DNA from: a virus
Virus record (IMG/VR): IMGVR_UViG_3300036864_000079
Coordinates: 1-46,865 of that record
Reading direction: 5' to 3' (one strand)
Length of the DNA stretch: 46,865 bases
Position numbers and translations under genes: made by a program. Below the pieces are notes generated by a model. It saw only the letters and a list, made by a program, of their open reading frames with translations. It was not told the origin of the DNA and did no database searches. Shown piece by piece: positions 1 through 46,865 of this stretch. How positions within the stretch are numbered: the stretch's first letter is position 1; the number at the start of each line of letters is the position of its first letter.

Positions 1-127
1 CATCTTCGTAGCGCGGATCCCGAGCACGGTGAGAGGCTCGGCAGCGTCGCGCCACGTTTTCACGAGTTCCACCGTGTTGGGCCACGGCCGTATCTCGTAG
101 TCACTGATTACCGCCTCGATCAGCGCG
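1..127. repeat. Exact terminal direct repeat, left copy (circular-assembly overlap)
   Basis: These 127 bases are identical to positions 46739-46865. A length of exactly 127 equals a k-mer size commonly used by short-read assemblers, so this is most likely the overlap left when a circular or circularly permuted genome is assembled into a linear contig. A biological terminal repeat would only match this length by coincidence. The repeat lies inside the coding sequence of a gene that reads through the join, which supports circularity. Confidence 0.95.
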
Positions 128-297
128 ATTTGTGCCGCGGCCTTGGCCGGGTCGAGGTTGCCGCGCTCGACTTGCTTCGCGTAGACGGACTTGCGCAGCG
201 CGAGCTCGCGGCGCAGCTCGGCGAGCTTTGCCTGATGCGTCACGCGCGGCGTGGCGTTCTCCACGGCGCCGAACACCTCGCCCGGTGGTGCCGTCAT
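1..297 (-). CDS. Hypothetical phage protein, N-terminal part; gene crosses the contig join
   Basis: The ATG at 297-295 overlaps the TGA of the upstream zinc-ribbon gene (ATGA coupling). The frame stays open to base 1 and continues, via the 127-bp overlap, to a TAG at 46610, giving one protein of about 141 residues. The N-terminal half is helical and charged (motifs KLAELRREL and KQVERGNLDP, then AAAQIALIEAVI). This resembles a small phage protein family of unknown role often found in early regions. No catalytic motif is visible. It is the last gene of the leftward early block on the circle and is followed by the small gene at 46426-46629. Confidence 0.75.
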   Translation of the reverse strand, partial: MTAPPGEVFGAVENATPRVTHQAKLAELRRELALRKSVYAKQVERGNLDPAKAAAQIALIEAVISDYEIRPWPNTVELVKTWRDAAEPLTVLGIRATKM

Positions 298-539
298 GCT
301 TTCGCCCTCTTCGGCGGCGCCTCGGTGTTCCGCTCGCTCTCGCGCTGGCCGCCCTCGAGCTTGCGGGTCTCGCACGTAATGGTCACGTGGAACGTGAGCG
401 CGAACGGCACGCGGCACACGAGGCACGTCACCAGCTCCGAGTAGTCGGTCAGCGCCTCACACTCGAACCCTTGCGACGTCTCGCAGTAGGGGCAGCGGTG
501 CTCGACGCGCACGGGGTACGTGCGAATCGGGGCGATCAT
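294..539 (-). CDS. Small zinc-ribbon-like hypothetical protein
   Basis: 81 residues. The start is the ATG at 539-537, which overlaps the TGA of the upstream gene; an in-frame extension to 560 is less likely. The protein carries two CxxC knuckles (CPYC near residue 16 and CLVC near residue 39) about 20 residues apart, as in small zinc ribbons that bind nucleic acid or protein. The C-terminus is charged. It sits in a chain of ATGA-coupled early genes, so it is probably made with its neighbours. The actual role is unknown. Confidence 0.7.
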   Translation of the reverse strand: MIAPIRTYPVRVEHRCPYCETSQGFECEALTDYSELVTCLVCRVPFALTFHVTITCETRKLEGGQRESERNTEAPPKRAKA

Positions 540-880
540 GCCGGCCGCCACTCGACGCAATGGCCATCGAAGTTATGCCCGAAGAACAGGCGGAACTCGT
601 TGACGTTCGCGAAGCCGTCGGCCTGGGCGAACGACAAGAGGTCCACGCCCTCGAGCAGCTTGCCCTCGACGTATACGCGGCCGTCCTGAATCAGCACCGA
701 GCGCACGCGCCAGATGGGCGCCTCGCCGAGTTTCTCGGTCCCGGTCGCGCGCATGCCGACGTAGAGGTAGGCGATCTGCCCCACGCGCGGCGGGTGTTTC
801 CGCCGCGCGCGGATCGTCTGACGTTTCGCGCCGGAGCGTACCGCGTCGGCGAACCGACGCTGGAAGTTGAACGCCGGCAT
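536..880 (-). CDS. ASCH/PUA-like domain protein
   Basis: 114 residues. The N-terminus (AFNFQRRF, then SGAKRQTIRARR) followed by a VGQIAYLYVGMR strand has the shape of ASCH-type PUA-like folds, which bind RNA or nucleotides and are common as small phage early proteins. The first half contains the basic KRQTIRARRK patch expected for nucleic-acid binding. The C-terminal half (FANVNEFRLFFG, HNFDGHCVEW) matches phage relatives I recall. It lies one base downstream of the preceding gene's stop. The family assignment is by pattern only and the function is inferred. Confidence 0.6.
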   Translation of the reverse strand: MPAFNFQRRFADAVRSGAKRQTIRARRKHPPRVGQIAYLYVGMRATGTEKLGEAPIWRVRSVLIQDGRVYVEGKLLEGVDLLSFAQADGFANVNEFRLFFGHNFDGHCVEWRPA

Positions 881-881
881 G

Positions 882-1157
882 TCACGCCACCGCCGACGAT
901 GCGGGGGCGAGCAGCTCCAAGCCGACGAAGCGGCCGCCCTCGCCGTACGCGAGCCAGCCGTCCGAGTCCTCGAACTTGAACCGCGAGCCCGGGTGGCCGT
1001 CGGCTTCCACGTACACAGTGAGGTCGTCGTTCGTGTAGCTCGCGACCACCGTGCCGAGGCACGGCGTCGGGATCGGGTCGCCGTTGCGGTCGGCGAGTTC
1101 GCCGTGGATGCGGACGCGGGTGCCGGGGTTCAGGTCCCGCCAGTGAGCGGCGATCAC
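882..1157 (-). CDS. Hypothetical protein, beta-rich small domain
   Basis: 91 residues. The start is the GTG at 1157-1155, overlapping the TGA of the upstream coiled-coil gene (GTGA). The sequence opens with HWRDLNPGTRVRIHGE and contains alternating short strands (TPCLGTVVASYTND, LTVYVEADG, SRFKFEDSDGW), which suggests a small SH3/KOW-like barrel. No cysteine clusters or membrane segment are present. Placement next to recombination genes suggests an accessory early function, but nothing in the sequence shows which. Confidence 0.6.
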   Translation of the reverse strand: MIAAHWRDLNPGTRVRIHGELADRNGDPIPTPCLGTVVASYTNDDLTVYVEADGHPGSRFKFEDSDGWLAYGEGGRFVGLELLAPASSAVA

Positions 1158-1945
1158 CGCCGCACCGATACGTCGTCCTCGCTCCACACGCGCACGCCGG
1201 GGATGCGTGTGTCGCCCTTCAGGCTCTTCACGCGGTCGGCGATGCGCTTCTCCACAATGTCGTAGAACTCGTCGGGCACGAGCGCCTTGTTCGTGATTTC
1301 GTACTTCCACACCTTGCGATCAGTGACGCCCTTCACCTTGGGCGCGGCGCTCGGGGGCGGGGGAGCGGCCACGACGTCGGCGGCGCGGTCGAGTAGCTTC
1401 TCGGCCTTGACCTCGGCTTTCTCGACGGTGGCAGCTGCGGACGCGCGCAGCTCCGCGGCGGCGCGGGCCTTGCCCTCTTTCTCGAGCCGCTCGGCCTCGG
1501 CGCGCTCTTCGCGGGCCTTCGCTTCCGCTGCAGCGCGCTCTTCGCGGGCTTTGCGCTCGAGCTCGGCGCGCTCGCGGTTCGCCTTTTCCTCGGCGGCGCG
1601 GCGGGCCTCGCGTTCCTTCCGTTCCTGCTCGGCCTTGAATCGGCCCATCTCGGTGCGCACGGCGCGGTCGGCCGCGGCGAGCCGGTCGGAGAACGGCTTG
1701 AAGAACGACATGACGGCCGCCTTCGCGGCATCCATGGGGCGCGTGATCGCGAACCGCTCCGACTCCACGGCGTCGGTTAGCGTTTTGATCGTGCGCAAGT
1801 CGGCCGCGGCGTTCTCGTAGCCGGCGGCGTCCACGATCGCGTAGCCGCGCGTGCGCTCGGCGAGCATGTCGCTCTCGGAGTCGATGCGCTGTACGAGCGG
1901 GCGTTGGCGGATTTCTTGTGACACGGTTTCGGCGTTGGCACTCAT
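1154..1945 (-). CDS. Coiled-coil protein of the recombination module
   Basis: 263 residues. Three parts are visible: a helical N-terminus (about 1-95), a very long Glu/Arg/Ala coiled coil (about 95-195, repeats such as KEREARRAAEEK and REERAEAERLEKEG), and a compact C-terminal domain (VWKYEITNKALVPDEFYDIVEK, then IPGVRVWSEDDV). Phage proteins with this layout commonly sit beside exonuclease and annealing-protein genes; their role is not established. The gene has its own leader, with an ATCAGCAA motif at 1963-1970 (reverse strand) followed by a GAGGG ribosome-binding site. This suggests independent expression after the nuclease gene. Confidence 0.7.
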   Translation of the reverse strand: MSANAETVSQEIRQRPLVQRIDSESDMLAERTRGYAIVDAAGYENAAADLRTIKTLTDAVESERFAITRPMDAAKAAVMSFFKPFSDRLAAADRAVRTEMGRFKAEQERKEREARRAAEEKANRERAELERKAREERAAAEAKAREERAEAERLEKEGKARAAAELRASAAATVEKAEVKAEKLLDRAADVVAAPPPPSAAPKVKGVTDRKVWKYEITNKALVPDEFYDIVEKRIADRVKSLKGDTRIPGVRVWSEDDVSVRR

Positions 1946-1978
1946 GCGGATTCCCTCGTTTGTTGCTGATGGTGAGAA

Positions 1979-2581
1979 CTAGGCGTCGAGCCAGCGGTGG
2001 ATGGTCAGCGCAGCCTTGAACACTTGCCAGTCCCGCGGGTTGTCGAGCTTGTGGGCACGATACTTCCCGTCGGGCTTCAGATGCACGCAATAGCGGTCGC
2101 GGATCGTGTCGCCGTGGTTCTCTTTCCAGAGTTCGGCGTAGGCCGCGGTCTGGGGCCCGACCGTCCGGGGCACGCTCGCCGTGCTCTTCACGTCGATTAG
2201 GCGGCGCGAGTTCGTCCAGAACACGAGCGAGTCGAGCGTGCCGGCGTAGCCGTGGGCCTCGGACAGCATCTTGTTTTCGCTGTGAAGGACCACGGCGCCC
2301 GACTCGCGCAGAAACGTCTCCCAGGCGCGCACGTAGGGCACGAGGGGCGGGTCGAGCGTGGCCCAGTTGAGCCGGTCGCAGTTGAACAGATGCACGGCTT
2401 TGTGGACGTGCGTGCCGAAGAGCGCCGCGCGCCGGAGAACCTCGGCGTCGACGAACTCGAGCCCGGAGTAGCGGTCGAGCACTTGCGTCACCGACGGCAC
2501 GGGCACGCCCTTGTACGCGTACCGGTGGGTCGGCTCGTCGAACGTGAAGCCGGGGCGGATTGTTTCGAGGGTGGCGCTCAT
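1979..2581 (-). CDS. PD-(D/E)XK exonuclease (YqaJ/RecB/Cas4-like)
   Basis: 200 residues. Visible motifs are GTHVH at 56-60, GYAGTLD at 111-117 (catalytic Asp), IDVKST around 129-134 (the D-x-K core) and QTAAYAE at 144-150 (motif IV Gln/Tyr). This is the classic order for phage 5'-3' exonucleases that resect double-stranded ends and load a single-strand annealing partner. The ERF-family gene two genes upstream is the expected partner. The start ATG at 2581 overlaps the TGA of the HTH gene (ATGA). Family membership is well supported; processivity and polarity are inferred from relatives. Confidence 0.88.
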   Translation of the reverse strand: MSATLETIRPGFTFDEPTHRYAYKGVPVPSVTQVLDRYSGLEFVDAEVLRRAALFGTHVHKAVHLFNCDRLNWATLDPPLVPYVRAWETFLRESGAVVLHSENKMLSEAHGYAGTLDSLVFWTNSRRLIDVKSTASVPRTVGPQTAAYAELWKENHGDTIRDRYCVHLKPDGKYRAHKLDNPRDWQVFKAALTIHRWLDA

Positions 2582-2877
2582 GGGTCGAGCCTCGGAAGCC
2601 GGGCATCAAAGTAGCGTAGGAGCTGAACGACTCGCCACACGAAGTCCTTCCCAATCGGCGTCTCGGGCGTGAAGTCGTGGAGCCATCCGAGTAGGTCGGC
2701 GATCGTGTCGAGTTCTACGTCGGCGAGCTTCGTAAGCGCCGGGCGGCGCCGAATGTGCAGCGCGTAGTCCTTCGGCACCCGGATGGCTCGGCCCCCGGGC
2801 GAACGGGCCGACGGTATCGCGCCCTCGGCGATCCACCGCCGCACGGTTGCGACGTGGACCTTTTCGAGCGCCGCCAC
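2578..2877 (-). CDS. MerR/excisionase-like HTH DNA-binding protein
   Basis: 99 residues from the only conventional start, GTG at 2877. The first 45 residues (AALEKVHVATVRRWIAEGAIPS, then GGRAIRVPKDY) are a winged helix-turn-helix of the BldC/MerR/excisionase type. The C-terminal half is helical with no known domain. In-frame codons upstream read SFFTPAEVAAL, the usual first helix of the family, but no ATG, GTG or TTG lies between the TAG at 2913-2911 and the GTG, and no Shine-Dalgarno precedes the GTG. The true start may be non-canonical. Its position between the ERF and exonuclease genes suggests local regulation or a recombination accessory role. Confidence 0.7.
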   Translation of the reverse strand: MAALEKVHVATVRRWIAEGAIPSARSPGGRAIRVPKDYALHIRRRPALTKLADVELDTIADLLGWLHDFTPETPIGKDFVWRVVQLLRYFDARLPRLDP

Positions 2878-2918
2878 CTCGGCGGGAGTGAAGAACGATG
2901 GCGCGAGCCGCTAGGCCC

Positions 2919-3860
2919 TCATGACCGGTGGTTCTCGATCCACTTCAGGGCCGAGTCCACCTTGCCGCGCGGTAGGTCGGCGAGGTCGGGGATCTGAAAC
3001 TCGGCGCAGAGGTCGGCCGCGGCGACGTTGAACTTCTTACAACGGCCGGTGATCAGGCCGATTTGCTTCTCCGACGCGAACGAGTCGCCGTGGGTCTGAG
3101 CTGGCGCGCTCCCGCCCGGGCGCGGTTGCGGCTGTTCCTCGGGCGGGCGCGTTTCCGGTTTTCCAGGCGAGCGCGGCTCGGCCTCGGGGCCCGTGCCGCG
3201 GCCGTCGTCATCCATGCCTTGCGCGGCGGTGCCCGTGATCGCGAGCAGCGTGATGCGCTCGAGGTACGAGATCGCGGACTTCACCGACTGTATCGGGTTC
3301 TTCTTGCCGCTCGTGTCGGGGCCGGCGTAGAGCTCCACGAAGTCGGAGTGCCCGCGCTCGTGCGTCACGACGCAGCGCACGGTAATCAGCATGCCGGCGA
3401 GGTCGCGCCCGGTTTGCGTCGGCACCCACTTGTGCGTGAGGCCGTGCTTCGCCATGGCGGGAACGACGGACGTCACGACGTCGGCGAGCGCCTCGTGGTC
3501 GTACTCGACAATCCCGCCGTTGTCGCGCAGCTCGTAGCGGACGTTGTGCTTCTTCAGGATCGGCGCGAGTTCCTCGCGTTTGAACGCGGCCATCGCGGCG
3601 TGGTACGAGCGGCGCGCCTCTTCGGCTTCCCACTCGCGCTGCAGCGTGAGGTATTCGCGCACCTGTTCGAGTGAAATGCCGCGCGCGAGCAGGGCCTGCA
3701 GTTGTTCGAGCGGCGAGGTCCCGAAGCCGTGCACCTCGGCGGGCGTGATCGGCGCGGGCGTCTCGAGCCGCGCGGGCGTGTTCTTCAGGCCGTCCTCGGG
3801 CATGAGTTCAAGCGTCACGCCCTCGGCCACGGCGGTTGCCGTTGTCGTTCGTTCGTTCAT
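2919..3860 (-). CDS. erf: ERF-family single-strand annealing protein
   Basis: 313 residues. The core at about 80-220 has the ERF layout: an N-terminal helix (AAMAAFKREE), a conserved YDHEALADVVTSVVPAMAKHG block, a strand ending in VRCVVTHERGHSDF, and YLERITLLAITGTAAQGMDDD around 199-219. The last element matches the ERF signature of an aromatic residue, Ala/Gly and an acidic run. A Pro-rich linker (228-255) joins a C-terminal helical domain (FASEKQIGLITGRCKKF) that resembles RNA/DNA-binding tails of RecT/ERF proteins. It anneals complementary single strands exposed by the exonuclease at 1979-2581. The ATG at 3860 follows GGAGAA and an ATCAGCAAC leader; a longer in-frame start at 3977 would pass through the terminator and is rejected. 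Confidence 0.85.
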   Translation of the reverse strand: MNERTTTATAVAEGVTLELMPEDGLKNTPARLETPAPITPAEVHGFGTSPLEQLQALLARGISLEQVREYLTLQREWEAEEARRSYHAAMAAFKREELAPILKKHNVRYELRDNGGIVEYDHEALADVVTSVVPAMAKHGLTHKWVPTQTGRDLAGMLITVRCVVTHERGHSDFVELYAGPDTSGKKNPIQSVKSAISYLERITLLAITGTAAQGMDDDGRGTGPEAEPRSPGKPETRPPEEQPQPRPGGSAPAQTHGDSFASEKQIGLITGRCKKFNVAAADLCAEFQIPDLADLPRGKVDSALKWIENHRS

Positions 3861-4000
3861 GGGGTTCTCCGGGTGTTGCTGATTTCGTGCGAGATACGCC
3901 CGGAAGTGTGGCATGAAAAAGGGCCCGCCGGAACGCCCGGCGGGCCCTTGATGCGCTGGCAAAGCGCGAGCGGCCACGTCCGGGCCGCAGTCGGAGGACG
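3861..4000. promoter_or_regulatory. Intergenic control region upstream of erf
   Basis: Holds the leftward terminator (3916-3949), the conserved ATCAGCAA leader element (minus strand of 3876-3883) and the GGAG ribosome-binding site of the ERF gene. Because the terminator lies between the two leftward units, a promoter for the ERF gene is expected at about 3884-3915. I could not pick a convincing -35/-10 pair there. Confidence 0.5.
3916..3949 (-). terminator. Rho-independent terminator, leftward
   Basis: The perfect 13-bp stem 3919-3931 / 3937-3949 (AAGGGCCCGCCGG with its complement, loop AACGC) is followed on the minus strand by a U run from the A5 at 3916-3920. It ends the transcript of the small genes at 4001-6029 and separates them from the ERF-exonuclease unit, which must then have its own promoter in 3861-3915. 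Confidence 0.85.
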
Positions 4001-4201
4001 CTACCAGCGGTGCGGCTTCTCCGCGTGCTGGGGGAGTCGGTCGCCGAAGTAGGTCCGACCGTCGCGGGTGAACTCAACGGCGCCGTAGCGGCGACGTGCG
4101 GCGCGTGTGCCGGTCGAGTTCCGCGGATCGTGCGAGGCCGTGACGTCCTCGACGATCATGAGGCCGCGCGGCGGGGCATCGAGGATCAGGGGGGCGCGCA
4201 T
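4001..4201 (-). CDS. Small hypothetical protein
   Basis: 66 residues. Starts at the ATG 4201-4199, right after the TAG of the upstream membrane-protein gene. The sequence runs from a hydrophobic start (APLILDAPPRGLMIVEDV) through a basic middle (TGTRAARRRYG) to VEFTRDGRTYFGDRLP. No family is recognised. It is the last gene before the terminator at 3916-3949. Spacing and codon use fit a real gene, but its small size leaves some doubt. Confidence 0.5.
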   Translation of the reverse strand: MRAPLILDAPPRGLMIVEDVTASHDPRNSTGTRAARRRYGAVEFTRDGRTYFGDRLPQHAEKPHRW

Positions 4202-4202
4202 C

Positions 4203-4412
4203 CTAGTGCCCCACGAGCGCCGAGACGATCACGAACGAGGGCCCGACCGCGACGAGGAACCCGAGCACCGCGGCGCCGAGGCCGGTGAGTTCCCGCGGGG
4301 GCGGGGGCGTCGTGCCCAGTTGCTCGCGGATCATTTCGAGCGCCATGAGACGACGTTCGAACGACTCGGGGCGGGGGGTTTTGCGGCGGTCGGTTGCGGC
4401 GCGGGTAAGCAT
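4203..4412 (-). CDS. Small single-pass membrane protein
   Basis: 69 residues. An N-terminal basic, helical segment (RRKTPRPESFERRLMALEMIREQL) is followed by a Pro-rich hinge and one strong membrane helix at the C-terminus (TGLGAAVLGFLVAVGPSFVIVSALVG). The ATG at 4412 is preceded by the ATCAGCAA leader (minus strand of 4428-4435) and a GAGGG ribosome-binding site, closely matching the leader of the gene at 1945. The function is unknown; early phage membrane proteins of this size often act in exclusion or host takeover, which is only a possibility here. Confidence 0.6.
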   Translation of the reverse strand: MLTRAATDRRKTPRPESFERRLMALEMIREQLGTTPPPPRELTGLGAAVLGFLVAVGPSFVIVSALVGH

Positions 4413-4561
4413 GGTCGGGGCCCTCGTTTGCTGATGGTGCTATCGTGCACCCCGCGCCCGATTCCCGCCGTGATCGGCGTCACAGAACCCGCCTTTGCCG
4501 CTCGCCGCCACGAGGTACACCGCGGGCACATGCACGGCTCGTCGCCCTTGCAAATGCTCAT
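4331..4561 (-). CDS. Small Cys-rich hypothetical protein, overlapping its neighbour
   Basis: 76 residues. The start ATG at 4561 overlaps the TGA of the gene at 4558-4701 (ATGA), which is the main support. The N-terminus carries a C-x5-C-x-C-x2-C pattern (SICKGDEPCMCPRCTSW) that could bind zinc. The last 27 codons overlap the start of the membrane-protein gene at 4412 in another frame, and the C-terminal sequence is low-complexity Pro/Ala. The N-terminal half looks like a genuine phage protein; the tail may be fortuitous. Confidence 0.4.
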   Translation of the reverse strand: MSICKGDEPCMCPRCTSWRRAAKAGSVTPITAGIGRGVHDSTISKRGPRPCLPAPQPTAAKPPAPSRSNVVSWRSK

Positions 4562-4701
4562 GGCCGGCTCCCGGAGCGGCCGCAGTAGCGAAGCGCGTCG
4601 GTTGCGCCTTGCGTGAGCCCGGCCTGCCACGCGGTCGCGTGCGACGCGCCGAGGATCACGAGCACACAGAACACGAGCGCGGCCCGTTCCCACCATTTCA
4701 T
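4558..4701 (-). CDS. 47-residue membrane or exported microprotein
   Basis: The ATG at 4701 overlaps the TGA of the upstream gene, and its own TGA overlaps the next ATG at 4561, so it is coupled on both sides. A KWWER start is followed by one hydrophobic helix (ALVFCVLVILGASHATAW) and a short polar tail. This could be a membrane anchor or a cleaved signal peptide (the ASHA region fits a signal-peptidase site). The gene is too short for routine gene callers. No family is recognised. Confidence 0.55.
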   Translation of the reverse strand: MKWWERAALVFCVLVILGASHATAWQAGLTQGATDALRYCGRSGSRP

Positions 4702-5327
4702 TGCGTGGCCCTCTCGTACATGGCGACGGCTTCGGCGAACGGGAGCGCGTTCAGAACGGCCGTGATCGCGTTGCCGTTCTTCGCAGCATGGGCGCGGATC
4801 GCGGGCTCGTGCTGCGCCCATGCGCCCGGCCGCTTGTCCTTCAGACGCCAGCCGTAGACCTTGCCGTCCGCGTGGAGCGCGAGCAGTTGCGTTTTGAGCA
4901 TGCGCGTTACGGCTTTCTCGGTAAGGTGCCGGTCGAGCAGTCGCCCGACGATGGCCGACAGGATCGTCTCGTCGCTGTGCGGGCCGCGCTTCCACCACTC
5001 GCCCTCGTAGGCCTTCTCCCACTCTTCGTCGGTGAACGTCTCCACCTTGGGCGCGGGGCCCGCGTAGCGCGTGTAGGCCTCGGCGTTCACCGAGAGCGCG
5101 ATGCCGTGGAGGACCTCTTCGAACTGGGAGCGGGTGAGCTTGCCCACGGGCTCGAACTCGTCGGGCCCACCATGCCCCGCGTTCGAGACGCGGCAGAGTT
5201 TCTGGCCGTCAACGATCAGCGTCGCTTGGAAGCACGCGGTCTCTTCGCTCGCGAACGCGGCGTACTTTACCGCCGCGAGAGCGAACACGGGCGCGGCCGC
5301 GGCCGCTTGGTTAGCTTGTGCATTCAT
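4698..5327 (-). CDS. Hypothetical early phage protein
   Basis: 209 residues. The first third (AAVKYAAFASEETACFQATLIVDGQKLCRVSNAGHGGPDEF, not contiguous with the next motif) contains the SEET...VDG...NAGHGG pattern I associate with a recurring phage protein family of unknown function. The rest is mostly helical with an acidic FTDEEWEKAYEGEW stretch and ends in a PFAEAVAMYER helix. No catalytic motif is clear. The gene has the ATCAGCAA leader (minus strand of 5339-5346) with a CGGAG ribosome-binding site. Confidence 0.65.
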   Translation of the reverse strand: MNAQANQAAAAAPVFALAAVKYAAFASEETACFQATLIVDGQKLCRVSNAGHGGPDEFEPVGKLTRSQFEEVLHGIALSVNAEAYTRYAGPAPKVETFTDEEWEKAYEGEWWKRGPHSDETILSAIVGRLLDRHLTEKAVTRMLKTQLLALHADGKVYGWRLKDKRPGAWAQHEPAIRAHAAKNGNAITAVLNALPFAEAVAMYERATQ

Positions 5328-5352
5328 ACGGTTCTCCGTTGCTGATGGGGGA

Positions 5353-5724
5353 CTAGACCACGCGCTCGAAGCCGAACGCGGCGAGCGTTTCCTCGGTGAG
5401 CGCGTCGCTCCCGAATCGCGTCGCCCACGTCATTACCTCGACAGCCACGAGTTCGAGCACGAGGCGCGGGGCGTTCAGTTGCCACCCGCGCTGCTCGTCG
5501 TTCGGGCCGAAGTAGTAGAAGCCGAGGGCCGAGTCGCACAGCACCACCTCGGCGGTGATTTCGCCATGCAGCCGCACCTCGCCGATGCGTGCCTCGTTCG
5601 GCTCGCCCTCGATCCCGGCGTAGCCGTGCAGCTCAAGTTCGGTCAGGCGGCGCATTCCCGCACCGTCCGCGCGTGAGTTCTTGCGTAGCTGCTCCGGCAT
5701 CGCGTTGCGTTCGTTCGTCGTCAT
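5353..5724 (-). CDS. Hypothetical protein
   Basis: 123 residues from the ATG at 5724; in-frame extension further upstream runs into non-coding-like sequence. A basic N-terminus (PEQLRKNSR) precedes a core with RLTELELHGYAGIEGEPNEARIG and FYYFGPNDEQRGWQLNAP, then a helical C-terminus (LVLELVAVEVMTWATRF). The pattern suggests a small alpha/beta domain. Three bases separate it from the preceding gene. No family is recognised. Confidence 0.6.
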   Translation of the reverse strand: MTTNERNAMPEQLRKNSRADGAGMRRLTELELHGYAGIEGEPNEARIGEVRLHGEITAEVVLCDSALGFYYFGPNDEQRGWQLNAPRLVLELVAVEVMTWATRFGSDALTEETLAAFGFERVV

Positions 5725-5726
5725 GG

Positions 5727-6029
5727 TTAGCCCCCGAGGTGCGACTTGTATTCGGCCGCGAGTTCGCGGGCCTTTTCGAACCCTACCCACTCGCCCGCCG
5801 CATCCATCCCGCGGTTCGCGAGTTCGTCGATAGCGAGCATGTCGAGCGAGAGGTGGCCGCGGGCGACGAGGCACAGCGTCGCGAGCGGCATGACTTGGAG
5901 CACCCCGCGGGCGCCCTCTTGGTTCGCTTGCTCGCGCGTGATCGACTCGCGCAGCGCGGCGCGGTGAATCTGTTCGAGCTTGCGGCCTTGGTCGCTGCGG
6001 GGCTTGAGAGAAAGCGGGCGCGTTTTCAT
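5727..6029 (-). CDS. Hypothetical protein, first gene of the leftward early operon
   Basis: 100 residues. The ATG at 6029 is preceded by a strong CGGAGGA ribosome-binding site. The protein is almost wholly helical and charged (SDQGRKLEQIHRAALRESITREQAN, then VMPLATLCLVARGHL, then EWVGFEKARELAAEY). It is the promoter-proximal gene of the leftward block facing the repressor gene, the position that often holds an early regulator. No helix-turn-helix is evident, so no function is assigned. Confidence 0.6.
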   Translation of the reverse strand: MKTRPLSLKPRSDQGRKLEQIHRAALRESITREQANQEGARGVLQVMPLATLCLVARGHLSLDMLAIDELANRGMDAAGEWVGFEKARELAAEYKSHLGG

Positions 6030-6299
6030 GGTGTCCTCCGGTTCCGTTCGTGGCCCGGGTTTGCCGTCCCGGGGGTTGTGTGCTCGGCGGGGTCTCGTTT
6101 GCCGTCTCGGGCCCGTGGGCCGTTTGGGGTCCCAGAGACCCGCCGAACACGAGCCCATTAACGGGCGTTTCGCGCACGAAAACAAGGGACGGAAGTCTCA
6201 GTTTTGACGCCCGAAACGGGCATAATTAGGGCCTAACTAGTGCCCACCTATGCCGGGCGCGGCTTGCCCGGCCTCGGGCGCGCGGTGCACAATGCCCCC
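6030..6299. promoter_or_regulatory. Divergent control region between leftward early genes and the repressor operon
   Basis: No gene. It contains a candidate leftward promoter (-35 TTGTTT at 6185-6180, 18-bp gap, -10 TTAATG at 6161-6156) and the rightward repressor promoter (6264-6293). Several GCCC/GGGC inverted repeats lie between them: 6153-6166, 6209-6221 (GCCCG AAA CGGGC) and 6252-6272 (GCCGGGC, 7-nt gap, GCCCGGC). The leftward leader holds a direct repeat TTTGCCGTCYCGGG (6060-6073 and 6098-6111) and an imperfect long-range stem (6084-6096 with 6135-6146). These are good operator or attenuator candidates. Confidence 0.6.
6264..6293 (+). promoter_or_regulatory. Candidate rightward promoter of the repressor gene (leaderless start)
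   Basis: -35 TTGCCC (6264-6269), 18-bp gap, -10 CACAAT (6288-6293). The transcription start predicted 6-7 bases after the -10 falls on the GTG start codon at 6300, and no ribosome-binding site precedes that GTG. A nearly identical promoter recurs at 7336-7364. The -35 lies within the 6252-6272 inverted repeat, so repressor binding there would shut it off. Confidence 0.55.
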
Positions 6300-6539
6300 G
6301 TGAGCACCCCCGCCCAAGAAACCCGCCTCCGGGCCGAGCGCAAGCGTCGGAAACTCACCGTGCGCGAGGTGGCCGAGGCCGTCGGCACCGACTCGTCGAA
6401 TATGTCGAGGCTCGAGCGCGGCGTTCAGCGGCCCACGCAAGAGGTCGCCCGCGCGTTGTTCAAGTTCTTCGGGGGCAAGGTCTCGCTCGGCGACGTCTAT
6501 GACCCGACGTTCCGATTCGATAACGAGGCGGGGGCGTGA
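6300..6539 (+). CDS. XRE/Cro-CI-type helix-turn-helix repressor
   Basis: 79 residues. Starts at GTG 6300; the longer in-frame ATG at 6240 would lie upstream of the predicted promoter. Residues 7-60 form an XRE domain: LRAERKRRKLTVREVAEAVG (helices 1-2), DSSNMSRLERG (recognition helix) and PTQEVARALFKFFGG. It has only a short tail (SLGDVYDPTF) and no C-terminal autocleavage or dimerisation domain, so it is Cro-like in size. It likely binds the inverted repeats in 6153-6272 to control both directions. It leads the rightward operon 6300-7037. No integrase accompanies it, so whether it supports lysogeny is unclear. Confidence 0.8.
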   Translation: MSTPAQETRLRAERKRRKLTVREVAEAVGTDSSNMSRLERGVQRPTQEVARALFKFFGGKVSLGDVYDPTFRFDNEAGA

Positions 6540-6540
6540 C

Positions 6541-6756
6541 GTGCGCCGCTCGTTTCACGTCACCAGACTCGGAGCCACGAGCAACGTTTGCTTCGTGAAC
6601 TTCTCCGGCAAGCCCGCGGCCCGCTATCGGTGGGATCATGCGCGGCGGTGCTGGATCCGTAAGGGCGCGCCGCCCTGGCTCATTGCCGAGCAGCCCGAGT
6701 TCCCGGCCGTGATCCGGCCCGAGCTCGACGCCGCCAGCTCGCACCGCTACGCGTGA
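6541..6756 (+). CDS. Small hypothetical protein
   Basis: 71 residues. Starts at GTG 6541, one base after the repressor's TGA, and is followed by a GTGA overlap with the next gene at 6753. The sequence contains an alternating strand/aromatic pattern (FHVTRLGATSNVCFVNFSGKPAARYRWD) and WIRKGAPPWLIAEQPEF. It could be a small beta-sheet protein. Coupling to the repressor suggests a regulatory partner, an inference from position only. Confidence 0.55.
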   Translation: MRRSFHVTRLGATSNVCFVNFSGKPAARYRWDHARRCWIRKGAPPWLIAEQPEFPAVIRPELDAASSHRYA

Positions 6757-7037
6757 CGGTCGGGCCCGACGGCTCCGAGGTCGATTGGACTAAGCCCCCG
6801 TACTACGTGCGCGGCGTGCTCCGGCTCGTCCTCGAGAACGAGGACCCTGCCACAATCACGCAAGCCGAGGACGCACGGCGCCTCGGCGAGTACCTCGAGA
6901 CCTACGCGCGCCGCTCGCGGGAGCTGGCCGAGCTCCGGCGCCACTACTTCGCCGACTCGCTCGCCCGGCTCCGGCAAGTGTTCGAGACGCCAGCGGCGCC
7001 CGATCCGGCCGATTCTGGAAAACCGGCGGCCTCGTAA
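6753..7037 (+). CDS. Hypothetical helical protein
   Basis: 94 residues, GTG start at 6753 overlapping the previous TGA. After a short N-terminus (DWTKPPYYVRGVLRLVLENED) comes a long amphipathic helical region (AEDARRLGEYLETYARRSREL, AELRRHYFADSLARLRQVF) likely to self-associate. No helix-turn-helix or enzymatic motif is seen. It is the last gene before the gene-free 7038-7399 segment. Confidence 0.6.
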   Translation: MTVGPDGSEVDWTKPPYYVRGVLRLVLENEDPATITQAEDARRLGEYLETYARRSRELAELRRHYFADSLARLRQVFETPAAPDPADSGKPAAS

Positions 7038-7399
7038 AATCGCCCGTGGGGCACGATCAGGCACCCCCCCGCTACTCCGGGGCGGCCGAATCCGGCTTTT
7101 CGTCGCCCTGACCGGCGTGCTCGGCCAGTGGATAATCTGTGAACATCGTGTGCGCATCCCGTGGGCGTGATCCGCTCGGGCTAAGGTATCCACCCGAACG
7201 CACGGGTTGTTCTAGTAGTTGTGCACAGCCTCAAACCCAGGCGGGGCGCCGTTCTATGCGAGTTATGCACAGAAAACCCCCTGCTCTACAACAACTATCT
7301 CTAACAAAACCTTGTAGTTGGTCACGTTCCGGGCCTTGCCCGGCTCGGGCGTCTGGCGCACTATTCCCGCACCCGTTCTTACCCGTTGAGGGCCCGACC
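7038..7399. other. Gene-free segment with DnaA-box-like sites; candidate replication origin
   Basis: This 360-bp stretch has no credible gene. It contains TTATGCACA at 7263-7271 (fits the DnaA-box consensus), TTATCCACT on the minus strand of 7127-7135 (one mismatch), and weaker sites TTGTGCACA (7219-7227) and GTATCCACC (7186-7194). A comparatively AT-rich tract follows (7285-7320: CTACAACAACTATC, then CTAACAAAACC). The right end carries the promoter at 7336-7364. Clustered DnaA sites next to an AT-rich patch beside the repressor operon fit an origin that recruits host DnaA, in keeping with the lack of phage replication genes. Confidence 0.4.
7336..7364 (+). promoter_or_regulatory. Candidate rightward promoter, second copy of the repressor-type promoter
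   Basis: -35 TTGCCC (7336-7341), 17-bp gap, -10 CACTAT (7359-7364). The block TTGCCCGGCTCGGGCG plus the downstream GGCGCAC is nearly the same as at 6264-6290. An inverted repeat CCGGGC CTT GCCCGG (7329-7343) overlaps the -35, as at the first promoter, so both may answer to the same repressor. It drives the genes from 7400 onwards. Confidence 0.55.
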
Positions 7400-7480
7400 A
7401 TGGAACTCGTGATACTCGCCGCGTGCGCTCTCGTCGCCGTTGTGATCGTTCGCGGAGCCCGGCGCGCGTTCGGCGCGTGA
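7400..7480 (+). CDS. 26-residue membrane microprotein
   Basis: ATG at 7400, preceded by GAGG at 7388-7391 and a dedicated promoter. The stop TGA overlaps the next gene's GTG (GTGA). The peptide is essentially one transmembrane helix (MELVILAACALVAVVIV) with a basic tail (RGARRAFGA), giving an N-out or N-in single-pass topology. Being the first gene behind a repressor-type promoter makes it noteworthy. The function is unknown. Confidence 0.5.
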   Translation: MELVILAACALVAVVIVRGARRAFGA

Positions 7481-7776
7481 AGCTCCACGACTTCGCGACG
7501 TTCGTTCCGATCCTCGCCGAAGCACACGCCCGACGCCTCGCGGGGGGGAGTCGCGTGCTCTACTTTCTCGGCGACAAGGAAACCGGGTCGCGCTGGGCCG
7601 TGCTCGCGGCACCGAGCCCGCGGCACGCGTTCTCGCTGATTCGCCGCTGCATCGCGAGCGGTGACGTTGCGGCGAGCGAGCAGGACATGACGCCCTACGC
7701 CGACACGGGCAAAGGCTACACGGAAACGCGGCCCGTGCCGGGCTCGGCGGTGATCGTGAGCAAGGTCTCGCCATGA
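7477..7776 (+). CDS. Hypothetical protein
   Basis: 99 residues from GTG 7477, coupled to the microprotein upstream and, by ATGA, to the gene at 7773. The sequence (FATFVPILAEAHARRLAGG, RVLYFLGDKETGSRWAVLAAPSPRHAFSLIRRCI) suggests an alpha/beta domain. No conserved catalytic residues are recognisable. The position in the short rightward operon suggests an early function. Confidence 0.6.
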   Translation: MKLHDFATFVPILAEAHARRLAGGSRVLYFLGDKETGSRWAVLAAPSPRHAFSLIRRCIASGDVAASEQDMTPYADTGKGYTETRPVPGSAVIVSKVSP

Positions 7777-7973
7777 CGCACGGCGAATGGGATGGCCCGC
7801 GCGGCTTGTGGCCGTGGCTCGACTGGAACGCGAGCCGCACGCGGCGCCGTGAGGTGGTCGGGGACCGTGAGGCCCCCGACCGTTCCATCAGCAACGAAGG
7901 AACGCGCGCCCGGAAGGATCGCGCGGGCCAGAGCGTACACGACGCCGATAGCGTGGGTCGACGCTCGCCATAG
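7773..7973 (+). CDS. Small hypothetical protein
   Basis: 66 residues, ATGA-coupled to the preceding gene. Trp-rich N-terminus (EWDGPRGLWPWLDWNASRTRRREVV) and a polar C-terminus. Its coding sequence includes an ATCAGCAAC motif (7887-7895), otherwise seen in leaders of leftward genes, and its stop lies within the 41-bp repeated element at 7957-7997. Coding support is moderate. Confidence 0.45.
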   Translation: MTHGEWDGPRGLWPWLDWNASRTRRREVVGDREAPDRSISNEGTRARKDRAGQSVHDADSVGRRSP

Positions 7974-7997
7974 ATGGCGGCGTGATCCCCGCGCCGG
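7957..7997 (+). repeat. 41-bp imperfect repeat, copy 1 (other copy 37411-37451)
   Basis: Shares GTCGACGCTCGCC and a GC-rich end CCGCGCCGG with 37411-37451, about 34 of 41 positions by eye, in the same orientation. This copy contains the perfect inverted repeat CGCCAT AG ATGGCG (7966-7979). It sits between two rightward genes, upstream of the gene at 8038. A protein-binding site is the simplest reading. Confidence 0.5.
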
Positions 7998-8037
7998 ATT
8001 CGGCGAGGCTGCAGCACCACCACCGAGAGAGGGCCCG

Positions 8038-8301
8038 ATGACTGAGACCACGACGAAGAAAAAACGCCGGCTCGTTCCTGAGCTGGATCTGCCACCGATG
8101 ATTTCGACCGCGCTGCGCGACTACCTCGGGCGGCGCCTCGCGAAGCTCTCGAGCGCACAGCTCGCGGACATTTCCGCTATCGGCAACGCCGTGGGCGAGG
8201 GTGTCGGCCGCGTGCTGCGCGGCGAGCCGTCCGGGATCGGCGTCGCGCGGCTGAAGCTGCGCCTCGAAGGTCTCGAGACGAGCAGCGAGCGCACCGACTA
8301 A
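8038..8301 (+). CDS. Hypothetical helical protein, last gene of the rightward early operon
   Basis: 87 residues. ATG 8038 follows GAGAGGG. A basic N-terminus (TTTKKKRRLVPELDLPP) precedes a helical body (STALRDYLGRRLAKLSSAQLADI, VGEGVGRVLRG) and RLKLRLEGLET. The basic leader could contact nucleic acid. The gene is followed by a strong terminator at 8386-8408. No family is recognised. Confidence 0.6.
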   Translation: MTETTTKKKRRLVPELDLPPMISTALRDYLGRRLAKLSSAQLADISAIGNAVGEGVGRVLRGEPSGIGVARLKLRLEGLETSSERTD

Positions 8302-8434
8302 ACGGGAAACACGGGCCGGCCTTGCATACGCGCGGTGGGTGCCACCGATGGCGGGCGAGGGACGAGAGCCCGGAACGGTGATTGAGGCCCCGCGAGGGGC
8401 CTTTTTTTCGAATATTTTCGAGAATTCTCGGGCG
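8302..8434. other. Convergent intergenic region
   Basis: Lies between the stop of the rightward gene at 8301 and the stop of the last leftward tail gene at 8435. Contents are the rightward terminator, an AT-rich AATATTTT patch and the 12-bp palindrome at 8419-8430. There is no U-tract hairpin for the leftward late transcript on its own strand. Confidence 0.6.
8386..8408 (+). terminator. Rho-independent terminator, rightward
   Basis: Stem GGCCCC (8386-8391) / GGGGCC (8396-8401) with loop GCGA and a T7 run (8402-8408). It ends the rightward early operon and keeps it from reading into the oppositely oriented tail genes. A perfect palindrome CGAGAATTCTCG follows at 8419-8430. Confidence 0.9.
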
Positions 8435-8626
8435 TCAGTACCCGAGCGCGGGCGGGACGGCGGGACCACCGACGGTTTGCCAGACGACAATCCACGTGTA
8501 GTAGCCAGCGGCCACCGCGACGCGCGGGCCCGTGAGGTCCGCATCGGCGGGCATGAGCTGGCGCTCGGTGAGCGGCGCGATTCCTATGTCCGGGTAGTCC
8601 TTCGTCCACCCTACCTTGTCGGTCAC
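8435..8626 (-). CDS. Small hypothetical protein at the end of the tail module
   Basis: 63 residues from GTG 8626, five bases after the upstream TAG. The sequence has an N-terminal DKVGWTKDYPDIG and a hydrophobic YYTWIVVWQTVGGP segment near the C-terminus. It is the final gene of the leftward late operon and may be a small virion or accessory protein. The assignment is by position only. Confidence 0.5.
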   Translation of the reverse strand: MTDKVGWTKDYPDIGIAPLTERQLMPADADLTGPRVAVAAGYYTWIVVWQTVGGPAVPPALGY

Positions 8627-8630
8627 GGCG

Positions 8631-9554
8631 CTACTCCCAGATGAGGCCGAGGCCCCAATTCGTCGAGGTCACGCCCGCCGTCGCATTCGTCCACGGGCGA
8701 TCAGCGCAGAGGCCGCCGTTCATGTACGTGTGCGACGTCGAGCCGTAGGGCGTGAACGTGTACGTCGCGAACTCAGCGACCTCCGACGTTTTGATGGCGT
8801 GGCAACCGAAGAGCGGCCACAGCGCCGGGTTCGCGCCGAAGAGCGGGTTCACCTGGGGGATGCCACCGACGAGGGTGCCGGCCGCCTCGGCCGTGAGAAT
8901 CGTGCCGATGTAGCACGCGCCGTTGAGGTGCGAGCCCTGCTCGAGCAACGCGGCCGCCGTCGCTGCGAAGCGAACGTGGTGCAACGCGTTCGCGCCGTTG
9001 TAGAACGTGTAGAGCTGCGCGCCAATGTCGTCCGGCGCGCCGCTCGAGTCGAACGAGCGCTCCACCTTGCCGAAGTTGGCGCTGTTCGAGGTGTTCACGC
9101 TGCGCGCCGCGTGAATAAACCAGAACACGCCGTCCACCGCGCACATGTACGTCGTGTGCGAGGCCGCGCCCGTGAAGCCACCGCCGGCCGAGTCGCAGCG
9201 CATAACGGACGTTTTCGCCGTGCCCGTGATCGCGCCGGCGCCGTCGGTGCTCGGGCCGATCTGCATGTCGATGCGGACGCGCGTGGAGCTCGTCGAGGTG
9301 CCGAACTTGAACTTGATGTAGAGCGGCGCCGTCGCGTTGCGCGAGTCGGTGAGCTTGTAGATCAGATAGGGCGTGGTCGTGTTCGTCGCCGGCTTCGTCT
9401 CGGCCGAGTTCGCGAACTGGCCCGTGTCCGCGGTTTGCGTGAGGAACCCGCCGGCCGCGAGCACGTCGAGGCCGGCTTTGAACTCGGCCACCCAAGCGCG
9501 AAAGCTCGCGTCGGTCTGGTGGTCAATCGAAAACGCGCGGGAACTGGTCGTCAT
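8631..9554 (-). CDS. Virion structural protein, probable tail-tip or fibre component
   Basis: 307 residues. The N-terminal 50 residues (DHQTDASFRAWVAEFKAGLDVLAAGGFLTQTADTG is split by features described separately) form a helix-plus-Thr pattern typical of phage virion proteins that start by framing a sampled region. The remainder is beta-rich with many Thr/Ser/Gly/Asn residues (TTTPYLIYKLTDS, PLYIKFKFGTSTSS, THTYMNGGLCADRPW). Similar proteins occur at the 3' end of siphovirus tail operons. It overlaps the preceding gene by ATGA. It may contribute to host recognition; no enzymatic motif is visible. Confidence 0.6.
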   Translation of the reverse strand: MTTSSRAFSIDHQTDASFRAWVAEFKAGLDVLAAGGFLTQTADTGQFANSAETKPATNTTTPYLIYKLTDSRNATAPLYIKFKFGTSTSSTRVRIDMQIGPSTDGAGAITGTAKTSVMRCDSAGGGFTGAASHTTYMCAVDGVFWFIHAARSVNTSNSANFGKVERSFDSSGAPDDIGAQLYTFYNGANALHHVRFAATAAALLEQGSHLNGACYIGTILTAEAAGTLVGGIPQVNPLFGANPALWPLFGCHAIKTSEVAEFATYTFTPYGSTSHTYMNGGLCADRPWTNATAGVTSTNWGLGLIWE

Positions 9555-11371
9555 GACGGTGGGGTCTCCTCGATCTCGAGCTCAACGGACACGAACGAGA
9601 AGTTGGCGCAGCTCTCGAGGACGAACGCGAGGCAGTCGCCCTCGGTCACGGCGACGTCCCAGCCCGAGAGCACGGCGTCGACGTACGTGCGGCCGCTGCT
9701 GATTTCCGGCGGGCTCCCGCCGACGATTGAATCGCCCGAGTCGGGCGGGAAGTCCACGGTCGGCACCTTGCGAATGTCGATGACGCAATCGCCGTCCACG
9801 TCCTCGCCGGTCACAATCGAAACGCCGACGATAGTGCCGGTGCGCTGAACGTACCGATAGACCGCGTTGACCGGGGTCGCGATCGGTTCCTCTTCGGCTC
9901 GTACCCACGTCGCAGCGCGCAGCATGGGCTCGAGTATAAGCACCCGGACGCGGAACTCGAAAGGCAGCGAGGTCTGGGGCGCGCGCGTCACCGTGACCTC
10001 GGCGTGCTGCGCCGTGGCCATGTCGTCGTCGGTGAAGAGCGCCTCGAGCGTGTTCTCGTCGATGTAGCTCGTCGCGCGCGGCGAGCCGTTGAAGTTCACG
10101 ACGCTCGTCGGATCGAACCTCGAGCCCGTAACGGTGACAATGACGGCGCCGAAGCCGGCGAAGGCCTCGGGCGGTTCGATGTCGGTAATCTCCGGGATCG
10201 GCGCCACGACGAAGAGCGGCACGGCGTTCGAGGTGCCGACGCCTGGCTCGTTCGCGTCGATCAGGAACGAGCCGAGCGAGTCGATATCCTCGGCGAGCAT
10301 GTCGGCCGTGAGTACCGTAGAACTACCGTAGTGCGTGACGCGCGGCGAGCCCTCGAACCGCACCACCGTCGTCGGCGTGAAGTTCGTGCCATGCACCGCG
10401 AGCGAGAACGCCGGGTCGCCAATCGACACGCGCGGGGGCTCGAGGCCTGTACCGTCGTCGACGATGGTGGGCACGCCGACGACGGTGAACGGGAGCGTGT
10501 TCGAATCCTCGGAGCCAGTGAGCGGTTGCGACGTGTGAACGAAAACGTCGAAGCTCCCAGCGTCGTCCACGGCGCCCGCCGGCACGAGGGCGGTGAGCCG
10601 CGCGCTCGTCTCGAACGTCGTCGCGAGCGGCGAGCCGTCGAAGAACACGGTCGAGCGCCCCGAGCCCATGAAGTTCGCGCCGTTCACGACGAGGGTGAAC
10701 GCGCCGAGGTCCTCCTGCCTCGAGCTCGGCGAGAGCGACGTGAGCACGGGCGTGATGCCGGGCTCGGTGAGCGGGTCGGCCGTGACGCTCGGCCCGATCA
10801 GCTTGAACTGGAACCGGAGAACCTTGTTCATGCCCACGTTGTCGAGCCGGTAGCCCGTGAGCTCTTCGGCCAGCACGTACTCGGTGTCGAACCGGTCGCG
10901 CTGCTCGCGCACGATCAGGGCGGCGTCGCGAATGTACGCGAGCACGATATCCGACACGCTGCCCTGGCTCGCGCGCTTGTCGTCGAGCGCGCAGCGCGGG
11001 TGGAGCGAACCGGGCGGGAGCTGCTCGACGACGAACGCCGAGACCGTGGCGTCAAACCAGCGGTAGTACGCGAAGCCGTTCGCGAGCTGGAACGCGAGAA
11101 ACGGCTGCATGTTCTGGTCGAACGTGAACGAGAACTCCACGACGTCGGCGCGGCTGTAGATCGCCACCGCCGGCACATCGTCGGCCTCGAGCGTGAACAC
11201 GCCCGCCGAGTAGCGGCCGGTCCACACTTTCACGCGGAGCCCGTGTGCCGGGTCCTGAATATCGTCGCCGCCGAGCTCGTAATCGATCAGCGGGAGCTTC
11301 ACGCGGTCGCGCGGCGACTTGAACGCCGCGACGATCGGCTCGCTCGAGAGGACGTTTTGCGGAAGCGCCAC
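9551..11371 (-). CDS. Tail protein with three IPT/TIG Ig-like domains
   Basis: 606 residues. Residues 1-215 form an N-terminal virion-attachment region (SEPIVAAFKSPRDRVKLPLIDYELGG, then FTFDQNMQPFLAFQLANG). Three consecutive TIG/IPT Ig-like repeats follow, each with the P-x-I/L-x-x-L/I-x-P...V-x-G-x-x-F pattern (TSLSPSSR...VVNGANF, then LAVHGTNF...VRFEGSP, then ITDIEPPEAFAG...VTGSRF...VNFNGSP). The last 120 residues form another beta domain. Ig-like modules on phage tails usually bind cell-surface sugars weakly. It is a probable fibre or adhesin encoded between other tail-tip genes. Confidence 0.7.
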   Translation of the reverse strand: MALPQNVLSSEPIVAAFKSPRDRVKLPLIDYELGGDDIQDPAHGLRVKVWTGRYSAGVFTLEADDVPAVAIYSRADVVEFSFTFDQNMQPFLAFQLANGFAYYRWFDATVSAFVVEQLPPGSLHPRCALDDKRASQGSVSDIVLAYIRDAALIVREQRDRFDTEYVLAEELTGYRLDNVGMNKVLRFQFKLIGPSVTADPLTEPGITPVLTSLSPSSRQEDLGAFTLVVNGANFMGSGRSTVFFDGSPLATTFETSARLTALVPAGAVDDAGSFDVFVHTSQPLTGSEDSNTLPFTVVGVPTIVDDGTGLEPPRVSIGDPAFSLAVHGTNFTPTTVVRFEGSPRVTHYGSSTVLTADMLAEDIDSLGSFLIDANEPGVGTSNAVPLFVVAPIPEITDIEPPEAFAGFGAVIVTVTGSRFDPTSVVNFNGSPRATSYIDENTLEALFTDDDMATAQHAEVTVTRAPQTSLPFEFRVRVLILEPMLRAATWVRAEEEPIATPVNAVYRYVQRTGTIVGVSIVTGEDVDGDCVIDIRKVPTVDFPPDSGDSIVGGSPPEISSGRTYVDAVLSGWDVAVTEGDCLAFVLESCANFSFVSVELEIEETPPS

Positions 11372-11383
11372 GCGGGCTCCCTG

Positions 11384-12400
11384 CTAGGTCTCGGGGTGCC
11401 GGTCCCACGAGTGCCGGAACGTGAGCGACATGATCTTCGTCGAGTCCTTCGGGATCGTCTGGCCGCCCGGGTTCTTCGCGAAGCTCATCTGGAACGCGCC
11501 CGCACGTCCGACGCCGAGAGCGCCGGTGCCCATGATCGTTTTCAGAGCGCCGATCCCGAGGCCCATGTTCCCGCCCGTGAGGCCCCACGAGGCGGTCCAG
11601 TCGCGGTAGAAGTTGCCGTTCGAGTACGCGGCGTTCGTCACGCTCGCAGCATCGGCCGTGCTCGTGCCGGCGGGCGTGGCCGTGATCGCGCCGAGCGTCT
11701 GGGTCTGGTACACGATCACCGAGCCGGTGGAGAACGGCGCACCGCCGAACGTGCCGGTGGGGCCCGGAAGCCAGTCGTTGTCGTTCGTGACGTTCGAGGC
11801 GCGCAACGTGAAGTCGTACGTGAGCCCGCCGATAACCACCGTGCTCACGAGGTCGGACGTCGGCGGGTGTATGCGCAGCGTGTACGAGACGTCGAGGAAC
11901 TCGTCGCTCAGAATCGTCAGCGTCGTCGGGTCGCCGTCGTCGTCAACGATGCGGGCTCGAGAAAAGAGCGGCACGGGCGTGCCCGAGAGCTTGCCCACGC
12001 CGATCTCGGTGAGGTTGCCGGCGGCCACGCCCTGGCCGAACCGGAAGTTGATCGTTGCATGGCCGAAGTAAGGGCCCGGGCTCGGTTCGTCCGCGGTGCT
12101 CGTGCTCATGACGGTGCTGGTCGCGGCAATCTGGGTCTGCAGTTGCGTGTCGGTTATCGCGGGCGTGTTCGTGCCCGTGCCCACCGCGCACCGTTCGATA
12201 TACGTCGTCGAACCCCCGATGAAGTCGAGGCCGGCCGTCGTTATGAGGTTGTCGAAGTCGAGCACGCGGCGCGGCCGCGCGGGGTCGCCCTTGTGCACCG
12301 TGAGCCGGAAGTGCCCGCTCAGGCCGGCGCGCAGGATCAGCTCGCGGCGGGGCTCGAGGATCGTCGGTCGTCGGGTCCAAATGCGCGGTGCTTCGTTCAT
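11384..12400 (-). CDS. Virion protein, probable tail fibre or baseplate-like component
   Basis: 338 residues. Starts MNEAPRIWTRRP and contains RLTVHKGDPARPRRVLDFDNLITTAGLDF, a pattern common in phage tail proteins that begin with a strand framing a fibre domain. The rest is beta-rich with Thr/Gly/Asn repeats (AVGTGTNTPAITDTQL, GVGKLSGTPVPLFSRARI) and ends with SLTFRHSWDRHP. Its ATG overlaps the stop of the tail-tube-like gene upstream (ATGA). No polysaccharide-degrading motif is recognised. Confidence 0.6.
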   Translation of the reverse strand: MNEAPRIWTRRPTILEPRRELILRAGLSGHFRLTVHKGDPARPRRVLDFDNLITTAGLDFIGGSTTYIERCAVGTGTNTPAITDTQLQTQIAATSTVMSTSTADEPSPGPYFGHATINFRFGQGVAAGNLTEIGVGKLSGTPVPLFSRARIVDDDGDPTTLTILSDEFLDVSYTLRIHPPTSDLVSTVVIGGLTYDFTLRASNVTNDNDWLPGPTGTFGGAPFSTGSVIVYQTQTLGAITATPAGTSTADAASVTNAAYSNGNFYRDWTASWGLTGGNMGLGIGALKTIMGTGALGVGRAGAFQMSFAKNPGGQTIPKDSTKIMSLTFRHSWDRHPET

Positions 12401-13182
12401 GGCGCCCCCAGAGTGCCGGAGAGAATCGTGGCGGTCGAGTCTATCCCCTCGGGCGCGTACTCGGTGTAGTCGATCACGGCCACCTTTATCGTGCCCGAGA
12501 GCAGCGTGGCGTCGGAGTCGAAGCCCTCGGCCGCATAATTGCCGTACGTGCGCAGCGCCACGGCGAGCGTGCCCGACAACAGGTCGGCGTCAAAGTCGAG
12601 TTCCTCGGGCGCGTAGTTGCCGTAGCTCTGAAGGACCTCGGCCAGCGTGCCCGAGAGCACCTCGGCGAAGAAGTCGGCGTCGTCGCTCGGCGTCGGCATG
12701 AAAATTCCGCGCGTGAGCACCGCCGTAATGTCGAGCGCGTCCGTCACCTCGAGCGCATACGGTCGGCTCGTGAAGTAGTTCGAGCTCGCGAAGATGATCG
12801 CGCCGCAAAGCTGGAACTGCGCGGCGAACGAAACGTGCGTCGCCGACTCGCCGCCGAACGAGAGGCTCGAGAGAAAGGCGCCGTCGGCGCTCGAGATAAC
12901 GCCGCCCCACGGCAAGAGCAGTTCGAGCACGTGGAGCTCGTCGTCGAGCCACCACCCGCGGAACAGATCGATGTTGTCGACCGTCGTTACGCCCTGCACC
13001 GATAGGTCGAGCGTGATGCCGGCGGGCGCCTCGAGCAGTCGGCGCCAGCCGTCCTTTTCGCCGTTCGTGAGTTCGATGACCTCGCGGCCGAAGCTCGCCG
13101 ACTTCGCGCGCACGGCGGCGACGAGAATGCCGTCGACGAACACGCGCATCTCGCGGCCGAGGTAGCCGGCGGGCGTGCTCAT
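12397..13182 (-). CDS. Tail-tube-like paralogue with C-terminal 26-residue repeats
   Basis: 261 residues. Residues 1-145 align by eye with the tail-tube protein at 19436-19843: GYLGREMRVFVDGILVAAV against GYNGRELVILKASVPIAAV, KSASFGRE against KSAAHNRE, LSVQGVTTVDN against MSVEGVVTVDN, and VSFAAQFQLCGAI against VSFTAQLLSSGAV. The C-terminus (175-261) has three tandem 26-residue units keyed by LSGTL and Y-x-x-Y-A-x-E (LLSGTLAVALRTYGNYAAEG) plus a partial fourth. A second tube-fold protein in the tip module could cap or extend the tube. The paralogy is seen; the role is inferred. Confidence 0.7.
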   Translation of the reverse strand: MSTPAGYLGREMRVFVDGILVAAVRAKSASFGREVIELTNGEKDGWRRLLEAPAGITLDLSVQGVTTVDNIDLFRGWWLDDELHVLELLLPWGGVISSADGAFLSSLSFGGESATHVSFAAQFQLCGAIIFASSNYFTSRPYALEVTDALDITAVLTRGIFMPTPSDDADFFAEVLSGTLAEVLQSYGNYAPEELDFDADLLSGTLAVALRTYGNYAAEGFDSDATLLSGTIKVAVIDYTEYAPEGIDSTATILSGTLGAP

Positions 13183-15992
13183 ATCGTCGGGCCCACGACG
13201 GATCCGGCACCGCTCAGCGTGACGAACGAGTCGCCGTCGATTGCGTAGCCGGCCGCGCCCCCCGCGCCGCCGAAGTCGTCAGCGCCCATGGGTCCGGGCG
13301 GGCTCGGCGACTGGGGCTCGCCGTCCGCGCCGGGCAAGCCCGGGCCACCGCCGGCACCCGCGGCGTACGTGGTGTTGCTCGTGTTGCCCGCGCCGCCCGC
13401 GTCCTTCGTGCCGGGCGCGCCTGGGAACGCGCCGCTGTTCGGCTCGCCGACGTCGCCGCCGAGCACGCCAGCTCCACCACCGCCCGGCCGGCCGTACGTC
13501 GTCGCCCCGCCGCTCGAGCAGCCACCGCCACCGCCACCACCGCCGCGAATCGATCCCGTGTTCGTGATCGCGATGGGGTACCGCACCTTGAGGCCCGTGC
13601 CACCGTCGCGGCCGGGCTGCGCGACGATCCGGCCGCCCGAGACCGGCACCTTGCCGTCGCCGCCTTCGCCGCCCGCGCCGCAAATGTCGCCCTCGACGAT
13701 CAGCGAGAGCGTGGGCAGCTCCGGCCAGTCGCCCACCTCCATGGCCGGGCGAATCTCGGTCGGCACGGAAATCTCGGCGTTGATACCGTCCACGGTCCAG
13801 TGCGCGTCGCCCCACGCCGCTTTGATCCGCGGGCCCCAGAACGCCGCGCCCGCGGGAGCGACGCCGAGCAGCGTGAGCGTTACCCACACGAGGTTCGCGG
13901 CCGCGGTCGAGAGGCCCGACACGTTGATGCGCGGTTCGCCGCCCACGATGGTCGAGTCGGGGGGCATTTCGGTGAACGAGAGCAGCGAGCCCCCGGCGTC
14001 GTACCAGCAAATTTGCGGCATGATCCGCGCGTAGTCGCTGCCCGTGGCCTCGCTGATAACCCGGCTCGCCATTTGAATCACGTCGCCCGGGTTGACTGCG
14101 ATCCGCGCCGTTGACGTCGCGAAGAGCGCCTGCGCGTTCGGGTTGTCCTCCCAGCCGAGCTTCATAGACCACGTGCCCGTGTCCACGGGGTCGGTCGTGT
14201 CGATCCGATGCGAGCCGAAGCCGGTGAACACCCAGCCCGTGTCGCCGCTTTCGAAGTCCCAGTTGTACGGGCTCTGCGGGATCGTGATCTTGCCCGGCAC
14301 CGAGCCCACCGTGACGCCCGCCAGCACGCGGAACGTGATGGCCTCGTACTGGGCCGGCGGCGTGTAGAACTCGTCGTAGAGGTCGCGCAGGTTCACGTTG
14401 AACGCGTCCACGTCGATGGTGACGGACTTGCCCTCGACGTCGGCGGCGAACAGCATTTCCTCGGCCTGTAGGGCGGTCGTGTCGTCGCCGAACTCGTACG
14501 AGATAACCTGCGCCGGCGCGATGGTGTCCGCCCCCGTGTCGTCCTGAAGCTCGAAATGCTCGAGGCGGGTGCCGGTGCCGATCGCGGGAGCGGCCGGGTC
14601 GGTGCGCCAGAGCTCGAACGAGAACTTGCGCGGCGCCTTGGAATAGCGCGCGATCTGTAGCGAGTTCAGCCGCTCCGCGGCGCTCCGGTTGAAGAGCTGG
14701 ATCCACCGCGAAAAAATCTTCTTGATCGCCACGGGCTCGGCATCGTCGGCGAGGTGGTCGAAGTCCACGGCGGCCGAGCGGTAGTTGTTCCTGTCGTCGA
14801 GCTTCGCGAGCGGGTTCACGAGGCCGAAGTACGTCCACACCTCCGAGACGCGCTTGCTCGGTTGCTCTTGCGCCTTGTACGAGCCGAGCACCATGCGGGT
14901 GGTGTCGATCACCGAGACCGTGCTCGAGACCGGCCGCAACACGCGCAGCTCCACGCGTTGCGTTTCCGTGTCGGTCCAAATGACGAGGCCGCACTGCTCG
15001 ATCAGCTCGTTGGCGAGCTTCTTCACGTCGGTCGGGTCGTAGATTTCCGCGCCGAACAGTCGGCCGAGGAACGTGTCGACCTCGGCTTGCCAGTCGGCGA
15101 GCGGGAGCCACGCCGGGTCTATGTCCGTGTAGATCGTGAAGAGGTCGTAGAGGATATCCGACGGCCGCTGCGCGTCGAAAATGAGCCCCACCTGCACGAG
15201 CTCGTCCTCGTCGTGGTTCTTGTCCTCCGTGTTGCTCTGCCCGCGCACGAGCGTGAGCACGTCGTCGGCCCGGGTGAACTCGCACACCTCGTTCCCGCCA
15301 ATCGAGCACTTGCCGCTCGCCGGGTACTCGAGGTTGCCGATCCCCGCCGGGGATAGCGTGGCCGACGTCGCCCCCGCCGCGAGCGGCGCGAGCAAGGTGC
15401 CGGTGTTGATCTGCGGCGCCTGGGCCGTGTCACCGTCGGCGAGCTTCAGCGCGTCCTTCGCGACGATCGCGAACTTGCCCTGCGCCGGGCCCGCGGTCGA
15501 GTCGATCACGTAGTGCCAGACGCGCATGTCGGCGAGCGCCTGGCCGCTCTCGCCGCGATACACGCGCAGCGCGCGCCCCTTCAGCGTCGGGAACCGGGCG
15601 CGGAACCGGCCCCAGAACGTGCCGCGGTTGTACGGATTGTAGCCGCGGTCGGCGATGTACTTGTCGAAGAGCGCGTCGGAGTCGGGGTGGTCCACGAACG
15701 AGAGGCTCACGCTCTCGCGCTGGCCCAAGTCCACGCCCGGGTTTATCACTTGCGGCGTGACGCTCACGCCCGCGAGCGAGGGGATCGCGTCGAAGGCCTC
15801 GACGTCGGCGCTCGGCCGCACGAACCGGAGCGTGTAGGACGCCGGGTCGTAGTTCGCGAGGTCCTGACACGTCGCGCGGGAATTGAAGCACTTACGGTCG
15901 CCGGTCGTCCCGAGCACCGCCGCGCACGGCGCCACGCCGTACGTGAGCTGGCAACGCGGAACGTCGATCTCGACGACGGTGACGACGTTCAC
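13179..15992 (-). CDS. Tail-tip hub and receptor-binding protein with glycine-rich adhesin end
   Basis: 937 residues from GTG 15992 (GTGA overlap). The N-terminus has four cysteines at 14, 23, 35 and 42 (RCQLTYGVAPC; KCFNSRATC), reminiscent of metal or Fe-S-binding tail-tip proteins. Residues 50-550 are a hub-like beta-rich body (SLSFVDHPDSDALF, RVYRGESGQALADMRVW, YKAQEQPSKRVSEVWTYFG). A jelly-roll-like module follows (NWDFESGDTGWVFTGF). The last 170 residues are extremely Gly-rich (eight consecutive Gly, then GRPGGGGAGVLGG), like polyglycine phage adhesins, and end in GYAIDGDSFVTL. It likely combines the hub and receptor-contact roles. Confidence 0.7.
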   Translation of the reverse strand: MNVVTVVEIDVPRCQLTYGVAPCAAVLGTTGDRKCFNSRATCQDLANYDPASYTLRFVRPSADVEAFDAIPSLAGVSVTPQVINPGVDLGQRESVSLSFVDHPDSDALFDKYIADRGYNPYNRGTFWGRFRARFPTLKGRALRVYRGESGQALADMRVWHYVIDSTAGPAQGKFAIVAKDALKLADGDTAQAPQINTGTLLAPLAAGATSATLSPAGIGNLEYPASGKCSIGGNEVCEFTRADDVLTLVRGQSNTEDKNHDEDELVQVGLIFDAQRPSDILYDLFTIYTDIDPAWLPLADWQAEVDTFLGRLFGAEIYDPTDVKKLANELIEQCGLVIWTDTETQRVELRVLRPVSSTVSVIDTTRMVLGSYKAQEQPSKRVSEVWTYFGLVNPLAKLDDRNNYRSAAVDFDHLADDAEPVAIKKIFSRWIQLFNRSAAERLNSLQIARYSKAPRKFSFELWRTDPAAPAIGTGTRLEHFELQDDTGADTIAPAQVISYEFGDDTTALQAEEMLFAADVEGKSVTIDVDAFNVNLRDLYDEFYTPPAQYEAITFRVLAGVTVGSVPGKITIPQSPYNWDFESGDTGWVFTGFGSHRIDTTDPVDTGTWSMKLGWEDNPNAQALFATSTARIAVNPGDVIQMASRVISEATGSDYARIMPQICWYDAGGSLLSFTEMPPDSTIVGGEPRINVSGLSTAAANLVWVTLTLLGVAPAGAAFWGPRIKAAWGDAHWTVDGINAEISVPTEIRPAMEVGDWPELPTLSLIVEGDICGAGGEGGDGKVPVSGGRIVAQPGRDGGTGLKVRYPIAITNTGSIRGGGGGGGGCSSGGATTYGRPGGGGAGVLGGDVGEPNSGAFPGAPGTKDAGGAGNTSNTTYAAGAGGGPGLPGADGEPQSPSPPGPMGADDFGGAGGAAGYAIDGDSFVTLSGAGSVVGPTI

Positions 15993-16777
15993 GCGAGCAC
16001 GCCCTGCACCGCGAAGTCGAACTGCATCATGCCGTTGCTTCGCTGGTTCTGCGGCTTCATGTCGTCCTTCGACCAAACGTAGCCGATCTCGGCCGGGTAA
16101 TCGCTCGGGCGCCATGCGACGAAGAACGGCGTGTGCACGGCCGCGGATTGGAACGCCGCCACGTCGTCGCGCCAGTGCTCCGGCGTGAGGTTCATGAGCG
16201 AGAACGTCGTCTCGTAGAACGTGCGGCGCACGATGCGCCCGAGGAACTCACCGCTCTCGCTGCGCCCGCTCGAGACGTCGGCGTTGATCCCGTACGGCAA
16301 CGGGCAGTGCCCGACGTAGAGGCGCCGCTCGAGGGTGAGAATTCGCCCCACGTAGAGCACGGCGAGGGACGGCACGAGCGTGCCGGCGCCTATCGTCACG
16401 CGGACGAACCGCTGCGTCACTGGCGCGAACTCGTGCACGATCACCGAATCGTCGCCGGGCTCCACGGGGCCCGCGATGGTCGAGTAGCTCACGCCGTCGG
16501 CCGAGCTCTCGACGGTGTAGCTCGCACCGCTGCTCCCGAGGTTGTGCCGGGCGAGCCCCACGTAGGACACCTCGACGGCGCCGCCGAGGTCCACCACGAG
16601 CGAATGGGCGCCGGTTGTCGTGCCCTTCCACTTCGCGTACGTGTTGCCGTCGCCGAGATTCGTCACGGGGAACGCCGGGTCGCTCGCCGACGCCGCGATG
16701 TTGTCGAACGTCACGAGGTTGTGCCACCCGATGCGGGGGTTGTTCGGTTCCTCGGCGTCGGTCGGAATCGTGATCAC
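15989..16777 (-). CDS. Distal-tail-like protein with F5/8C-type carbohydrate-binding domain
   Basis: 262 residues. Residues 15-135 read as a discoidin/F5/8C-type fold: VTFDNIAASASDPAFPVTNL, LVVDLGGAVEVSYVGLARHN, YTVESSADGVSYSTIAG and QRFVRVTIG. The C-terminal half (LTLERRLYVGHCPLPYG, FYETTFSLMNLTPEHWRDD, MMQFDFAVQGVL) resembles tail-tip proteins that ring the end of the tube. It immediately follows the tape measure gene, the usual Dit position, with ATGA overlaps on both sides. Sugar binding is inferred from the fold-like pattern. Confidence 0.65.
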   Translation of the reverse strand: MITIPTDAEEPNNPRIGWHNLVTFDNIAASASDPAFPVTNLGDGNTYAKWKGTTTGAHSLVVDLGGAVEVSYVGLARHNLGSSGASYTVESSADGVSYSTIAGPVEPGDDSVIVHEFAPVTQRFVRVTIGAGTLVPSLAVLYVGRILTLERRLYVGHCPLPYGINADVSSGRSESGEFLGRIVRRTFYETTFSLMNLTPEHWRDDVAAFQSAAVHTPFFVAWRPSDYPAEIGYVWSKDDMKPQNQRSNGMMQFDFAVQGVLA

Positions 16778-18774
16778 GCGAGCACCACCTTCGCGCCGTC
16801 TTTCTGCGCCTCTTGCAACCGCTCGATCAGGTCGCGCACGGCCTTGCCGCTGAAAATGTCGCCGACTCCGAGGCCGGCCACGGTGATCACCTGCCCGCCA
16901 CCCGCACCGCCACCGCCATTCGCGACTGGCGAGACCGGCGGCGCGGCCGTCGAGCCGGCGAGCGAGGGCGCCGCCCCGCCACCGTTGCCGAACGTCTGGC
17001 TCTTGATCGACGACACCTGAGCCCAGCCCGCCGCGGCCTGAAGGCCGGCCATGACGAACGAAAGCGGCGGGGGATACGCGCCGAGGGCCTTCGTCACGCC
17101 CTCGTACGTGGAAATGATCGCGTTCGCGATGCCCGCGGCCTTGTTGATTTCGAACATGCGCTTGTTCTCGCGCGCGGTGCCGGCGGTCATGTTCACGAGC
17201 GCGCCCACCACGGTCTTAACCTGCTGGCCGCTCGACATTTCTTGGAACTTTTGCAGGTCGGTGAGGTGCGCCTTCCGTAGCTCTTCGATCTTCGCGTTGT
17301 ACGCGGCCTCTTCCATGATCGACGCTTCGTAGTAGTCGGCCTGCGAAATGAGCTGGGCCGCCAACGCCTCGTCGAGAATCTTCTGCCGTTCCTCGTGCTG
17401 CTGGATCTCGAGTTCGGTCTGGGTTTTGCCGAACTCGAGGGCGAGGTCGAGCTTCGCCTGCAGTTGCTCGCGCGCGCGCTCGGCCTCTTTTTTCTTGCGC
17501 TCGTCCTCTTTGCTCGTGTCCTCGCCGAATCCGGCGAGGCCCTCTTGGCTGGCCGCCTTCAGCTCTTCTCGAGCCCGCACCGTCGCGTTCGCCGCGGCCT
17601 CGGCGCGCACGCGCACGGCCTCGAGGAACGCCTCTACCTTGTCGCTCGGTAGCTCTTGCATGGCGAGGTCGTGAAGCTCGCCCTCCATCTGGACGGTTTT
17701 GTCGCGGAGCTCGTCGGCCATGCCGCGGAAGCCCTGCATGAAAGCCGAGTCGGTCCACAGATCGATCTTGGCTATGTCCACGCCGGGGATGCGGTTTAGC
17801 TGCTCGATCAGGGCGTTGATTACTTTCGAGCCGGTGTCGCGGAACGACACGAACGCCTCGGTCGCGATCTGAAGCACCGACACGATGCCGGCGCCGAATG
17901 CGATGCCCACCACCTCGGCCGCCTTGAACGCCACGCGCACGCCCTGAAGCACGTCGGCCACCTTGCCAATGCCGCGCAGCACGAACGCAATGGCCGCGTC
18001 GGTCTCGTTCTGCCACGAGCCCGAGGCCTTCGCCGCGTCGGTGAACCGGGTCGCGATCTCTTGGATATAGGGCGCAAGGCCGATGGCAATCCGGTCCTTG
18101 ATCGCGTCGAGCACGTCGCCTATGTCCTCGAGCGCGCGCTGCGCGGCTTCCACCTTGGCCGCGTCCACGGCACTCATGGCGAGGCCGAGCTGCTCCATTT
18201 CCTCGCGGCTCTGGCGAATCTGGTCGCCGCCGGCTTGGAGCAGGGCGGTCAGCTCGCCCGAGCGAATGCCGAACTGCCGCAAGAGGTCGGCCGTTTGCGA
18301 GCTCGAGAGCCCGAGTTCCTTCACCTTGTCGGCGATCGCGGCCACGCGCTGGTCGACGTCGAGCTTGCCGAGCTCTTGGGCGTTGAGCCCTAGCTGCTTG
18401 AGCATGATCGCGGCCGGCGCGAGGGCGTTGCGCTGCGCCTCGCCGAGCCGAGCGTTCATGACGGACAGCGATTGCGCGAGCTCGTCGCTCGAGACGCCGT
18501 ACTTCTCGGCGGCGTCCTGAGCCGCGCGCAGGCCGCCTATCGTGGCGTTGAGCTGGTTCGCCAAGCGCGAGGTCGCGTCGACCGACTTCACCGACGAGAG
18601 CGCGATGGCGACGCCGGCCGCGACGCTCGCCGCACCCACGGCCGTCGCTTTCTTGACGATATCGCTCATGACGCCGCCGAGTTTGTTCAGCGTCGTGATT
18701 GACTTGGCGGCGCCGACGTCGAGGCCCGCGGTCTCGGCTCCGATCTGGACTACTAGATCACCGAGAGACGGCAT
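16774..18774 (-). CDS. Tape measure protein
   Basis: 666 residues, the longest helical protein in the tail block, placed directly after the frameshifted chaperone. It begins LGDLVVQIGAETAGLD and has a hydrophobic stretch near 45-60 (AVGAASVAAGVAIALSS). Long heptad-like helices follow, with a dense charged coil around 400-520 (ELKAASQEG, KEDERKKKEAERAREQL, EIQQHEERQKIL), then IISTYEGVTKALGAYPPPLSFVMAG, a signature shared by many tape measures, and a Gly-rich end. At roughly 1.5 angstrom per residue it would set a tail of about 100 nm (inference). No lysozyme or peptidase insert is visible. Confidence 0.9.
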   Translation of the reverse strand: MPSLGDLVVQIGAETAGLDVGAAKSITTLNKLGGVMSDIVKKATAVGAASVAAGVAIALSSVKSVDATSRLANQLNATIGGLRAAQDAAEKYGVSSDELAQSLSVMNARLGEAQRNALAPAAIMLKQLGLNAQELGKLDVDQRVAAIADKVKELGLSSSQTADLLRQFGIRSGELTALLQAGGDQIRQSREEMEQLGLAMSAVDAAKVEAAQRALEDIGDVLDAIKDRIAIGLAPYIQEIATRFTDAAKASGSWQNETDAAIAFVLRGIGKVADVLQGVRVAFKAAEVVGIAFGAGIVSVLQIATEAFVSFRDTGSKVINALIEQLNRIPGVDIAKIDLWTDSAFMQGFRGMADELRDKTVQMEGELHDLAMQELPSDKVEAFLEAVRVRAEAAANATVRAREELKAASQEGLAGFGEDTSKEDERKKKEAERAREQLQAKLDLALEFGKTQTELEIQQHEERQKILDEALAAQLISQADYYEASIMEEAAYNAKIEELRKAHLTDLQKFQEMSSGQQVKTVVGALVNMTAGTARENKRMFEINKAAGIANAIISTYEGVTKALGAYPPPLSFVMAGLQAAAGWAQVSSIKSQTFGNGGGAAPSLAGSTAAPPVSPVANGGGGAGGGQVITVAGLGVGDIFSGKAVRDLIERLQEAQKDGAKVVLA

Positions 18775-18777
18775 GGC

Positions 18778-19436
18778 TCACCCCGTTTTCTTCGCTGCGG
18801 CTTGGGCGGTGGCGTCGTCGAGGACGCGCGAGAGGTGCTCGAACTGCGCCAGCGGCATGTTACCCACCTTCGGCGGTGGCTTACGAGCCTCGGCGACGGT
18901 CCACACTTCCGCGGGCGACATAGCCCAGAACTCGGACGGCGGGAAACCCCAGCGGCCGACGACGAGTTCGTAGAGATCGACGCTTAGGCGGTGGGCGCGG
19001 GAGTGCTCGAGGTCGTCGAGCTTGTCGGCGAGGCTTTTTTTTCGGGTAGGTCCTTGCCGTTGGCGAGCTCGGCGAACTGCTCGTCGTCGATCATGCGGCC
19101 GTTCGGCTTCGTCGGGTCGCGGATCGTGAAGAGCGCGGCGGCCTGTAGGCACCCGACCAGCGCGGCGAACTCTTCGGGCGGGGCGCCGAGGATCGCCTCG
19201 CGCATTTCCGCGCGCGTTTGCGTGGGCTTCGCTTTCTCGACGCGGAGCCACTCGAGAATCGCGTCGGCCACCTGGGAACGCTTCACGCGCAGCGTGTTGG
19301 CGAGGTCCACGGCGGCGACGGTGAGCGCGTTGGCGTCGAACGTGCGCTCGAGCGCCTCGATCACCCGCATCGTGACTTCGAGCGGGATTTCCTCGCCGGC
19401 TATGACGAGGACGAGGGTTTTCTTCAGCGTCGACAC
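18778..19436 (-). CDS. Tail assembly chaperone, long form made by -1 frameshift (gpGT-type)
   Basis: Ribosomes translating the short form (18984-19436) can slip one base back on the A8 run (19035-19042, minus strand G AAAAAAAA G) and continue in the -1 frame to the TGA at 18778. The joined product would be about 218 residues, with the extension SLADKLDDLEHSRAH, LYELVVGRWGFPPSEFWAMSP and LAQFEHLSRVLDD. The extension lacks its own plausible start. Gene order (tube, chaperone, tape measure) and the slippery run match the lambda gpG/gpGT arrangement. The T-domain analogue recruits tube protein during assembly around the tape measure. Confidence 0.8.
18984..19436 (-). CDS. Tail assembly chaperone, short form (gpG-type)
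   Basis: 150 residues from GTG 19436, overlapping the tube gene's stop. Mostly helical: KTLVLVIAGEEIPLEVTMRV, IEALERTFDANALTVAAVD, RSQVADAILEWLRVEK and PPEEFAALVGCLQAAALF. The last residues after the slip site (KASPTSSTTSSTPAPTA) are low complexity, as expected for sequence read only when no slip occurs. Together with the long form it coats the tape measure before tube polymerisation. Confidence 0.8.
   Translation of the reverse strand: MSTLKKTLVLVIAGEEIPLEVTMRVIEALERTFDANALTVAAVDLANTLRVKRSQVADAILEWLRVEKAKPTQTRAEMREAILGAPPEEFAALVGCLQAAALFTIRDPTKPNGRMIDDEQFAELANGKDLPEKKASPTSSTTSSTPAPTA
19035..19042 (-). other. Programmed -1 ribosomal frameshift site (A8 slippery run)
   Basis: The minus strand reads CCC GAA AAA AAA GCC in the zero frame and resumes AGC CTC GCC after a one-base backward slip. 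The run of eight A residues is unusual in this GC-rich genome and lies 51 bases before the zero-frame stop. It joins the short chaperone to the downstream open frame ending at 18778. Confidence 0.8.
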
Positions 19437-19843
19437 TAGCTACCGGGGGCGAACGTGACCGCGCCGCTCGAGAGTAGCTGGGCCGTAAACGAAACGCGGC
19501 CGTTGTACTCGCCCTTGAACTCGAGGTTGCCGAGGAAAAAGCCGTGCGCCGCGGTGGCGACCGTGCCGTCGGGGTAGCGCACGCCGACGTCGCTGTTCAC
19601 CGTGCCGTTCCATTCCTCGAGGAAGTCCTGCCCGTTGTCCACCGTGACGACGCCCTCCACCGACATATCCATCGCGCGCATGCCCGGGTCGGGCAGCAGC
19701 GTGCGGTTGCCGGCGGAATCGTCGGTGGTGACGTCCACGCCCTCGCGGTTGTGCGCCGCGCTCTTCGTCGTCACCGCGGCAATGGGGACGCTCGCTTTGA
19801 GGATTACCAGCTCGCGGCCGTTGTAACCGATCTCTCCGCTCAT
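19436..19843 (-). CDS. Major tail tube protein
   Basis: 135 residues. It follows the tail-terminator gene and precedes the chaperone pair, the usual place for the tube gene. The beta-rich sequence (RELVILKASVPIAAVTTKSA, MDMSVEGVVTVDNGQDF, ATAAHGFFLGNLEFKGEYNGRVSFTAQLLSSG) matches the TP901-1/HK97-type tube pattern with a VxFTAxLxSSG ending strand. Hexameric rings of this protein would form the tail lumen. A diverged paralogue is encoded at 12397-13182. Confidence 0.8.
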   Translation of the reverse strand: MSGEIGYNGRELVILKASVPIAAVTTKSAAHNREGVDVTTDDSAGNRTLLPDPGMRAMDMSVEGVVTVDNGQDFLEEWNGTVNSDVGVRYPDGTVATAAHGFFLGNLEFKGEYNGRVSFTAQLLSSGAVTFAPGS

Positions 19844-20259
19844 GTAGTCGTCTCCAAAGGTTGCCGTTGCAGCTCGTAGTTCGCGGTGAACAGGGCGCGC
19901 CCGTTGTCGTCGCGGCCGAGCGAGACGATATCACCGCGCGCGGCGAAAGCGATATACCGGTGCCCCTCGGCGTCGAACGCCACGGGCTGGTTCTCGGCGA
20001 CGGCTCGGGGCTTCAGGAACGCGGCGGCGATCAGCTCTTGCAGCTCGTAGCCCGCCTCGCGGTCGGTCGAGCGCACGCGCACCTGAATCGTGGTCGTGTG
20101 CAGCTCTATGTCGGGCAGCACGTCCACGCCGCCCGTGTCGTAGAGCGTCACCACGTCGGCCGGCGTGGCGGGCTCGCGGTCTACGTGCACGTCCTCGCCG
20201 AAGCTCGAGCACACGCCCTGAGCGACGAGGTAGAGCGCGAGCTCATGGGCCGGGCTCAT
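19840..20259 (-). CDS. Tail terminator / minor capsid-type neck protein
   Basis: 139 residues. Starts with an amphipathic helix (SPAHELALYLVAQGVCSSFG) followed by strands ELHTTTIQVRVRSTDREAGYELQEL and ENQPVAFDAEGHRYIAFAARGDIVSLGRDDNGR, a layout typical of phage tail-terminator proteins (gpU-like, or minor capsid protein from bacteriophage). Position between the HK97 gp10-like gene and the tube gene fits a ring that ends tube growth and joins it to the neck. The ATG overlaps the upstream stop. Confidence 0.7.
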   Translation of the reverse strand: MSPAHELALYLVAQGVCSSFGEDVHVDREPATPADVVTLYDTGGVDVLPDIELHTTTIQVRVRSTDREAGYELQELIAAAFLKPRAVAENQPVAFDAEGHRYIAFAARGDIVSLGRDDNGRALFTANYELQRQPLETTT

Positions 20260-20618
20260 TCCTTGCCCCCGACGCGCGCGCGCTCTTGGATGATCGCGAG
20301 AATTTGCGCGCGCTTCGTATCGAGCGGGGTTTGCAGGAACTTCGCCTGCCCGACGTGGTGCCGGGCCTCGAGATTCTCGTGCACGAAGATCGCGTACGCG
20401 GCCGAGAACCCGACCTCGACGGCCAGCGGCCCGGGCGCCTTGCGCGTGTAGCCGCTGTTCTTGAGGGCGCCAGTGTCCACGGGCGCGAGAGCCTTGGCCT
20501 CGCCCTCGACGAAGAGGCCGGCCGCGAGCAGCCCGGCATAGGTGCGCCCCTTGATCGCGGCTATCTCGCGATTGAGGTTCTTCTTGACGTCCTCGAGGCC
20601 TAAGACTCGGCTGGCCAC
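20256..20618 (-). CDS. HK97 gp10-like neck/tail-completion protein
   Basis: 120 residues. The family hallmark is visible: EGEAKALAPVDTGALKNSGYTRK (residues 38-60), then VEVGFSAAYAIFVHENLEARHHVGQAKFL, where A-P-V-D-T-G-x-L and the Y-A-x-x-V/I-x-E element define HK97 gp10/putative tail-component proteins. An N-terminal helix precedes them (LEDVKKNLNREIAAI). Its neighbours are connector genes on one side and the terminator on the other, as in HK97-like phages. Confidence 0.85.
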   Translation of the reverse strand: MASRVLGLEDVKKNLNREIAAIKGRTYAGLLAAGLFVEGEAKALAPVDTGALKNSGYTRKAPGPLAVEVGFSAAYAIFVHENLEARHHVGQAKFLQTPLDTKRAQILAIIQERARVGGKE

Positions 20619-20652
20619 CTGGTTCCCTCGCCGCCCGTAGCGGTGGAGTACT

Positions 20653-20814
20653 CTACCCTTGCTTCTCGGCGTCGTATCGCGCCGCGAGTTCTTCAGACAG
20701 CGCCGCGTCGAGCAGGACCACCGCGGCGGCCGCGAGCTTCTCGAGGTTCGAGCTCGTCGTCGTGCGCAGCTCGTTCAACGCTTTCTCGAGAATGGCCGTG
20801 GGCACGCCGTTCAC
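20653..20814 (-). CDS. 53-residue hypothetical protein of the neck module
   Basis: GTG 20814 overlaps the TGA of the connector gene upstream (GTGA), and the TAG lies at 20655-20653. The protein is a single helical unit (TAILEKALNELRTTTSSNL, EKLAAAAVVLLDAALSEEL, AARYDAEKQG). Translational coupling within the head-tail joining block supports it. The role is unknown; it could be a small chaperone or coupling helix. Confidence 0.6.
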   Translation of the reverse strand: MNGVPTAILEKALNELRTTTSSNLEKLAAAAVVLLDAALSEELAARYDAEKQG

Positions 20815-21212
20815 CGTGCACCGCCCGCGCCGAGGAACACCTGCGCGAAGTAGCCGGCGCCGGTCTGGCGATCCGTGAACGACTCAATCGACAGAATCGG
20901 CCCGGTCGTGCCGTCCGGGAGCGTGAACCGGTCGCGAGGATCGATGGGCTCGAACCGGTCGGGCGCGCCGTTCGCGGCCACGGGCCGGAGAATCGTGATA
21001 GTCGTCTCGCTCAGGACCTCTTGCCCCTGAGCGTCGAGTACTTGCCGCTGCTTGCGCTCGATGATCGCCGCGCGCGGCACGGCGGCCGCATACGTCGCAC
21101 CGCCGAAGCCGTCGTTGCCGGTCCACGCTTCGTGCTGAACGGTCGGCTGCAAGTCGGCGGTGAGGGAGTCGGCGAGAGCGACGCCGCTCGCGACTAGATC
21201 GCGCAGGCCCAC
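20811..21212 (-). CDS. Head-closure / head-tail joining protein
   Basis: 133 residues from GTG 21212. Features are an N-terminal helix (LRDLVASGVALADSL), strand TVQHEAWTGND, AAIIERKQRQVLDAQGQEVLSETTITIL, and a C-terminal FTLPDGTTGPILSIESF...GYFAQVFLG strand pair. The P-D-G-T-x-G/S-x-I pattern is common in phage stopper/closure proteins that plug the connector. The position between the gp6-like adaptor and the gp10-like gene agrees. Confidence 0.65.
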   Translation of the reverse strand: MGLRDLVASGVALADSLTADLQPTVQHEAWTGNDGFGGATYAAAVPRAAIIERKQRQVLDAQGQEVLSETTITILRPVAANGAPDRFEPIDPRDRFTLPDGTTGPILSIESFTDRQTGAGYFAQVFLGAGGAR

Positions 21213-21213
21213 G

Positions 21214-21819
21214 TCAGATGACCTCGATAGACGCGCGCACGCCTTTCTCGAGCACGAACGCGTACCACCACGCCGGCACGAGGAACTGGAACACGACGTC
21301 GGGCAAGAGCTGGGGGTTCGGTGGCGGGTCGGTGAACTCGAGCGAGACCGGGCCAGCGGTGAGCGCCTTCAGGCCGGCGACGGCCGCCGGGTTTTCGACG
21401 GTGCGGTCGCTTTGGAGCAGCAACAGCGCCAGCTCGCACACGGCGTCCTTCAGGCCTTGCGGGATCACGTCGTCGGCGAGCTCGTTGCCGAGCTTGTCCA
21501 CCATGCCCGTGCGCGGCCATGCGAGCGCCTGGGTACTCGAGGCGGGCTCGCCGTTCCAGACGGTGAAGGCCTTCTGGTCGGGGCCGAGCAGCGCCACGCG
21601 GCGAATGGTGAAGCCGTCGGGCAAGTTCTCGAACGTCCACGGCTGCGTGACCTTCGCGTCAATCGTGCGCGTCGCTTGGATCAGCGCCGCCTCTTTTTGC
21701 TGGGTCGTCGCCGAGGTCCACACGGTCGAGAAGAGGCGCGTGTCGAAATACGCGTCGGCCTCGGCGACGGTGAGGTAGCTGTTCGAGCTGGGCCCGCCGA
21801 CGGTGGCGTCGAGGGCCAC
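21214..21819 (-). CDS. Head-tail adaptor (gp6-like / DnaT-like family)
   Basis: 201 residues. The start NSYLTVAEADAYFDTRL, followed by TTQQKEAALIQATRTIDA and W, is the signature of phage proteins labelled DnaT-like or head-tail adaptor. The middle has GLKDAVCELALLL, a helix typical of the connector ring subunits. The C-terminus (LPDVVFQFLVPAWW) is hydrophobic. It probably forms the ring under the portal. The family name is by recognition; adaptor function follows from gene order. Confidence 0.75.
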   Translation of the reverse strand: MALDATVGGPSSNSYLTVAEADAYFDTRLFSTVWTSATTQQKEAALIQATRTIDAKVTQPWTFENLPDGFTIRRVALLGPDQKAFTVWNGEPASSTQALAWPRTGMVDKLGNELADDVIPQGLKDAVCELALLLLQSDRTVENPAAVAGLKALTAGPVSLEFTDPPPNPQLLPDVVFQFLVPAWWYAFVLEKGVRASIEVI

Positions 21820-21822
21820 GGC

Positions 21823-22284
21823 TTACGCCTTGCGGGCGGTGGCCCGACGTTGGAGCGGCTTCGACGCTTGGGCCGGCTTGCCGGCGCCGCTCGGCGCGGG
21901 CGTCGGTGGTCGATCGATCACCGCCGGGGCTGGCGGGTCTCGAGCCTCGTCGCTGGCGGCGCTACCGGATCCCGCCTCGCCCCCCTCGGGGGGGAGTGCT
22001 TCGTCGGGCCCGGGTGGGTTGCTTGCGTCGTCGACGTGGGGTTGACCGGCGGGAGCTTGCGCCCCCGCCGGCTCACCACTCTTCGACGCGTCTCGCCGCG
22101 TCGTAATGTTGGGAGCAGGCGACTCTTGCACCTCGTCGCCTACGATCTGAAGGACGTCCCGGAAAGCGTGCTGCACGCGTGGGGTGACCTTGAACTCTTC
22201 GGGCGGTCGATAGTGCACGAGGCGCCCGGCGCTGTTCCGCGTCGAGTACGTGCCTTTCACAATTCGAACGCGTACGAGGCCCAT
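21823..22284 (-). CDS. Hypothetical protein with disordered Pro/Ala-rich tail
   Basis: 153 residues from ATG 22284 with GGGGGAG upstream; an extension to 22332 would run into the hairpin. Residues 1-50 are folded-looking (LVRVRIVKGTYSTRN, AGRLVHYRPPEEFKVTPRV). The remaining 100 are rich in Pro, Ala, Gly and acidic residues, ending in a basic PLQRRATARKA. It lies between the capsid and the adaptor gene. It could be a head-joining accessory or minor virion protein; no family is recognised. Confidence 0.55.
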   Translation of the reverse strand: MGLVRVRIVKGTYSTRNSAGRLVHYRPPEEFKVTPRVQHAFRDVLQIVGDEVQESPAPNITTRRDASKSGEPAGAQAPAGQPHVDDASNPPGPDEALPPEGGEAGSGSAASDEARDPPAPAVIDRPPTPAPSGAGKPAQASKPLQRRATARKA

Positions 22285-22313
22285 GGTTGCTCCCCCACTT
22301 CCGGTTAGGGTGC

Positions 22314-22340
22314 GGCCGGCGGTATCCACCACCGCCGGCC
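22314..22340. other. Strong hairpin after the major capsid gene
   Basis: Perfect 10-bp stem GGCCGGCGGT (22314-22323) / ACCGCCGGCC (22331-22340) with a 7-nt loop, located between the capsid stop (22364) and the next start (22284). It lacks a U run on either strand, so it is not a classic terminator. It may stabilise or process the abundant capsid mRNA. Confidence 0.6.
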
Positions 22341-22363
22341 CGCGGTCTTAGAAACGGTCGCGA

Positions 22364-23458
22364 CTAGGTGCCGACGGTGGCGTGGATATAGCCCGCGCGG
22401 TCGTCGTAGTCCTGCTTGATCCGGGGCGCCCAGGCCGCGAACGTCTGGAAGTAGTTCGTCCAGCCGCTCGGGCTCGCCCACTGAATGTTCGTGACGTCGG
22501 CGGCGACCGCGAGGTCGATCACGTCCGAGGTCATTTGGATCAGCAGCACGTTGCCGTCGGCGAGCACGTCCGAGACGCGGATCGCCTGAATTTGCGCAAT
22601 GGCGAGCACGCGCTGTTCGAGCGTTTTGTCGCTGTTCGCCTTGAGGTCGCGGCGGAACTGGAACGCGTAGGCACCCGGGATGTAGAGACGGAACGGCCCG
22701 TACTTGCGGTGGGTCGTCTCCATCGTCTGAATGAGCTCGAGAATTTCCGTGAGGATCGTCTCGGGCGTCGTCGCCGGGTTGCTCCAGTCGGAAATCGTAC
22801 CGAGCGCACGGCCGGGGAAATTCGTCAGGCCGTAAATCTGGTACGTGTTGGCCGCGGACTTCACCGCGCCGAGCGTGGTGCCGTTGAACACCATGTTCTC
22901 GGACACGCGCGCCACCGAGCGCGCCGCCTCGATACCGGTGGTCACGTCGAGAGCTGCGCCGCGCGTGCGCGACGCGAGCAGCGTGCGCTCGCCGATCTTG
23001 AACGGCTTCTGAATGACCGGGATGGGCACGCCGTTGATGGTGAACTCTTGGCGGTCCTGCTCGGCCTGGGTCTCGCCGTCCATCGTGACTTCGGCGTCGG
23101 TGATTTCGCTCGACGCTTCCCACTCGGAAATGATCGTGCCGAGGCCGCCTACGCTGTAGGTCAGGCCGGCGGCGCGCAAGTCGTCGATGATCACGAGCCG
23201 TTCGCGGCTCGACTCGATCACGCGCTCGTCGAGCTTGACCCACTCGTCCTTGCGGAGCGTGGCGTTGACGTGCGGGCCCATGGCGACCTCGCGGTACACC
23301 TTTTTCCCGCCGACGATTCCGACGTTCGCCACCACCGAAATGCCTCGGCGGTTGATGTACGGCCGGCGCGCGAGGACGTGCTGCTCGCTAATCCGCGCGA
23401 TTTCGTCACCGAGCGGGCTCATTAGCCCGGTCGCGATTTGGAGTGCTGCGCCACGCAT
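22364..23458 (-). CDS. Major capsid protein (HK97 fold expected)
   Basis: 364 residues, directly after the decoration protein and the protease-scaffold. The N-terminal arm (GLMSPLGDEIARISEQHVLARRPYIN is shortened here), a spine-helix region (ETQAEQDRQEFTINGVPIPVIQKPFKIGERTL, seen in pieces), KYGPFRLYIPGAYAFQFR and a C-terminal VTNIQWASPSGWTNYFQTFAAWAPR block fit a group of encapsulin-like HK97-fold capsids (DUF6260-type, by memory). ATG 23458 is preceded by a strong AGGAG site, as expected for a highly expressed gene. It assembles the icosahedral shell. Confidence 0.8.
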   Translation of the reverse strand: MRGAALQIATGLMSPLGDEIARISEQHVLARRPYINRRGISVVANVGIVGGKKVYREVAMGPHVNATLRKDEWVKLDERVIESSRERLVIIDDLRAAGLTYSVGGLGTIISEWEASSEITDAEVTMDGETQAEQDRQEFTINGVPIPVIQKPFKIGERTLLASRTRGAALDVTTGIEAARSVARVSENMVFNGTTLGAVKSAANTYQIYGLTNFPGRALGTISDWSNPATTPETILTEILELIQTMETTHRKYGPFRLYIPGAYAFQFRRDLKANSDKTLEQRVLAIAQIQAIRVSDVLADGNVLLIQMTSDVIDLAVAADVTNIQWASPSGWTNYFQTFAAWAPRIKQDYDDRAGYIHATVGT

Positions 23459-23494
23459 TCGACTTCTCCTAAGTGCCTGCCGTGAACCCTGAGA

Positions 23495-23959
23495 CTAGTT
23501 GGCCGACGCCGCGGCCTTGCCGAAGAACACCTCGACGCGGATACGCGCCGCCGCGCCCGACGCGTTCACGCTCTCGAGCGCGCGGGCGACGACGAAGGAC
23601 GTGTTGCCGGCGACCTTGAGTCGGCCGTCGCCCGAGCTCGTGAGCAGGGCGCCCTTCGTGATGTTTTGGCCCGATTGCAGCCACGCGTAGACGCGCGCGC
23701 CGTTCGGGAACACGCCGTACTCGACTTGATCGCCCTGAGCGTACGCGTCGGCGATGGTGCGGCCGGTCTTATCGAACTCGAGAGCGAACATGCCCTCGGC
23801 GATGTTGTCGGCCTGATTGTGGACGAGCACCTCGTCGTTCGAGTCGGGGCCGCGGAGCAGCATTCCCGGCGTGATCGCACCGCCCGCGACTGCCTCGCGG
23901 CGGATATGCCGGCACGCGTCACCGAGGTCTACCGTCTTGGGCGTGGTTGCGCTGGTCAT
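23495..23959 (-). CDS. Capsid decoration/head-stabilising protein
   Basis: 154 residues with an AGGAG site upstream. Beta-rich throughout (GAITPGMLLRGPDSNDEVLVHN, EGMFALEFDKTGRTIADAYAQGDQVEYGVF in two stretches, VYAWLQSGQNITKGALLTSSGDGRLKV). The G-A-L-L-x-S-x-G-D-G-x-L/V pattern is common in phage decoration proteins with a small beta barrel. Its position between protease-scaffold and capsid is the usual one for gpD-like proteins that cement capsomers. Confidence 0.75.
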   Translation of the reverse strand: MTSATTPKTVDLGDACRHIRREAVAGGAITPGMLLRGPDSNDEVLVHNQADNIAEGMFALEFDKTGRTIADAYAQGDQVEYGVFPNGARVYAWLQSGQNITKGALLTSSGDGRLKVAGNTSFVVARALESVNASGAAARIRVEVFFGKAAASAN

Positions 23960-23995
23960 CGAGCTTCTCCTGCTGGGGCTGCTGCTACTCGGGAG

Positions 23996-25222
23996 TTACG
24001 CCGCGGCTTTCTTGGCGACGAGCACACCGCCGGCCGCGTTGGCGACGAGCGGCGCGTCCTCGGGATCGTTCGAGTTCGCGACGAGCGAGACGACGCCGGC
24101 ACCTTGCAGGCCGTAGTCCACGGGCTGCAGGTTGACCTCGAGCTTTTGGAGCGTCGCGAGCGACATGGCGCGCAGCTCGCCCTCGGGGATCACGTTCGCG
24201 CTGTTCGCGAGGATGCGCTGAACGATGGGCTCGACGGCGTGCGCCTTCAGGCCGGCGGCCACGCCGTCGGCGACGAGCTTCGCCACGTCGGCGTGCGTGA
24301 TCGGGGTTGCCGCTGCGGCGGCCGCGGCTGCGGCATTCGCGGCGGGCTTCTTCGCGGGGTCCTCCATCGGCATTTCTGCCGCGGCGTTCGCCGCTTTCTC
24401 GAGGGCCTTGATCGCGCCCATTACCGCTGCGCGGCCGGCGTCGCTCATCTTCTCGAGCTCGGCGACGTCGAAGTTGACGGCGAGGTCTTTCAAGGCGGGG
24501 ATCTCCGCGACTCGCTTGTTGATCGCAAGAGCGGCGGCGACGATTTCGGAAGCCTTCATGGGTTGAACCTCGCAAGAGCAGTCGGTGGGTTTCATGCCGA
24601 GCGCGTTCAGCACGAGCGCGAAGCCGGCGGCGATCTTAGCTTTGACAGACTGGTCGACGTTCACTCGTGGCGCTCCGCAACCGTCGGCAACGCTACATGC
24701 ACCTATCTCGCCTGGCAAGAGGGCGAGGTGGTCGGGGCGCAGGTTTTCGTGTTTCACGGCGTACGGTTTGCCGTTCCACACGCCCGGTTGAACGAGCACG
24801 TCGGAGAAGTAGCCGGTGCTCACCTCGTACACTTTGTCGCCGTTGAGCATATGCCCGATCATCGCGGACTCGCCGAGCGCGTCCATTTTCTGCTCGTCGA
24901 GCCAGAGCTCGCCGCGCAGCCGATCCACGTCGAGCTTTGCGCCGAAGATCAGGCCGGCCGTGCGCTCGAGAATGTCGGGCGAGCTCGACGCCGACACGGG
25001 CTGGCCCTCCACCATGGGGTGAAGGATCGGCACGGGGCGACCGTTCCACGCTTCGGCGAACTTGCCGATCTCTTCGCGCGAGACGAACGCGCCGTTAAGG
25101 ACGCCCTCGACGATCAGCACCGCCGGCACGACTGTGTGCATGCGGCCGTCGTACAGCTCCCGGCGAACCGCTGCGTCGTTGCGCGTGTAGGTGCTGCGCG
25201 CGGTGGTGAGAGTTCCGGTCAT
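23996..25222 (-). CDS. Prohead protease fused to scaffold (DUF2213-type)
   Basis: 408 residues. The protease domain (about 12-185) shows H68 in ILHPM, VSASSSPD, the LDVDRLRGELWLDEQKMDALG block, S135 in YEVSTGY and H165 in RPDHLALLPGE, matching the DUF2213 prohead protease family with its Ser/His residues. Residues 200-408 are helical and Ala-rich (with an Ala run near 300) and act as scaffold, ending near QPVDYGLQGAGVVSLVANS. It would guide capsid assembly and then cleave itself and the capsid arm. The first 128 bases overlap the upstream gene. Confidence 0.8.
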   Translation of the reverse strand: MTGTLTTARSTYTRNDAAVRRELYDGRMHTVVPAVLIVEGVLNGAFVSREEIGKFAEAWNGRPVPILHPMVEGQPVSASSSPDILERTAGLIFGAKLDVDRLRGELWLDEQKMDALGESAMIGHMLNGDKVYEVSTGYFSDVLVQPGVWNGKPYAVKHENLRPDHLALLPGEIGACSVADGCGAPRVNVDQSVKAKIAAGFALVLNALGMKPTDCSCEVQPMKASEIVAAALAINKRVAEIPALKDLAVNFDVAELEKMSDAGRAAVMGAIKALEKAANAAAEMPMEDPAKKPAANAAAAAAAAATPITHADVAKLVADGVAAGLKAHAVEPIVQRILANSANVIPEGELRAMSLATLQKLEVNLQPVDYGLQGAGVVSLVANSNDPEDAPLVANAAGGVLVAKKAAA

Positions 25223-26333
25223 TTCGCGGGCGCCTCCACATGAGGGTGAGACCGTTGGCGCCGCTGATCACTTTCGGACGCCACGCGCAGCGGCAGTTCG
25301 GGTGGGCCGGGAGCATGTTACGGGCTTCGTCAATCGAAAACACCCGGCCCTCGAGCGCCTGGCACTCGGGGCACACCCGGTCGTCGCCGGTCGTGCTCCA
25401 CTCGGCCTCGACGTCAACGCCCGCGACGCCGGCTTCGTCGTACGCGTTCAGCGTGGCGTCGGCGTGAGCTGCGATCACTTCCGTTCGCGCCATCACGCGC
25501 GCGCGCGTGATGCCTATCGCCTCGACGCGATCCGCAAGCGCGCGGGCGATCTCGCGTGGGCCTCGGCCCTCGAGCAAGCCCTGCGCGAGCACGCGCGATA
25601 TCTGCACGTCCATCGCGTCCGTGATGTTGTCGAGGTCGGAGAACGCGCGCGTGTAGAGCTGGCCGATCCGGTCGGCGTGGATCGGGCGGTTGAACGCACC
25701 CGAGACCCACGAGTTCCCGACCTTGGCGCCGCTCTGGCGTAGCTTCGCGCCGGCGTCGGCGATGCCTTTCTGGTACGCGCTCTCGACGTAGACGTTCGTC
25801 CACGCGGTCGACGCGGCCTTCGTGATCGGCACGCCCTCGGAAATCTCGAGAATTCCCTGCCGCTCGGCTTGCCGGAGCCAGCGCATAAACGCCGCGCGTT
25901 TTTCCGCGGATCGGGGGAAGTCGAACGCTTTCCGGTGCGATTGCAGGCCGGCCGGGGGCGGCGCGAGGCCGAAGCCGTCGAGGTCCACGATCTGCTCGAC
26001 GATCTTCGCCTTCAGCGCGCGGAATCGACGCACGAGCTCGTTCTCGAACTGTTTGCGCAGCAGCGCCGTTTTCGTCGGGTCGCGCCGGCGCCGCCCGGCA
26101 TTTACGACGAGGGTGCGAAGCCCCCGCGGGAATCGCGGTGCCGGATCCGCGCTGGCCTGAGCTTCTACCGCCACCGCTGGCGTGGGGATCGCCACGGCGG
26201 GGGCGACGGTGGAAGCTCGAGCACGCCGCTCGAGCTTGCGCACCGCCCGCTCGAGCACCCGAATCGAGAGCACCGCGCGCGCGTGCACGGCTTTCAGGAG
26301 CGAGTGCGCGCGGCTCGTGGCTTCGGGTTTCAT
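25095..26333 (-). CDS. Mu gpF-like head morphogenesis protein
   Basis: 412 residues. The N-terminal half is helical and basic. Residues 230-350 carry the Mu gpF signature: ISRVLAQGLLEGRGPREIARALADRV, ARVMARTEVIAAHADATLNAY and the Cys/His end DRVCPECQALEGRVFS...AHPNCRCAW, a probable zinc site. These minor head proteins bind the portal and are often packaged. The last 42 codons overlap the protease gene in another frame and are basic, low-complexity sequence, so they may be dispensable. ATG 26333 overlaps the upstream TGA. Confidence 0.82.
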   Translation of the reverse strand: MKPEATSRAHSLLKAVHARAVLSIRVLERAVRKLERRARASTVAPAVAIPTPAVAVEAQASADPAPRFPRGLRTLVVNAGRRRRDPTKTALLRKQFENELVRRFRALKAKIVEQIVDLDGFGLAPPPAGLQSHRKAFDFPRSAEKRAAFMRWLRQAERQGILEISEGVPITKAASTAWTNVYVESAYQKGIADAGAKLRQSGAKVGNSWVSGAFNRPIHADRIGQLYTRAFSDLDNITDAMDVQISRVLAQGLLEGRGPREIARALADRVEAIGITRARVMARTEVIAAHADATLNAYDEAGVAGVDVEAEWSTTGDDRVCPECQALEGRVFSIDEARNMLPAHPNCRCAWRPKVISGANGLTLMWRRPRNDRNSHHRAQHLHAQRRSGSPGAVRRPHAHSRAGGADRRGRP

Positions 26334-28006
26334 AGGCTCTCGAGTGCCTCCACGGCGACGTCGAACGCGTGCACGCCCGTACGGATCGTCGGCTTCAGGC
26401 CGCGGCGCGAGAACATCGGGCAGTCATGGTACGCCTTCAGCGTCCACGCGCTCGAGACCTCGAGCACGTACGGCACCTCGTCGCGGAACACGACGTCGAA
26501 CGCGAGCCACTTCGTCCCGAGCGTGTCGGCGACCTCGACCGCGAGTTCCGCGGCCGCCACCTCTTGCGGCGTCGATAGCGTGAGCGGCCGGTGGTTGCCC
26601 GAGCCCGACGCGAACGGCGTGCCCGGCCGATTCTCGCGCACGAGCCCATACACGTACGAGCCGATCACGCACACCCGATAGTCGCGGTCGTTGCCGGGCT
26701 CGAACCGCTGCCAGTAGACGTAGCCCTGTTGCCGGCGGCCGTACGCGGTCGGGATTCCCTCGCCGAACGCGCGGCCGATTTCCGAGAGGGCGTCGTCGAG
26801 CGTGTGGAGCAGCCGCACGCCCTTCGATGCGCTCGAGTCGGCCGACTTCGAAATGATCGGGAAGCCGGGCAAGCCCTCGAGCGTGCCCGCCGCGATCGCG
26901 AGCGCCGTGGCGTGCGCGGTGCCGGCGTCGGTGCAATGCACCGTGGGCGGTAGCCACGGCTCGAGCGCGGGGAGCTGCGCCACCTTGTCGTCGTACCACG
27001 AGGCCTCCACCACCGTCGGTAGCGTGACGATGCCCCGCGCGTGGAGCTCGTAGACGAGGTTCTTCGACACCTCGCGCTGGGCGCCCTGCTGGTCGAGCCG
27101 CACGAAGCACTTGCCGTTCCCGACCGTGGCCGCGCGCGAAAACATCGTGCACGGGATCGCCCGCCGCTGGCACGCTTTCGCGAACTCGCCGCCCCAGCCT
27201 TTCGGATCCCGGTACGCGCGGAACCAGACGCGCGCCGGCCGCACCTCGCGCTCGACGCCCTCCCACGCGTCGCCGATCCATGGGTAGCGCCGGCCGGCCT
27301 CGCCCCACGGCTTCACGTTGCCGGGGAAAAACATCAAGCGAAGGAACGGGGGCGGGGCGAGCTGCGCGCGGCCGTTGCCATGGCGCGCAGTGAATCGCGG
27401 CGCGTAGCAGAACACGCCGTGGCCCTCGTCGAAGAGCGGCGTGTCGGGCGGGAGCAAGAGCGAGAGCACGGCTTGATCGCTCCCGATGTAGTGCTTGCGC
27501 GCCTGGGTGGCGATCCCCATGGGGTCGGCCATGAATCGCGCCCAGACGTCAGCTCGAGCGCCGGCCGTCACCTCGAGCAGCGAGCCGTTGAACGGGCGCG
27601 CCGAGCTCGTGCCCTTCAGGATTCGGAACGCGTCGTCGTGGTCGAAGATCGGGTCGAGCGAGGCCGTCGCGATCATGTCGAGGTCCATGCTCACGAGGCG
27701 GTCGCACCCGAACACGCGCTCCGCGTCGGGCGATAGCAGCTCGAGACGCCGGTAGCATTGCGGCGCGCCGTTCTTCTCGCTCCACCCGGGCACCTTGAGG
27801 GCGTCGAGCGTGCGCGGGGGCGGGATGATTTCGACGGCCGGGTCGATCCCTTCGCGCAAGTCGGTGACGCACGCGAGGTCGTGCGGGATCGTGACGTGCT
27901 TGCGCATCATCGCGGCCCAGCGGTTGACCTTTGCTGCGCCGCTCGCCCGGTCGTAGCCGTGGCGGGGCGGGCTCTGCTGCCAGAGCCAGACGAGGAAACG
28001 AATCAT
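26330..28006 (-). CDS. Bifunctional glycosyltransferase / ATP-grasp ligase
   Basis: 558 residues; two domains. Residues 1-240 look like a GT-A glycosyltransferase: a hydrophobic first strand (RFLVWLWQ), YRRLELL, the D-x-D metal motif in SMDLDM (108-110), FNGSLLEV, YIGSDQAVLS and DEGHGVFCY. Residues 255-558 form an ATP-grasp domain: PIISKSADSSASKGVRLL (K387), YWQRFEPGNDRDYRVCVIG, FASGSG (465-470), D504 and E516 in LEVSSAW, where Ser replaces the usual metal-ligand Asn. It would transfer a sugar and ligate an amino-acid-like or carboxylate group with ATP. It is inserted between portal and gpF genes with ATGA coupling, an unusual place for such an enzyme. Substrates are unknown. Confidence 0.75.
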   Translation of the reverse strand: MIRFLVWLWQQSPPRHGYDRASGAAKVNRWAAMMRKHVTIPHDLACVTDLREGIDPAVEIIPPPRTLDALKVPGWSEKNGAPQCYRRLELLSPDAERVFGCDRLVSMDLDMIATASLDPIFDHDDAFRILKGTSSARPFNGSLLEVTAGARADVWARFMADPMGIATQARKHYIGSDQAVLSLLLPPDTPLFDEGHGVFCYAPRFTARHGNGRAQLAPPPFLRLMFFPGNVKPWGEAGRRYPWIGDAWEGVEREVRPARVWFRAYRDPKGWGGEFAKACQRRAIPCTMFSRAATVGNGKCFVRLDQQGAQREVSKNLVYELHARGIVTLPTVVEASWYDDKVAQLPALEPWLPPTVHCTDAGTAHATALAIAAGTLEGLPGFPIISKSADSSASKGVRLLHTLDDALSEIGRAFGEGIPTAYGRRQQGYVYWQRFEPGNDRDYRVCVIGSYVYGLVRENRPGTPFASGSGNHRPLTLSTPQEVAAAELAVEVADTLGTKWLAFDVVFRDEVPYVLEVSSAWTLKAYHDCPMFSRRGLKPTIRTGVHAFDVAVEALESL

Positions 28007-29872
28007 CTACGGCCGCCGACGGTTTTCGGTGATCGTGTCGCGGTAGCTCACCGAGTCGTCCACGGGCTCGAAAATCTCCGGGCCGAGCACGATTTCGCCC
28101 GCGTAGGGCGTGATGCTCTCGAGCGCCTTCGACACGTCCTCGCCGGGCTCGTAGGTGATCGTGACGTGCGGCGTGTAGTCCACGAAATCCCACGACGCGC
28201 CGGCCTCGCGAATCTGGTCATGGCGCCAGCGCAAGTCGGAGCAGTTGAACTCGAGCACCACCGCGCCCGCCGGGCCGAGCTGCTCCACCACCCGGGGGCC
28301 ACCCGCGGGAACGACGAGCTGGCCGTCGGCTTCGCGGCTCCACGCTTCCGAGATTCGCATCCAGTCCACGGGCGCGCGGCTGTACGCGATGGTGACGTGC
28401 ATGGCCTCGCCGACGGTCGTCGGGAAGCCCTGCTCTTTCGCCCAGGCGGCGAGCTCGCGCCAGTTGAGCACGTCGCGGCGAACGTAGAGCGAGCGCGGCG
28501 CAGCGTTGGCCGTCATGGCGTCGGCCGCGGCCTTCACCTCGGGGTTCGTCTCGTCGAGCGGATCGGGCGCCGGCGCGAACGGTTCCTCCGGCGGCGCGTA
28601 GTCGGACACCTCCGAGAGCCCGAGCCACACGCGGAACTCTTCGGGCGGGACGACTTGCTCGGTGCCCGGCGTGCCGACGTACGTCGAGACGGCCGCGGCT
28701 TTCTTGCTCGCAATGTCGGCGCGTTGCACCTCGCCGAGCGTGTCGCTCTCGGGCCAGTTCACCTCGTAGTCGCCGCCCTCGGGCTGGGGCAGGATTCCGA
28801 ACGCTATGAACTTGTCGATGGTCGGCCGGACGATGTTCGGGCCGGCGTGCTGCTCGCGGCGCTCGACGATGCGGCCGGCCCAGTTGTTCTCGTCCTGAGA
28901 GCTGGCGAGCTCGCCCTGCTCGGAGCCGAGCAGGATTCGCTTCGGGATACCGTACGCGCCCGCGATGATCTCGAGCACCTTGTCGATGTGCGGCGAGGGG
29001 TCGTCGATCTGGCCGGCGAGGCTTTGCGGCTCGACGCCGCGGAGCAGCACGTCGCGCCGTAGCTTGTGCTGCATTTCCTCGATCTGTTCCTCCATCGCGA
29101 CTTTATCGGCGGGCTCCCACGTCGCGTCGGCTTCGGCCTTCCACGCGCGGAGCTGCGCGGCGTTCTGCCAGAACACCTCGGCCGATCCGCCGACGAGCTT
29201 GTCGAGGTCCATGAGCCGGTTCCACCCGCGCTCGAGGCGCGGGAGCCCGATGCTCGGATCGTCGAGCGCGTTCTCGGCAACGTGCACGATGCGCGAGGAA
29301 TCGACGATCACCGAGCGCCGGCCACCACCGAAGCCCGCCCAGTCCACGCCGGTCGTGAGGTTGTAGCGCACGGGCGTCCCGAAGTCGGGCTTCGTGGGGT
29401 CGGTGCCCCACGCCGTGATCTGTGCGCTCTGCTCGCCGAATGGCTTCAGGTACCCGAGCTTGTACGCCACACCCGGGCGCGCGGGCAGGTTCGGTTGCTC
29501 GGCGCCGCCCAGGCCGAGGAACAGCACGCCGTAGTGGCCCATGTTCACGAGCCGGTCGAGGCGGTGGAGCACCTGAAATAGTTTCAGGTCCTTGTTGAGC
29601 TGCTCGACGGCTTGCGCGAACGGGCCCTCGCCGTTCTCGTCGCCGAGCGCGCACACGGTCGGGCACTCGCGCCACGTCGCCGCCGGGTACGCGTCCACGA
29701 TGCGGGCCGCAATGTCGCCGCGGAGATAGGCGCCGAAGTAGTCCTCGGCGTTGAGCTCGCGCGGGTAGCCGAGCACGTCGTAGAGGTCGCGCTGGCCGCC
29801 GAATTGCAGGCCGGCGAGAGACGACATGAGCCAGCGCCACGTACGTTTGACCGGGTTGGAAGTGATCGCCAT
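28007..29872 (-). CDS. Portal protein with C-terminal 2H-phosphoesterase (Acb1-like) domain
   Basis: 621 residues. Residues 1-430 form a DUF1073-type portal (LYDVLGYPRELNAEDYFGAYLRGD in part, IVDAYPAATWRECP, LERGWNRLMDLDKLVGGSAEVFWQNA in pieces, IPKRILLGSEQGELASSQDE). After a Pro-rich linker (about 445-460), residues 475-610 carry two H-x-T motifs, MHVTIAYS (H492) and TPHVTITY (H569), 77 residues apart, the hallmark of 2H phosphoesterases such as the anti-CBASS nuclease Acb1. The portal half makes the DNA entry ring. The added domain could degrade cyclic oligonucleotide alarm signals. Catalysis is inferred from the motifs. Confidence 0.8.
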   Translation of the reverse strand: MAITSNPVKRTWRWLMSSLAGLQFGGQRDLYDVLGYPRELNAEDYFGAYLRGDIAARIVDAYPAATWRECPTVCALGDENGEGPFAQAVEQLNKDLKLFQVLHRLDRLVNMGHYGVLFLGLGGAEQPNLPARPGVAYKLGYLKPFGEQSAQITAWGTDPTKPDFGTPVRYNLTTGVDWAGFGGGRRSVIVDSSRIVHVAENALDDPSIGLPRLERGWNRLMDLDKLVGGSAEVFWQNAAQLRAWKAEADATWEPADKVAMEEQIEEMQHKLRRDVLLRGVEPQSLAGQIDDPSPHIDKVLEIIAGAYGIPKRILLGSEQGELASSQDENNWAGRIVERREQHAGPNIVRPTIDKFIAFGILPQPEGGDYEVNWPESDTLGEVQRADIASKKAAAVSTYVGTPGTEQVVPPEEFRVWLGLSEVSDYAPPEEPFAPAPDPLDETNPEVKAAADAMTANAAPRSLYVRRDVLNWRELAAWAKEQGFPTTVGEAMHVTIAYSRAPVDWMRISEAWSREADGQLVVPAGGPRVVEQLGPAGAVVLEFNCSDLRWRHDQIREAGASWDFVDYTPHVTITYEPGEDVSKALESITPYAGEIVLGPEIFEPVDDSVSYRDTITENRRRP

Positions 29873-29887
29873 GGGTGGGCCCTCGAG

Positions 29888-31123
29888 TTACCAGACGCCC
29901 GCACGCTTGCGCCGAAGCCGGAGATTTTCGACGGCATACCGTAGCGCATCGATCACGTTGTTGTCGCGATCCTCGAGCTCGGGCAGCACGAGTTCGGTCT
30001 GCTTGTCGACTTTGTACTTGTAGGCCGCAAGCTCTTGCCGGGTGCGGACGCACCGCGAGTGCACGACGATATCCCAGTTCTTGAGGAACTCGACGCCCTC
30101 TTCGACAGAGCCCGCACCCTTGCGCGCGCCGACGAGCTTCGGGTAGCCGTTGCGCTGCATATAGTCGATGGTCTCGGGCCGCGCCGAGTCGGCGGCGATG
30201 GGCCACTTGCGCGCCCAGCCCGGTTCCTCCGGCACGAGCGAGTCGAAGTAGCGCGGCGTCGCGTCAATCGGGAGGGCGAGCTTCCAAAGCTCGCGGTCGA
30301 CGAAGAGCTTCCGGCGCTCGACGTCCACGTAGCAGCGGATAAGCACCGTCGGATCGGTGGAGAAACCCCAGTCGGCGCCGAGCATGAAGGCGACCGAGTG
30401 CGTGGGCGTCTCGAATTCCTCGACGGTCCAGTTATCGAACACCCGGGCCTTGCTCCGGGTCTCGTACGCGCCGCCCCAGACGTGCGCCGCCATCTCGGGG
30501 TCGCGGCGATAGTCGTAGAGCATTTCCGCGCGCGACTCGTCCGGGAACATCGCGTTGTCCTCGGGCTGCACGCCGATCACCACCGCGCCCGGCGGTGGCT
30601 CGCCCGTGCGGAGCAGGACGTCCACGGGGTCGGTGGCGTTGCGCGGGTTCCACGAGAACCAGCGCTCGGCGCCTTTCTTGCGCAGCGTCGGCCGGTAGAT
30701 GCGCAGCGACTTCTCGCTCAGGGTTTGCGCCTCGTCTACCCAGCCGACGTCGAAGTCCTCAAGCGACTTGATCGACTCGGCGTTCTGGTTCTGCATTCCC
30801 TGAAACGCGATGAGGCCGTAGCCCCCGCGAATCTCGATCACGTCGCGCATGATTCGAAACTTCCGCTGCACGCGGAACTTGCGAATCTTGTCCTCGATCA
30901 GCGCCTTCGACGAGAGCCGCAAGCTCGACTGAATCTCACGGATGCACACTTGCCGGTAGTCGTCGCGCGCGTAGGCGATGGCGTTCGCGACGGTCTGCTC
31001 GCCGAAGAAGTGCGACTTACCGGTGGCGCGGCCGCCGTGTGCGCCTTTGTACGGGGCGGGGCCGAGCAGCGGCGCGAACGCGCGCGAGACCGGGAACCGC
31101 AGCGCGCCGTTGTCGACGATCAC
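29888..31123 (-). CDS. terL: Terminase large subunit
   Basis: 411 residues from GTG 31123, overlapping the TGA of the small subunit. Walker A is GGRATGKS (residues 30-37) and Walker B is VGWVDE (126-131), followed by AQTLSEKSLRIYRPTLRKK and WNPRNATDPVD (coupling motif region). The nuclease domain begins at MLGADWGFSTDPT (first catalytic Asp) and includes IAADSARPETIDYMQ and RDNNVIDALRYAVE (last acidic residue). This is the PBSX/terminase_3 type that translocates and cuts concatemeric DNA at the portal. Confidence 0.93.
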   Translation of the reverse strand: MIVDNGALRFPVSRAFAPLLGPAPYKGAHGGRATGKSHFFGEQTVANAIAYARDDYRQVCIREIQSSLRLSSKALIEDKIRKFRVQRKFRIMRDVIEIRGGYGLIAFQGMQNQNAESIKSLEDFDVGWVDEAQTLSEKSLRIYRPTLRKKGAERWFSWNPRNATDPVDVLLRTGEPPPGAVVIGVQPEDNAMFPDESRAEMLYDYRRDPEMAAHVWGGAYETRSKARVFDNWTVEEFETPTHSVAFMLGADWGFSTDPTVLIRCYVDVERRKLFVDRELWKLALPIDATPRYFDSLVPEEPGWARKWPIAADSARPETIDYMQRNGYPKLVGARKGAGSVEEGVEFLKNWDIVVHSRCVRTRQELAAYKYKVDKQTELVLPELEDRDNNVIDALRYAVENLRLRRKRAGVW

Positions 31124-31584
31124 TTCGGCGGGGCCGGGTCCACAATGAAGAACTCGATCCGGTCGAACTCGACGTCCTCGGGGCCGGCGTCGTCCTCGCC
31201 GCGCCGGAGCCCGAGCCGCAGGCCGCGCTTCTGGTACGCCGGGTGCCGGTGGAGCAGGTAGAACCGAAGGTTCTCGGGCGTGTAGTCCTCGAGCGTGCGC
31301 TCGGTGCGCTCGATTTCTTTGCCGGCGGCGTCGAGCTTCACGCGCGTCTCGGTGCGCTGGCGCCCCTGAATGGCGTCGGCCAGCAGCCGCGACTCGGCGG
31401 CGTCGAGAAACGTGGCCTCGGCCTCGTCCCACTCGGCGGCGAATTCCTTGTCGGCCTTGCGCTTGTCGTAGAGGTGCTGGCGGTTCATTTCCGCCGCGCG
31501 CGCGCTCGCCGACACGTTGCCGGATTTCGCGAGCTGCTCGAGGAACGCCGCCCGCCGTTTCTTGGTGAACGACTTACGCCGCAT
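31120..31584 (-). CDS. terS: Terminase small subunit
   Basis: 154 residues. Starts with a basic HTH (SFTKKRRAAFLEQLAKSGNVSASARAAEM in part, RQHLYDKRKADKEF), the standard terminase small-subunit fold for DNA recognition, followed by ESRLLADAIQGRQR and an oligomerisation region. The C-terminus (EDYTPENLRFYLLHRHPAYQ) is typical of the group. The ATG at 31584 lies 11 bases inside the end of the FkbM gene, and its stop overlaps terL. Confidence 0.85.
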   Translation of the reverse strand: MRRKSFTKKRRAAFLEQLAKSGNVSASARAAEMNRQHLYDKRKADKEFAAEWDEAEATFLDAAESRLLADAIQGRQRTETRVKLDAAGKEIERTERTLEDYTPENLRFYLLHRHPAYQKRGLRLGLRRGEDDAGPEDVEFDRIEFFIVDPAPPK

Positions 31585-32272
31585 CGTTCGGCACGAAGAT
31601 CAGGTCGGAGCCGTGGAACCCTCCGTCGTGCTGCACCTCGTCGGGGAGCGTGTACACCTCGGTCTCGCAGCGGTAGCCCAGGCGGGAGAGCCATACCATA
31701 AGCTCGCCACGCGTGCGGCCGTAGCGTTCGATCAGCAGGTTCTCTTCGGCCACGATCACGGGCCGGCACCGCTCGAGCGTTCGGCGCGCGCCCTTGCACA
31801 CCTCGAGCTCGTAGCCCTCGACGTCGAGAAACAGGGCGTCGAGCTTGGCGACGTGGAGCTCGTCGATACAGAGCATGCCCACGGGCACGGTCGCGCCGAG
31901 GTCGGGCTGCTCCGTGACAAAGTGCATGCCGTTCGATTCGGCCGAGCGGTGGAGCGCGGCCACGCCCGACGACTGGCCGAGGGCCCGGTGGACCACGACG
32001 GCGTTCGAGGTGCCGGCGAGGTTGCGGGCGGCGCACGCGTAGTTCTCGGGGTCGGCTTCGAACGCGAGCACCGACACAAAGCGCGATGCCAGCTCGAGCG
32101 GCCAGAGCCCGCAACGGGCGCCGCCCTGAATGGCGACGTAGCGGCCGCGGACGTAACGCAGGGCGCGCTCGATCTGCTGGCGCGCGAGCGCGCGGCCGGC
32201 CTCGTCGTTCAGTTGCGCGTCAGGCCGCCCCGCGTCGCCGTCCGGTATCCACCACCCGTTGACCTCGAGCAC
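31574..32272 (-). CDS. FkbM-family SAM methyltransferase
   Basis: 232 residues from GTG 32272, one base overlap with the DNA methylase stop. Motif I-like YVAIQGGARCGLWPLELA, VLAFEADPENYACAARNL (acidic SAM-ribose loop), HRALGQSSGVAAL and the family signature ALFLDVEGYELEVCKGA are present, then RPVIVAEENLLIERYG. FkbM enzymes O-methylate sugars or polyketides; in polysaccharide clusters they cap glycans. In this phage the gene lies between the terminase and a DNA methylase, near glycosyltransferases, so glycan methylation is plausible but unproven. Confidence 0.8.
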   Translation of the reverse strand: MLEVNGWWIPDGDAGRPDAQLNDEAGRALARQQIERALRYVRGRYVAIQGGARCGLWPLELASRFVSVLAFEADPENYACAARNLAGTSNAVVVHRALGQSSGVAALHRSAESNGMHFVTEQPDLGATVPVGMLCIDELHVAKLDALFLDVEGYELEVCKGARRTLERCRPVIVAEENLLIERYGRTRGELMVWLSRLGYRCETEVYTLPDEVQHDGGFHGSDLIFVPNDAA

Positions 32273-33591
32273 TAGTGCACCGCGTCGTCTGGGCCCTTCG
32301 CGTCGTCGCCGATGCGCTGCTGAGTGATCTCGGTGAACGTCGGGCCGTGGTCGTCGCCGAGGCGCGCCTCGAGGCTGCGCAAACGCATCATCCGGCCTAT
32401 GGTCACGTCGCACCACCCGGGCGAAATGTCGGCGGCGAAGCACACGCGGTCGAGCTGCGCGGCGGCCACCATGGTCGAGCCGGATCCGCAGAACGGCTCG
32501 GCCACGTTGTCGCCCGGGCCGGTGCTGTTCTCGATCAGCTCCCGGAGCAGGCCCACGGGCTTCGCGGCGTTGTGCTCGCGCTCGGCGCCGGTCGGGCGGT
32601 TGTAGCGCAGCACGTTCGGCTTGTGCACCGAGCGTTGGCCGGCGGGGCGGTGGCCCATCGCGGTTTGCTTCGGGAGCTTCGCGAAGAACCCGATCATCTC
32701 GTGCGTGTTCGCGTAGTTCGAGCCGAGGCCGGCGCCGCCCTTGTCCCACACGAGCAGGTTCTTCGGCTCCATGGTCGGGATTCGCTTGCACGCTTGCCAG
32801 ATGGCCGGCCACGAGCGCCAGTCGCAGCAAATGTACGCGTGCCCGAACCACGCGAGGTGGTCCTTCGCAAGCGTCAGCACTTTCTCGAAGAACGGCAGCA
32901 CCATGTTGTCGTCGGCAATGTCCGACGCGATGCCGGTCGCGCTTCCGTAGATCGCGTAGGGCGGGTCGGTGACGATCGCGTGGATAGGCGCGCCGCCGAT
33001 CAGGCCGGCGAGGGATTTCTTCGCGAGCGAGTCGATACACGCAAGGCGATGGGGCCCGATGTGCCACACGTCGCCCAAGCGGGTGATCGGCTGCGCGGGG
33101 ATCGTGCCGAAGTCGTCCTCGCCCGACTGGCCGGCGGCGTTGTGCTCGCGCTGGTTCCGCGCGGCGTTGGCTTTCTTGCGTACCTCACGCTGGCCGGCGA
33201 CGTCGAACCCGACCGTCTCGAGCGAGAAGCCCGAGGCCGCGAGCTCGTCGAACTCGAGGGCGAGCACTTCGAAGTCCCACCCGGCGTTCTCGGCCAGTCG
33301 GTTGTCGGCGATCACGTACGCGCGCGCCTGGGCGTCGGTGAGGTGGCCCAGTTCGATGCACGGCACGACTTTTAAGCCCAGCTTGCGGGCCGCGAGAACA
33401 CGGGCGTGGCCGGCGATGATGGACGAGTCTGCGCGCACGAGCACGGGAGTCGTCCACCCGAACTCCCGGATGCTCGCGGCAATCTCGGCGACTTGGGCGT
33501 CGCTGTGCGTGCGTGAGTTTCGGGCGTACGGAATGAGGGTTTCGATCTTGCGCTCGACGATCTCGAGCCGCGGTTTCGCGGGTTTCGTCAC
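32272..33591 (-). CDS. ParB-like domain fused to DNA adenine/cytosine-N4 methyltransferase
   Basis: 439 residues from GTG 33591, with a GGAGG site and the ATCAGCAAC leader. Residues 5-100 are a ParB/sulfiredoxin-like domain (IPYARNSRTHS, SIREFGWTTPVLV, IIAGHARVLAA, VIADNRL). Residues 165-400 are a DNA methylase with DPPY (209-212), a WFGHAYICCDW helix and FCGSGST (367-373, SAM pocket); motif IV precedes motif I, indicating the beta class. Such orphan phage enzymes protect DNA from restriction. No cognate nuclease lies nearby. Confidence 0.9.
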   Translation of the reverse strand: MTKPAKPRLEIVERKIETLIPYARNSRTHSDAQVAEIAASIREFGWTTPVLVRADSSIIAGHARVLAARKLGLKVVPCIELGHLTDAQARAYVIADNRLAENAGWDFEVLALEFDELAASGFSLETVGFDVAGQREVRKKANAARNQREHNAAGQSGEDDFGTIPAQPITRLGDVWHIGPHRLACIDSLAKKSLAGLIGGAPIHAIVTDPPYAIYGSATGIASDIADDNMVLPFFEKVLTLAKDHLAWFGHAYICCDWRSWPAIWQACKRIPTMEPKNLLVWDKGGAGLGSNYANTHEMIGFFAKLPKQTAMGHRPAGQRSVHKPNVLRYNRPTGAEREHNAAKPVGLLRELIENSTGPGDNVAEPFCGSGSTMVAAAQLDRVCFAADISPGWCDVTIGRMMRLRSLEARLGDDHGPTFTEITQQRIGDDAKGPDDAVH

Positions 33592-33710
33592 GACAGTTCC
33601 TCCGGGGGCGTTGCTGATTGTCGGGTTGTCGGGTCCAAGGGTACGCGCGGACGTGCGGATTGTGCACGAATCCGGGGGGCTTTCGCCCCGTTCTGATACG
33701 GTTCCGCGCG
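33592..33710. promoter_or_regulatory. Leader and intergenic region upstream of the ParB-methylase
   Basis: Contains the leader of the leftward methylase gene (ATCAGCAA on the minus strand of 33611-33618, then GGAGG) and, on the other side, the upstream sequence of the small rightward gene at 33711. A GC-rich hairpin-like tract (GGGGGGCTTTCGCCCC) lies at about 33675-33690. No convincing -35/-10 pair was identified. Confidence 0.4.
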
Positions 33711-33824
33711 ATGGCGCACCGAAACGAGCGCGAATCGTCCCGAGTCTGCTGGGTCCTGCTCTGGGTCGGCGTCGCCGCGTGGCTCGCGTGGGTCGGGGCC
33801 GGGATCTGGTTAGCGTTTCACTAG
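33711..33824 (+). CDS. 37-residue membrane microprotein, opposite strand to neighbours
   Basis: ATG 33711 to TAG 33824. Polar basic N-terminus (AHRNERESSR) and one Trp-rich membrane helix (VCWVLLWVGVAAWLAWVGAGIWL). It is the only rightward reading frame of note between 8408 and 44959 and overlaps the 3' end of the GNAT-like gene by 15 bases. No clear ribosome-binding site is seen, so it may be fortuitous, but the hydrophobic composition is coherent. Confidence 0.35.
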   Translation: MAHRNERESSRVCWVLLWVGVAAWLAWVGAGIWLAFH

Positions 33825-34271
33825 CACGTCGAGCCGCGGGCGCCCATGGCCGCCGGGCGTGGTGCCGACGTATGCGTAGCCGGCGAGCTTGAAACAACAC
33901 CCGGGGTTCGTGGATCGGATGCGATCTGCGGCGACGTACGTGTAGAGCGGCGCCGGGCCCCACTTCTCGAGCGCGAAGGCCTCGGCGGCGAGGATCAGCT
34001 CGGAAGCGCGCGGCCCCGATTCGCGGCGGAACACCGCGCAGTTCACGCCGTTGGCCGGGGCGAGCGGGCAGTCGTCCGCGAATCGGCGCCACGCGAAGAG
34101 GGCGCCCAAGTCGTGCGTCAGCAGGACGACGTACGAGCCCGGGCCGGTGATCTTCGGCGCGGTGTTGCCGCGCGACGAGTAGTGGCGGTTGTAGATCGGC
34201 CGGAGCCGCGGGTCGCCGTCCCGCACTGAGAACCACGGGCCGGCCTCGAGCACGAGCGCGGGCTGGTTCAC
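33810..34271 (-). CDS. GNAT-like phage protein, possibly a Mom-type base modifier
   Basis: 153 residues. Features are IYNRHYSSRG near the N-terminus, strands SYVVLLTHDLGALFAW, an acidic/hydrophobic helix ASELILAAEAFALEKWG, PLYTYVAAD, and the ending NPGCCFKLAGYAYVGTTPGG...LDVLVKR, where the F-K-x-A-G-Y/W and G-x-T block is a common end of GNAT acyltransferase-like folds. Phage Mu Mom, a GNAT-like DNA adenine modifier, ends in a comparable way. Adjacency to a DNA methylase makes a DNA-modifying role worth testing, but the Mom comparison is from memory and tentative. Confidence 0.5.
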   Translation of the reverse strand: MNQPALVLEAGPWFSVRDGDPRLRPIYNRHYSSRGNTAPKITGPGSYVVLLTHDLGALFAWRRFADDCPLAPANGVNCAVFRRESGPRASELILAAEAFALEKWGPAPLYTYVAADRIRSTNPGCCFKLAGYAYVGTTPGGHGRPRLDVLVKR

Positions 34272-34543
34272 GACGGCTTCACGAATCCGCCGGGCTTCGC
34301 GGGCGTGGCGCCCGGGCCTTCGATCAGTCGGAACCGGAGCACGGTGCCCGTGATTCCGTCCACCGCCCGGACGGCTGCGCCGCGGTGCTTCGGGAACTCG
34401 TCGAGCTCGGCGACTGGTATGTCGAGCTGGCCGCCGTGGCGGGCGAGCACGAGCAGGAACGCGTCGGCGACTGCGCGCCGCATGAGCGTGGCCTCTTCGT
34501 CGGTGAGGTCGTCGAGCGTCGTGATCGGGCGGTCGTCTGTCAT
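34268..34543 (-). CDS. Small hypothetical protein
   Basis: 91 residues; its stop overlaps the next ATG (ATGA). Begins ITTLDDLTDEEATLMRRAVADAFLLVLARHGG, a helix-rich stretch, then VAELDEFPKHRGAAVRAVDGITGTVLRFRLIEG, likely a short beta hairpin. No motif is recognised. Co-expression with the GNAT-like protein is indicated by the overlap. Confidence 0.6.
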   Translation of the reverse strand: MTDDRPITTLDDLTDEEATLMRRAVADAFLLVLARHGGQLDIPVAELDEFPKHRGAAVRAVDGITGTVLRFRLIEGPGATPAKPGGFVKPS

Positions 34544-34553
34544 GGGGTGGGCC

Positions 34554-35000
34554 TCAGATAACGCGGACGCGGATACCGTAGATCGATTCGACGAGGGCGC
34601 GCTTCAGGCGGGCGACGTCGGTATCGCTACCCATGCCGGGGTGTTTGCGTGGCAAACGTGGGGTGCCGGTGGGTAATTGTGGGCGGGGCTTCGGAATGCC
34701 CTTCACGTCCTCGACGACGCGCTCGTTCGTGCGGGTGTCGAAGTAGCGGAAGTCGGCCACGTAGTACACCGCCCGGCCGTTCGGGGAGCCGTGCGACCGT
34801 ATCTTCACGGGCTCGCCGTTCACGACGATGGGGTACCGGGGCTGGCGTTCGAGGTCGCGGATCACGCCGGCCAGCTCGAGCAGCTTGAGCGCGGTGTAGC
34901 GGGCCGCCTCTTTCTTCGAAGCGAACCGGATACCGTCGACGAACGTGGGTTTTGCGCCGAACTTCGACGCCCGAGCGCCGAAGAATCGGGCGCGGTTCAC
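34554..35000 (-). CDS. DUF1064-type PD-(D/E)XK nuclease-like protein
   Basis: 148 residues from GTG 35000. The family pattern is clear: SKFGAKPTFVDGIRFASKKEAARY (Glu in the first helix), LELAGVIRDLERQPRYPI, then YYVADFRYFDTRTNERVVEDVKG (the D...E-x-K core). DUF1064 proteins are predicted nucleases found across phages and may resolve or process DNA junctions for packaging or recombination. The exact activity is not shown by the sequence. Confidence 0.75.
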   Translation of the reverse strand: MNRARFFGARASKFGAKPTFVDGIRFASKKEAARYTALKLLELAGVIRDLERQPRYPIVVNGEPVKIRSHGSPNGRAVYYVADFRYFDTRTNERVVEDVKGIPKPRPQLPTGTPRLPRKHPGMGSDTDVARLKRALVESIYGIRVRVI

Positions 35001-35004
35001 GGGA

Positions 35005-35859
35005 TCACTTGAGACATAGACGGCCTTCCGGGACCGGGCGCTCCATGAGCGACGCCGCCAGTGTAGCAAGCGCGGCGGGCCGTGGCGTGTCGGCGGCCAG
35101 CATGGGCAAATACGGGGCGTCGGCCGCCACCCACGCCCGCGGGTTCATGGGCACGTTCGGGTGGAGCGCGAGACACGGCGTGCGGAAGTGATTCGCGAGA
35201 ATCGTCATGCCGGAAATGACGCCCACGAGCACCGACGCGTTGGCGATCAGGCCGGCCACCTGGGGCAGCGACGTCTGGTCGACGAGGTTCTCGAACGGCG
35301 CCCGGACGTTCGCGAGGAACGACGCGTCCCAGCTCTTGCCGATTACCGTCGGCACAACGCCGGTCGCGTTGCCGAGTTCCTCGAGGAACGAGGACCAGTA
35401 GTAGGCGCCGAGGTTCGAGCACCACGCCGCGTTGACGCCCTCGCTCGAGACGTATACGAGCACGGCGCCGGATTTCTTCGGGGGCTCGATCTGAATCGGG
35501 AAGTCGAGGTCGAGCTCGAACTCGGGGAGCCAGTCGGCAAGCATCCCGCCGCGGTCGATGATGCTGTTCGGCCAGAGTAGCGCGTTCATGCCCGGGAGCT
35601 TCAGCGAGAAACCGTCGCGCTGGCCGTCGGCGTCGAGGCGGAACGGGCGCTCCATCGTGCCGTCCACGAGGTCGGTCATTCGCTGCCACTCGAGCGCGCG
35701 CGTCAGTTTCGTCCGTTGCACGGCGAGGGTGACGTGGCGTATGCGGTAGCGTTCGCGGATCGCGCGCAGCTTGCAGAGCGCCCAGTAGACGTCGCCGACG
35801 CCCGAGGGAACGCCGAACACGACGCGCCGTTCCAGTCCTAGCCCAAGCCGGTCAGCCAT
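35005..35859 (-). CDS. GT9-like glycosyltransferase (heptosyltransferase fold), copy A
   Basis: 284 residues; ATG 35859 lies 22 bases inside the upstream gene's end. The N-terminal Rossmann half starts VVFGVPSGVGDVYWALCKLRAI, like the GD-x-hydrophobic start of ADP-heptose transferases. The C-terminal half has FENLVDQTSLPQVAGLIANASVLVGVISGMTILANHF (in pieces) and TPCLALHPNVPMNPR, the donor-binding pattern of GT9 (S/D-G-x-x-H/I-L-A). Two adjacent GT9-like genes suggest stepwise sugar addition. Donor and acceptor are unknown. Confidence 0.68.
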   Translation of the reverse strand: MADRLGLGLERRVVFGVPSGVGDVYWALCKLRAIRERYRIRHVTLAVQRTKLTRALEWQRMTDLVDGTMERPFRLDADGQRDGFSLKLPGMNALLWPNSIIDRGGMLADWLPEFELDLDFPIQIEPPKKSGAVLVYVSSEGVNAAWCSNLGAYYWSSFLEELGNATGVVPTVIGKSWDASFLANVRAPFENLVDQTSLPQVAGLIANASVLVGVISGMTILANHFRTPCLALHPNVPMNPRAWVAADAPYLPMLAADTPRPAALATLAASLMERPVPEGRLCLK

Positions 35860-36617
35860 GCCATTACCCTTTCCGCCGCTTCGGGCGGTTCGATGCGTTC
35901 TTGGATCTTCTCTTGGCCGTCGAAGTCGAGACGGCGGGGGCGAGGGTACGGCTCGTCGAGCTGGTAGCCGTCGTAGAACGTCACCTGCGGCACGCCGAGG
36001 TAGCCGGCGAGCACGGTCAAGCCGTTCTCGATCCCGACGAACGCTTTCGCGCCCGCGAGCATGGCGGCGACGTTGCGAAAGCGGGCGCCGAACATCCGAA
36101 CCTTGGCGTCGACGAGCGGGTGGTCGCCGGCCGCGCCGATCTGCACGATTTGGTAGCGGCGCGCGAGGACGTGCGCGAGCTGGTCGAAATTCCGGTGGCC
36201 CCACTCCCGCCCACCGCGTTCGCGTTTCTTGCCGTGGCCGATCATGACCACGTAGTCGCCGGGCTTGCGCTCGGCGCCGCGAAACGTCGGATACACGCCG
36301 CGCTTGTATTCAATCGCGAGGCCGGTCAGGTCGTTCAGGTTGTGGACGGTGCTCTCGATGTAGTTGTCGGGCGGCCACTTGCGGTAGATCAGGTCGGCCG
36401 CTTCGGCGAACGGCGCCGGCGGGCGGCCGGATTTCCACACGACGTCGGAGCAGTGAAACGCCTGAGCGGGAAACCCGTGCGGGAGCCGATGCGTTGCCCA
36501 CAGCTCGACGTCGGGGCGCTGCTGGTTCGCGAGCTTGAACACGGCCAGCACGAAGAGCCAGTCGCCGAGCCCTTGGTAGGGCCGGTGCACCCAGACGCGG
36601 CCGCCCTCGGGGCTCAC
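35838..36617 (-). CDS. GT9-like glycosyltransferase (heptosyltransferase fold), copy B
   Basis: 259 residues from GTG 36617, overlapping the methyltransferase stop (GTGA). N-terminus HRPYQGLGDWLFVLAVFKL; C-terminal half GDYVVMIGHGKKRERGGREW, FDQLAHVLARRYQIVQIGAAGDHPL, AAMLAGAKAFVGIENGLTVLAGYLGVPQV, a good match to the GT9 acceptor-donor architecture (W-x-x-E/R-N-F, GxxxDxP, the G-x-x-x-G-L-T-x-L-A block). It likely uses a nucleotide sugar. It pairs with the downstream copy A. Confidence 0.72.
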   Translation of the reverse strand: MSPEGGRVWVHRPYQGLGDWLFVLAVFKLANQQRPDVELWATHRLPHGFPAQAFHCSDVVWKSGRPPAPFAEAADLIYRKWPPDNYIESTVHNLNDLTGLAIEYKRGVYPTFRGAERKPGDYVVMIGHGKKRERGGREWGHRNFDQLAHVLARRYQIVQIGAAGDHPLVDAKVRMFGARFRNVAAMLAGAKAFVGIENGLTVLAGYLGVPQVTFYDGYQLDEPYPRPRRLDFDGQEKIQERIEPPEAAERVMAWLTGLG

Positions 36618-37339
36618 ATTGCGACGCCGTACACCACGAGCTTGCCCGGCACGGGGCGGTCCACCTCGAGCACCCGGAGCCCAGCGGCTCGGAATAAGTC
36701 GCGCAGCGACTGCTCGGTGAAGAACCAGAGGTGCTCGGGCTTGAAGTGATGGTCGCCGGCCGACGTCGCGCAGTCGGGCACGTCCACGACGAGCGCGCCG
36801 CCCGTTCGCATTTGCGCGCGCGCGTTCTCGAGCTCGGCGGCCGGCTCGACGAGGTGCTCGAGGACGTCGTGATACGTCACGAGCTCGAACCGCACCATGC
36901 CGAAGAGCCGCTCGGCCTGTTCGATGGTGCCCGTAACGATCTCGGGGTCGCGGGCCATCGCTGGGTCGGGGTCGATCCCGAAGGCCTTGAGGTGGTGCTT
37001 GCGCAAGTGATCCACCCACGCGCCGTTCGCGGCGCCGACGTCGAGCGCGCGCGCGCCGCGGTTGAGCTGCGCGCCGAGGGTTTGCCGGTATCGCTCGAGC
37101 CGTAGCTGCGCGATCGCACGGTCGTGCAGGTAACGCTTGCGGTACGGGATGCACCCGGGGTGCCGATCCTCGGCGGCGTGGTACGCGCCGCGATACTGGC
37201 CCTCGACGGCCTCGCGCGAGACGTCGGTGAGCTGGTGGATCACGCCACACGCGCAGCGCGCGACGGCGAGACCGGTGGGAGCGTTGTACTCGTCGAACGG
37301 CCCGACAGAGCCGCAGAGGCAGCGTGTGATTAGATGCAA
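36614..37339 (-). CDS. Zinc-finger SAM methyltransferase of a sugar-modification type
   Basis: 241 residues, starting with TTG at 37339 after a CCCGGAGAACCCC leader like that of the ERF gene. Two CxC pairs (C7/C9 in RCLCGS, C29/C31 in RCACGV) form a probable zinc site. Residues 90-200 are a class I methyltransferase: ARALDVGAANGAWVDHL (motif I), KAFGIDPDPAMARD, VTYHDVLEHLVEP and MRTGGALVVDVPDC. The combination of N-terminal Cys motif and methyltransferase is typical of enzymes that methylate nucleotide-linked sugars or lipid-like substrates. First gene of the glycosyltransferase cluster. Confidence 0.72.
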   Translation of the reverse strand: MHLITRCLCGSVGPFDEYNAPTGLAVARCACGVIHQLTDVSREAVEGQYRGAYHAAEDRHPGCIPYRKRYLHDRAIAQLRLERYRQTLGAQLNRGARALDVGAANGAWVDHLRKHHLKAFGIDPDPAMARDPEIVTGTIEQAERLFGMVRFELVTYHDVLEHLVEPAAELENARAQMRTGGALVVDVPDCATSAGDHHFKPEHLWFFTEQSLRDLFRAAGLRVLEVDRPVPGKLVVYGVAM

Positions 37340-37462
37340 GGGGTTCTCCGGGTAGACGGCCGGACCTTACACGATGCGCCGCGCGCATCGCAACGCCGCG
37401 GCCGACGTGCGTCGACGCTCGCCGGATATGGCGCGGGGATCACCGCGCCGGGCGTGACGGTG
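37340..37462. promoter_or_regulatory. Intergenic region upstream of the methyltransferase-glycosyltransferase cluster
   Basis: Contains the GGAGAA ribosome-binding leader (37340-37355), a possible minus-strand -10 (GTAAGG near 37369), the second 41-bp repeat copy (37411-37451) and an inverted repeat GGCGCGG (37430-37436) / CCGCGCC (37443-37449). There is no U-tract terminator. It likely houses the promoter and operator for the genes to its left. Confidence 0.45.
37411..37451 (+). repeat. 41-bp imperfect repeat, copy 2 (other copy 7957-7997)
   Basis: Begins GTCGACGCTCGCC and ends CCGCGCCGG, as in 7957-7997, about 34 of 41 matches by eye. It overlaps the 37430-37449 inverted repeat. Both copies lie in or next to intergenic spaces 29 kb apart, which argues against chance. 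Confidence 0.5.
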
Positions 37463-37603
37463 CTACTCGTCCGAGCTTTGGCCGTGGAACTTATCGACCG
37501 CGGCCTGCGCCTTCGTTTGCAGGTAGCGCCAGACTTTCGGCGCGTAGATCGACGTGAGCACGCCGGCACCGAAGCCGATGGCAAGGGGCACGAGGTTCAA
37601 CAT
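37463..37603 (-). CDS. 46-residue membrane-anchored microprotein
   Basis: ATG 37603 with AGAGGTAAG upstream, TAG at 37465-37463. An N-terminal hydrophobic helix (LNLVPLAIGFGAGVLTSIY) is followed by an amphipathic basic helix (APKVWRYLQTKAQAAVDKF) and a polar end. Six bases separate it from the coiled-coil membrane protein upstream. It may act with that protein in the inner membrane, for example as a small accessory lysis or exclusion factor; this is inference from size and pairing. Confidence 0.6.
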   Translation of the reverse strand: MLNLVPLAIGFGAGVLTSIYAPKVWRYLQTKAQAAVDKFHGQSSDE

Positions 37604-37609
37604 AGCGGC

Positions 37610-37906
37610 TTACCTCTTGGAGTCGTCGCGCGCGCGCTGGCGCTCGATATCGATGTTGTCCTCGACGCGTTGCACGCGGCTCGAGATTTCCCGCACCACG
37701 CGCCCGGTCTCGTTGATCGACGTCGTGTTCTGCTGCTGCGAGAGCTGGACCGATTGCACGCGCTCGGCCGTCACGGCTTGCTGCTTGGCGAGCTCGTACG
37801 TCTGCGAGCCGATCCAGAGCAAAAGCCCGCCCGTGACCACCGAGCCCACGCCGAGGACCCAGTTGACGAGGCGGTTCATTGCCAGCGCGTGAGATTCCTC
37901 GCTCAT
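37610..37906 (-). CDS. Membrane protein with coiled-coil C-terminus
   Basis: 98 residues; ATG 37906, with an alternative in-frame ATG at 37879. One N-terminal membrane helix (LVNWVLGVGSVVTGGLLLWIG) is followed by a long coiled coil (KQQAVTAERVQSVQLSQQQN, REISSRVQRVEDNIDIERQR). The topology resembles small phage proteins that span the inner membrane with a soluble rod, such as holin-like accessory or spanin-like proteins, but it lies far from the lysis cassette. The function is unassigned. Confidence 0.65.
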   Translation of the reverse strand: MSEESHALAMNRLVNWVLGVGSVVTGGLLLWIGSQTYELAKQQAVTAERVQSVQLSQQQNTTSINETGRVVREISSRVQRVEDNIDIERQRARDDSKR

Positions 37907-37945
37907 GGGCGGCGAGTGTGCATCCCGAGGGAGCCGCGCACAACC

Positions 37946-38266
37946 CTAGCCGGCGGGTAAGTTTTCGCCGTCGTCGCCCATGGGCGGCGCGCTCGAGCTT
38001 GCACCGTCGGACACGGCGGGCGGCGCCGCGCCGGGCGCGAGCTTGTTGCCCTGGAAACGGGGCCGGATCCCGCGTTGAAAGAACGCGCCGAGCGACTCGG
38101 CGCCGAAGAACAAGCCCACGAGCTCGGGGGGCACGGGCGCGAACGCGTACGTCGTCTGCTCGGGTTTCTTCACCGAGCCCTTGAACGTCACGCGGAGTTC
38201 GCGGGTCGTGCCGTCATAGCCGAGGGCGGCGATTGTCGAGGAATCGGTCACGGTGAACATTCGCAT
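37946..38266 (-). CDS. KTSC-domain protein
   Basis: 106 residues. Residues 8-72 match the KTSC pattern: S-x-x-I-A-A-L-G-Y-D, RELRVTFKGS, YAFAPVPPELVGLFFGAESLGAFFQRGI. KTSC domains are small RNA/lysyl-tRNA-synthetase-associated modules of unclear function, frequent as stand-alone phage proteins. The remaining 34 residues are a disordered Gly/Ala/Pro tail. Its promoter probably lies in the AT-rich segment 38267-38344. Confidence 0.75.
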   Translation of the reverse strand: MRMFTVTDSSTIAALGYDGTTRELRVTFKGSVKKPEQTTYAFAPVPPELVGLFFGAESLGAFFQRGIRPRFQGNKLAPGAAPPAVSDGASSSAPPMGDDGENLPAG

Positions 38267-38379
38267 CGGGGCACCTTCCGGGTGGATAAGACGAAATAAC
38301 CGGATTTAAACGGGTTTAAAACCCCGGTTTTTACCCGGTAAAAACCCGGGCGGCGAACCGCTCGCCGCCCGGGGCTGGC
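38267..38379. promoter_or_regulatory. AT-rich intergenic segment with palindrome and phased GC clamps
   Basis: Unusually AT-rich for this genome. CCGG/CGGG clamps recur every 11-13 bp (38300, 38311, 38324, 38335, 38347) separated by A/T tracts. A perfect 10-bp-arm palindrome GGTTTTTACC C GGTAAAAACC spans 38326-38346. On the minus strand it supplies the promoter region and leader (GGAAGG) of the KTSC gene and directly follows the terminator at 38340-38373. Confidence 0.55.
38340..38373 (-). terminator. Rho-independent terminator, leftward
   Basis: Perfect 12-bp stem CCCGGGCGGCGA (38345-38356) / TCGCCGCCCGGG (38362-38373), loop ACCGC, followed on the minus strand by a U5 run (A5 at 38340-38344). 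It ends transcription coming from the genes at 38380-44886. Confidence 0.88.
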
Positions 38380-38808
38380 TCACGCGTCGGGCTGCACCGT
38401 CGCGACGAAGCCCGTGACCGGGCCCGGGGGCAGCACCTCTTCGGCCACCTCCACGGTGATTTCCTCGGCGGGGCCGCTGTTCCCTTTGTCGTCACGCGGC
38501 GTCGCGCGGTACACGTACGTGCCCACGGCGACGTTCTCGAGCAGCAACGTCTCGACGCCCGGGTCGACGAGCCCTTGCACGTCGAACGGCAAGTCGCTGC
38601 CCGAGAGCTTCGATTCGATCAGGATGCCGGCGAGCGGGCGCTGCTTGGCGCCTACGGCCGGGTCGTTCCATTCGAGCAATACCTTCATGTCGGCTCCTAC
38701 GGTTGCGGTGAAGTTTGAAACGGGACCGGGGGCAAGGATACGCCGCCGACGTCGCCGGATGATGTAGGCGACGACGAGCAGCGCGACGAGGACCGGGATT
38801 ACCCACAC
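38380..38808 (-). CDS. Membrane-anchored fibronectin type III-like protein
   Basis: 142 residues from GTG 38808, overlapping the preceding stop by 10 bases. An N-terminal membrane helix (VIPVLVALLVVAYIIRRRRRR) with a basic stop-transfer precedes one FN3-like domain (PGPVSNFTATVG, KVLLEWNDPAVG, GTYVYRATPRDDKGNSG, EEITVEV). The end, PGPVTGFVATVQPDA, looks like the first strand of a second FN3 repeat cut short. It may display an Ig-like domain from the inner membrane or be a virion accessory; the destination is unknown. Confidence 0.65.
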   Translation of the reverse strand: MWVIPVLVALLVVAYIIRRRRRRILAPGPVSNFTATVGADMKVLLEWNDPAVGAKQRPLAGILIESKLSGSDLPFDVQGLVDPGVETLLLENVAVGTYVYRATPRDDKGNSGPAEEITVEVAEEVLPPGPVTGFVATVQPDA

Positions 38809-39410
38809 GACGCGAACACCGCTTGTGGCTTCACGTTGCCGGCCCACACGACGGCGGCGCGCGGGACCTTGTAGAGCGGCGACGCCACGCCGGTCAGTTG
38901 CCAGTCGGCGGTGACGCTCGTGCTCGTGTCGCATTGCGTCCCGGGCGGGACCGTGCCGACGCCGAGGCGCGCCATTCGGTCGAGCGAGAACTGGAGCGTG
39001 TACGCGGTCTGCGCGGTTTGCGTCGCGAGGTTCGCGGGTGGCTTCGGCGTCGGGGGCGGGTTCGCTTTCCACACGACGGACGACTTCGCCGACGTCGTGC
39101 CGAACGTGTTCGTGTGGAACGCGTCGAAGCAATACTCCTGCACCACCACCATCGCGACGTCGAGCGTTGCCGTCGGGTACGCGACAAACATCGTGCCCAC
39201 GGTGCCTGTGATACCGGTGCGGCCGGCGTTGCAGGTTCCGTACTCAATCGTCGTGCGCGTGAGCGAGCCGGCGGCCGGCGGCGCGGGAATCGCGGTGTTG
39301 TCCGTGTTTTGCGTGGCGTTCGTCCACGAGAGGGTCGCCGTGTCCGCGAGCGCGGATCCGGCAACGGCGGCGAGAACGAGGCCGAGGACGAGAGCGAGCG
39401 TGCGTTTCAC
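38799..39410 (-). CDS. Sec-exported FN3-like protein
   Basis: 203 residues from GTG 39410 with AGGAG upstream. A textbook signal peptide (KRTLALVLGLVLAAVAGSALA, cut after ALA) precedes a beta-rich mature part: DTATLSWTNATQNTDNTAIP, LTRTTIEYGTC, TLDVAMVVVQEYCF and YTLQFSLDRMARLG. Four or more cysteines suit periplasmic disulfides. Phage-encoded periplasmic proteins often alter host receptors or exclude superinfection; that is only a possibility here. It overlaps the membrane FN3 gene downstream. Confidence 0.68.
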   Translation of the reverse strand: MKRTLALVLGLVLAAVAGSALADTATLSWTNATQNTDNTAIPAPPAAGSLTRTTIEYGTCNAGRTGITGTVGTMFVAYPTATLDVAMVVVQEYCFDAFHTNTFGTTSAKSSVVWKANPPPTPKPPANLATQTAQTAYTLQFSLDRMARLGVGTVPPGTQCDTSTSVTADWQLTGVASPLYKVPRAAVVWAGNVKPQAVFASCG

Positions 39411-39419
39411 GGGGGTCTC

Positions 39420-39950
39420 CTATTTCGGCGCTGGGCCGGTGAAATCGATCAGGGGGCGTGCATAGCCTATCCGAGAAGGGTGCACGGGGTAGCCGTCGCC
39501 CGTTGTGCCCCAGCACTTCGGGAACAGTCCGTGCGATGCCGCACGCACGAGGACGTCGCCGGCACGCTGGGTCGCGCGCTTCGGGAGCGAGCCCCACGCG
39601 ACGACGAACCGGGCCTCGGGGTCCGCGGCCGCGCCCGCGAAGATCGTGTCGAGCCACGCGTCGTTGTGCGGCCCGATGGGATCAGCGGCGGCCCAGAGGT
39701 CGGGCGGGAGTTTCGAGCGGAAGCCGTAGAGGTTCCAGAGCACTATTGAGCCGCACCCGAGCCGCGACGCGAAGCCGATCACCTTGCGCGTGGTCTGGTC
39801 GTCCCACATGGCGTCGGCGGTGCTCGGGTTCAGCATCCCGCAGTAGAGCGGCGGGAGCGCGGCCTGCCACATGCGCGCGAGCTTATAGCGATACACGCCG
39901 TCCTTCGAAACTTCCGCGCTCCCCCGCAAGTTCGTCGGCGTGGCGCTCAC
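39420..39950 (-). CDS. DUF1643-family protein
   Basis: 176 residues from GTG 39950 (GTGA overlap). The family signature is well preserved: LYCGMLNPSTADAMWDDQTTRKVIGF (in two parts), GSIVLWNLYGFRSKLP, ADPIGPHNDAWLD and FVVAWGSLPKRA, with DFTGPAP near the end. DUF1643 proteins occur in many phages and bacteria; their activity is not established. It is probably an early-expressed accessory enzyme. Confidence 0.85.
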   Translation of the reverse strand: MSATPTNLRGSAEVSKDGVYRYKLARMWQAALPPLYCGMLNPSTADAMWDDQTTRKVIGFASRLGCGSIVLWNLYGFRSKLPPDLWAAADPIGPHNDAWLDTIFAGAAADPEARFVVAWGSLPKRATQRAGDVLVRAASHGLFPKCWGTTGDGYPVHPSRIGYARPLIDFTGPAPK

Positions 39951-40378
39951 TCGGGTTCCTCGGTGGCGTGCTCGACGAGAAACGCCTCGAGCAGCGCCTG
40001 CAGCGGCCCTAGGTCGGCGTCCGTCACGTCGACGAGCTTCGCGCACCCGGTCGCGTCGAGCGCGATCAGGAACGCGCGCACGTCCTCGAGCGTGACCGGC
40101 GCGAGTTCGCCGCTCATGGTGCGGCACGCGAACGCGACGGCCACGGGGTTCTCGAGCTCGCCGACGTGGGTACAGCTCTCGAGAATCGTCGCCTCCCAGT
40201 GCTTGCGCTCTTCGACGATTTCTTCGGGCGTCCACCCGCGGTTCATTTTCGGAACCTCGTGGTAGCCGGGCGGGTTCTCGGCGAGGTGGTGGGCGAACGC
40301 GGCCTCAATCGCGCGCGGCATGTTCTCGGCGACGAACAGGCGGCGCTCCCGGTCCTCGGTGATCTGGTAGACGTTCAC
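39947..40378 (-). CDS. Hypothetical protein
   Basis: 143 residues from GTG 40378, coupled at both ends by GTGA. Begins VYQITEDRERRLFVAENMPRA, the kind of short strand-plus-helix start seen in phage proteins acting as small adaptors, then WTPEEIVEERKHWEATI, an internal SCTHVGELENPVAVAFACRT segment, and a helical acidic C-terminus. No family is assigned. Confidence 0.6.
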   Translation of the reverse strand: MNVYQITEDRERRLFVAENMPRAIEAAFAHHLAENPPGYHEVPKMNRGWTPEEIVEERKHWEATILESCTHVGELENPVAVAFACRTMSGELAPVTLEDVRAFLIALDATGCAKLVDVTDADLGPLQALLEAFLVEHATEEPE

Positions 40379-41094
40379 GCGGCACCGCCGAGCACGGCCG
40401 GCAAGTCGGGAATCGTCCCGCCTTTCGTGAGGTAGTTCTCCGAGGTCTGGGCGATGTGCTTCGCGCCGGCGTAGTTGATGCACGCGCGGCGGTCGTCGGC
40501 GGTCCAGGTCACCACGATTTCCTCGGAGCACTCGATGCCGACGAGGGCGAGGACGTCACGCACGCACACGAACGAGAGGCCGGCGACGTCGAGTTCCTCG
40601 GTCAAGAGGACCTCACCGCCACCCGCGTCGGTGCCTTCGCCGTGCTCGGGGTCGTCGTCGTCGTTCTGGGGCGCCGCGAACGGGAGCGCGGGCTGGTCGG
40701 CGTCGGCGCGAATCTCTTCCATTTTCGCGAGGTAGCGCTGCGCGTTCGTCAGGATCACCACCACCTCGGAGCCGGCGCAGTCGGCCATCTTGTGTCGCTC
40801 GGCGACGTCGCCCTTCAGCGAGAGCTTGCCGTTCACGCCCTTGGCGGTGAATTCGACTTTCTCGAGGACGGCCGCGGCCTTCTGGAAATCGGCGGCGACG
40901 ATCAGCAAGAAACCGCGCGTCAGCACGGCGCGAATGTCCTGCTCGGCGCGCCGGATCACGGTCTCTTGCTGCGCCTCGCTCAGTTTGTGCCACGGCTTCT
41001 GGGCCTGTTTCAGCTCGCCGACGACGAGGGCGAGCATGTCACGGCCGACGAAGTTCGCGACGGCCTCGGCCTTGTTGGGTTTGGGTTCACTCAT
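40375..41094 (-). CDS. Hypothetical phage protein
   Basis: 239 residues. The N-terminal block (KPWHKLSEAQQETVIRRAEQDIR, then LLIVAADFQKAAAVLEKVEFTAKGVNGKLSLKG in part, HKMADCAGSEVVVIL) matches a recurring phage protein of unknown role. A strongly acidic linker (DDDDPEHGEGTD) leads to a C-terminal segment (SEEIVVTWTADDRRACINYA). It overlaps the Dam-like gene by eight bases. Confidence 0.65.
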   Translation of the reverse strand: MSEPKPNKAEAVANFVGRDMLALVVGELKQAQKPWHKLSEAQQETVIRRAEQDIRAVLTRGFLLIVAADFQKAAAVLEKVEFTAKGVNGKLSLKGDVAERHKMADCAGSEVVVILTNAQRYLAKMEEIRADADQPALPFAAPQNDDDDPEHGEGTDAGGGEVLLTEELDVAGLSFVCVRDVLALVGIECSEEIVVTWTADDRRACINYAGAKHIAQTSENYLTKGGTIPDLPAVLGGAA

Positions 41095-41812
41095 GCGGGT
41101 TGCTCCGTTGGTTTTTCATGTAGTTGTCGAGGTCCGAGAAGATCGCCCCCCGCTCGTGCTCGGGGAGTTCTGCGAAATTGGCGAGCCACCGTTTGCGCTT
41201 GCGCTTGATGCGCTCGCGCTCGCGGTAGTTCGTGCCGACGTGCTCGTAGCCGTGGAGCTCGGCGGGCGGCGAGAAGTTGAGCCAGAGCGACTCCGGCACC
41301 ATGACGCCGCCGCGCGTCATTGCCATGTAATCGACGCGCGTCCACTCCGAGAGCCACGCGTCGTAGATCGGGCAGCGGTAGCCCGAGACCATGACCCTCG
41401 CCGCCGTTGACGTTAGAAGCTCGAGCAGCTCGACGTGCTGCTCGTCGGTGAGTTCGTGGTGGTAGTTGCAGCGGTCTGAGCGCCTGGCCGAGAGCGGATA
41501 GGGCGGGTCGGCGTAGAGCAGCACGCCCGGGCCGAGTGCCGGCGCCGCGACGCGGAGCCACTCGAACACGTCCTGATTGTGCCACGCGATCGCGGTCTCG
41601 GCGGGCTGGCGCAGCGCGAAGTAGCGGCCGCGCAAGTCGTCGAGCGCCTCGCGGTGAAGCTCGAACACGAGCGTGCGCTCGGCGGGCTCTTTGTGCCGGA
41701 GCACGGCGCCACCGCCCGCGAACATTTCGACGTAGACCTTGTGCGGTGGCATGAGGTTGACGATTCGCTGCCAGACGCCCTCGCCCTCTTTCCCGCCCGG
41801 GTACGTGGTCAT
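41087..41812 (-). CDS. D12-class DNA adenine methyltransferase (Dam-like)
   Basis: 241 residues. YPGGKEGEG near the N-terminus, YVEMFAGGGAVL (motif I, residues 27-38), DPPYPL (102-107, catalytic) and WLNFSPPAELHGYEHVGTNY give the alpha-class order with motif I before motif IV. It methylates adenine N6 in DNA. The target sequence cannot be read from the protein. ATGA-coupled to the C5 methylase, suggesting a joint anti-restriction role. Confidence 0.9.
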   Translation of the reverse strand: MTTYPGGKEGEGVWQRIVNLMPPHKVYVEMFAGGGAVLRHKEPAERTLVFELHREALDDLRGRYFALRQPAETAIAWHNQDVFEWLRVAAPALGPGVLLYADPPYPLSARRSDRCNYHHELTDEQHVELLELLTSTAARVMVSGYRCPIYDAWLSEWTRVDYMAMTRGGVMVPESLWLNFSPPAELHGYEHVGTNYRERERIKRKRKRWLANFAELPEHERGAIFSDLDNYMKNQRSNPHE

Positions 41813-43122
41813 GGGGCCTCGCTCACGGTGGCGATGCGGCGGCCGATCCACTCGAGCACGGGCCGCGCGATGGTATTGCCGACGGCTTGGTACCGCTGGC
41901 TATCGCTCGCCGGCTTGCCGCGGTACGGAACGAGCGTGAAGTCGTCGGGGAAACCTTGGAGCCGCTCACACTCGCGCGGCGTGAGCCGGCGTATCTCGAC
42001 GGCCGAGCGGTTCAGCGCGACGGCCGGCGGGCGCGCGGTGCGCGCGAGGCCTGCCGCGTCGGGGTCGGCGGTGCTCCGGTTCTCCCGGTGCGTGATCTGG
42101 GTCTCGTCGAAGCACGCCACGATGTTCTCGTCGTCCTCTTTGTGCCGGCCGGGGATCGCCGAGTTCGGGTGGCCGCCGGCCGTGAGCGGTGCGGCCACGA
42201 CGAGCGTTTGCCCTTCGTTCAGGTCGGAGTTCACGCCCTTCGTCATTCGGCGCGTGAGCACATTCGCGACGTCGGGCACGTCGCCGACGACGTTGTGCAG
42301 GCGGAAGTTCCCGCGGCCCTCGTGCGTGTACGTGTCGCCCTCGTGGGCGCTGATGGGATCGGCGACCTCGGGGATTAGGTGGTTGCCGGCGGCCTCTTCG
42401 GCTCCGCTGCGCCACCCGGATCTCCCACCGTTACCGAGCACGGGGCCGGCGACGAGGAAACCGGTTCGGCCGTCCTGCCCGCTCGCGCTGCTACCGTCGA
42501 GAGCGCTGCGCGTAAGTGTTCCGGCAAGGTCCTCCCGCGTCGGGCCGCCCGGCGGAGAATCCCCTCGCAGGCTTTCGGGCTCAAAAAGTACCGCCGCGGC
42601 ACGCTGCCACGCTCGAGAATTTGCGACAAGAAACACGCGTCGGCGCCGCTGGGGAACTCCGAAGTAGCGAGCGTCAAGAACTCGGTAGGCGAACCCGTAC
42701 CCGAGTTTGACCAGCGCCCCGAGGATGGCTCCAAACGTCCGTCCGTGGTCGTGCGACAGCACGCCGGGGACGTTCTCCCATACCAGCCACTCGGGCCGAA
42801 TTCGGTCAGCCAGCGCAAGGTAGACAAGCGTGAGGTTGCCGCGCGGATCGGCCAAGCCTTTGCGGAGCCCGGCGACGCTGAACGACTGGCACGGGGTTCC
42901 GCCGACGAGGACTTCGGCTTCGATTTTCGGCCAGCTCTTGAACGCATTCAGGTCTCCGAGATTCGGGACTTCGGGATAGTAGTGGGCGAGCACGCGCGCG
43001 GCGAATCCGCCGTCCTCGGGCTGCTCCGGGTCGTACTCGGAGAACCCGACCGCGCGCCAGCCGAGCGGCCGCCACGCGAGCGTCGCCGCCTCGATCCCCG
43101 AGCACACGGAGAAGTAGCGCAT
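41809..43122 (-). CDS. C5-cytosine DNA methyltransferase (Dcm-like)
   Basis: 437 residues from ATG 43122. FSVCSGIEAATLAW (motif I), GGTPCQSFS (catalytic Cys78 within PCQ, 77-79), WENV (ENV at 117-119), FGVPQRRRRVFLVA (motif VIII) and QAVGNTIA (motif X) are all present. Between VIII and IX lies a long variable region (about 170-400) rich in Gly/Asp, typical of a target-recognition domain. It appears catalytically intact. It is the third DNA methylase in the genome. Confidence 0.93.
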   Translation of the reverse strand: MRYFSVCSGIEAATLAWRPLGWRAVGFSEYDPEQPEDGGFAARVLAHYYPEVPNLGDLNAFKSWPKIEAEVLVGGTPCQSFSVAGLRKGLADPRGNLTLVYLALADRIRPEWLVWENVPGVLSHDHGRTFGAILGALVKLGYGFAYRVLDARYFGVPQRRRRVFLVANSRAWQRAAAVLFEPESLRGDSPPGGPTREDLAGTLTRSALDGSSASGQDGRTGFLVAGPVLGNGGRSGWRSGAEEAAGNHLIPEVADPISAHEGDTYTHEGRGNFRLHNVVGDVPDVANVLTRRMTKGVNSDLNEGQTLVVAAPLTAGGHPNSAIPGRHKEDDENIVACFDETQITHRENRSTADPDAAGLARTARPPAVALNRSAVEIRRLTPRECERLQGFPDDFTLVPYRGKPASDSQRYQAVGNTIARPVLEWIGRRIATVSEAP

Positions 43123-43502
43123 TACCAGTCCGTGCACGCGAAGAGCTCGGCGCGCGGGCCCTCCGCAATGCGGCGCTTGAGGGCGATGCGGAACGGGTAC
43201 GAATCGCCCGTGGCGTTCTCGTACTCATCGCTGTCGATCATCCGGTGCCGCTCCATGGCGTCGGCGTCGAGCTCGTACGCGTCCTCTGGCTCGTATCCGT
43301 ACTCGGCGATGGCGCCGGCACGGTCGGTGCCCCAGTCGGCGAACGCCGCGGCCTCGGCCTCGGCGAGCGTGCGGCCCATGTACCACTCGTAGTCGGTGAT
43401 CCGGTAGACGTGCCAGACGTCGGGCGCGGCGGTGGCCGCGATCGGGAGCACCGCCACGAGCGTCGAGGCTGCAGCACCGACGAGAACGTCGCGCCGGTTC
43501 AC
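43122..43502 (-). CDS. Protein with a twin-arginine-type signal peptide
   Basis: 126 residues from GTG 43502 (GTGA coupling). The N-terminus NRRDVLVGAAASTLVAVLP, followed by IAATAA, has the RR-x-x-hydrophobic layout and an AxA-like cleavage site of Tat signals. The mature part (VYRITDYEWYMGRTLAEAEAAAF, then YEPEDAYELDADAMERHRMI) looks like a phage domain usually found without a signal. If the signal is used, it would be exported folded. The function is unknown. Confidence 0.62.
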   Translation of the reverse strand: MNRRDVLVGAAASTLVAVLPIAATAAPDVWHVYRITDYEWYMGRTLAEAEAAAFADWGTDRAGAIAEYGYEPEDAYELDADAMERHRMIDSDEYENATGDSYPFRIALKRRIAEGPRAELFACTDW

Positions 43503-44065
43503 TGCGGCCGCTCCGGCAACACGATGGGCCAGACGTCCGAAAGCTCGAGGCCCTCAACGACGTGCGCGTGGGTGGTGTAGCCGAGCGCCACCTGCCGCGG
43601 CTTGCGGCCGGCACCGACGTACACGGGCCCGACCGCGTAGTAGTTCGAGCCGAGGTCGTCGAGGTTCTTCGGCTCGAATCGCTCGGCCGGCGTGAAGAAA
43701 CGGTTCGGCGCCCAGTCGGTTGCGCCCTGAATCTCCGAGAGCATTACCGCCGCGGGTGGCGCGCCAGGCTCGGGCCGGGACGCCATGACGACGACGAACT
43801 CGCGCGAGAGAATCCGCACGGGCTCGACGACGAACTTCTTCTTTCCGTCCCAGTCGTGGGCCATGAGCTTCTCGGCGAGCTCGAGCGCGGCCAGCGTGTT
43901 CGCGTACTCCTGGGAAATCAGGAGCAGCGTGCGCGAGTCGGCGTGATGGCGCGGCGGTTTGCTCAGGTCGTAGCCGTCCATTTTCGTGCGGTAGTCGCTG
44001 ATGAGCTGGGCGACTGGCAAGCCGGTGGCCGTGCGCAGCCGCGAGAATTCGAGCGCGGTTTTCAT
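43499..44065 (-). CDS. Hypothetical protein
   Basis: 188 residues; ATGA coupling with the gene upstream. Helical first half (LISDYRTKMDGYDLSKPP, LLISQEYANTLAALELAEKL, AHDWDGKKKF) and a beta-rich second half (EFVVVMASRPEP, ATDWAPNRFFTP, GSNYYAVGPVYVG). There are no recognised catalytic motifs. It sits within the block upstream of the DNA methylases. Confidence 0.6.
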   Translation of the reverse strand: MKTALEFSRLRTATGLPVAQLISDYRTKMDGYDLSKPPRHHADSRTLLLISQEYANTLAALELAEKLMAHDWDGKKKFVVEPVRILSREFVVVMASRPEPGAPPAAVMLSEIQGATDWAPNRFFTPAERFEPKNLDDLGSNYYAVGPVYVGAGRKPRQVALGYTTHAHVVEGLELSDVWPIVLPERPQ

Positions 44066-44286
44066 TTTCCGGGATCCCCTTTTTTGCTGTAGATCGTGAC
44101 GACAACGTAGTCCTCGACGTGCACGCGCCGCCCTTCACTCACGAAGCGGCCCGTGCCCCCGAGGGTTCGGACTTGGTAGACGAGTTCGTTCGTCAAGATT
44201 TCGGCCTCGACGGCTTCGCGGTCGAGCCCCTTGGCTCGCTCGAGATAGCGCAGCAGCGCGTGGTCACTGACGCGGAGTTCGGGCAC
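44062..44286 (-). CDS. Small hypothetical protein
   Basis: 74 residues from GTG 44286. ELRVSDHALLRYLERAKGLDREAVEAEIL is a motif seen in small phage and toxin-like (DUF4258/BrnT-like) domains, followed by strands GGTGRFVSEGRRVHVEDYVVVTIY. The H-A-x-x-R-x-x-E-R element is often functional in RNase-like folds, but this is too little to claim activity. Confidence 0.6.
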   Translation of the reverse strand: MPELRVSDHALLRYLERAKGLDREAVEAEILTNELVYQVRTLGGTGRFVSEGRRVHVEDYVVVTIYSKKGDPGK

Positions 44287-44289
44287 GCG

Positions 44290-44886
44290 TCACCGCAACG
44301 CGGCGCGCGCGGCCTCGATTGCCTTTTGCACCTGTTCGAACTTGCCGGCGTCGCCGCCGGGGCGATCCGGGTGCGTCGAGGATCGCAGCCGCTTGTAGCT
44401 CTGCTCGGCTTCGAGCAGCGTGGCCGACGGTGCCAGCTCGAGCACCTCGTGCCACGCTTTCGCCGGCGCCCTCGACGGCGGTGGCGGTAGTGCGGCGTAG
44501 CCACGGAACGCGGCGAGCACGATGTTGAGGCCGCCGTGCCGGAGCTTCGTGCGCTCGGCCTCGAGAACGTGAAAGATCGCCTGCAGGTTCGCGGCAATCG
44601 AGCCGTAGCGGTCCACCGCCACGCACGTCGCGACGCCGGCCCACGTGAAGTACACGGCGACGCCGGCCTCTTTCGGGTTCGGATCGCCGAGCGCGTAATT
44701 CGACGAGATCAGCACTTGCTCGACGGGCTTGCCCGAGTCTTTGCCGAAGCGGCGCAGCTCGCCGTGCACGTTCTCGAGCGCGGCGCTCAGGGTGGTTTTG
44801 AACTGAGACGAGAGGGGCTGGCCTTGCCGGCGTGGCATAGCCTCGGGCCACGCGAGCGGGTACGCGCTCCGCTGGTCGGTCGTCAT
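44290..44886 (-). CDS. J-domain (DnaJ-like) protein
   Basis: 198 residues from ATG 44886, with the ATCAGCAAC leader (minus strand of 44903-44910) and a GGGAG site. Residues 143-195 form a J-domain: AWHEVLELAPSATLLEAEQSYKRLR, then the invariant HPD (172-174), GGDAGKFEQVQKAIEAAR. The N-terminal 140 residues (SSQFKTTLSAALENVHGEL, VLISSNYALGDPN, GVAVYFTWAG) are a separate phage domain. J-proteins stimulate host DnaK, here possibly for replication or assembly. It is the first gene of the leftward block facing the lysis genes. Confidence 0.85.
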   Translation of the reverse strand: MTTDQRSAYPLAWPEAMPRRQGQPLSSQFKTTLSAALENVHGELRRFGKDSGKPVEQVLISSNYALGDPNPKEAGVAVYFTWAGVATCVAVDRYGSIAANLQAIFHVLEAERTKLRHGGLNIVLAAFRGYAALPPPPSRAPAKAWHEVLELAPSATLLEAEQSYKRLRSSTHPDRPGGDAGKFEQVQKAIEAARAALR

Positions 44887-44958
44887 TGTGGGCTCCCGGG
44901 TGTTGCTGATACGGTGCGCCAGGCGCACGTCGCGCGAAGAGTCGCATGGGGGCGGAAC
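44887..44958. promoter_or_regulatory. Divergent intergenic region between J-domain and lysis operons
   Basis: 72 bp containing the leftward ATCAGCAAC leader and a perfect inverted repeat GTGCGCC A GGCGCAC (44914-44928). Both promoters must overlap in this small space, so a regulator bound at the palindrome could control lysis and the leftward genes together. Confidence 0.55.
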
Positions 44959-45456
44959 ATGGCGCAAGAGCACCCGGTGATCGTCCGAACCAGCTACGGC
45001 CCGAAGTCCACCCTCGGGCGTATCGCGCTCCCGGGCGGGCGCACGATCTACACGCTCGAGCGGCCATGGGTCCCGAATCCCGAGGGGCCCGGCGGGATGC
45101 ACGACGCGAGCTGCGTCCCGGACGGCGACTACACGCTGCGGCCGCACATTTCGGCCAAATACCCGGCGCCGGGCGTGTGGATTCTGTGGAACCAGAGCCT
45201 CGGCGTCTATCAGGGGCCGGCCGACATTCCGCCCGCGCAACCGTGGGGCCGGTTCGCCTGTTTGATCCACCCGGCGAACAAGGTGCGGGAGCTGCTCGGG
45301 TGCACCGCGGTCGGCATGGAACTTGCGGTGATCGACGGCGAGGACACGGCGCTGCGCTCGCGCGAAGCTCTCGAGCTCTTGCGCGGGTGGCTCGGTTCGG
45401 ACGATAACCACGTTCTGACGATCCGGCCCACCGCCGGCACGAGGGAGCGAGCATGA
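44959..45456 (+). CDS. DUF5675 protein, first gene of the lysis cassette
   Basis: 165 residues; ATG 44959 with GGGGGCGGA upstream. Family features include STLGRIALPGGRTIYTLERPW, CVPDGDYTLRPH, LWNQSLGVYQGP and RFACLIHPANKVRELLGCTAVG, where conserved His and Cys (I-H-x-A-N...G-C) recall the H...GC core of L,D-transpeptidase-like folds. No other endolysin is present in the genome, and this gene is coupled to the holin. A role in peptidoglycan attack is therefore inferred, though the family is officially uncharacterised. Confidence 0.75.
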   Translation: MAQEHPVIVRTSYGPKSTLGRIALPGGRTIYTLERPWVPNPEGPGGMHDASCVPDGDYTLRPHISAKYPAPGVWILWNQSLGVYQGPADIPPAQPWGRFACLIHPANKVRELLGCTAVGMELAVIDGEDTALRSREALELLRGWLGSDDNHVLTIRPTAGTRERA

Positions 45457-45833
45457 AGGACGACGAGCTTCTGAACCGCTGGCAGTTGATCTGGCGTTCG
45501 ATTGACGAAGCCCGGCTCATGCCGCGCCTGATGGTCACGACGTCGTTCTTCGCGCTGGTCGGCTACGTGTTCTACGGCACCCAGCACTACCACGCCGTGG
45601 TCAACGGCGCGCTGGTTCAGAGCGCCGCCGGGCAGGCGACGTTCGGCGAGCTAACGCCCGTGCTCGGCGCCGTCACGGCGTTCTACGCGATCACGATTCC
45701 GGTTCTCTCGCGGCTGTTCCTCGATATGTGGAAGGACTACCGCCAGAGCGGCACCGACTGGACCCACGTCGAGGTCAAGGCCGAGGTCGGCGCGGCGAAC
45801 GCACCCACGGGCCCGAGCGAGGGCCGGTCGTGA
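45453..45833 (+). CDS. Holin-like membrane protein
   Basis: 126 residues, overlapping the DUF5675 stop (ATGA). Two membrane helices are clear: LMVTTSFFALVGYVFYGTQ (about 28-46) and FGELTPVLGAVTAFYAITIPVL (about 66-87), with a charged start and a hydrophilic C-terminus (LDMWKDYRQSGTDW). The location between a cell-wall gene and spanins fits a holin that permeabilises the inner membrane and times lysis. Confidence 0.78.
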   Translation: MKDDELLNRWQLIWRSIDEARLMPRLMVTTSFFALVGYVFYGTQHYHAVVNGALVQSAAGQATFGELTPVLGAVTAFYAITIPVLSRLFLDMWKDYRQSGTDWTHVEVKAEVGAANAPTGPSEGRS

Positions 45834-46261
45834 GCCTCAAGAGCAAAGCGATAGCCGGCGTGGTCGGCGTCGCCCTGGTCGCGGCGCTCGTCGCGGTCGA
45901 GGAAACGCGCGTCGCTCGATCCCGCACCGCCGCCGCCGACGCGCTCGGGCAGCTCGCCGACGCGCGGAACGAGAACGCCACCGCCGCGGCCGATGCGGCT
46001 CGAGCCACGGCGGAAGCGGCGGGGCGGGCTCAGGCCCAGCTCGACACCCAGCTCGCGCGCGAGAACCAGATGCGCGGCGAGCTCGCCGAGCTCGCGCGCT
46101 CCGCGTCGGAATCCCGGTCGGCCGCCGAGCGGCAAATTGCGAGGTTGAAGCGTGAAAACTCAGAGCTTGCTGCGTGGTCTGCTACTCGCGTCCCTGCCGC
46201 TTGGATTGCTTTCGTGCGCGGCGAGCTCACCGACGCTCCCGCCGGCACCCCGAGTCGTTGA
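45830..46261 (+). CDS. Inner-membrane spanin (Rz-like)
   Basis: 143 residues from GTG 45830 (GTGA with the holin). An N-terminal membrane helix (KAIAGVVGVALVAALVAV) precedes a long Ala-rich periplasmic coiled coil (RSRTAAADALGQLADARNEN, QLDTQLARENQMRGELAEL, SAAERQIARLKRENSEL). The o-spanin gene is embedded out of frame in its 3' part. Together they fuse the inner and outer membranes after the wall is degraded. Confidence 0.82.
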   Translation: MSLKSKAIAGVVGVALVAALVAVEETRVARSRTAAADALGQLADARNENATAAADAARATAEAAGRAQAQLDTQLARENQMRGELAELARSASESRSAAERQIARLKRENSELAAWSATRVPAAWIAFVRGELTDAPAGTPSR

Positions 46262-46448
46262 GGTCCCGGTGATCCGCTACCGGGCGCTCCCGCCCGAGTG
46301 CTTCGCGGCCGCCGAAGTGCCGGCGCTCGAGGACGGCGCCACGAACGAGGATCTCGCACGGGCAGCGGCGACGATGCGCGATCGACTATCGGCGCAAGCG
46401 GCGGTGCTGCAGCGGTGCTCCGGGCTCAGTAGCCCGAGCACGCCATAG
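46152..46448 (+). CDS. Outer-membrane lipoprotein spanin (Rz1-like)
   Basis: 98 residues from GTG 46152, embedded +1 in the i-spanin gene. A lipoprotein signal (TQSLLRGLLLASLPLGLLSC) ends in the lipobox LLSC, with the Cys at residue 22 as lipidation site. The mature part is Pro-rich (SPTLPPAPRVVEVPV) and then helical (NEDLARAAATMRDRLSAQA). This is the classic embedded Rz/Rz1 arrangement of Gram-negative phages. Confidence 0.88.
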   Translation: MKTQSLLRGLLLASLPLGLLSCAASSPTLPPAPRVVEVPVIRYRALPPECFAAAEVPALEDGATNEDLARAAATMRDRLSAQAAVLQRCSGLSSPSTP

Positions 46449-46629
46449 GCGCGCGGCGCGCGCCCTCGGCCACGAGTTCGCGCGGCTTGTCCGGGTCGGG
46501 TTTCGCGTAGTAGTCCCACCCGCCAGCGGGTGCGGCGCTCGGGATTCGCAGCAGCGGACAGTTGTGGCATAGATAGCCACCGCCGAAGGCCCCGCCGAGG
46601 TAGCGCCACCTATGCCGGTGGCGTTTCAC
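46426..46629 (-). CDS. Small hypothetical protein with a CxxC motif
   Basis: 67 residues from GTG 46629; the 5' end overlaps the preceding gene by 20 bases and the 3' end overlaps the convergent o-spanin gene by 23 bases. The sequence has a basic start (KRHRHRWRYLGG), CHNC around residue 21 and GGWDYYAKPDPDKPREL. It may bind a metal. No family is recognised. It is the last gene of the leftward transcript on the circle. Confidence 0.5.
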   Translation of the reverse strand: MKRHRHRWRYLGGAFGGGYLCHNCPLLRIPSAAPAGGWDYYAKPDPDKPRELVAEGARRAPMACSGY

Positions 46630-46865
46630 GTTCTGGCCCTTTCGTCTCGCCCGGGGCCGGTTTCGTCTCGCCGAGCAGGCCCGCCCGTTTCAGAGCGTCC
46701 ACGGCGAATGCGAGCACCGCCAGCAGCTCTTCGCGGTGCATCTTCGTAGCGCGGATCCCGAGCACGGTGAGAGGCTCGGCAGCGTCGCGCCACGTTTTCA
46801 CGAGTTCCACCGTGTTGGGCCACGGCCGTATCTCGTAGTCACTGATTACCGCCTCGATCAGCGCG
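46610..46865 (-). CDS. Hypothetical phage protein, C-terminal part; gene crosses the contig join
   Basis: Continuation of the gene that starts at 297. On the circle the reading frame passes from base 1 to 46738 without a break and ends at TAG 46612-46610. This part encodes VELVKTWRDAAEPLTVLGIRA, KMHREELLAVLAFAVDALKRAG and a polar tail. An internal GTG at 46810 mimics a start when the contig is read as linear, but the full-length frame is the better call. Confidence 0.72.
   Translation of the reverse strand, partial: ALIEAVISDYEIRPWPNTVELVKTWRDAAEPLTVLGIRATKMHREELLAVLAFAVDALKRAGLLGETKPAPGETKGPERETPPA
46739..46865. repeat. Exact terminal direct repeat, right copy
   Basis: Base-for-base copy of positions 1-127. 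Removing one copy gives a unique circle of 46,738 bp in which the leftward gene that starts at 297 continues without interruption to its stop at 46610. Confidence 0.95.

Follow-up and report, generated by a model that had tools for sequence, protein, structure and literature searches.

Two glycan-modification modules in the late gene run of a phage genome: a candidate system for virion decoration

Background

Do glycan-related enzymes that lie scattered among the packaging genes of a phage belong to one set, and what do they modify? The question is raised by the virus record IMGVR_UViG_3300036864_000079, in which a glycosyltransferase/ATP-grasp fusion, an FkbM methyltransferase, two GT9-like glycosyltransferases and a methyltransferase with two CxC pairs are encoded in a single late gene run. 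A preliminary description of this DNA had treated the five families as one set, with which the phage would make a modified sugar for its capsid or tail, its DNA or the host lipopolysaccharide (LPS). Particle glycosylation is, to our knowledge, documented in few phages only.

Here we present an analysis of these genes and of homologous loci in other phages (numbered L002 to L056). Judged by gene content, the run is best read as at least two modules rather than one inherited set, and the window as joining modules that are usually found apart.

Results

An apparently complete genome with a tightly packed late gene run

The window, that is the whole stretch of DNA analysed, comprises 46,865 bases, and sequence comparison across the whole record shows that both ends carry an identical 127-bp repeat. 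Because these ends are identical, the virus assembly appears complete and was treated as circular; the alternative that the window is a fragment was dropped. A megablast of the 20-44 kb part against phage records gave no match and thus no close DNA relative. The late genes are co-directional on the minus strand. From 37,339 down to 25,095 neighbouring genes overlap slightly or stand at most 15 bases apart, with the exception of one gap of 218 bases at 33,592-33,809. Upstream of this run lies a strong terminator-like hairpin (38,373-38,345), and no sigma-70-like promoter was detected within 25-38.5 kb. The genes of interest are the following.

26330-28006, minus strand: module A, a predicted fusion of a GT8-like GT-A glycosyltransferase with a RimK/LysX-type ATP-grasp ligase (558 aa)
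28007-29872, minus strand: portal protein with a C-terminal Acb1-like 2H domain (PF06381, 1.4e-28; PF23474, 1.4e-35)
29888-31123, minus strand: terminase large subunit, TerL (PF17288/PF04466)
31120-31584, minus strand: probable terminase small subunit, TerS (adjoins TerL and resembles the gene preceding TerL in L004, 8e-18)
31574-32272, minus strand: FkbM-family methyltransferase (232 aa, GTG start; PF05050, 2.5e-16)
32272-33591, minus strand: ParB-N / N4-N6 DNA methylase fusion (PF01555, 1.9e-25; PF02195, 9.1e-7)
35005-35859, minus strand: GT9b, GT9-like glycosyltransferase (284 aa, ATG start, Shine-Dalgarno match)
35838-36617, minus strand: GT9a, GT9-like glycosyltransferase (259 aa, GTG start)
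36614-37339, minus strand: ZnMT, class I methyltransferase with an N-terminal CxC...CxC, a putative zinc site (241 aa, TTG start)

All five open reading frames of the preliminary description are present on the minus strand, and the motifs it had listed (D-x-D, FASGSG, LEVSS, DVEGYE and two CxC pairs) are found in the translations. Pfam, profile and fold evidence bear out most of its family names, the GT9 and ATP-grasp assignments scoring below curated cut-offs, and the glycan- and methyl-transfer functions it had proposed agree with these predicted families. The interleaving is likewise as described: portal, TerL, TerS, the ParB-N4/N6 methylase and a DUF1064 gene stand between or beside the glycan-enzyme genes.

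A secure FkbM methyltransferase

Among the five sequence-based assignments that of FkbM is secure, as PF05050 scores 60.7 bits (curated score 22.7) and TIGR01444 60.3 bits (37.7). The end of the FkbM gene shares 11 bases with the TerS gene. The FkbM of L052 is 40 % identical. In Tetraselmis virus S20, FkbM, GT2-like and GT8-like genes are consecutive and directly 5′ of the head closure gene Hc1, and in MW202462 FkbM adjoins a gene annotated 'mannosyltransferase' upstream of the terminase.

Module B: two GT9-like glycosyltransferases and a methyltransferase

Module B runs ZnMT-GT9a-GT9b in the window (37339-35005), with FkbM 3 kb downstream. Against PF01075, GT9b and GT9a reach E-values of 8.8e-4 and 0.002, under the Pfam cut-off (19.1 and 17.9 bits for the pair, cut-off 22); outside homologues score 21.7 bits (L052) and 24.1 bits (L054), the latter above it. 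In profile comparison with the PDB, GT9a best matches WaaF/WaaC and GT9b best matches TibC/WaaC, at weak E-values of 0.01-0.09. The fold model of GT9b, of moderate confidence (pLDDT 65), matches 1psw at 3.9e-7, with WaaC/WaaF and a Veillonella GT9 filling the first nine places among its PDB matches; fold evidence for the pair covers GT9b only. The catalytic aspartate of WaaC sits on an N-terminal G-D step. At the corresponding loop, GT9b has a G-x-G-D whose D23 is invariant among six homologues, and GT9a has a G-D-W whose D19 is invariant among the aligned homologues. These catalytic-loop residues, together with the modelled fold of GT9b, suggest that both proteins are GT9-like.

ZnMT belongs to Methyltransf_23 (Pfam, 1.2e-21). 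Its profile matches in the PDB begin with two unassigned methyltransferases, followed by the sugar C-methyltransferases TcaB9 and D-mycarose 3-C-methyltransferase, and both cysteine pairs are retained in eight homologues.

Module B recurs in the head and neck region of other phages

Outside loci of module B were obtained by viral scans with ZnMT and with a GT9b alignment. No match came from tblastn searches of phage records with the GT9a, GT9b and ZnMT sequences, from viral scans using a single GT9a or FkbM sequence or from a contig scan with GT9b. The trio of GT9a, ZnMT and GT9b is shared by L044, L045, L051 and L052, four phages with three different capsid families. L052 carries, in this order, FkbM, GT9a, ZnMT, GT9b, an MptE-like gene and the major head protein gene, the first four being contiguous. 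The cassette lies 3′ of a Phage_cap_E capsid gene and 5′ of neck or major tail genes in L044 and L045, and between the portal and Ad1/Hc1 in L051. In L049 GT9b stands immediately 5′ of Hc1, and in L054 a ZnMT-GT9 fusion follows, on the 3′ side, a capsid gene of the window's own capsid family. Thus all six outside GT9b loci (L044, L045, L049, L051, L052 and L054) fall in the head/neck region; as a rough estimate, assuming that this region makes up about one fifth of a genome, chance would give this with a probability near 1e-4. In the window, by contrast, module B does not adjoin the capsid gene and occupies another part of the late run, upstream of the packaging genes.

Near the cassette, L045, L051, L052 and L054 each have a gene with a weak MptE/DUF115-like match; by inspection, and with no family match, L044 seems to have one too.

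Module A: a glycosyltransferase fused to an ATP-grasp ligase

The glycosyltransferase half of module A spans residues 1 to about 255 and the ATP-grasp half residues about 256-558. The N-terminal half matches a glycosyltransferase family (phrog_1962, 3.9e-8), phage GT8 proteins are among its fold matches, and D108-x-D110 is invariant in aligned relatives. For the C-terminal half the best Foldseek match is ArgX (E 1.4e-12), along with many LysX and RimK entries, and the predicted ATP-grasp residues K387, D442, R444 and E516 are invariant in aligned relatives. The score against PF08443 (RimK), 16.8 bits, is below the cut-off of 21. The RimK metal motif E-x-N reads E516-V-S518, with serine likewise in L002, L004 and L005. 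Since E-x-S takes the place of E-x-N, the activity could be altered. The model has a mean pLDDT of 78 and a pTM of 0.52, because of which the relative placing of the halves is uncertain. In the PDB fold search, run with the entire protein, matches to the ATP-grasp half predominated.

Relatives of the full fusion, at about 50 % identity, were found in L002, L003, L004, L055 and L056, where module A adjoins portal, MuF, DUF2213 and, contig permitting, capsid genes. L055, a single MAG contig, was the sole match of a contig scan with the module A query. Because L002, L003 and L055 are closely alike, these amount to about three independent lineages. A gene that is GT2-like by inspection adjoins module A in L055 and L056, and L056 has a methyltransferase gene in addition. 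In L005 module A is split into separate genes in the order ATP-grasp, NAD-epimerase, glycosyltransferase, placed 3′ of the major head gene and 5′ of a head-morphogenesis gene. The glycosyltransferase half has further homologues in EBPR siphovirus 3, Tetraselmis virus S20/SI1, P1 (PmgQ) and P7 (HdmD).

One set, two modules or chance cargo

The claim that the five families form one set stands in part. FkbM, the two GT9s and ZnMT do form a cassette, contiguous in L052; the fusion has a separate history. Module A had no match in the module B contigs L044, L045, L051, L052 and L054, and module B was not found at the module A loci, several of which are fragments. Joint inheritance of all five was rejected on finding module B contigs that lack module A. 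In the flanks examined, none of the five families is present in 29 terL-related contigs.

These absences would also suit a reading in which module A, FkbM and module B are unrelated accessory cargo, each inserted by chance in a late intergenic slot and sharing no product. It draws further on FkbM, which is solitary in several T4-like phages and whose homologues in T4-like and other large phages lack nearby glycosyltransferases. Yet GT9a, ZnMT and GT9b stay linked in four other phages despite a gene order unlike that of the window, and once with FkbM added, and therefore their association is not coincidence; the GT2-like and methyltransferase genes beside module A in L055 and L056 speak against chance as well. 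We regard cargo of this kind as distinctly improbable.

DNA and host surface as possible targets

That the phage itself makes a modified sugar, as first proposed, is doubtful and was rejected, neither an epimerase nor a sugar nucleotidyltransferase having a match in the complete record; this implies that the sugar donors come from the host.

Could phage DNA instead be the substrate of these enzymes, hypermodified by them with a sugar or an amino-acyl sugar? The ParB-N4/N6 methylase is interleaved with them, two further DNA methylases lie at 41087-43122, and phage glycosyltransferases are known for DNA hypermodification (Pyle et al. 2024, cited by PMC12619734). However, the complete record has no match to a thymidylate-synthase-family hydroxymethylase (PF00303), to TET/JBP (PF12851; the positive control was only weakly detected) or to TGT (PF01702). 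Because these base-priming enzymes were not detected, hypermodification by the hydroxymethyl, TET/JBP and deazaguanine routes is disfavoured, and with it this option of the preliminary description. The window's DNA methylases, moreover, were not found with module B in the flanks examined of L044, L045, L051 and L052. We hold DNA as the target to be very unlikely. The fusion at 32272-33591 would serve ordinary DNA methylation. A Mom-like DNA modifier at 33810-34271 was considered on account of an HYS-R stretch shared with Mu Mom; hhalign lent it no support, giving a probability of 0.3 % in a comparison of low power with a three-sequence profile.

A change to the host surface, in which the GT9-like and GT8-like enzymes alter LPS core or capsule precursors and thereby change the receptor or block superinfection, would fit the main role of bacterial GT9 enzymes as LPS heptosyltransferases. 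Glycan clusters in cyanophages have been interpreted as host-surface modifiers in this way (PMC7824862). Against it, the late head-module placement seen at six outside loci would be poor timing for a receptor change. Because no integrase family has a match in the complete record, lysogenic conversion is disfavoured, and lysogenic serotype conversion was rejected. Surface modification seems possible, if rather unlikely.

Discussion

We favour, as somewhat the better than even explanation, two separately acquired glycan modules through which a virion structural protein is glycosylated and methylated, and possibly amino-acylated. In module B, the GT9-like pair would transfer host-supplied activated sugars in succession, and the methyl groups on these sugars would come from FkbM and the CxC methyltransferase. 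Module A would contribute a sugar through its GT8-like half, and its ATP-grasp half would spend ATP on forming an amide, by which an amino acid or a peptide, or else a different amine and carboxylate, is coupled to this sugar or to the protein. The acceptor would most likely be a structural protein of capsid, decoration, neck or tail. Reaction order, donors, amino-acyl step and virion target are all inferred.

Two considerations favour a virion protein as the acceptor: the placement in the head region, and the precedent of documented virion glycans in mycobacteriophages. In Che8 and others, phage enzymes glycosylate virions, with capsid subunits as well as those of the tail tube carrying sugars (Freeman et al. 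2023, through PMC12619734 and PMC11256854). The head/neck placement in phages with different capsid families points the same way as the earlier suggestion that late-gene context favours a virion target. So do the retention of module A beside portal, MuF and DUF2213 in five contigs, the split form of L005 between head genes, the glycan genes of Tetraselmis virus S20 that also lie in the head region before Hc1, and the nearest folds of the ATP-grasp half, namely ArgX/LysX and RimK, ligases that attach amino acids to proteins. On the other side, the known bacterial GT9 enzymes work on LPS, and an insertion hot spot plus late expression could also explain the head-module placement. Ser/Thr-rich stretches of the structural proteins were looked at and are of no predictive value.

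A more specific and more speculative version, which we think unlikely, is that the fusion couples two steps on a virion protein, first sugar and then amino acid, giving an amino-acylated glycan that the GT9/methyltransferase cassette may extend and cap. We know of no described case of an amino-acylated virion glycan.

Phage glycosyltransferases that decorate virions are known; this enzyme combination and a head-module cassette were not found in the literature searched. The GT9-ZnMT-GT9 cassette (with or without FkbM) and the portal-side glycosyltransferase/ligase fusion would offer two sequence signatures for candidate virion-modifying phages, which would help to test the role of decoration in stability, antibody shielding, adsorption or evasion of host defence.

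Comparison with known systems

At the level of single enzymes, the window GT9s have WaaC/WaaF and TibC as fold and best profile matches, with 10-17 % identity in fold alignments and shorter chains (259-284 aa versus 320-406). GT9b shares the S-G step of TibC, a protein heptosyltransferase, whereas WaaF has D-S-G. The C-terminal half of module A shares the ATP-grasp fold of RimK/LysX/ArgX, with aligned conserved Lys and D-x-R positions, but differs in its fusion to a glycosyltransferase, in E-x-S for E-x-N and in a score below curated cut-offs.

Among phages, P1 PmgQ and P7 HdmD are late-operon glycosyltransferases and, at about 24 % identity, homologues of the glycosyltransferase half of module A; unlike module A, they are without the ATP-grasp half. 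HdmD, annotated as head morphogenesis, adjoins a sialyltransferase-like gene; a literature search gave no experimental function for either protein, matches to hdmD being unrelated. Tetraselmis viridis virus S20/SI1 shares FkbM and GT8-like genes with the window. Its cluster, located from capsid to Hc1, also holds GT2-like, MptE/sialyltransferase-like and methyltransferase genes; GT9, ZnMT and ATP-grasp homologues, present in the window, were not found there. With the virion glycosylation of mycobacteriophages the window shares phage-encoded glycosyltransferases; it differs in its GT9 pair, its CxC methyltransferase and its GT8/ATP-grasp fusion. In Maravista, finally, the genes lie near the genome end, whereas here they lie in the head module.

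Relatives of the two modules in other loci

Both modules of the window have relatives in outside loci:

L005:9050-11816, ATP-grasp, NAD-epimerase and glycosyltransferase genes in a row, flanked by head genes
L054:7179-9872, fusion of the CxC methyltransferase (putative zinc site) with GT9-like glycosyltransferase, 897 aa

The L005 row is the counterpart, in unfused form, of the glycosyltransferase/ATP-grasp fusion (module A). The L054 fusion, related to the methyltransferase-GT9 run (module B), shares its cluster with genes for alcohol dehydrogenase, transketolase and short-chain dehydrogenase, and judged from this gene content the phage may produce its own sugar donor. This cluster comes after a capsid gene of the same family as that of the window, whose major capsid protein (22364-23458) has matches to DUF6260 and to Linocin_M18, an encapsulin family.

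Surroundings of module B and DNA methylases

Immediately upstream of the gene run containing module B stands a strong terminator-like hairpin (38345-38373; 13 pairs, 11 of them G-C, with a T run).

33810-34271, 153-aa protein of the unknown family phrog_24928

The HYS-R motif is the sole hint that this protein has a possible acetyltransferase/Mom-like fold. A phrog_24928-type gene also sits next but one to the ParB-methylase fusion gene in L004, a locus with the full module A fusion. Additional to its own ParB-methylase fusion, the window has D12-class adenine and C5-cytosine DNA methylase genes that adjoin at 41087-43122.

Portal protein and a weak HORMA match

28007-29872, minus strand, portal protein with C-terminal Acb1-like 2H phosphoesterase domain (PF23474, 1.4e-35)

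Both H-x-T motifs of the 2H domain are present (MHVTIAY and PHVTITY), and anti-CBASS activity borne by the portal would be a testable candidate function. The HORMA fold is employed in CBASS systems; at 40375-41094 a bacterial HORMA domain match is weak (0.01), below the cut-off. Alignment of the Pam3 portal (8hds) to that of the window runs through the Acb1-like 2H region.

Follow-up and report, generated by a model that had tools for sequence, protein, structure and literature searches.

Here we report that a phage head operon contains a single gene whose product joins an N-terminal GT8-like glycosyltransferase (GT) to a C-terminal RimK/LysX-like ATP-grasp ligase. The gene lies in a 46,865-nt stretch of DNA, referred to here as the window, and its relatives in other phages occur as fusions, as separate neighbouring genes and with an alternative ATP-grasp partner. 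We suggest, with a probability of roughly one half, that it belongs to an accessory glycan cassette in which the GT transfers a sugar and the ATP-grasp amidates a sugar carboxylate, probably on the virion.

The open reading frame encodes 558 residues from an ATG start on the minus strand and occupies the slot between the portal and Mu-F genes of the head operon (Table 1). Its stop codon overlaps the start of the gpF-like gene in an ATGA (GAGAGCCTATGAAACCC), while its own ATG is directly abutted by the TAG stop of the upstream portal gene (CCGTAGATGATT). The first-pass annotation had described a GT/ATP-grasp fusion inserted between these two genes and ATGA-coupled to the second. Profile matches to both neighbours and the overlap read in the sequence bear out the position and the coupling, and the fusion itself is upheld by a PHROG 1962 match in the N-terminal half, a LysX/ArgX-like model of the C-terminal half and full-length homologues. 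The window is GC-rich and long spurious reading frames are frequent in it by chance, so that length is no proof of a gene and homology has to supply it. Full-length homologues with 48-56% identity are present on other IMG/VR contigs and, together with dN/dS values below 0.5 in the close pairs measured, rule out a chance reading frame.

In the haloarchaeal tailed virus Hardycor1 (MT152698) the MuF gene starts only 4 bases after the portal gene, and the slot is thus empty there. Hardycor1 has the best match to the window portal among sequenced phages (40% identity over 63% of the query). The C-terminal domain of the window portal resembles Acb1, an anti-CBASS 2H phosphodiesterase (two HxT motifs; Pfam Acb1 E 1.4e-35), so that a counter-defence-like domain is fused to this structural protein; portals of this kind are found in L001, L003 and L009.

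Table 1. Coordinates of the fusion gene, its domains and motifs, and associated genes in the window.
Feature	Position	Strand	Evidence
GT8-like glycosyltransferase / RimK-LysX-like ATP-grasp fusion	26330..28006	-	558 aa; ORF, PHROG, homologues, profile, structure model
N-terminal glycosyltransferase domain, residues 1-256	27239..28006	-	phrog_1962; 39-sequence GT alignment; family profile
DxD motif, D108-L-D110	27677..27685	-	invariant in all 39 aligned GT domains
PGNVKPW (228-234), counterpart of GT8 HxGxxKPW with Pro for the metal-binding His	27305..27325	-	GT alignment
C-terminal ATP-grasp ligase domain, residues 257-558	26333..27238	-	VIA-align structure matches; LysX profile E 2e-7
ATP-binding Lys, K387	26846..26848	-	invariant in intact phage and two cellular relatives
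ASGSG motif (466-470)	26597..26611	-	invariant in intact phage relatives and two cellular relatives
Metal site D504, E516, S518 (E-x-S for E-x-N)	26453..26497	-	Ser conserved; aligned with RimK E-x-N
Mu gpF-like head morphogenesis gene; overlaps the fusion at an ATGA	25095..26333	-	Phage_Mu_F E 3.1e-19; junction
Portal protein (Phage_portal_3), C-terminal Acb1-like domain	28007..29872	-	Phage_portal_3 E 1.4e-28
FkbM-family methyltransferase, possible glycan-cassette partner	31574..32275	-	Methyltransf_21 E 2.5e-16

Pfam RimK matches the C-terminal half at E 0.0055, under the Pfam cut-off, and the family profile of this half reaches LysX at E 2e-7 and RimK at E 8e-5. The AlphaFold model is confident over this region (pLDDT mostly 80-95), and VIA-align matched its residues 260-558 to 5k2m (LysX/ArgX) with Z 25.7 over 258 residues at 2.4 A; further matches were to 3vpd (Z 24.8) and to RimK (5zct, Z 23.6 over 261 residues). 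As modelled, the C-terminal half is confirmed as a complete ATP-grasp, pre-domain included, of RimK/LysX-like type. Its NCBIfam scores lie far under the cut-offs of the named families (17 bits vs 275.6 for LysX_arch, 15.6 vs 350 for MptN), and Pfam TupA (PF14305) has no match to the window protein at E 0.1.

The motif residues listed in the first-pass annotation are all in place: D108/D110, K387, GNDRD (438-442), FASGSG (465-470), D504, E516 and, where Asn is usual, S518. K387, D504 and E516 do not vary among the intact phage relatives, nor in two bacterial ones; in the full-length mixed alignment, GT-only rows spilled into the C-terminal half, and only rows truly holding an ATP-grasp were counted. 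Ser518, which aligns to the Asn of the RimK E-x-N, is likewise invariant in the intact phage copies and the same two bacterial relatives, and a third, more distant bacterial relative has Gln. The third metal ligand of ATP-grasp enzymes is usually, though not universally, this Asn. Because it is conserved in this way, Ser518 is, as judged from the alignments, a trait of the subfamily and not a sign of decay. Genuine decay has the pattern seen in L017, in which the fused ATP-grasp is without the K387 region and D504 while the GT half is intact.

Residues 29-253 of the fusion match the PHROG 1962 glycosyltransferases (E 3.9e-8), and we aligned the window copy with 38 other phage GT domains. The profile of these 39 sequences matches, among solved structures, the Skp1 galactosyltransferase (E 5e-4) and glycogenin (E about 0.02), and Pfam Glyco_transf_8 matches two of the 39 (best E 1.4e-4) and not the window copy; on these grounds we describe the half as GT8-like. 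The canonical GT8 motif is HxGxxKPW, in which the His binds metal. This His is absent from the PGNVKPW of the window copy and is found only in L043-L046, L049, S20 and P1, the position being occupied elsewhere by Pro, Leu, Ala, Thr, Asn or Ser. With Ser518, both halves of the fusion therefore differ from the textbook metal ligands. The AlphaFold model is of low confidence over the GT half (block pLDDT about 30-85), and structure searches gave ATP-grasp matches only, which for so poorly modelled a region is no evidence against a GT-A fold; the profile matches and motifs suggest a GT-A fold.

Scanning with the GT half gave 49 viral loci, and the two-domain order recurs among them. Fusions were identified in the window, in one phage group (L001/L002/L015) and in L003, L009, L020 and L042, in addition to the decayed L017. 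In the GT tree they fall into two supported clades, and a single origin of the fusions is possible; L019, whose contig ends inside the GT, groups in the window clade. The two halves also occur as separate genes. In L004/L013 the ATP-grasp gene, a gene for an NAD-dependent epimerase and the GT gene follow one another with ATGA junctions. L021 has a TupA-like ATP-grasp gene immediately before its GT gene, the two overlapping, and in L022 TupA lies downstream of the GT gene. L017 (3914-6779) has TupA-like ATP-grasp and sulfotransferase genes upstream of its fusion, an apparent non-orthologous replacement of the decayed ATP-grasp. Matches to the TupA model lie in the partner genes of L017 and L021. 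One GT family is thus coupled with two distinct ATP-grasp families.

The C-terminal partner of the GT appears exchangeable in a further sense, as other members bear a different, small C-terminal domain. In L024 (6694-6924) this domain, about 75 aa long (GRaLvLGYap.VW...ASPEAA.HWP...FCGR), stands after the GT in the place of the ATP-grasp, and a similar one is present in L006, L025, L028, L030-L032, L035-L038, L051 and L004. A match on a faecal contig, L014, turned out to be an ordinary bacterial RimK-like gene and was set aside.

The relatives of both halves are under purifying selection. Between L004 and L013, dN/dS is 0.16 for the ATP-grasp and 0.09 for both the GT and the epimerase, and the ATP-grasps of the L001 group differ by 3-4 synonymous and 0 nonsynonymous changes, a small sample for the fusion itself. 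The window copy compared with L009 gives 0.44-0.56, which is weak evidence at such high synonymous divergence.

We scanned 87 proteins encoded beside the GTs and found mainly portal proteins, major head proteins and head proteases, together with GT2 enzymes, methyltransferases, a UDP-sugar dehydrogenase, an epimerase and TupA. The full-length fusions of other uncultivated phages also lie in head modules. In L042 a prohead-protease-like gene and the major capsid gene (Phage_capsid E 3.4e-42) precede the fusion and its next gene, with translational overlap between the fusion and head genes as in the window. Glycan-related genes vary around this core. Methyltransferase and GT2 genes stand before the fusion in L009, and L015, which is about 99% identical to L001 on both flanks, has a GT2 gene (about 0.72 kb extra) between gpF and the fusion that L001 does not (L015:5436-6188 vs L001:5957-5986), so that the cassette evidently gains and loses genes. 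GT2, FkbM methyltransferase and PmgO-like genes lie beside the GT in S20, and this GT family has FkbM genes in its company in L043, L044, L046, L048 and L049 as well; the FkbM gene of the window is located upstream of the terminase genes. A fusion of a ParB-like N-terminal domain with a DNA methyltransferase (32272-33651) is likewise encoded upstream of the terminase genes. The only UDP-sugar dehydrogenases that we saw lie next to other GTs, those of L035 and L036, and no sugar-acid gene was seen in the head operon of the window.

We searched sets of 369 and of 398 bacterial genomes for cellular relatives of the ATP-grasp; the three that came up are distant, and each is in a locus resembling a polysaccharide cluster. 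In two of these loci flippase, GT4, GT2, sulfotransferase-like or hexapeptide genes were confirmed with Pfam, while the third locus was judged by eye alone. The ATP-grasps of L068 and L069 have, like the fusion, an ASGSG motif, an E-x-S and the three catalytic residues (Lys, Asp, Glu); they differ in being stand-alone chromosomal genes, 26-27% identical and with another N-terminal region.

The proposal in the first-pass annotation that one polypeptide combines glycosyl transfer with ATP-dependent ligation is well supported by these homologous and non-homologous ties of the GT family to ATP-grasp enzymes, namely the fusions of several lineages, the adjacent separate genes, the pairing with TupA and the cellular relatives in polysaccharide loci; that both steps act on one and the same acceptor, as the annotation also proposed, is conjectural. 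A direct precedent for the mechanism is Cj1438 of Campylobacter jejuni, a single chain made up of a GT2 and a TupA-like ATP-grasp; experiments in that work and its predecessors showed that the ATP-grasp amidates glucuronic acid, with serinol-phosphate or ethanolamine-phosphate, and that the GT acts on the amidated product (PMC11800379). Both proteins have the GT at the N-terminus and the ATP-grasp at the C-terminus, whereas Cj1438 pairs GT2 with TupA where the fusion pairs a GT8-like with a RimK/LysX-like domain, has an extra middle domain, and belongs to a bacterial capsule locus and not to a phage head operon. The PHROG 1962 enzymes P1 PmgQ, P7 HdmD and S20 TVGG_00041 are of the same GT family as the N-terminal half. 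They are stand-alone proteins with no recognised ATP-grasp partner; those of P1 and S20 retain the HG-motif His that the window copy is without, and TVGG_00041 lies directly before the head closure gene, within a glycan cassette. We found no assigned chemistry for GTs of phage structural operons such as that of P1 pmgQ.

GT/ATP-grasp fusions (Cj1438) and phage GTs of this family (P1 PmgQ) are accordingly known already, and the novelty would lie in the pairing of a GT8-like with a RimK-like domain inside a phage head operon. A search of 50,697 sequenced phage records gave no such fusion, tblastn against phage records with a stand-alone ATP-grasp relative as query gave no close match, and the open-access literature that we searched yielded no report of a GT joined to an ATP-grasp in a phage. 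Amidoligases are reportedly the subject of Iyer et al. 2009.

We envisage that an accessory (“moron”) gene for glycan modification was taken up into the head operon at the boundary of portal and Mu-F and became translationally linked to the head genes. The GT8-like half would transfer a nucleotide-activated sugar. ATP-grasp ligases generally convert a carboxylate to an acyl phosphate and then form an amide with an amine, and the C-terminal half would act in this manner as an amidoligase of a polysaccharide-associated RimK/LysX-like subfamily, using ATP to phosphorylate a carboxylate whose acyl phosphate is then attacked by the amine. The likeliest carboxylate would be that of a sugar acid (uronate), either handled by the GT half or adjacent in the glycan, as the pairing of this GT family with TupA and the UDP-sugar dehydrogenases of L035 and L036 suggest. 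The product would be a sugar bearing an amide-linked amine or amino acid. The position in the head operon favours a virion protein from the same operon as the likeliest acceptor, although the acceptor could be a host polysaccharide. The activity, the sugar, the amine, the acceptor and the display on the virion are all things that we infer. Against sugar amidation it must be said that we found no characterised enzyme of this exact ATP-grasp subfamily, that the closest solved folds (LysX, ArgX, RimK) act on protein glutamates and not on sugars, that no sugar-acid gene was seen with the fusion in its operon, and that the metal-ligating His is missing from the GT half.

RimK, LysX and ArgX ligate amino acids to protein glutamates, and the C-terminal half resembles them over the whole domain (Z 21-26), with ATP and metal residues aligned; it departs from them in its E-x-S, its sub-cut-off NCBIfam scores, its glycan context and its attachment to a GT. 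The resemblance, together with the head-operon position, invites the reading that the ATP-grasp is a RimK-like peptide ligase acting on a carboxylate of a head protein, such as a C-terminal Glu, while the GT glycosylates the same protein as a second, independent modification. We consider this unlikely. The cellular relatives of this ATP-grasp are in polysaccharide loci, TupA is a further partner of the GT family and its homologue in Cj1438 forms an amide on glucuronate, and an epimerase lies between the ATP-grasp and GT genes where these are separate.

We regard it as no more probable that the fusion modifies a surface polysaccharide of the host, for superinfection exclusion or receptor masking, instead of the virion. 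Its cellular relatives in surface polysaccharide loci would fit such a role, as would the precedent of E. coli K-12, in which prophage-encoded O-antigen glycosylation blocks other phages (PMC11990801), and phage GT clusters have already been interpreted in this way (PMC7824862). However, the gene is inside a head operon and translationally overlaps head genes in both the window and L042, and the phage operons that we examined showed neither a flippase nor a membrane partner. It is very improbable that the ATP-grasp half is inert and structural, leaving the GT half to work alone: the substituted metal ligand and the decay in L017 beside an intact GT are consistent with it, but the other catalytic positions are invariant, the Ser is common to two bacterial relatives, and dN/dS is low in relatives. 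Less probable still is a modification of DNA or of a small molecule, given the head-operon position, the polysaccharide-locus relatives and the failure to recognise any base-hypermodification gene near the fusion, despite the DNA methyltransferases that the window also encodes.

Based on these observations, we favour an amidated glycan, probably displayed on the virion, as the product of the fusion, and propose, somewhat more tentatively than for this gene itself, that some tailed phages decorate their own capsids with an amide-capped sugar-acid glycan made by one bifunctional enzyme, and that its GT and ATP-grasp parts have been joined, separated and exchanged from phage to phage, a RimK-like domain for TupA. 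From the fusion, the split form and the TupA pairing around one GT follows a testable prediction, namely a sugar that is amidated and probably carried by the virion. Were this confirmed, it would establish a new type of decoration on phage particles, with a bearing on their adsorption, their stability and their escape from recognition by the host, and would provide amidoligases from a new source.
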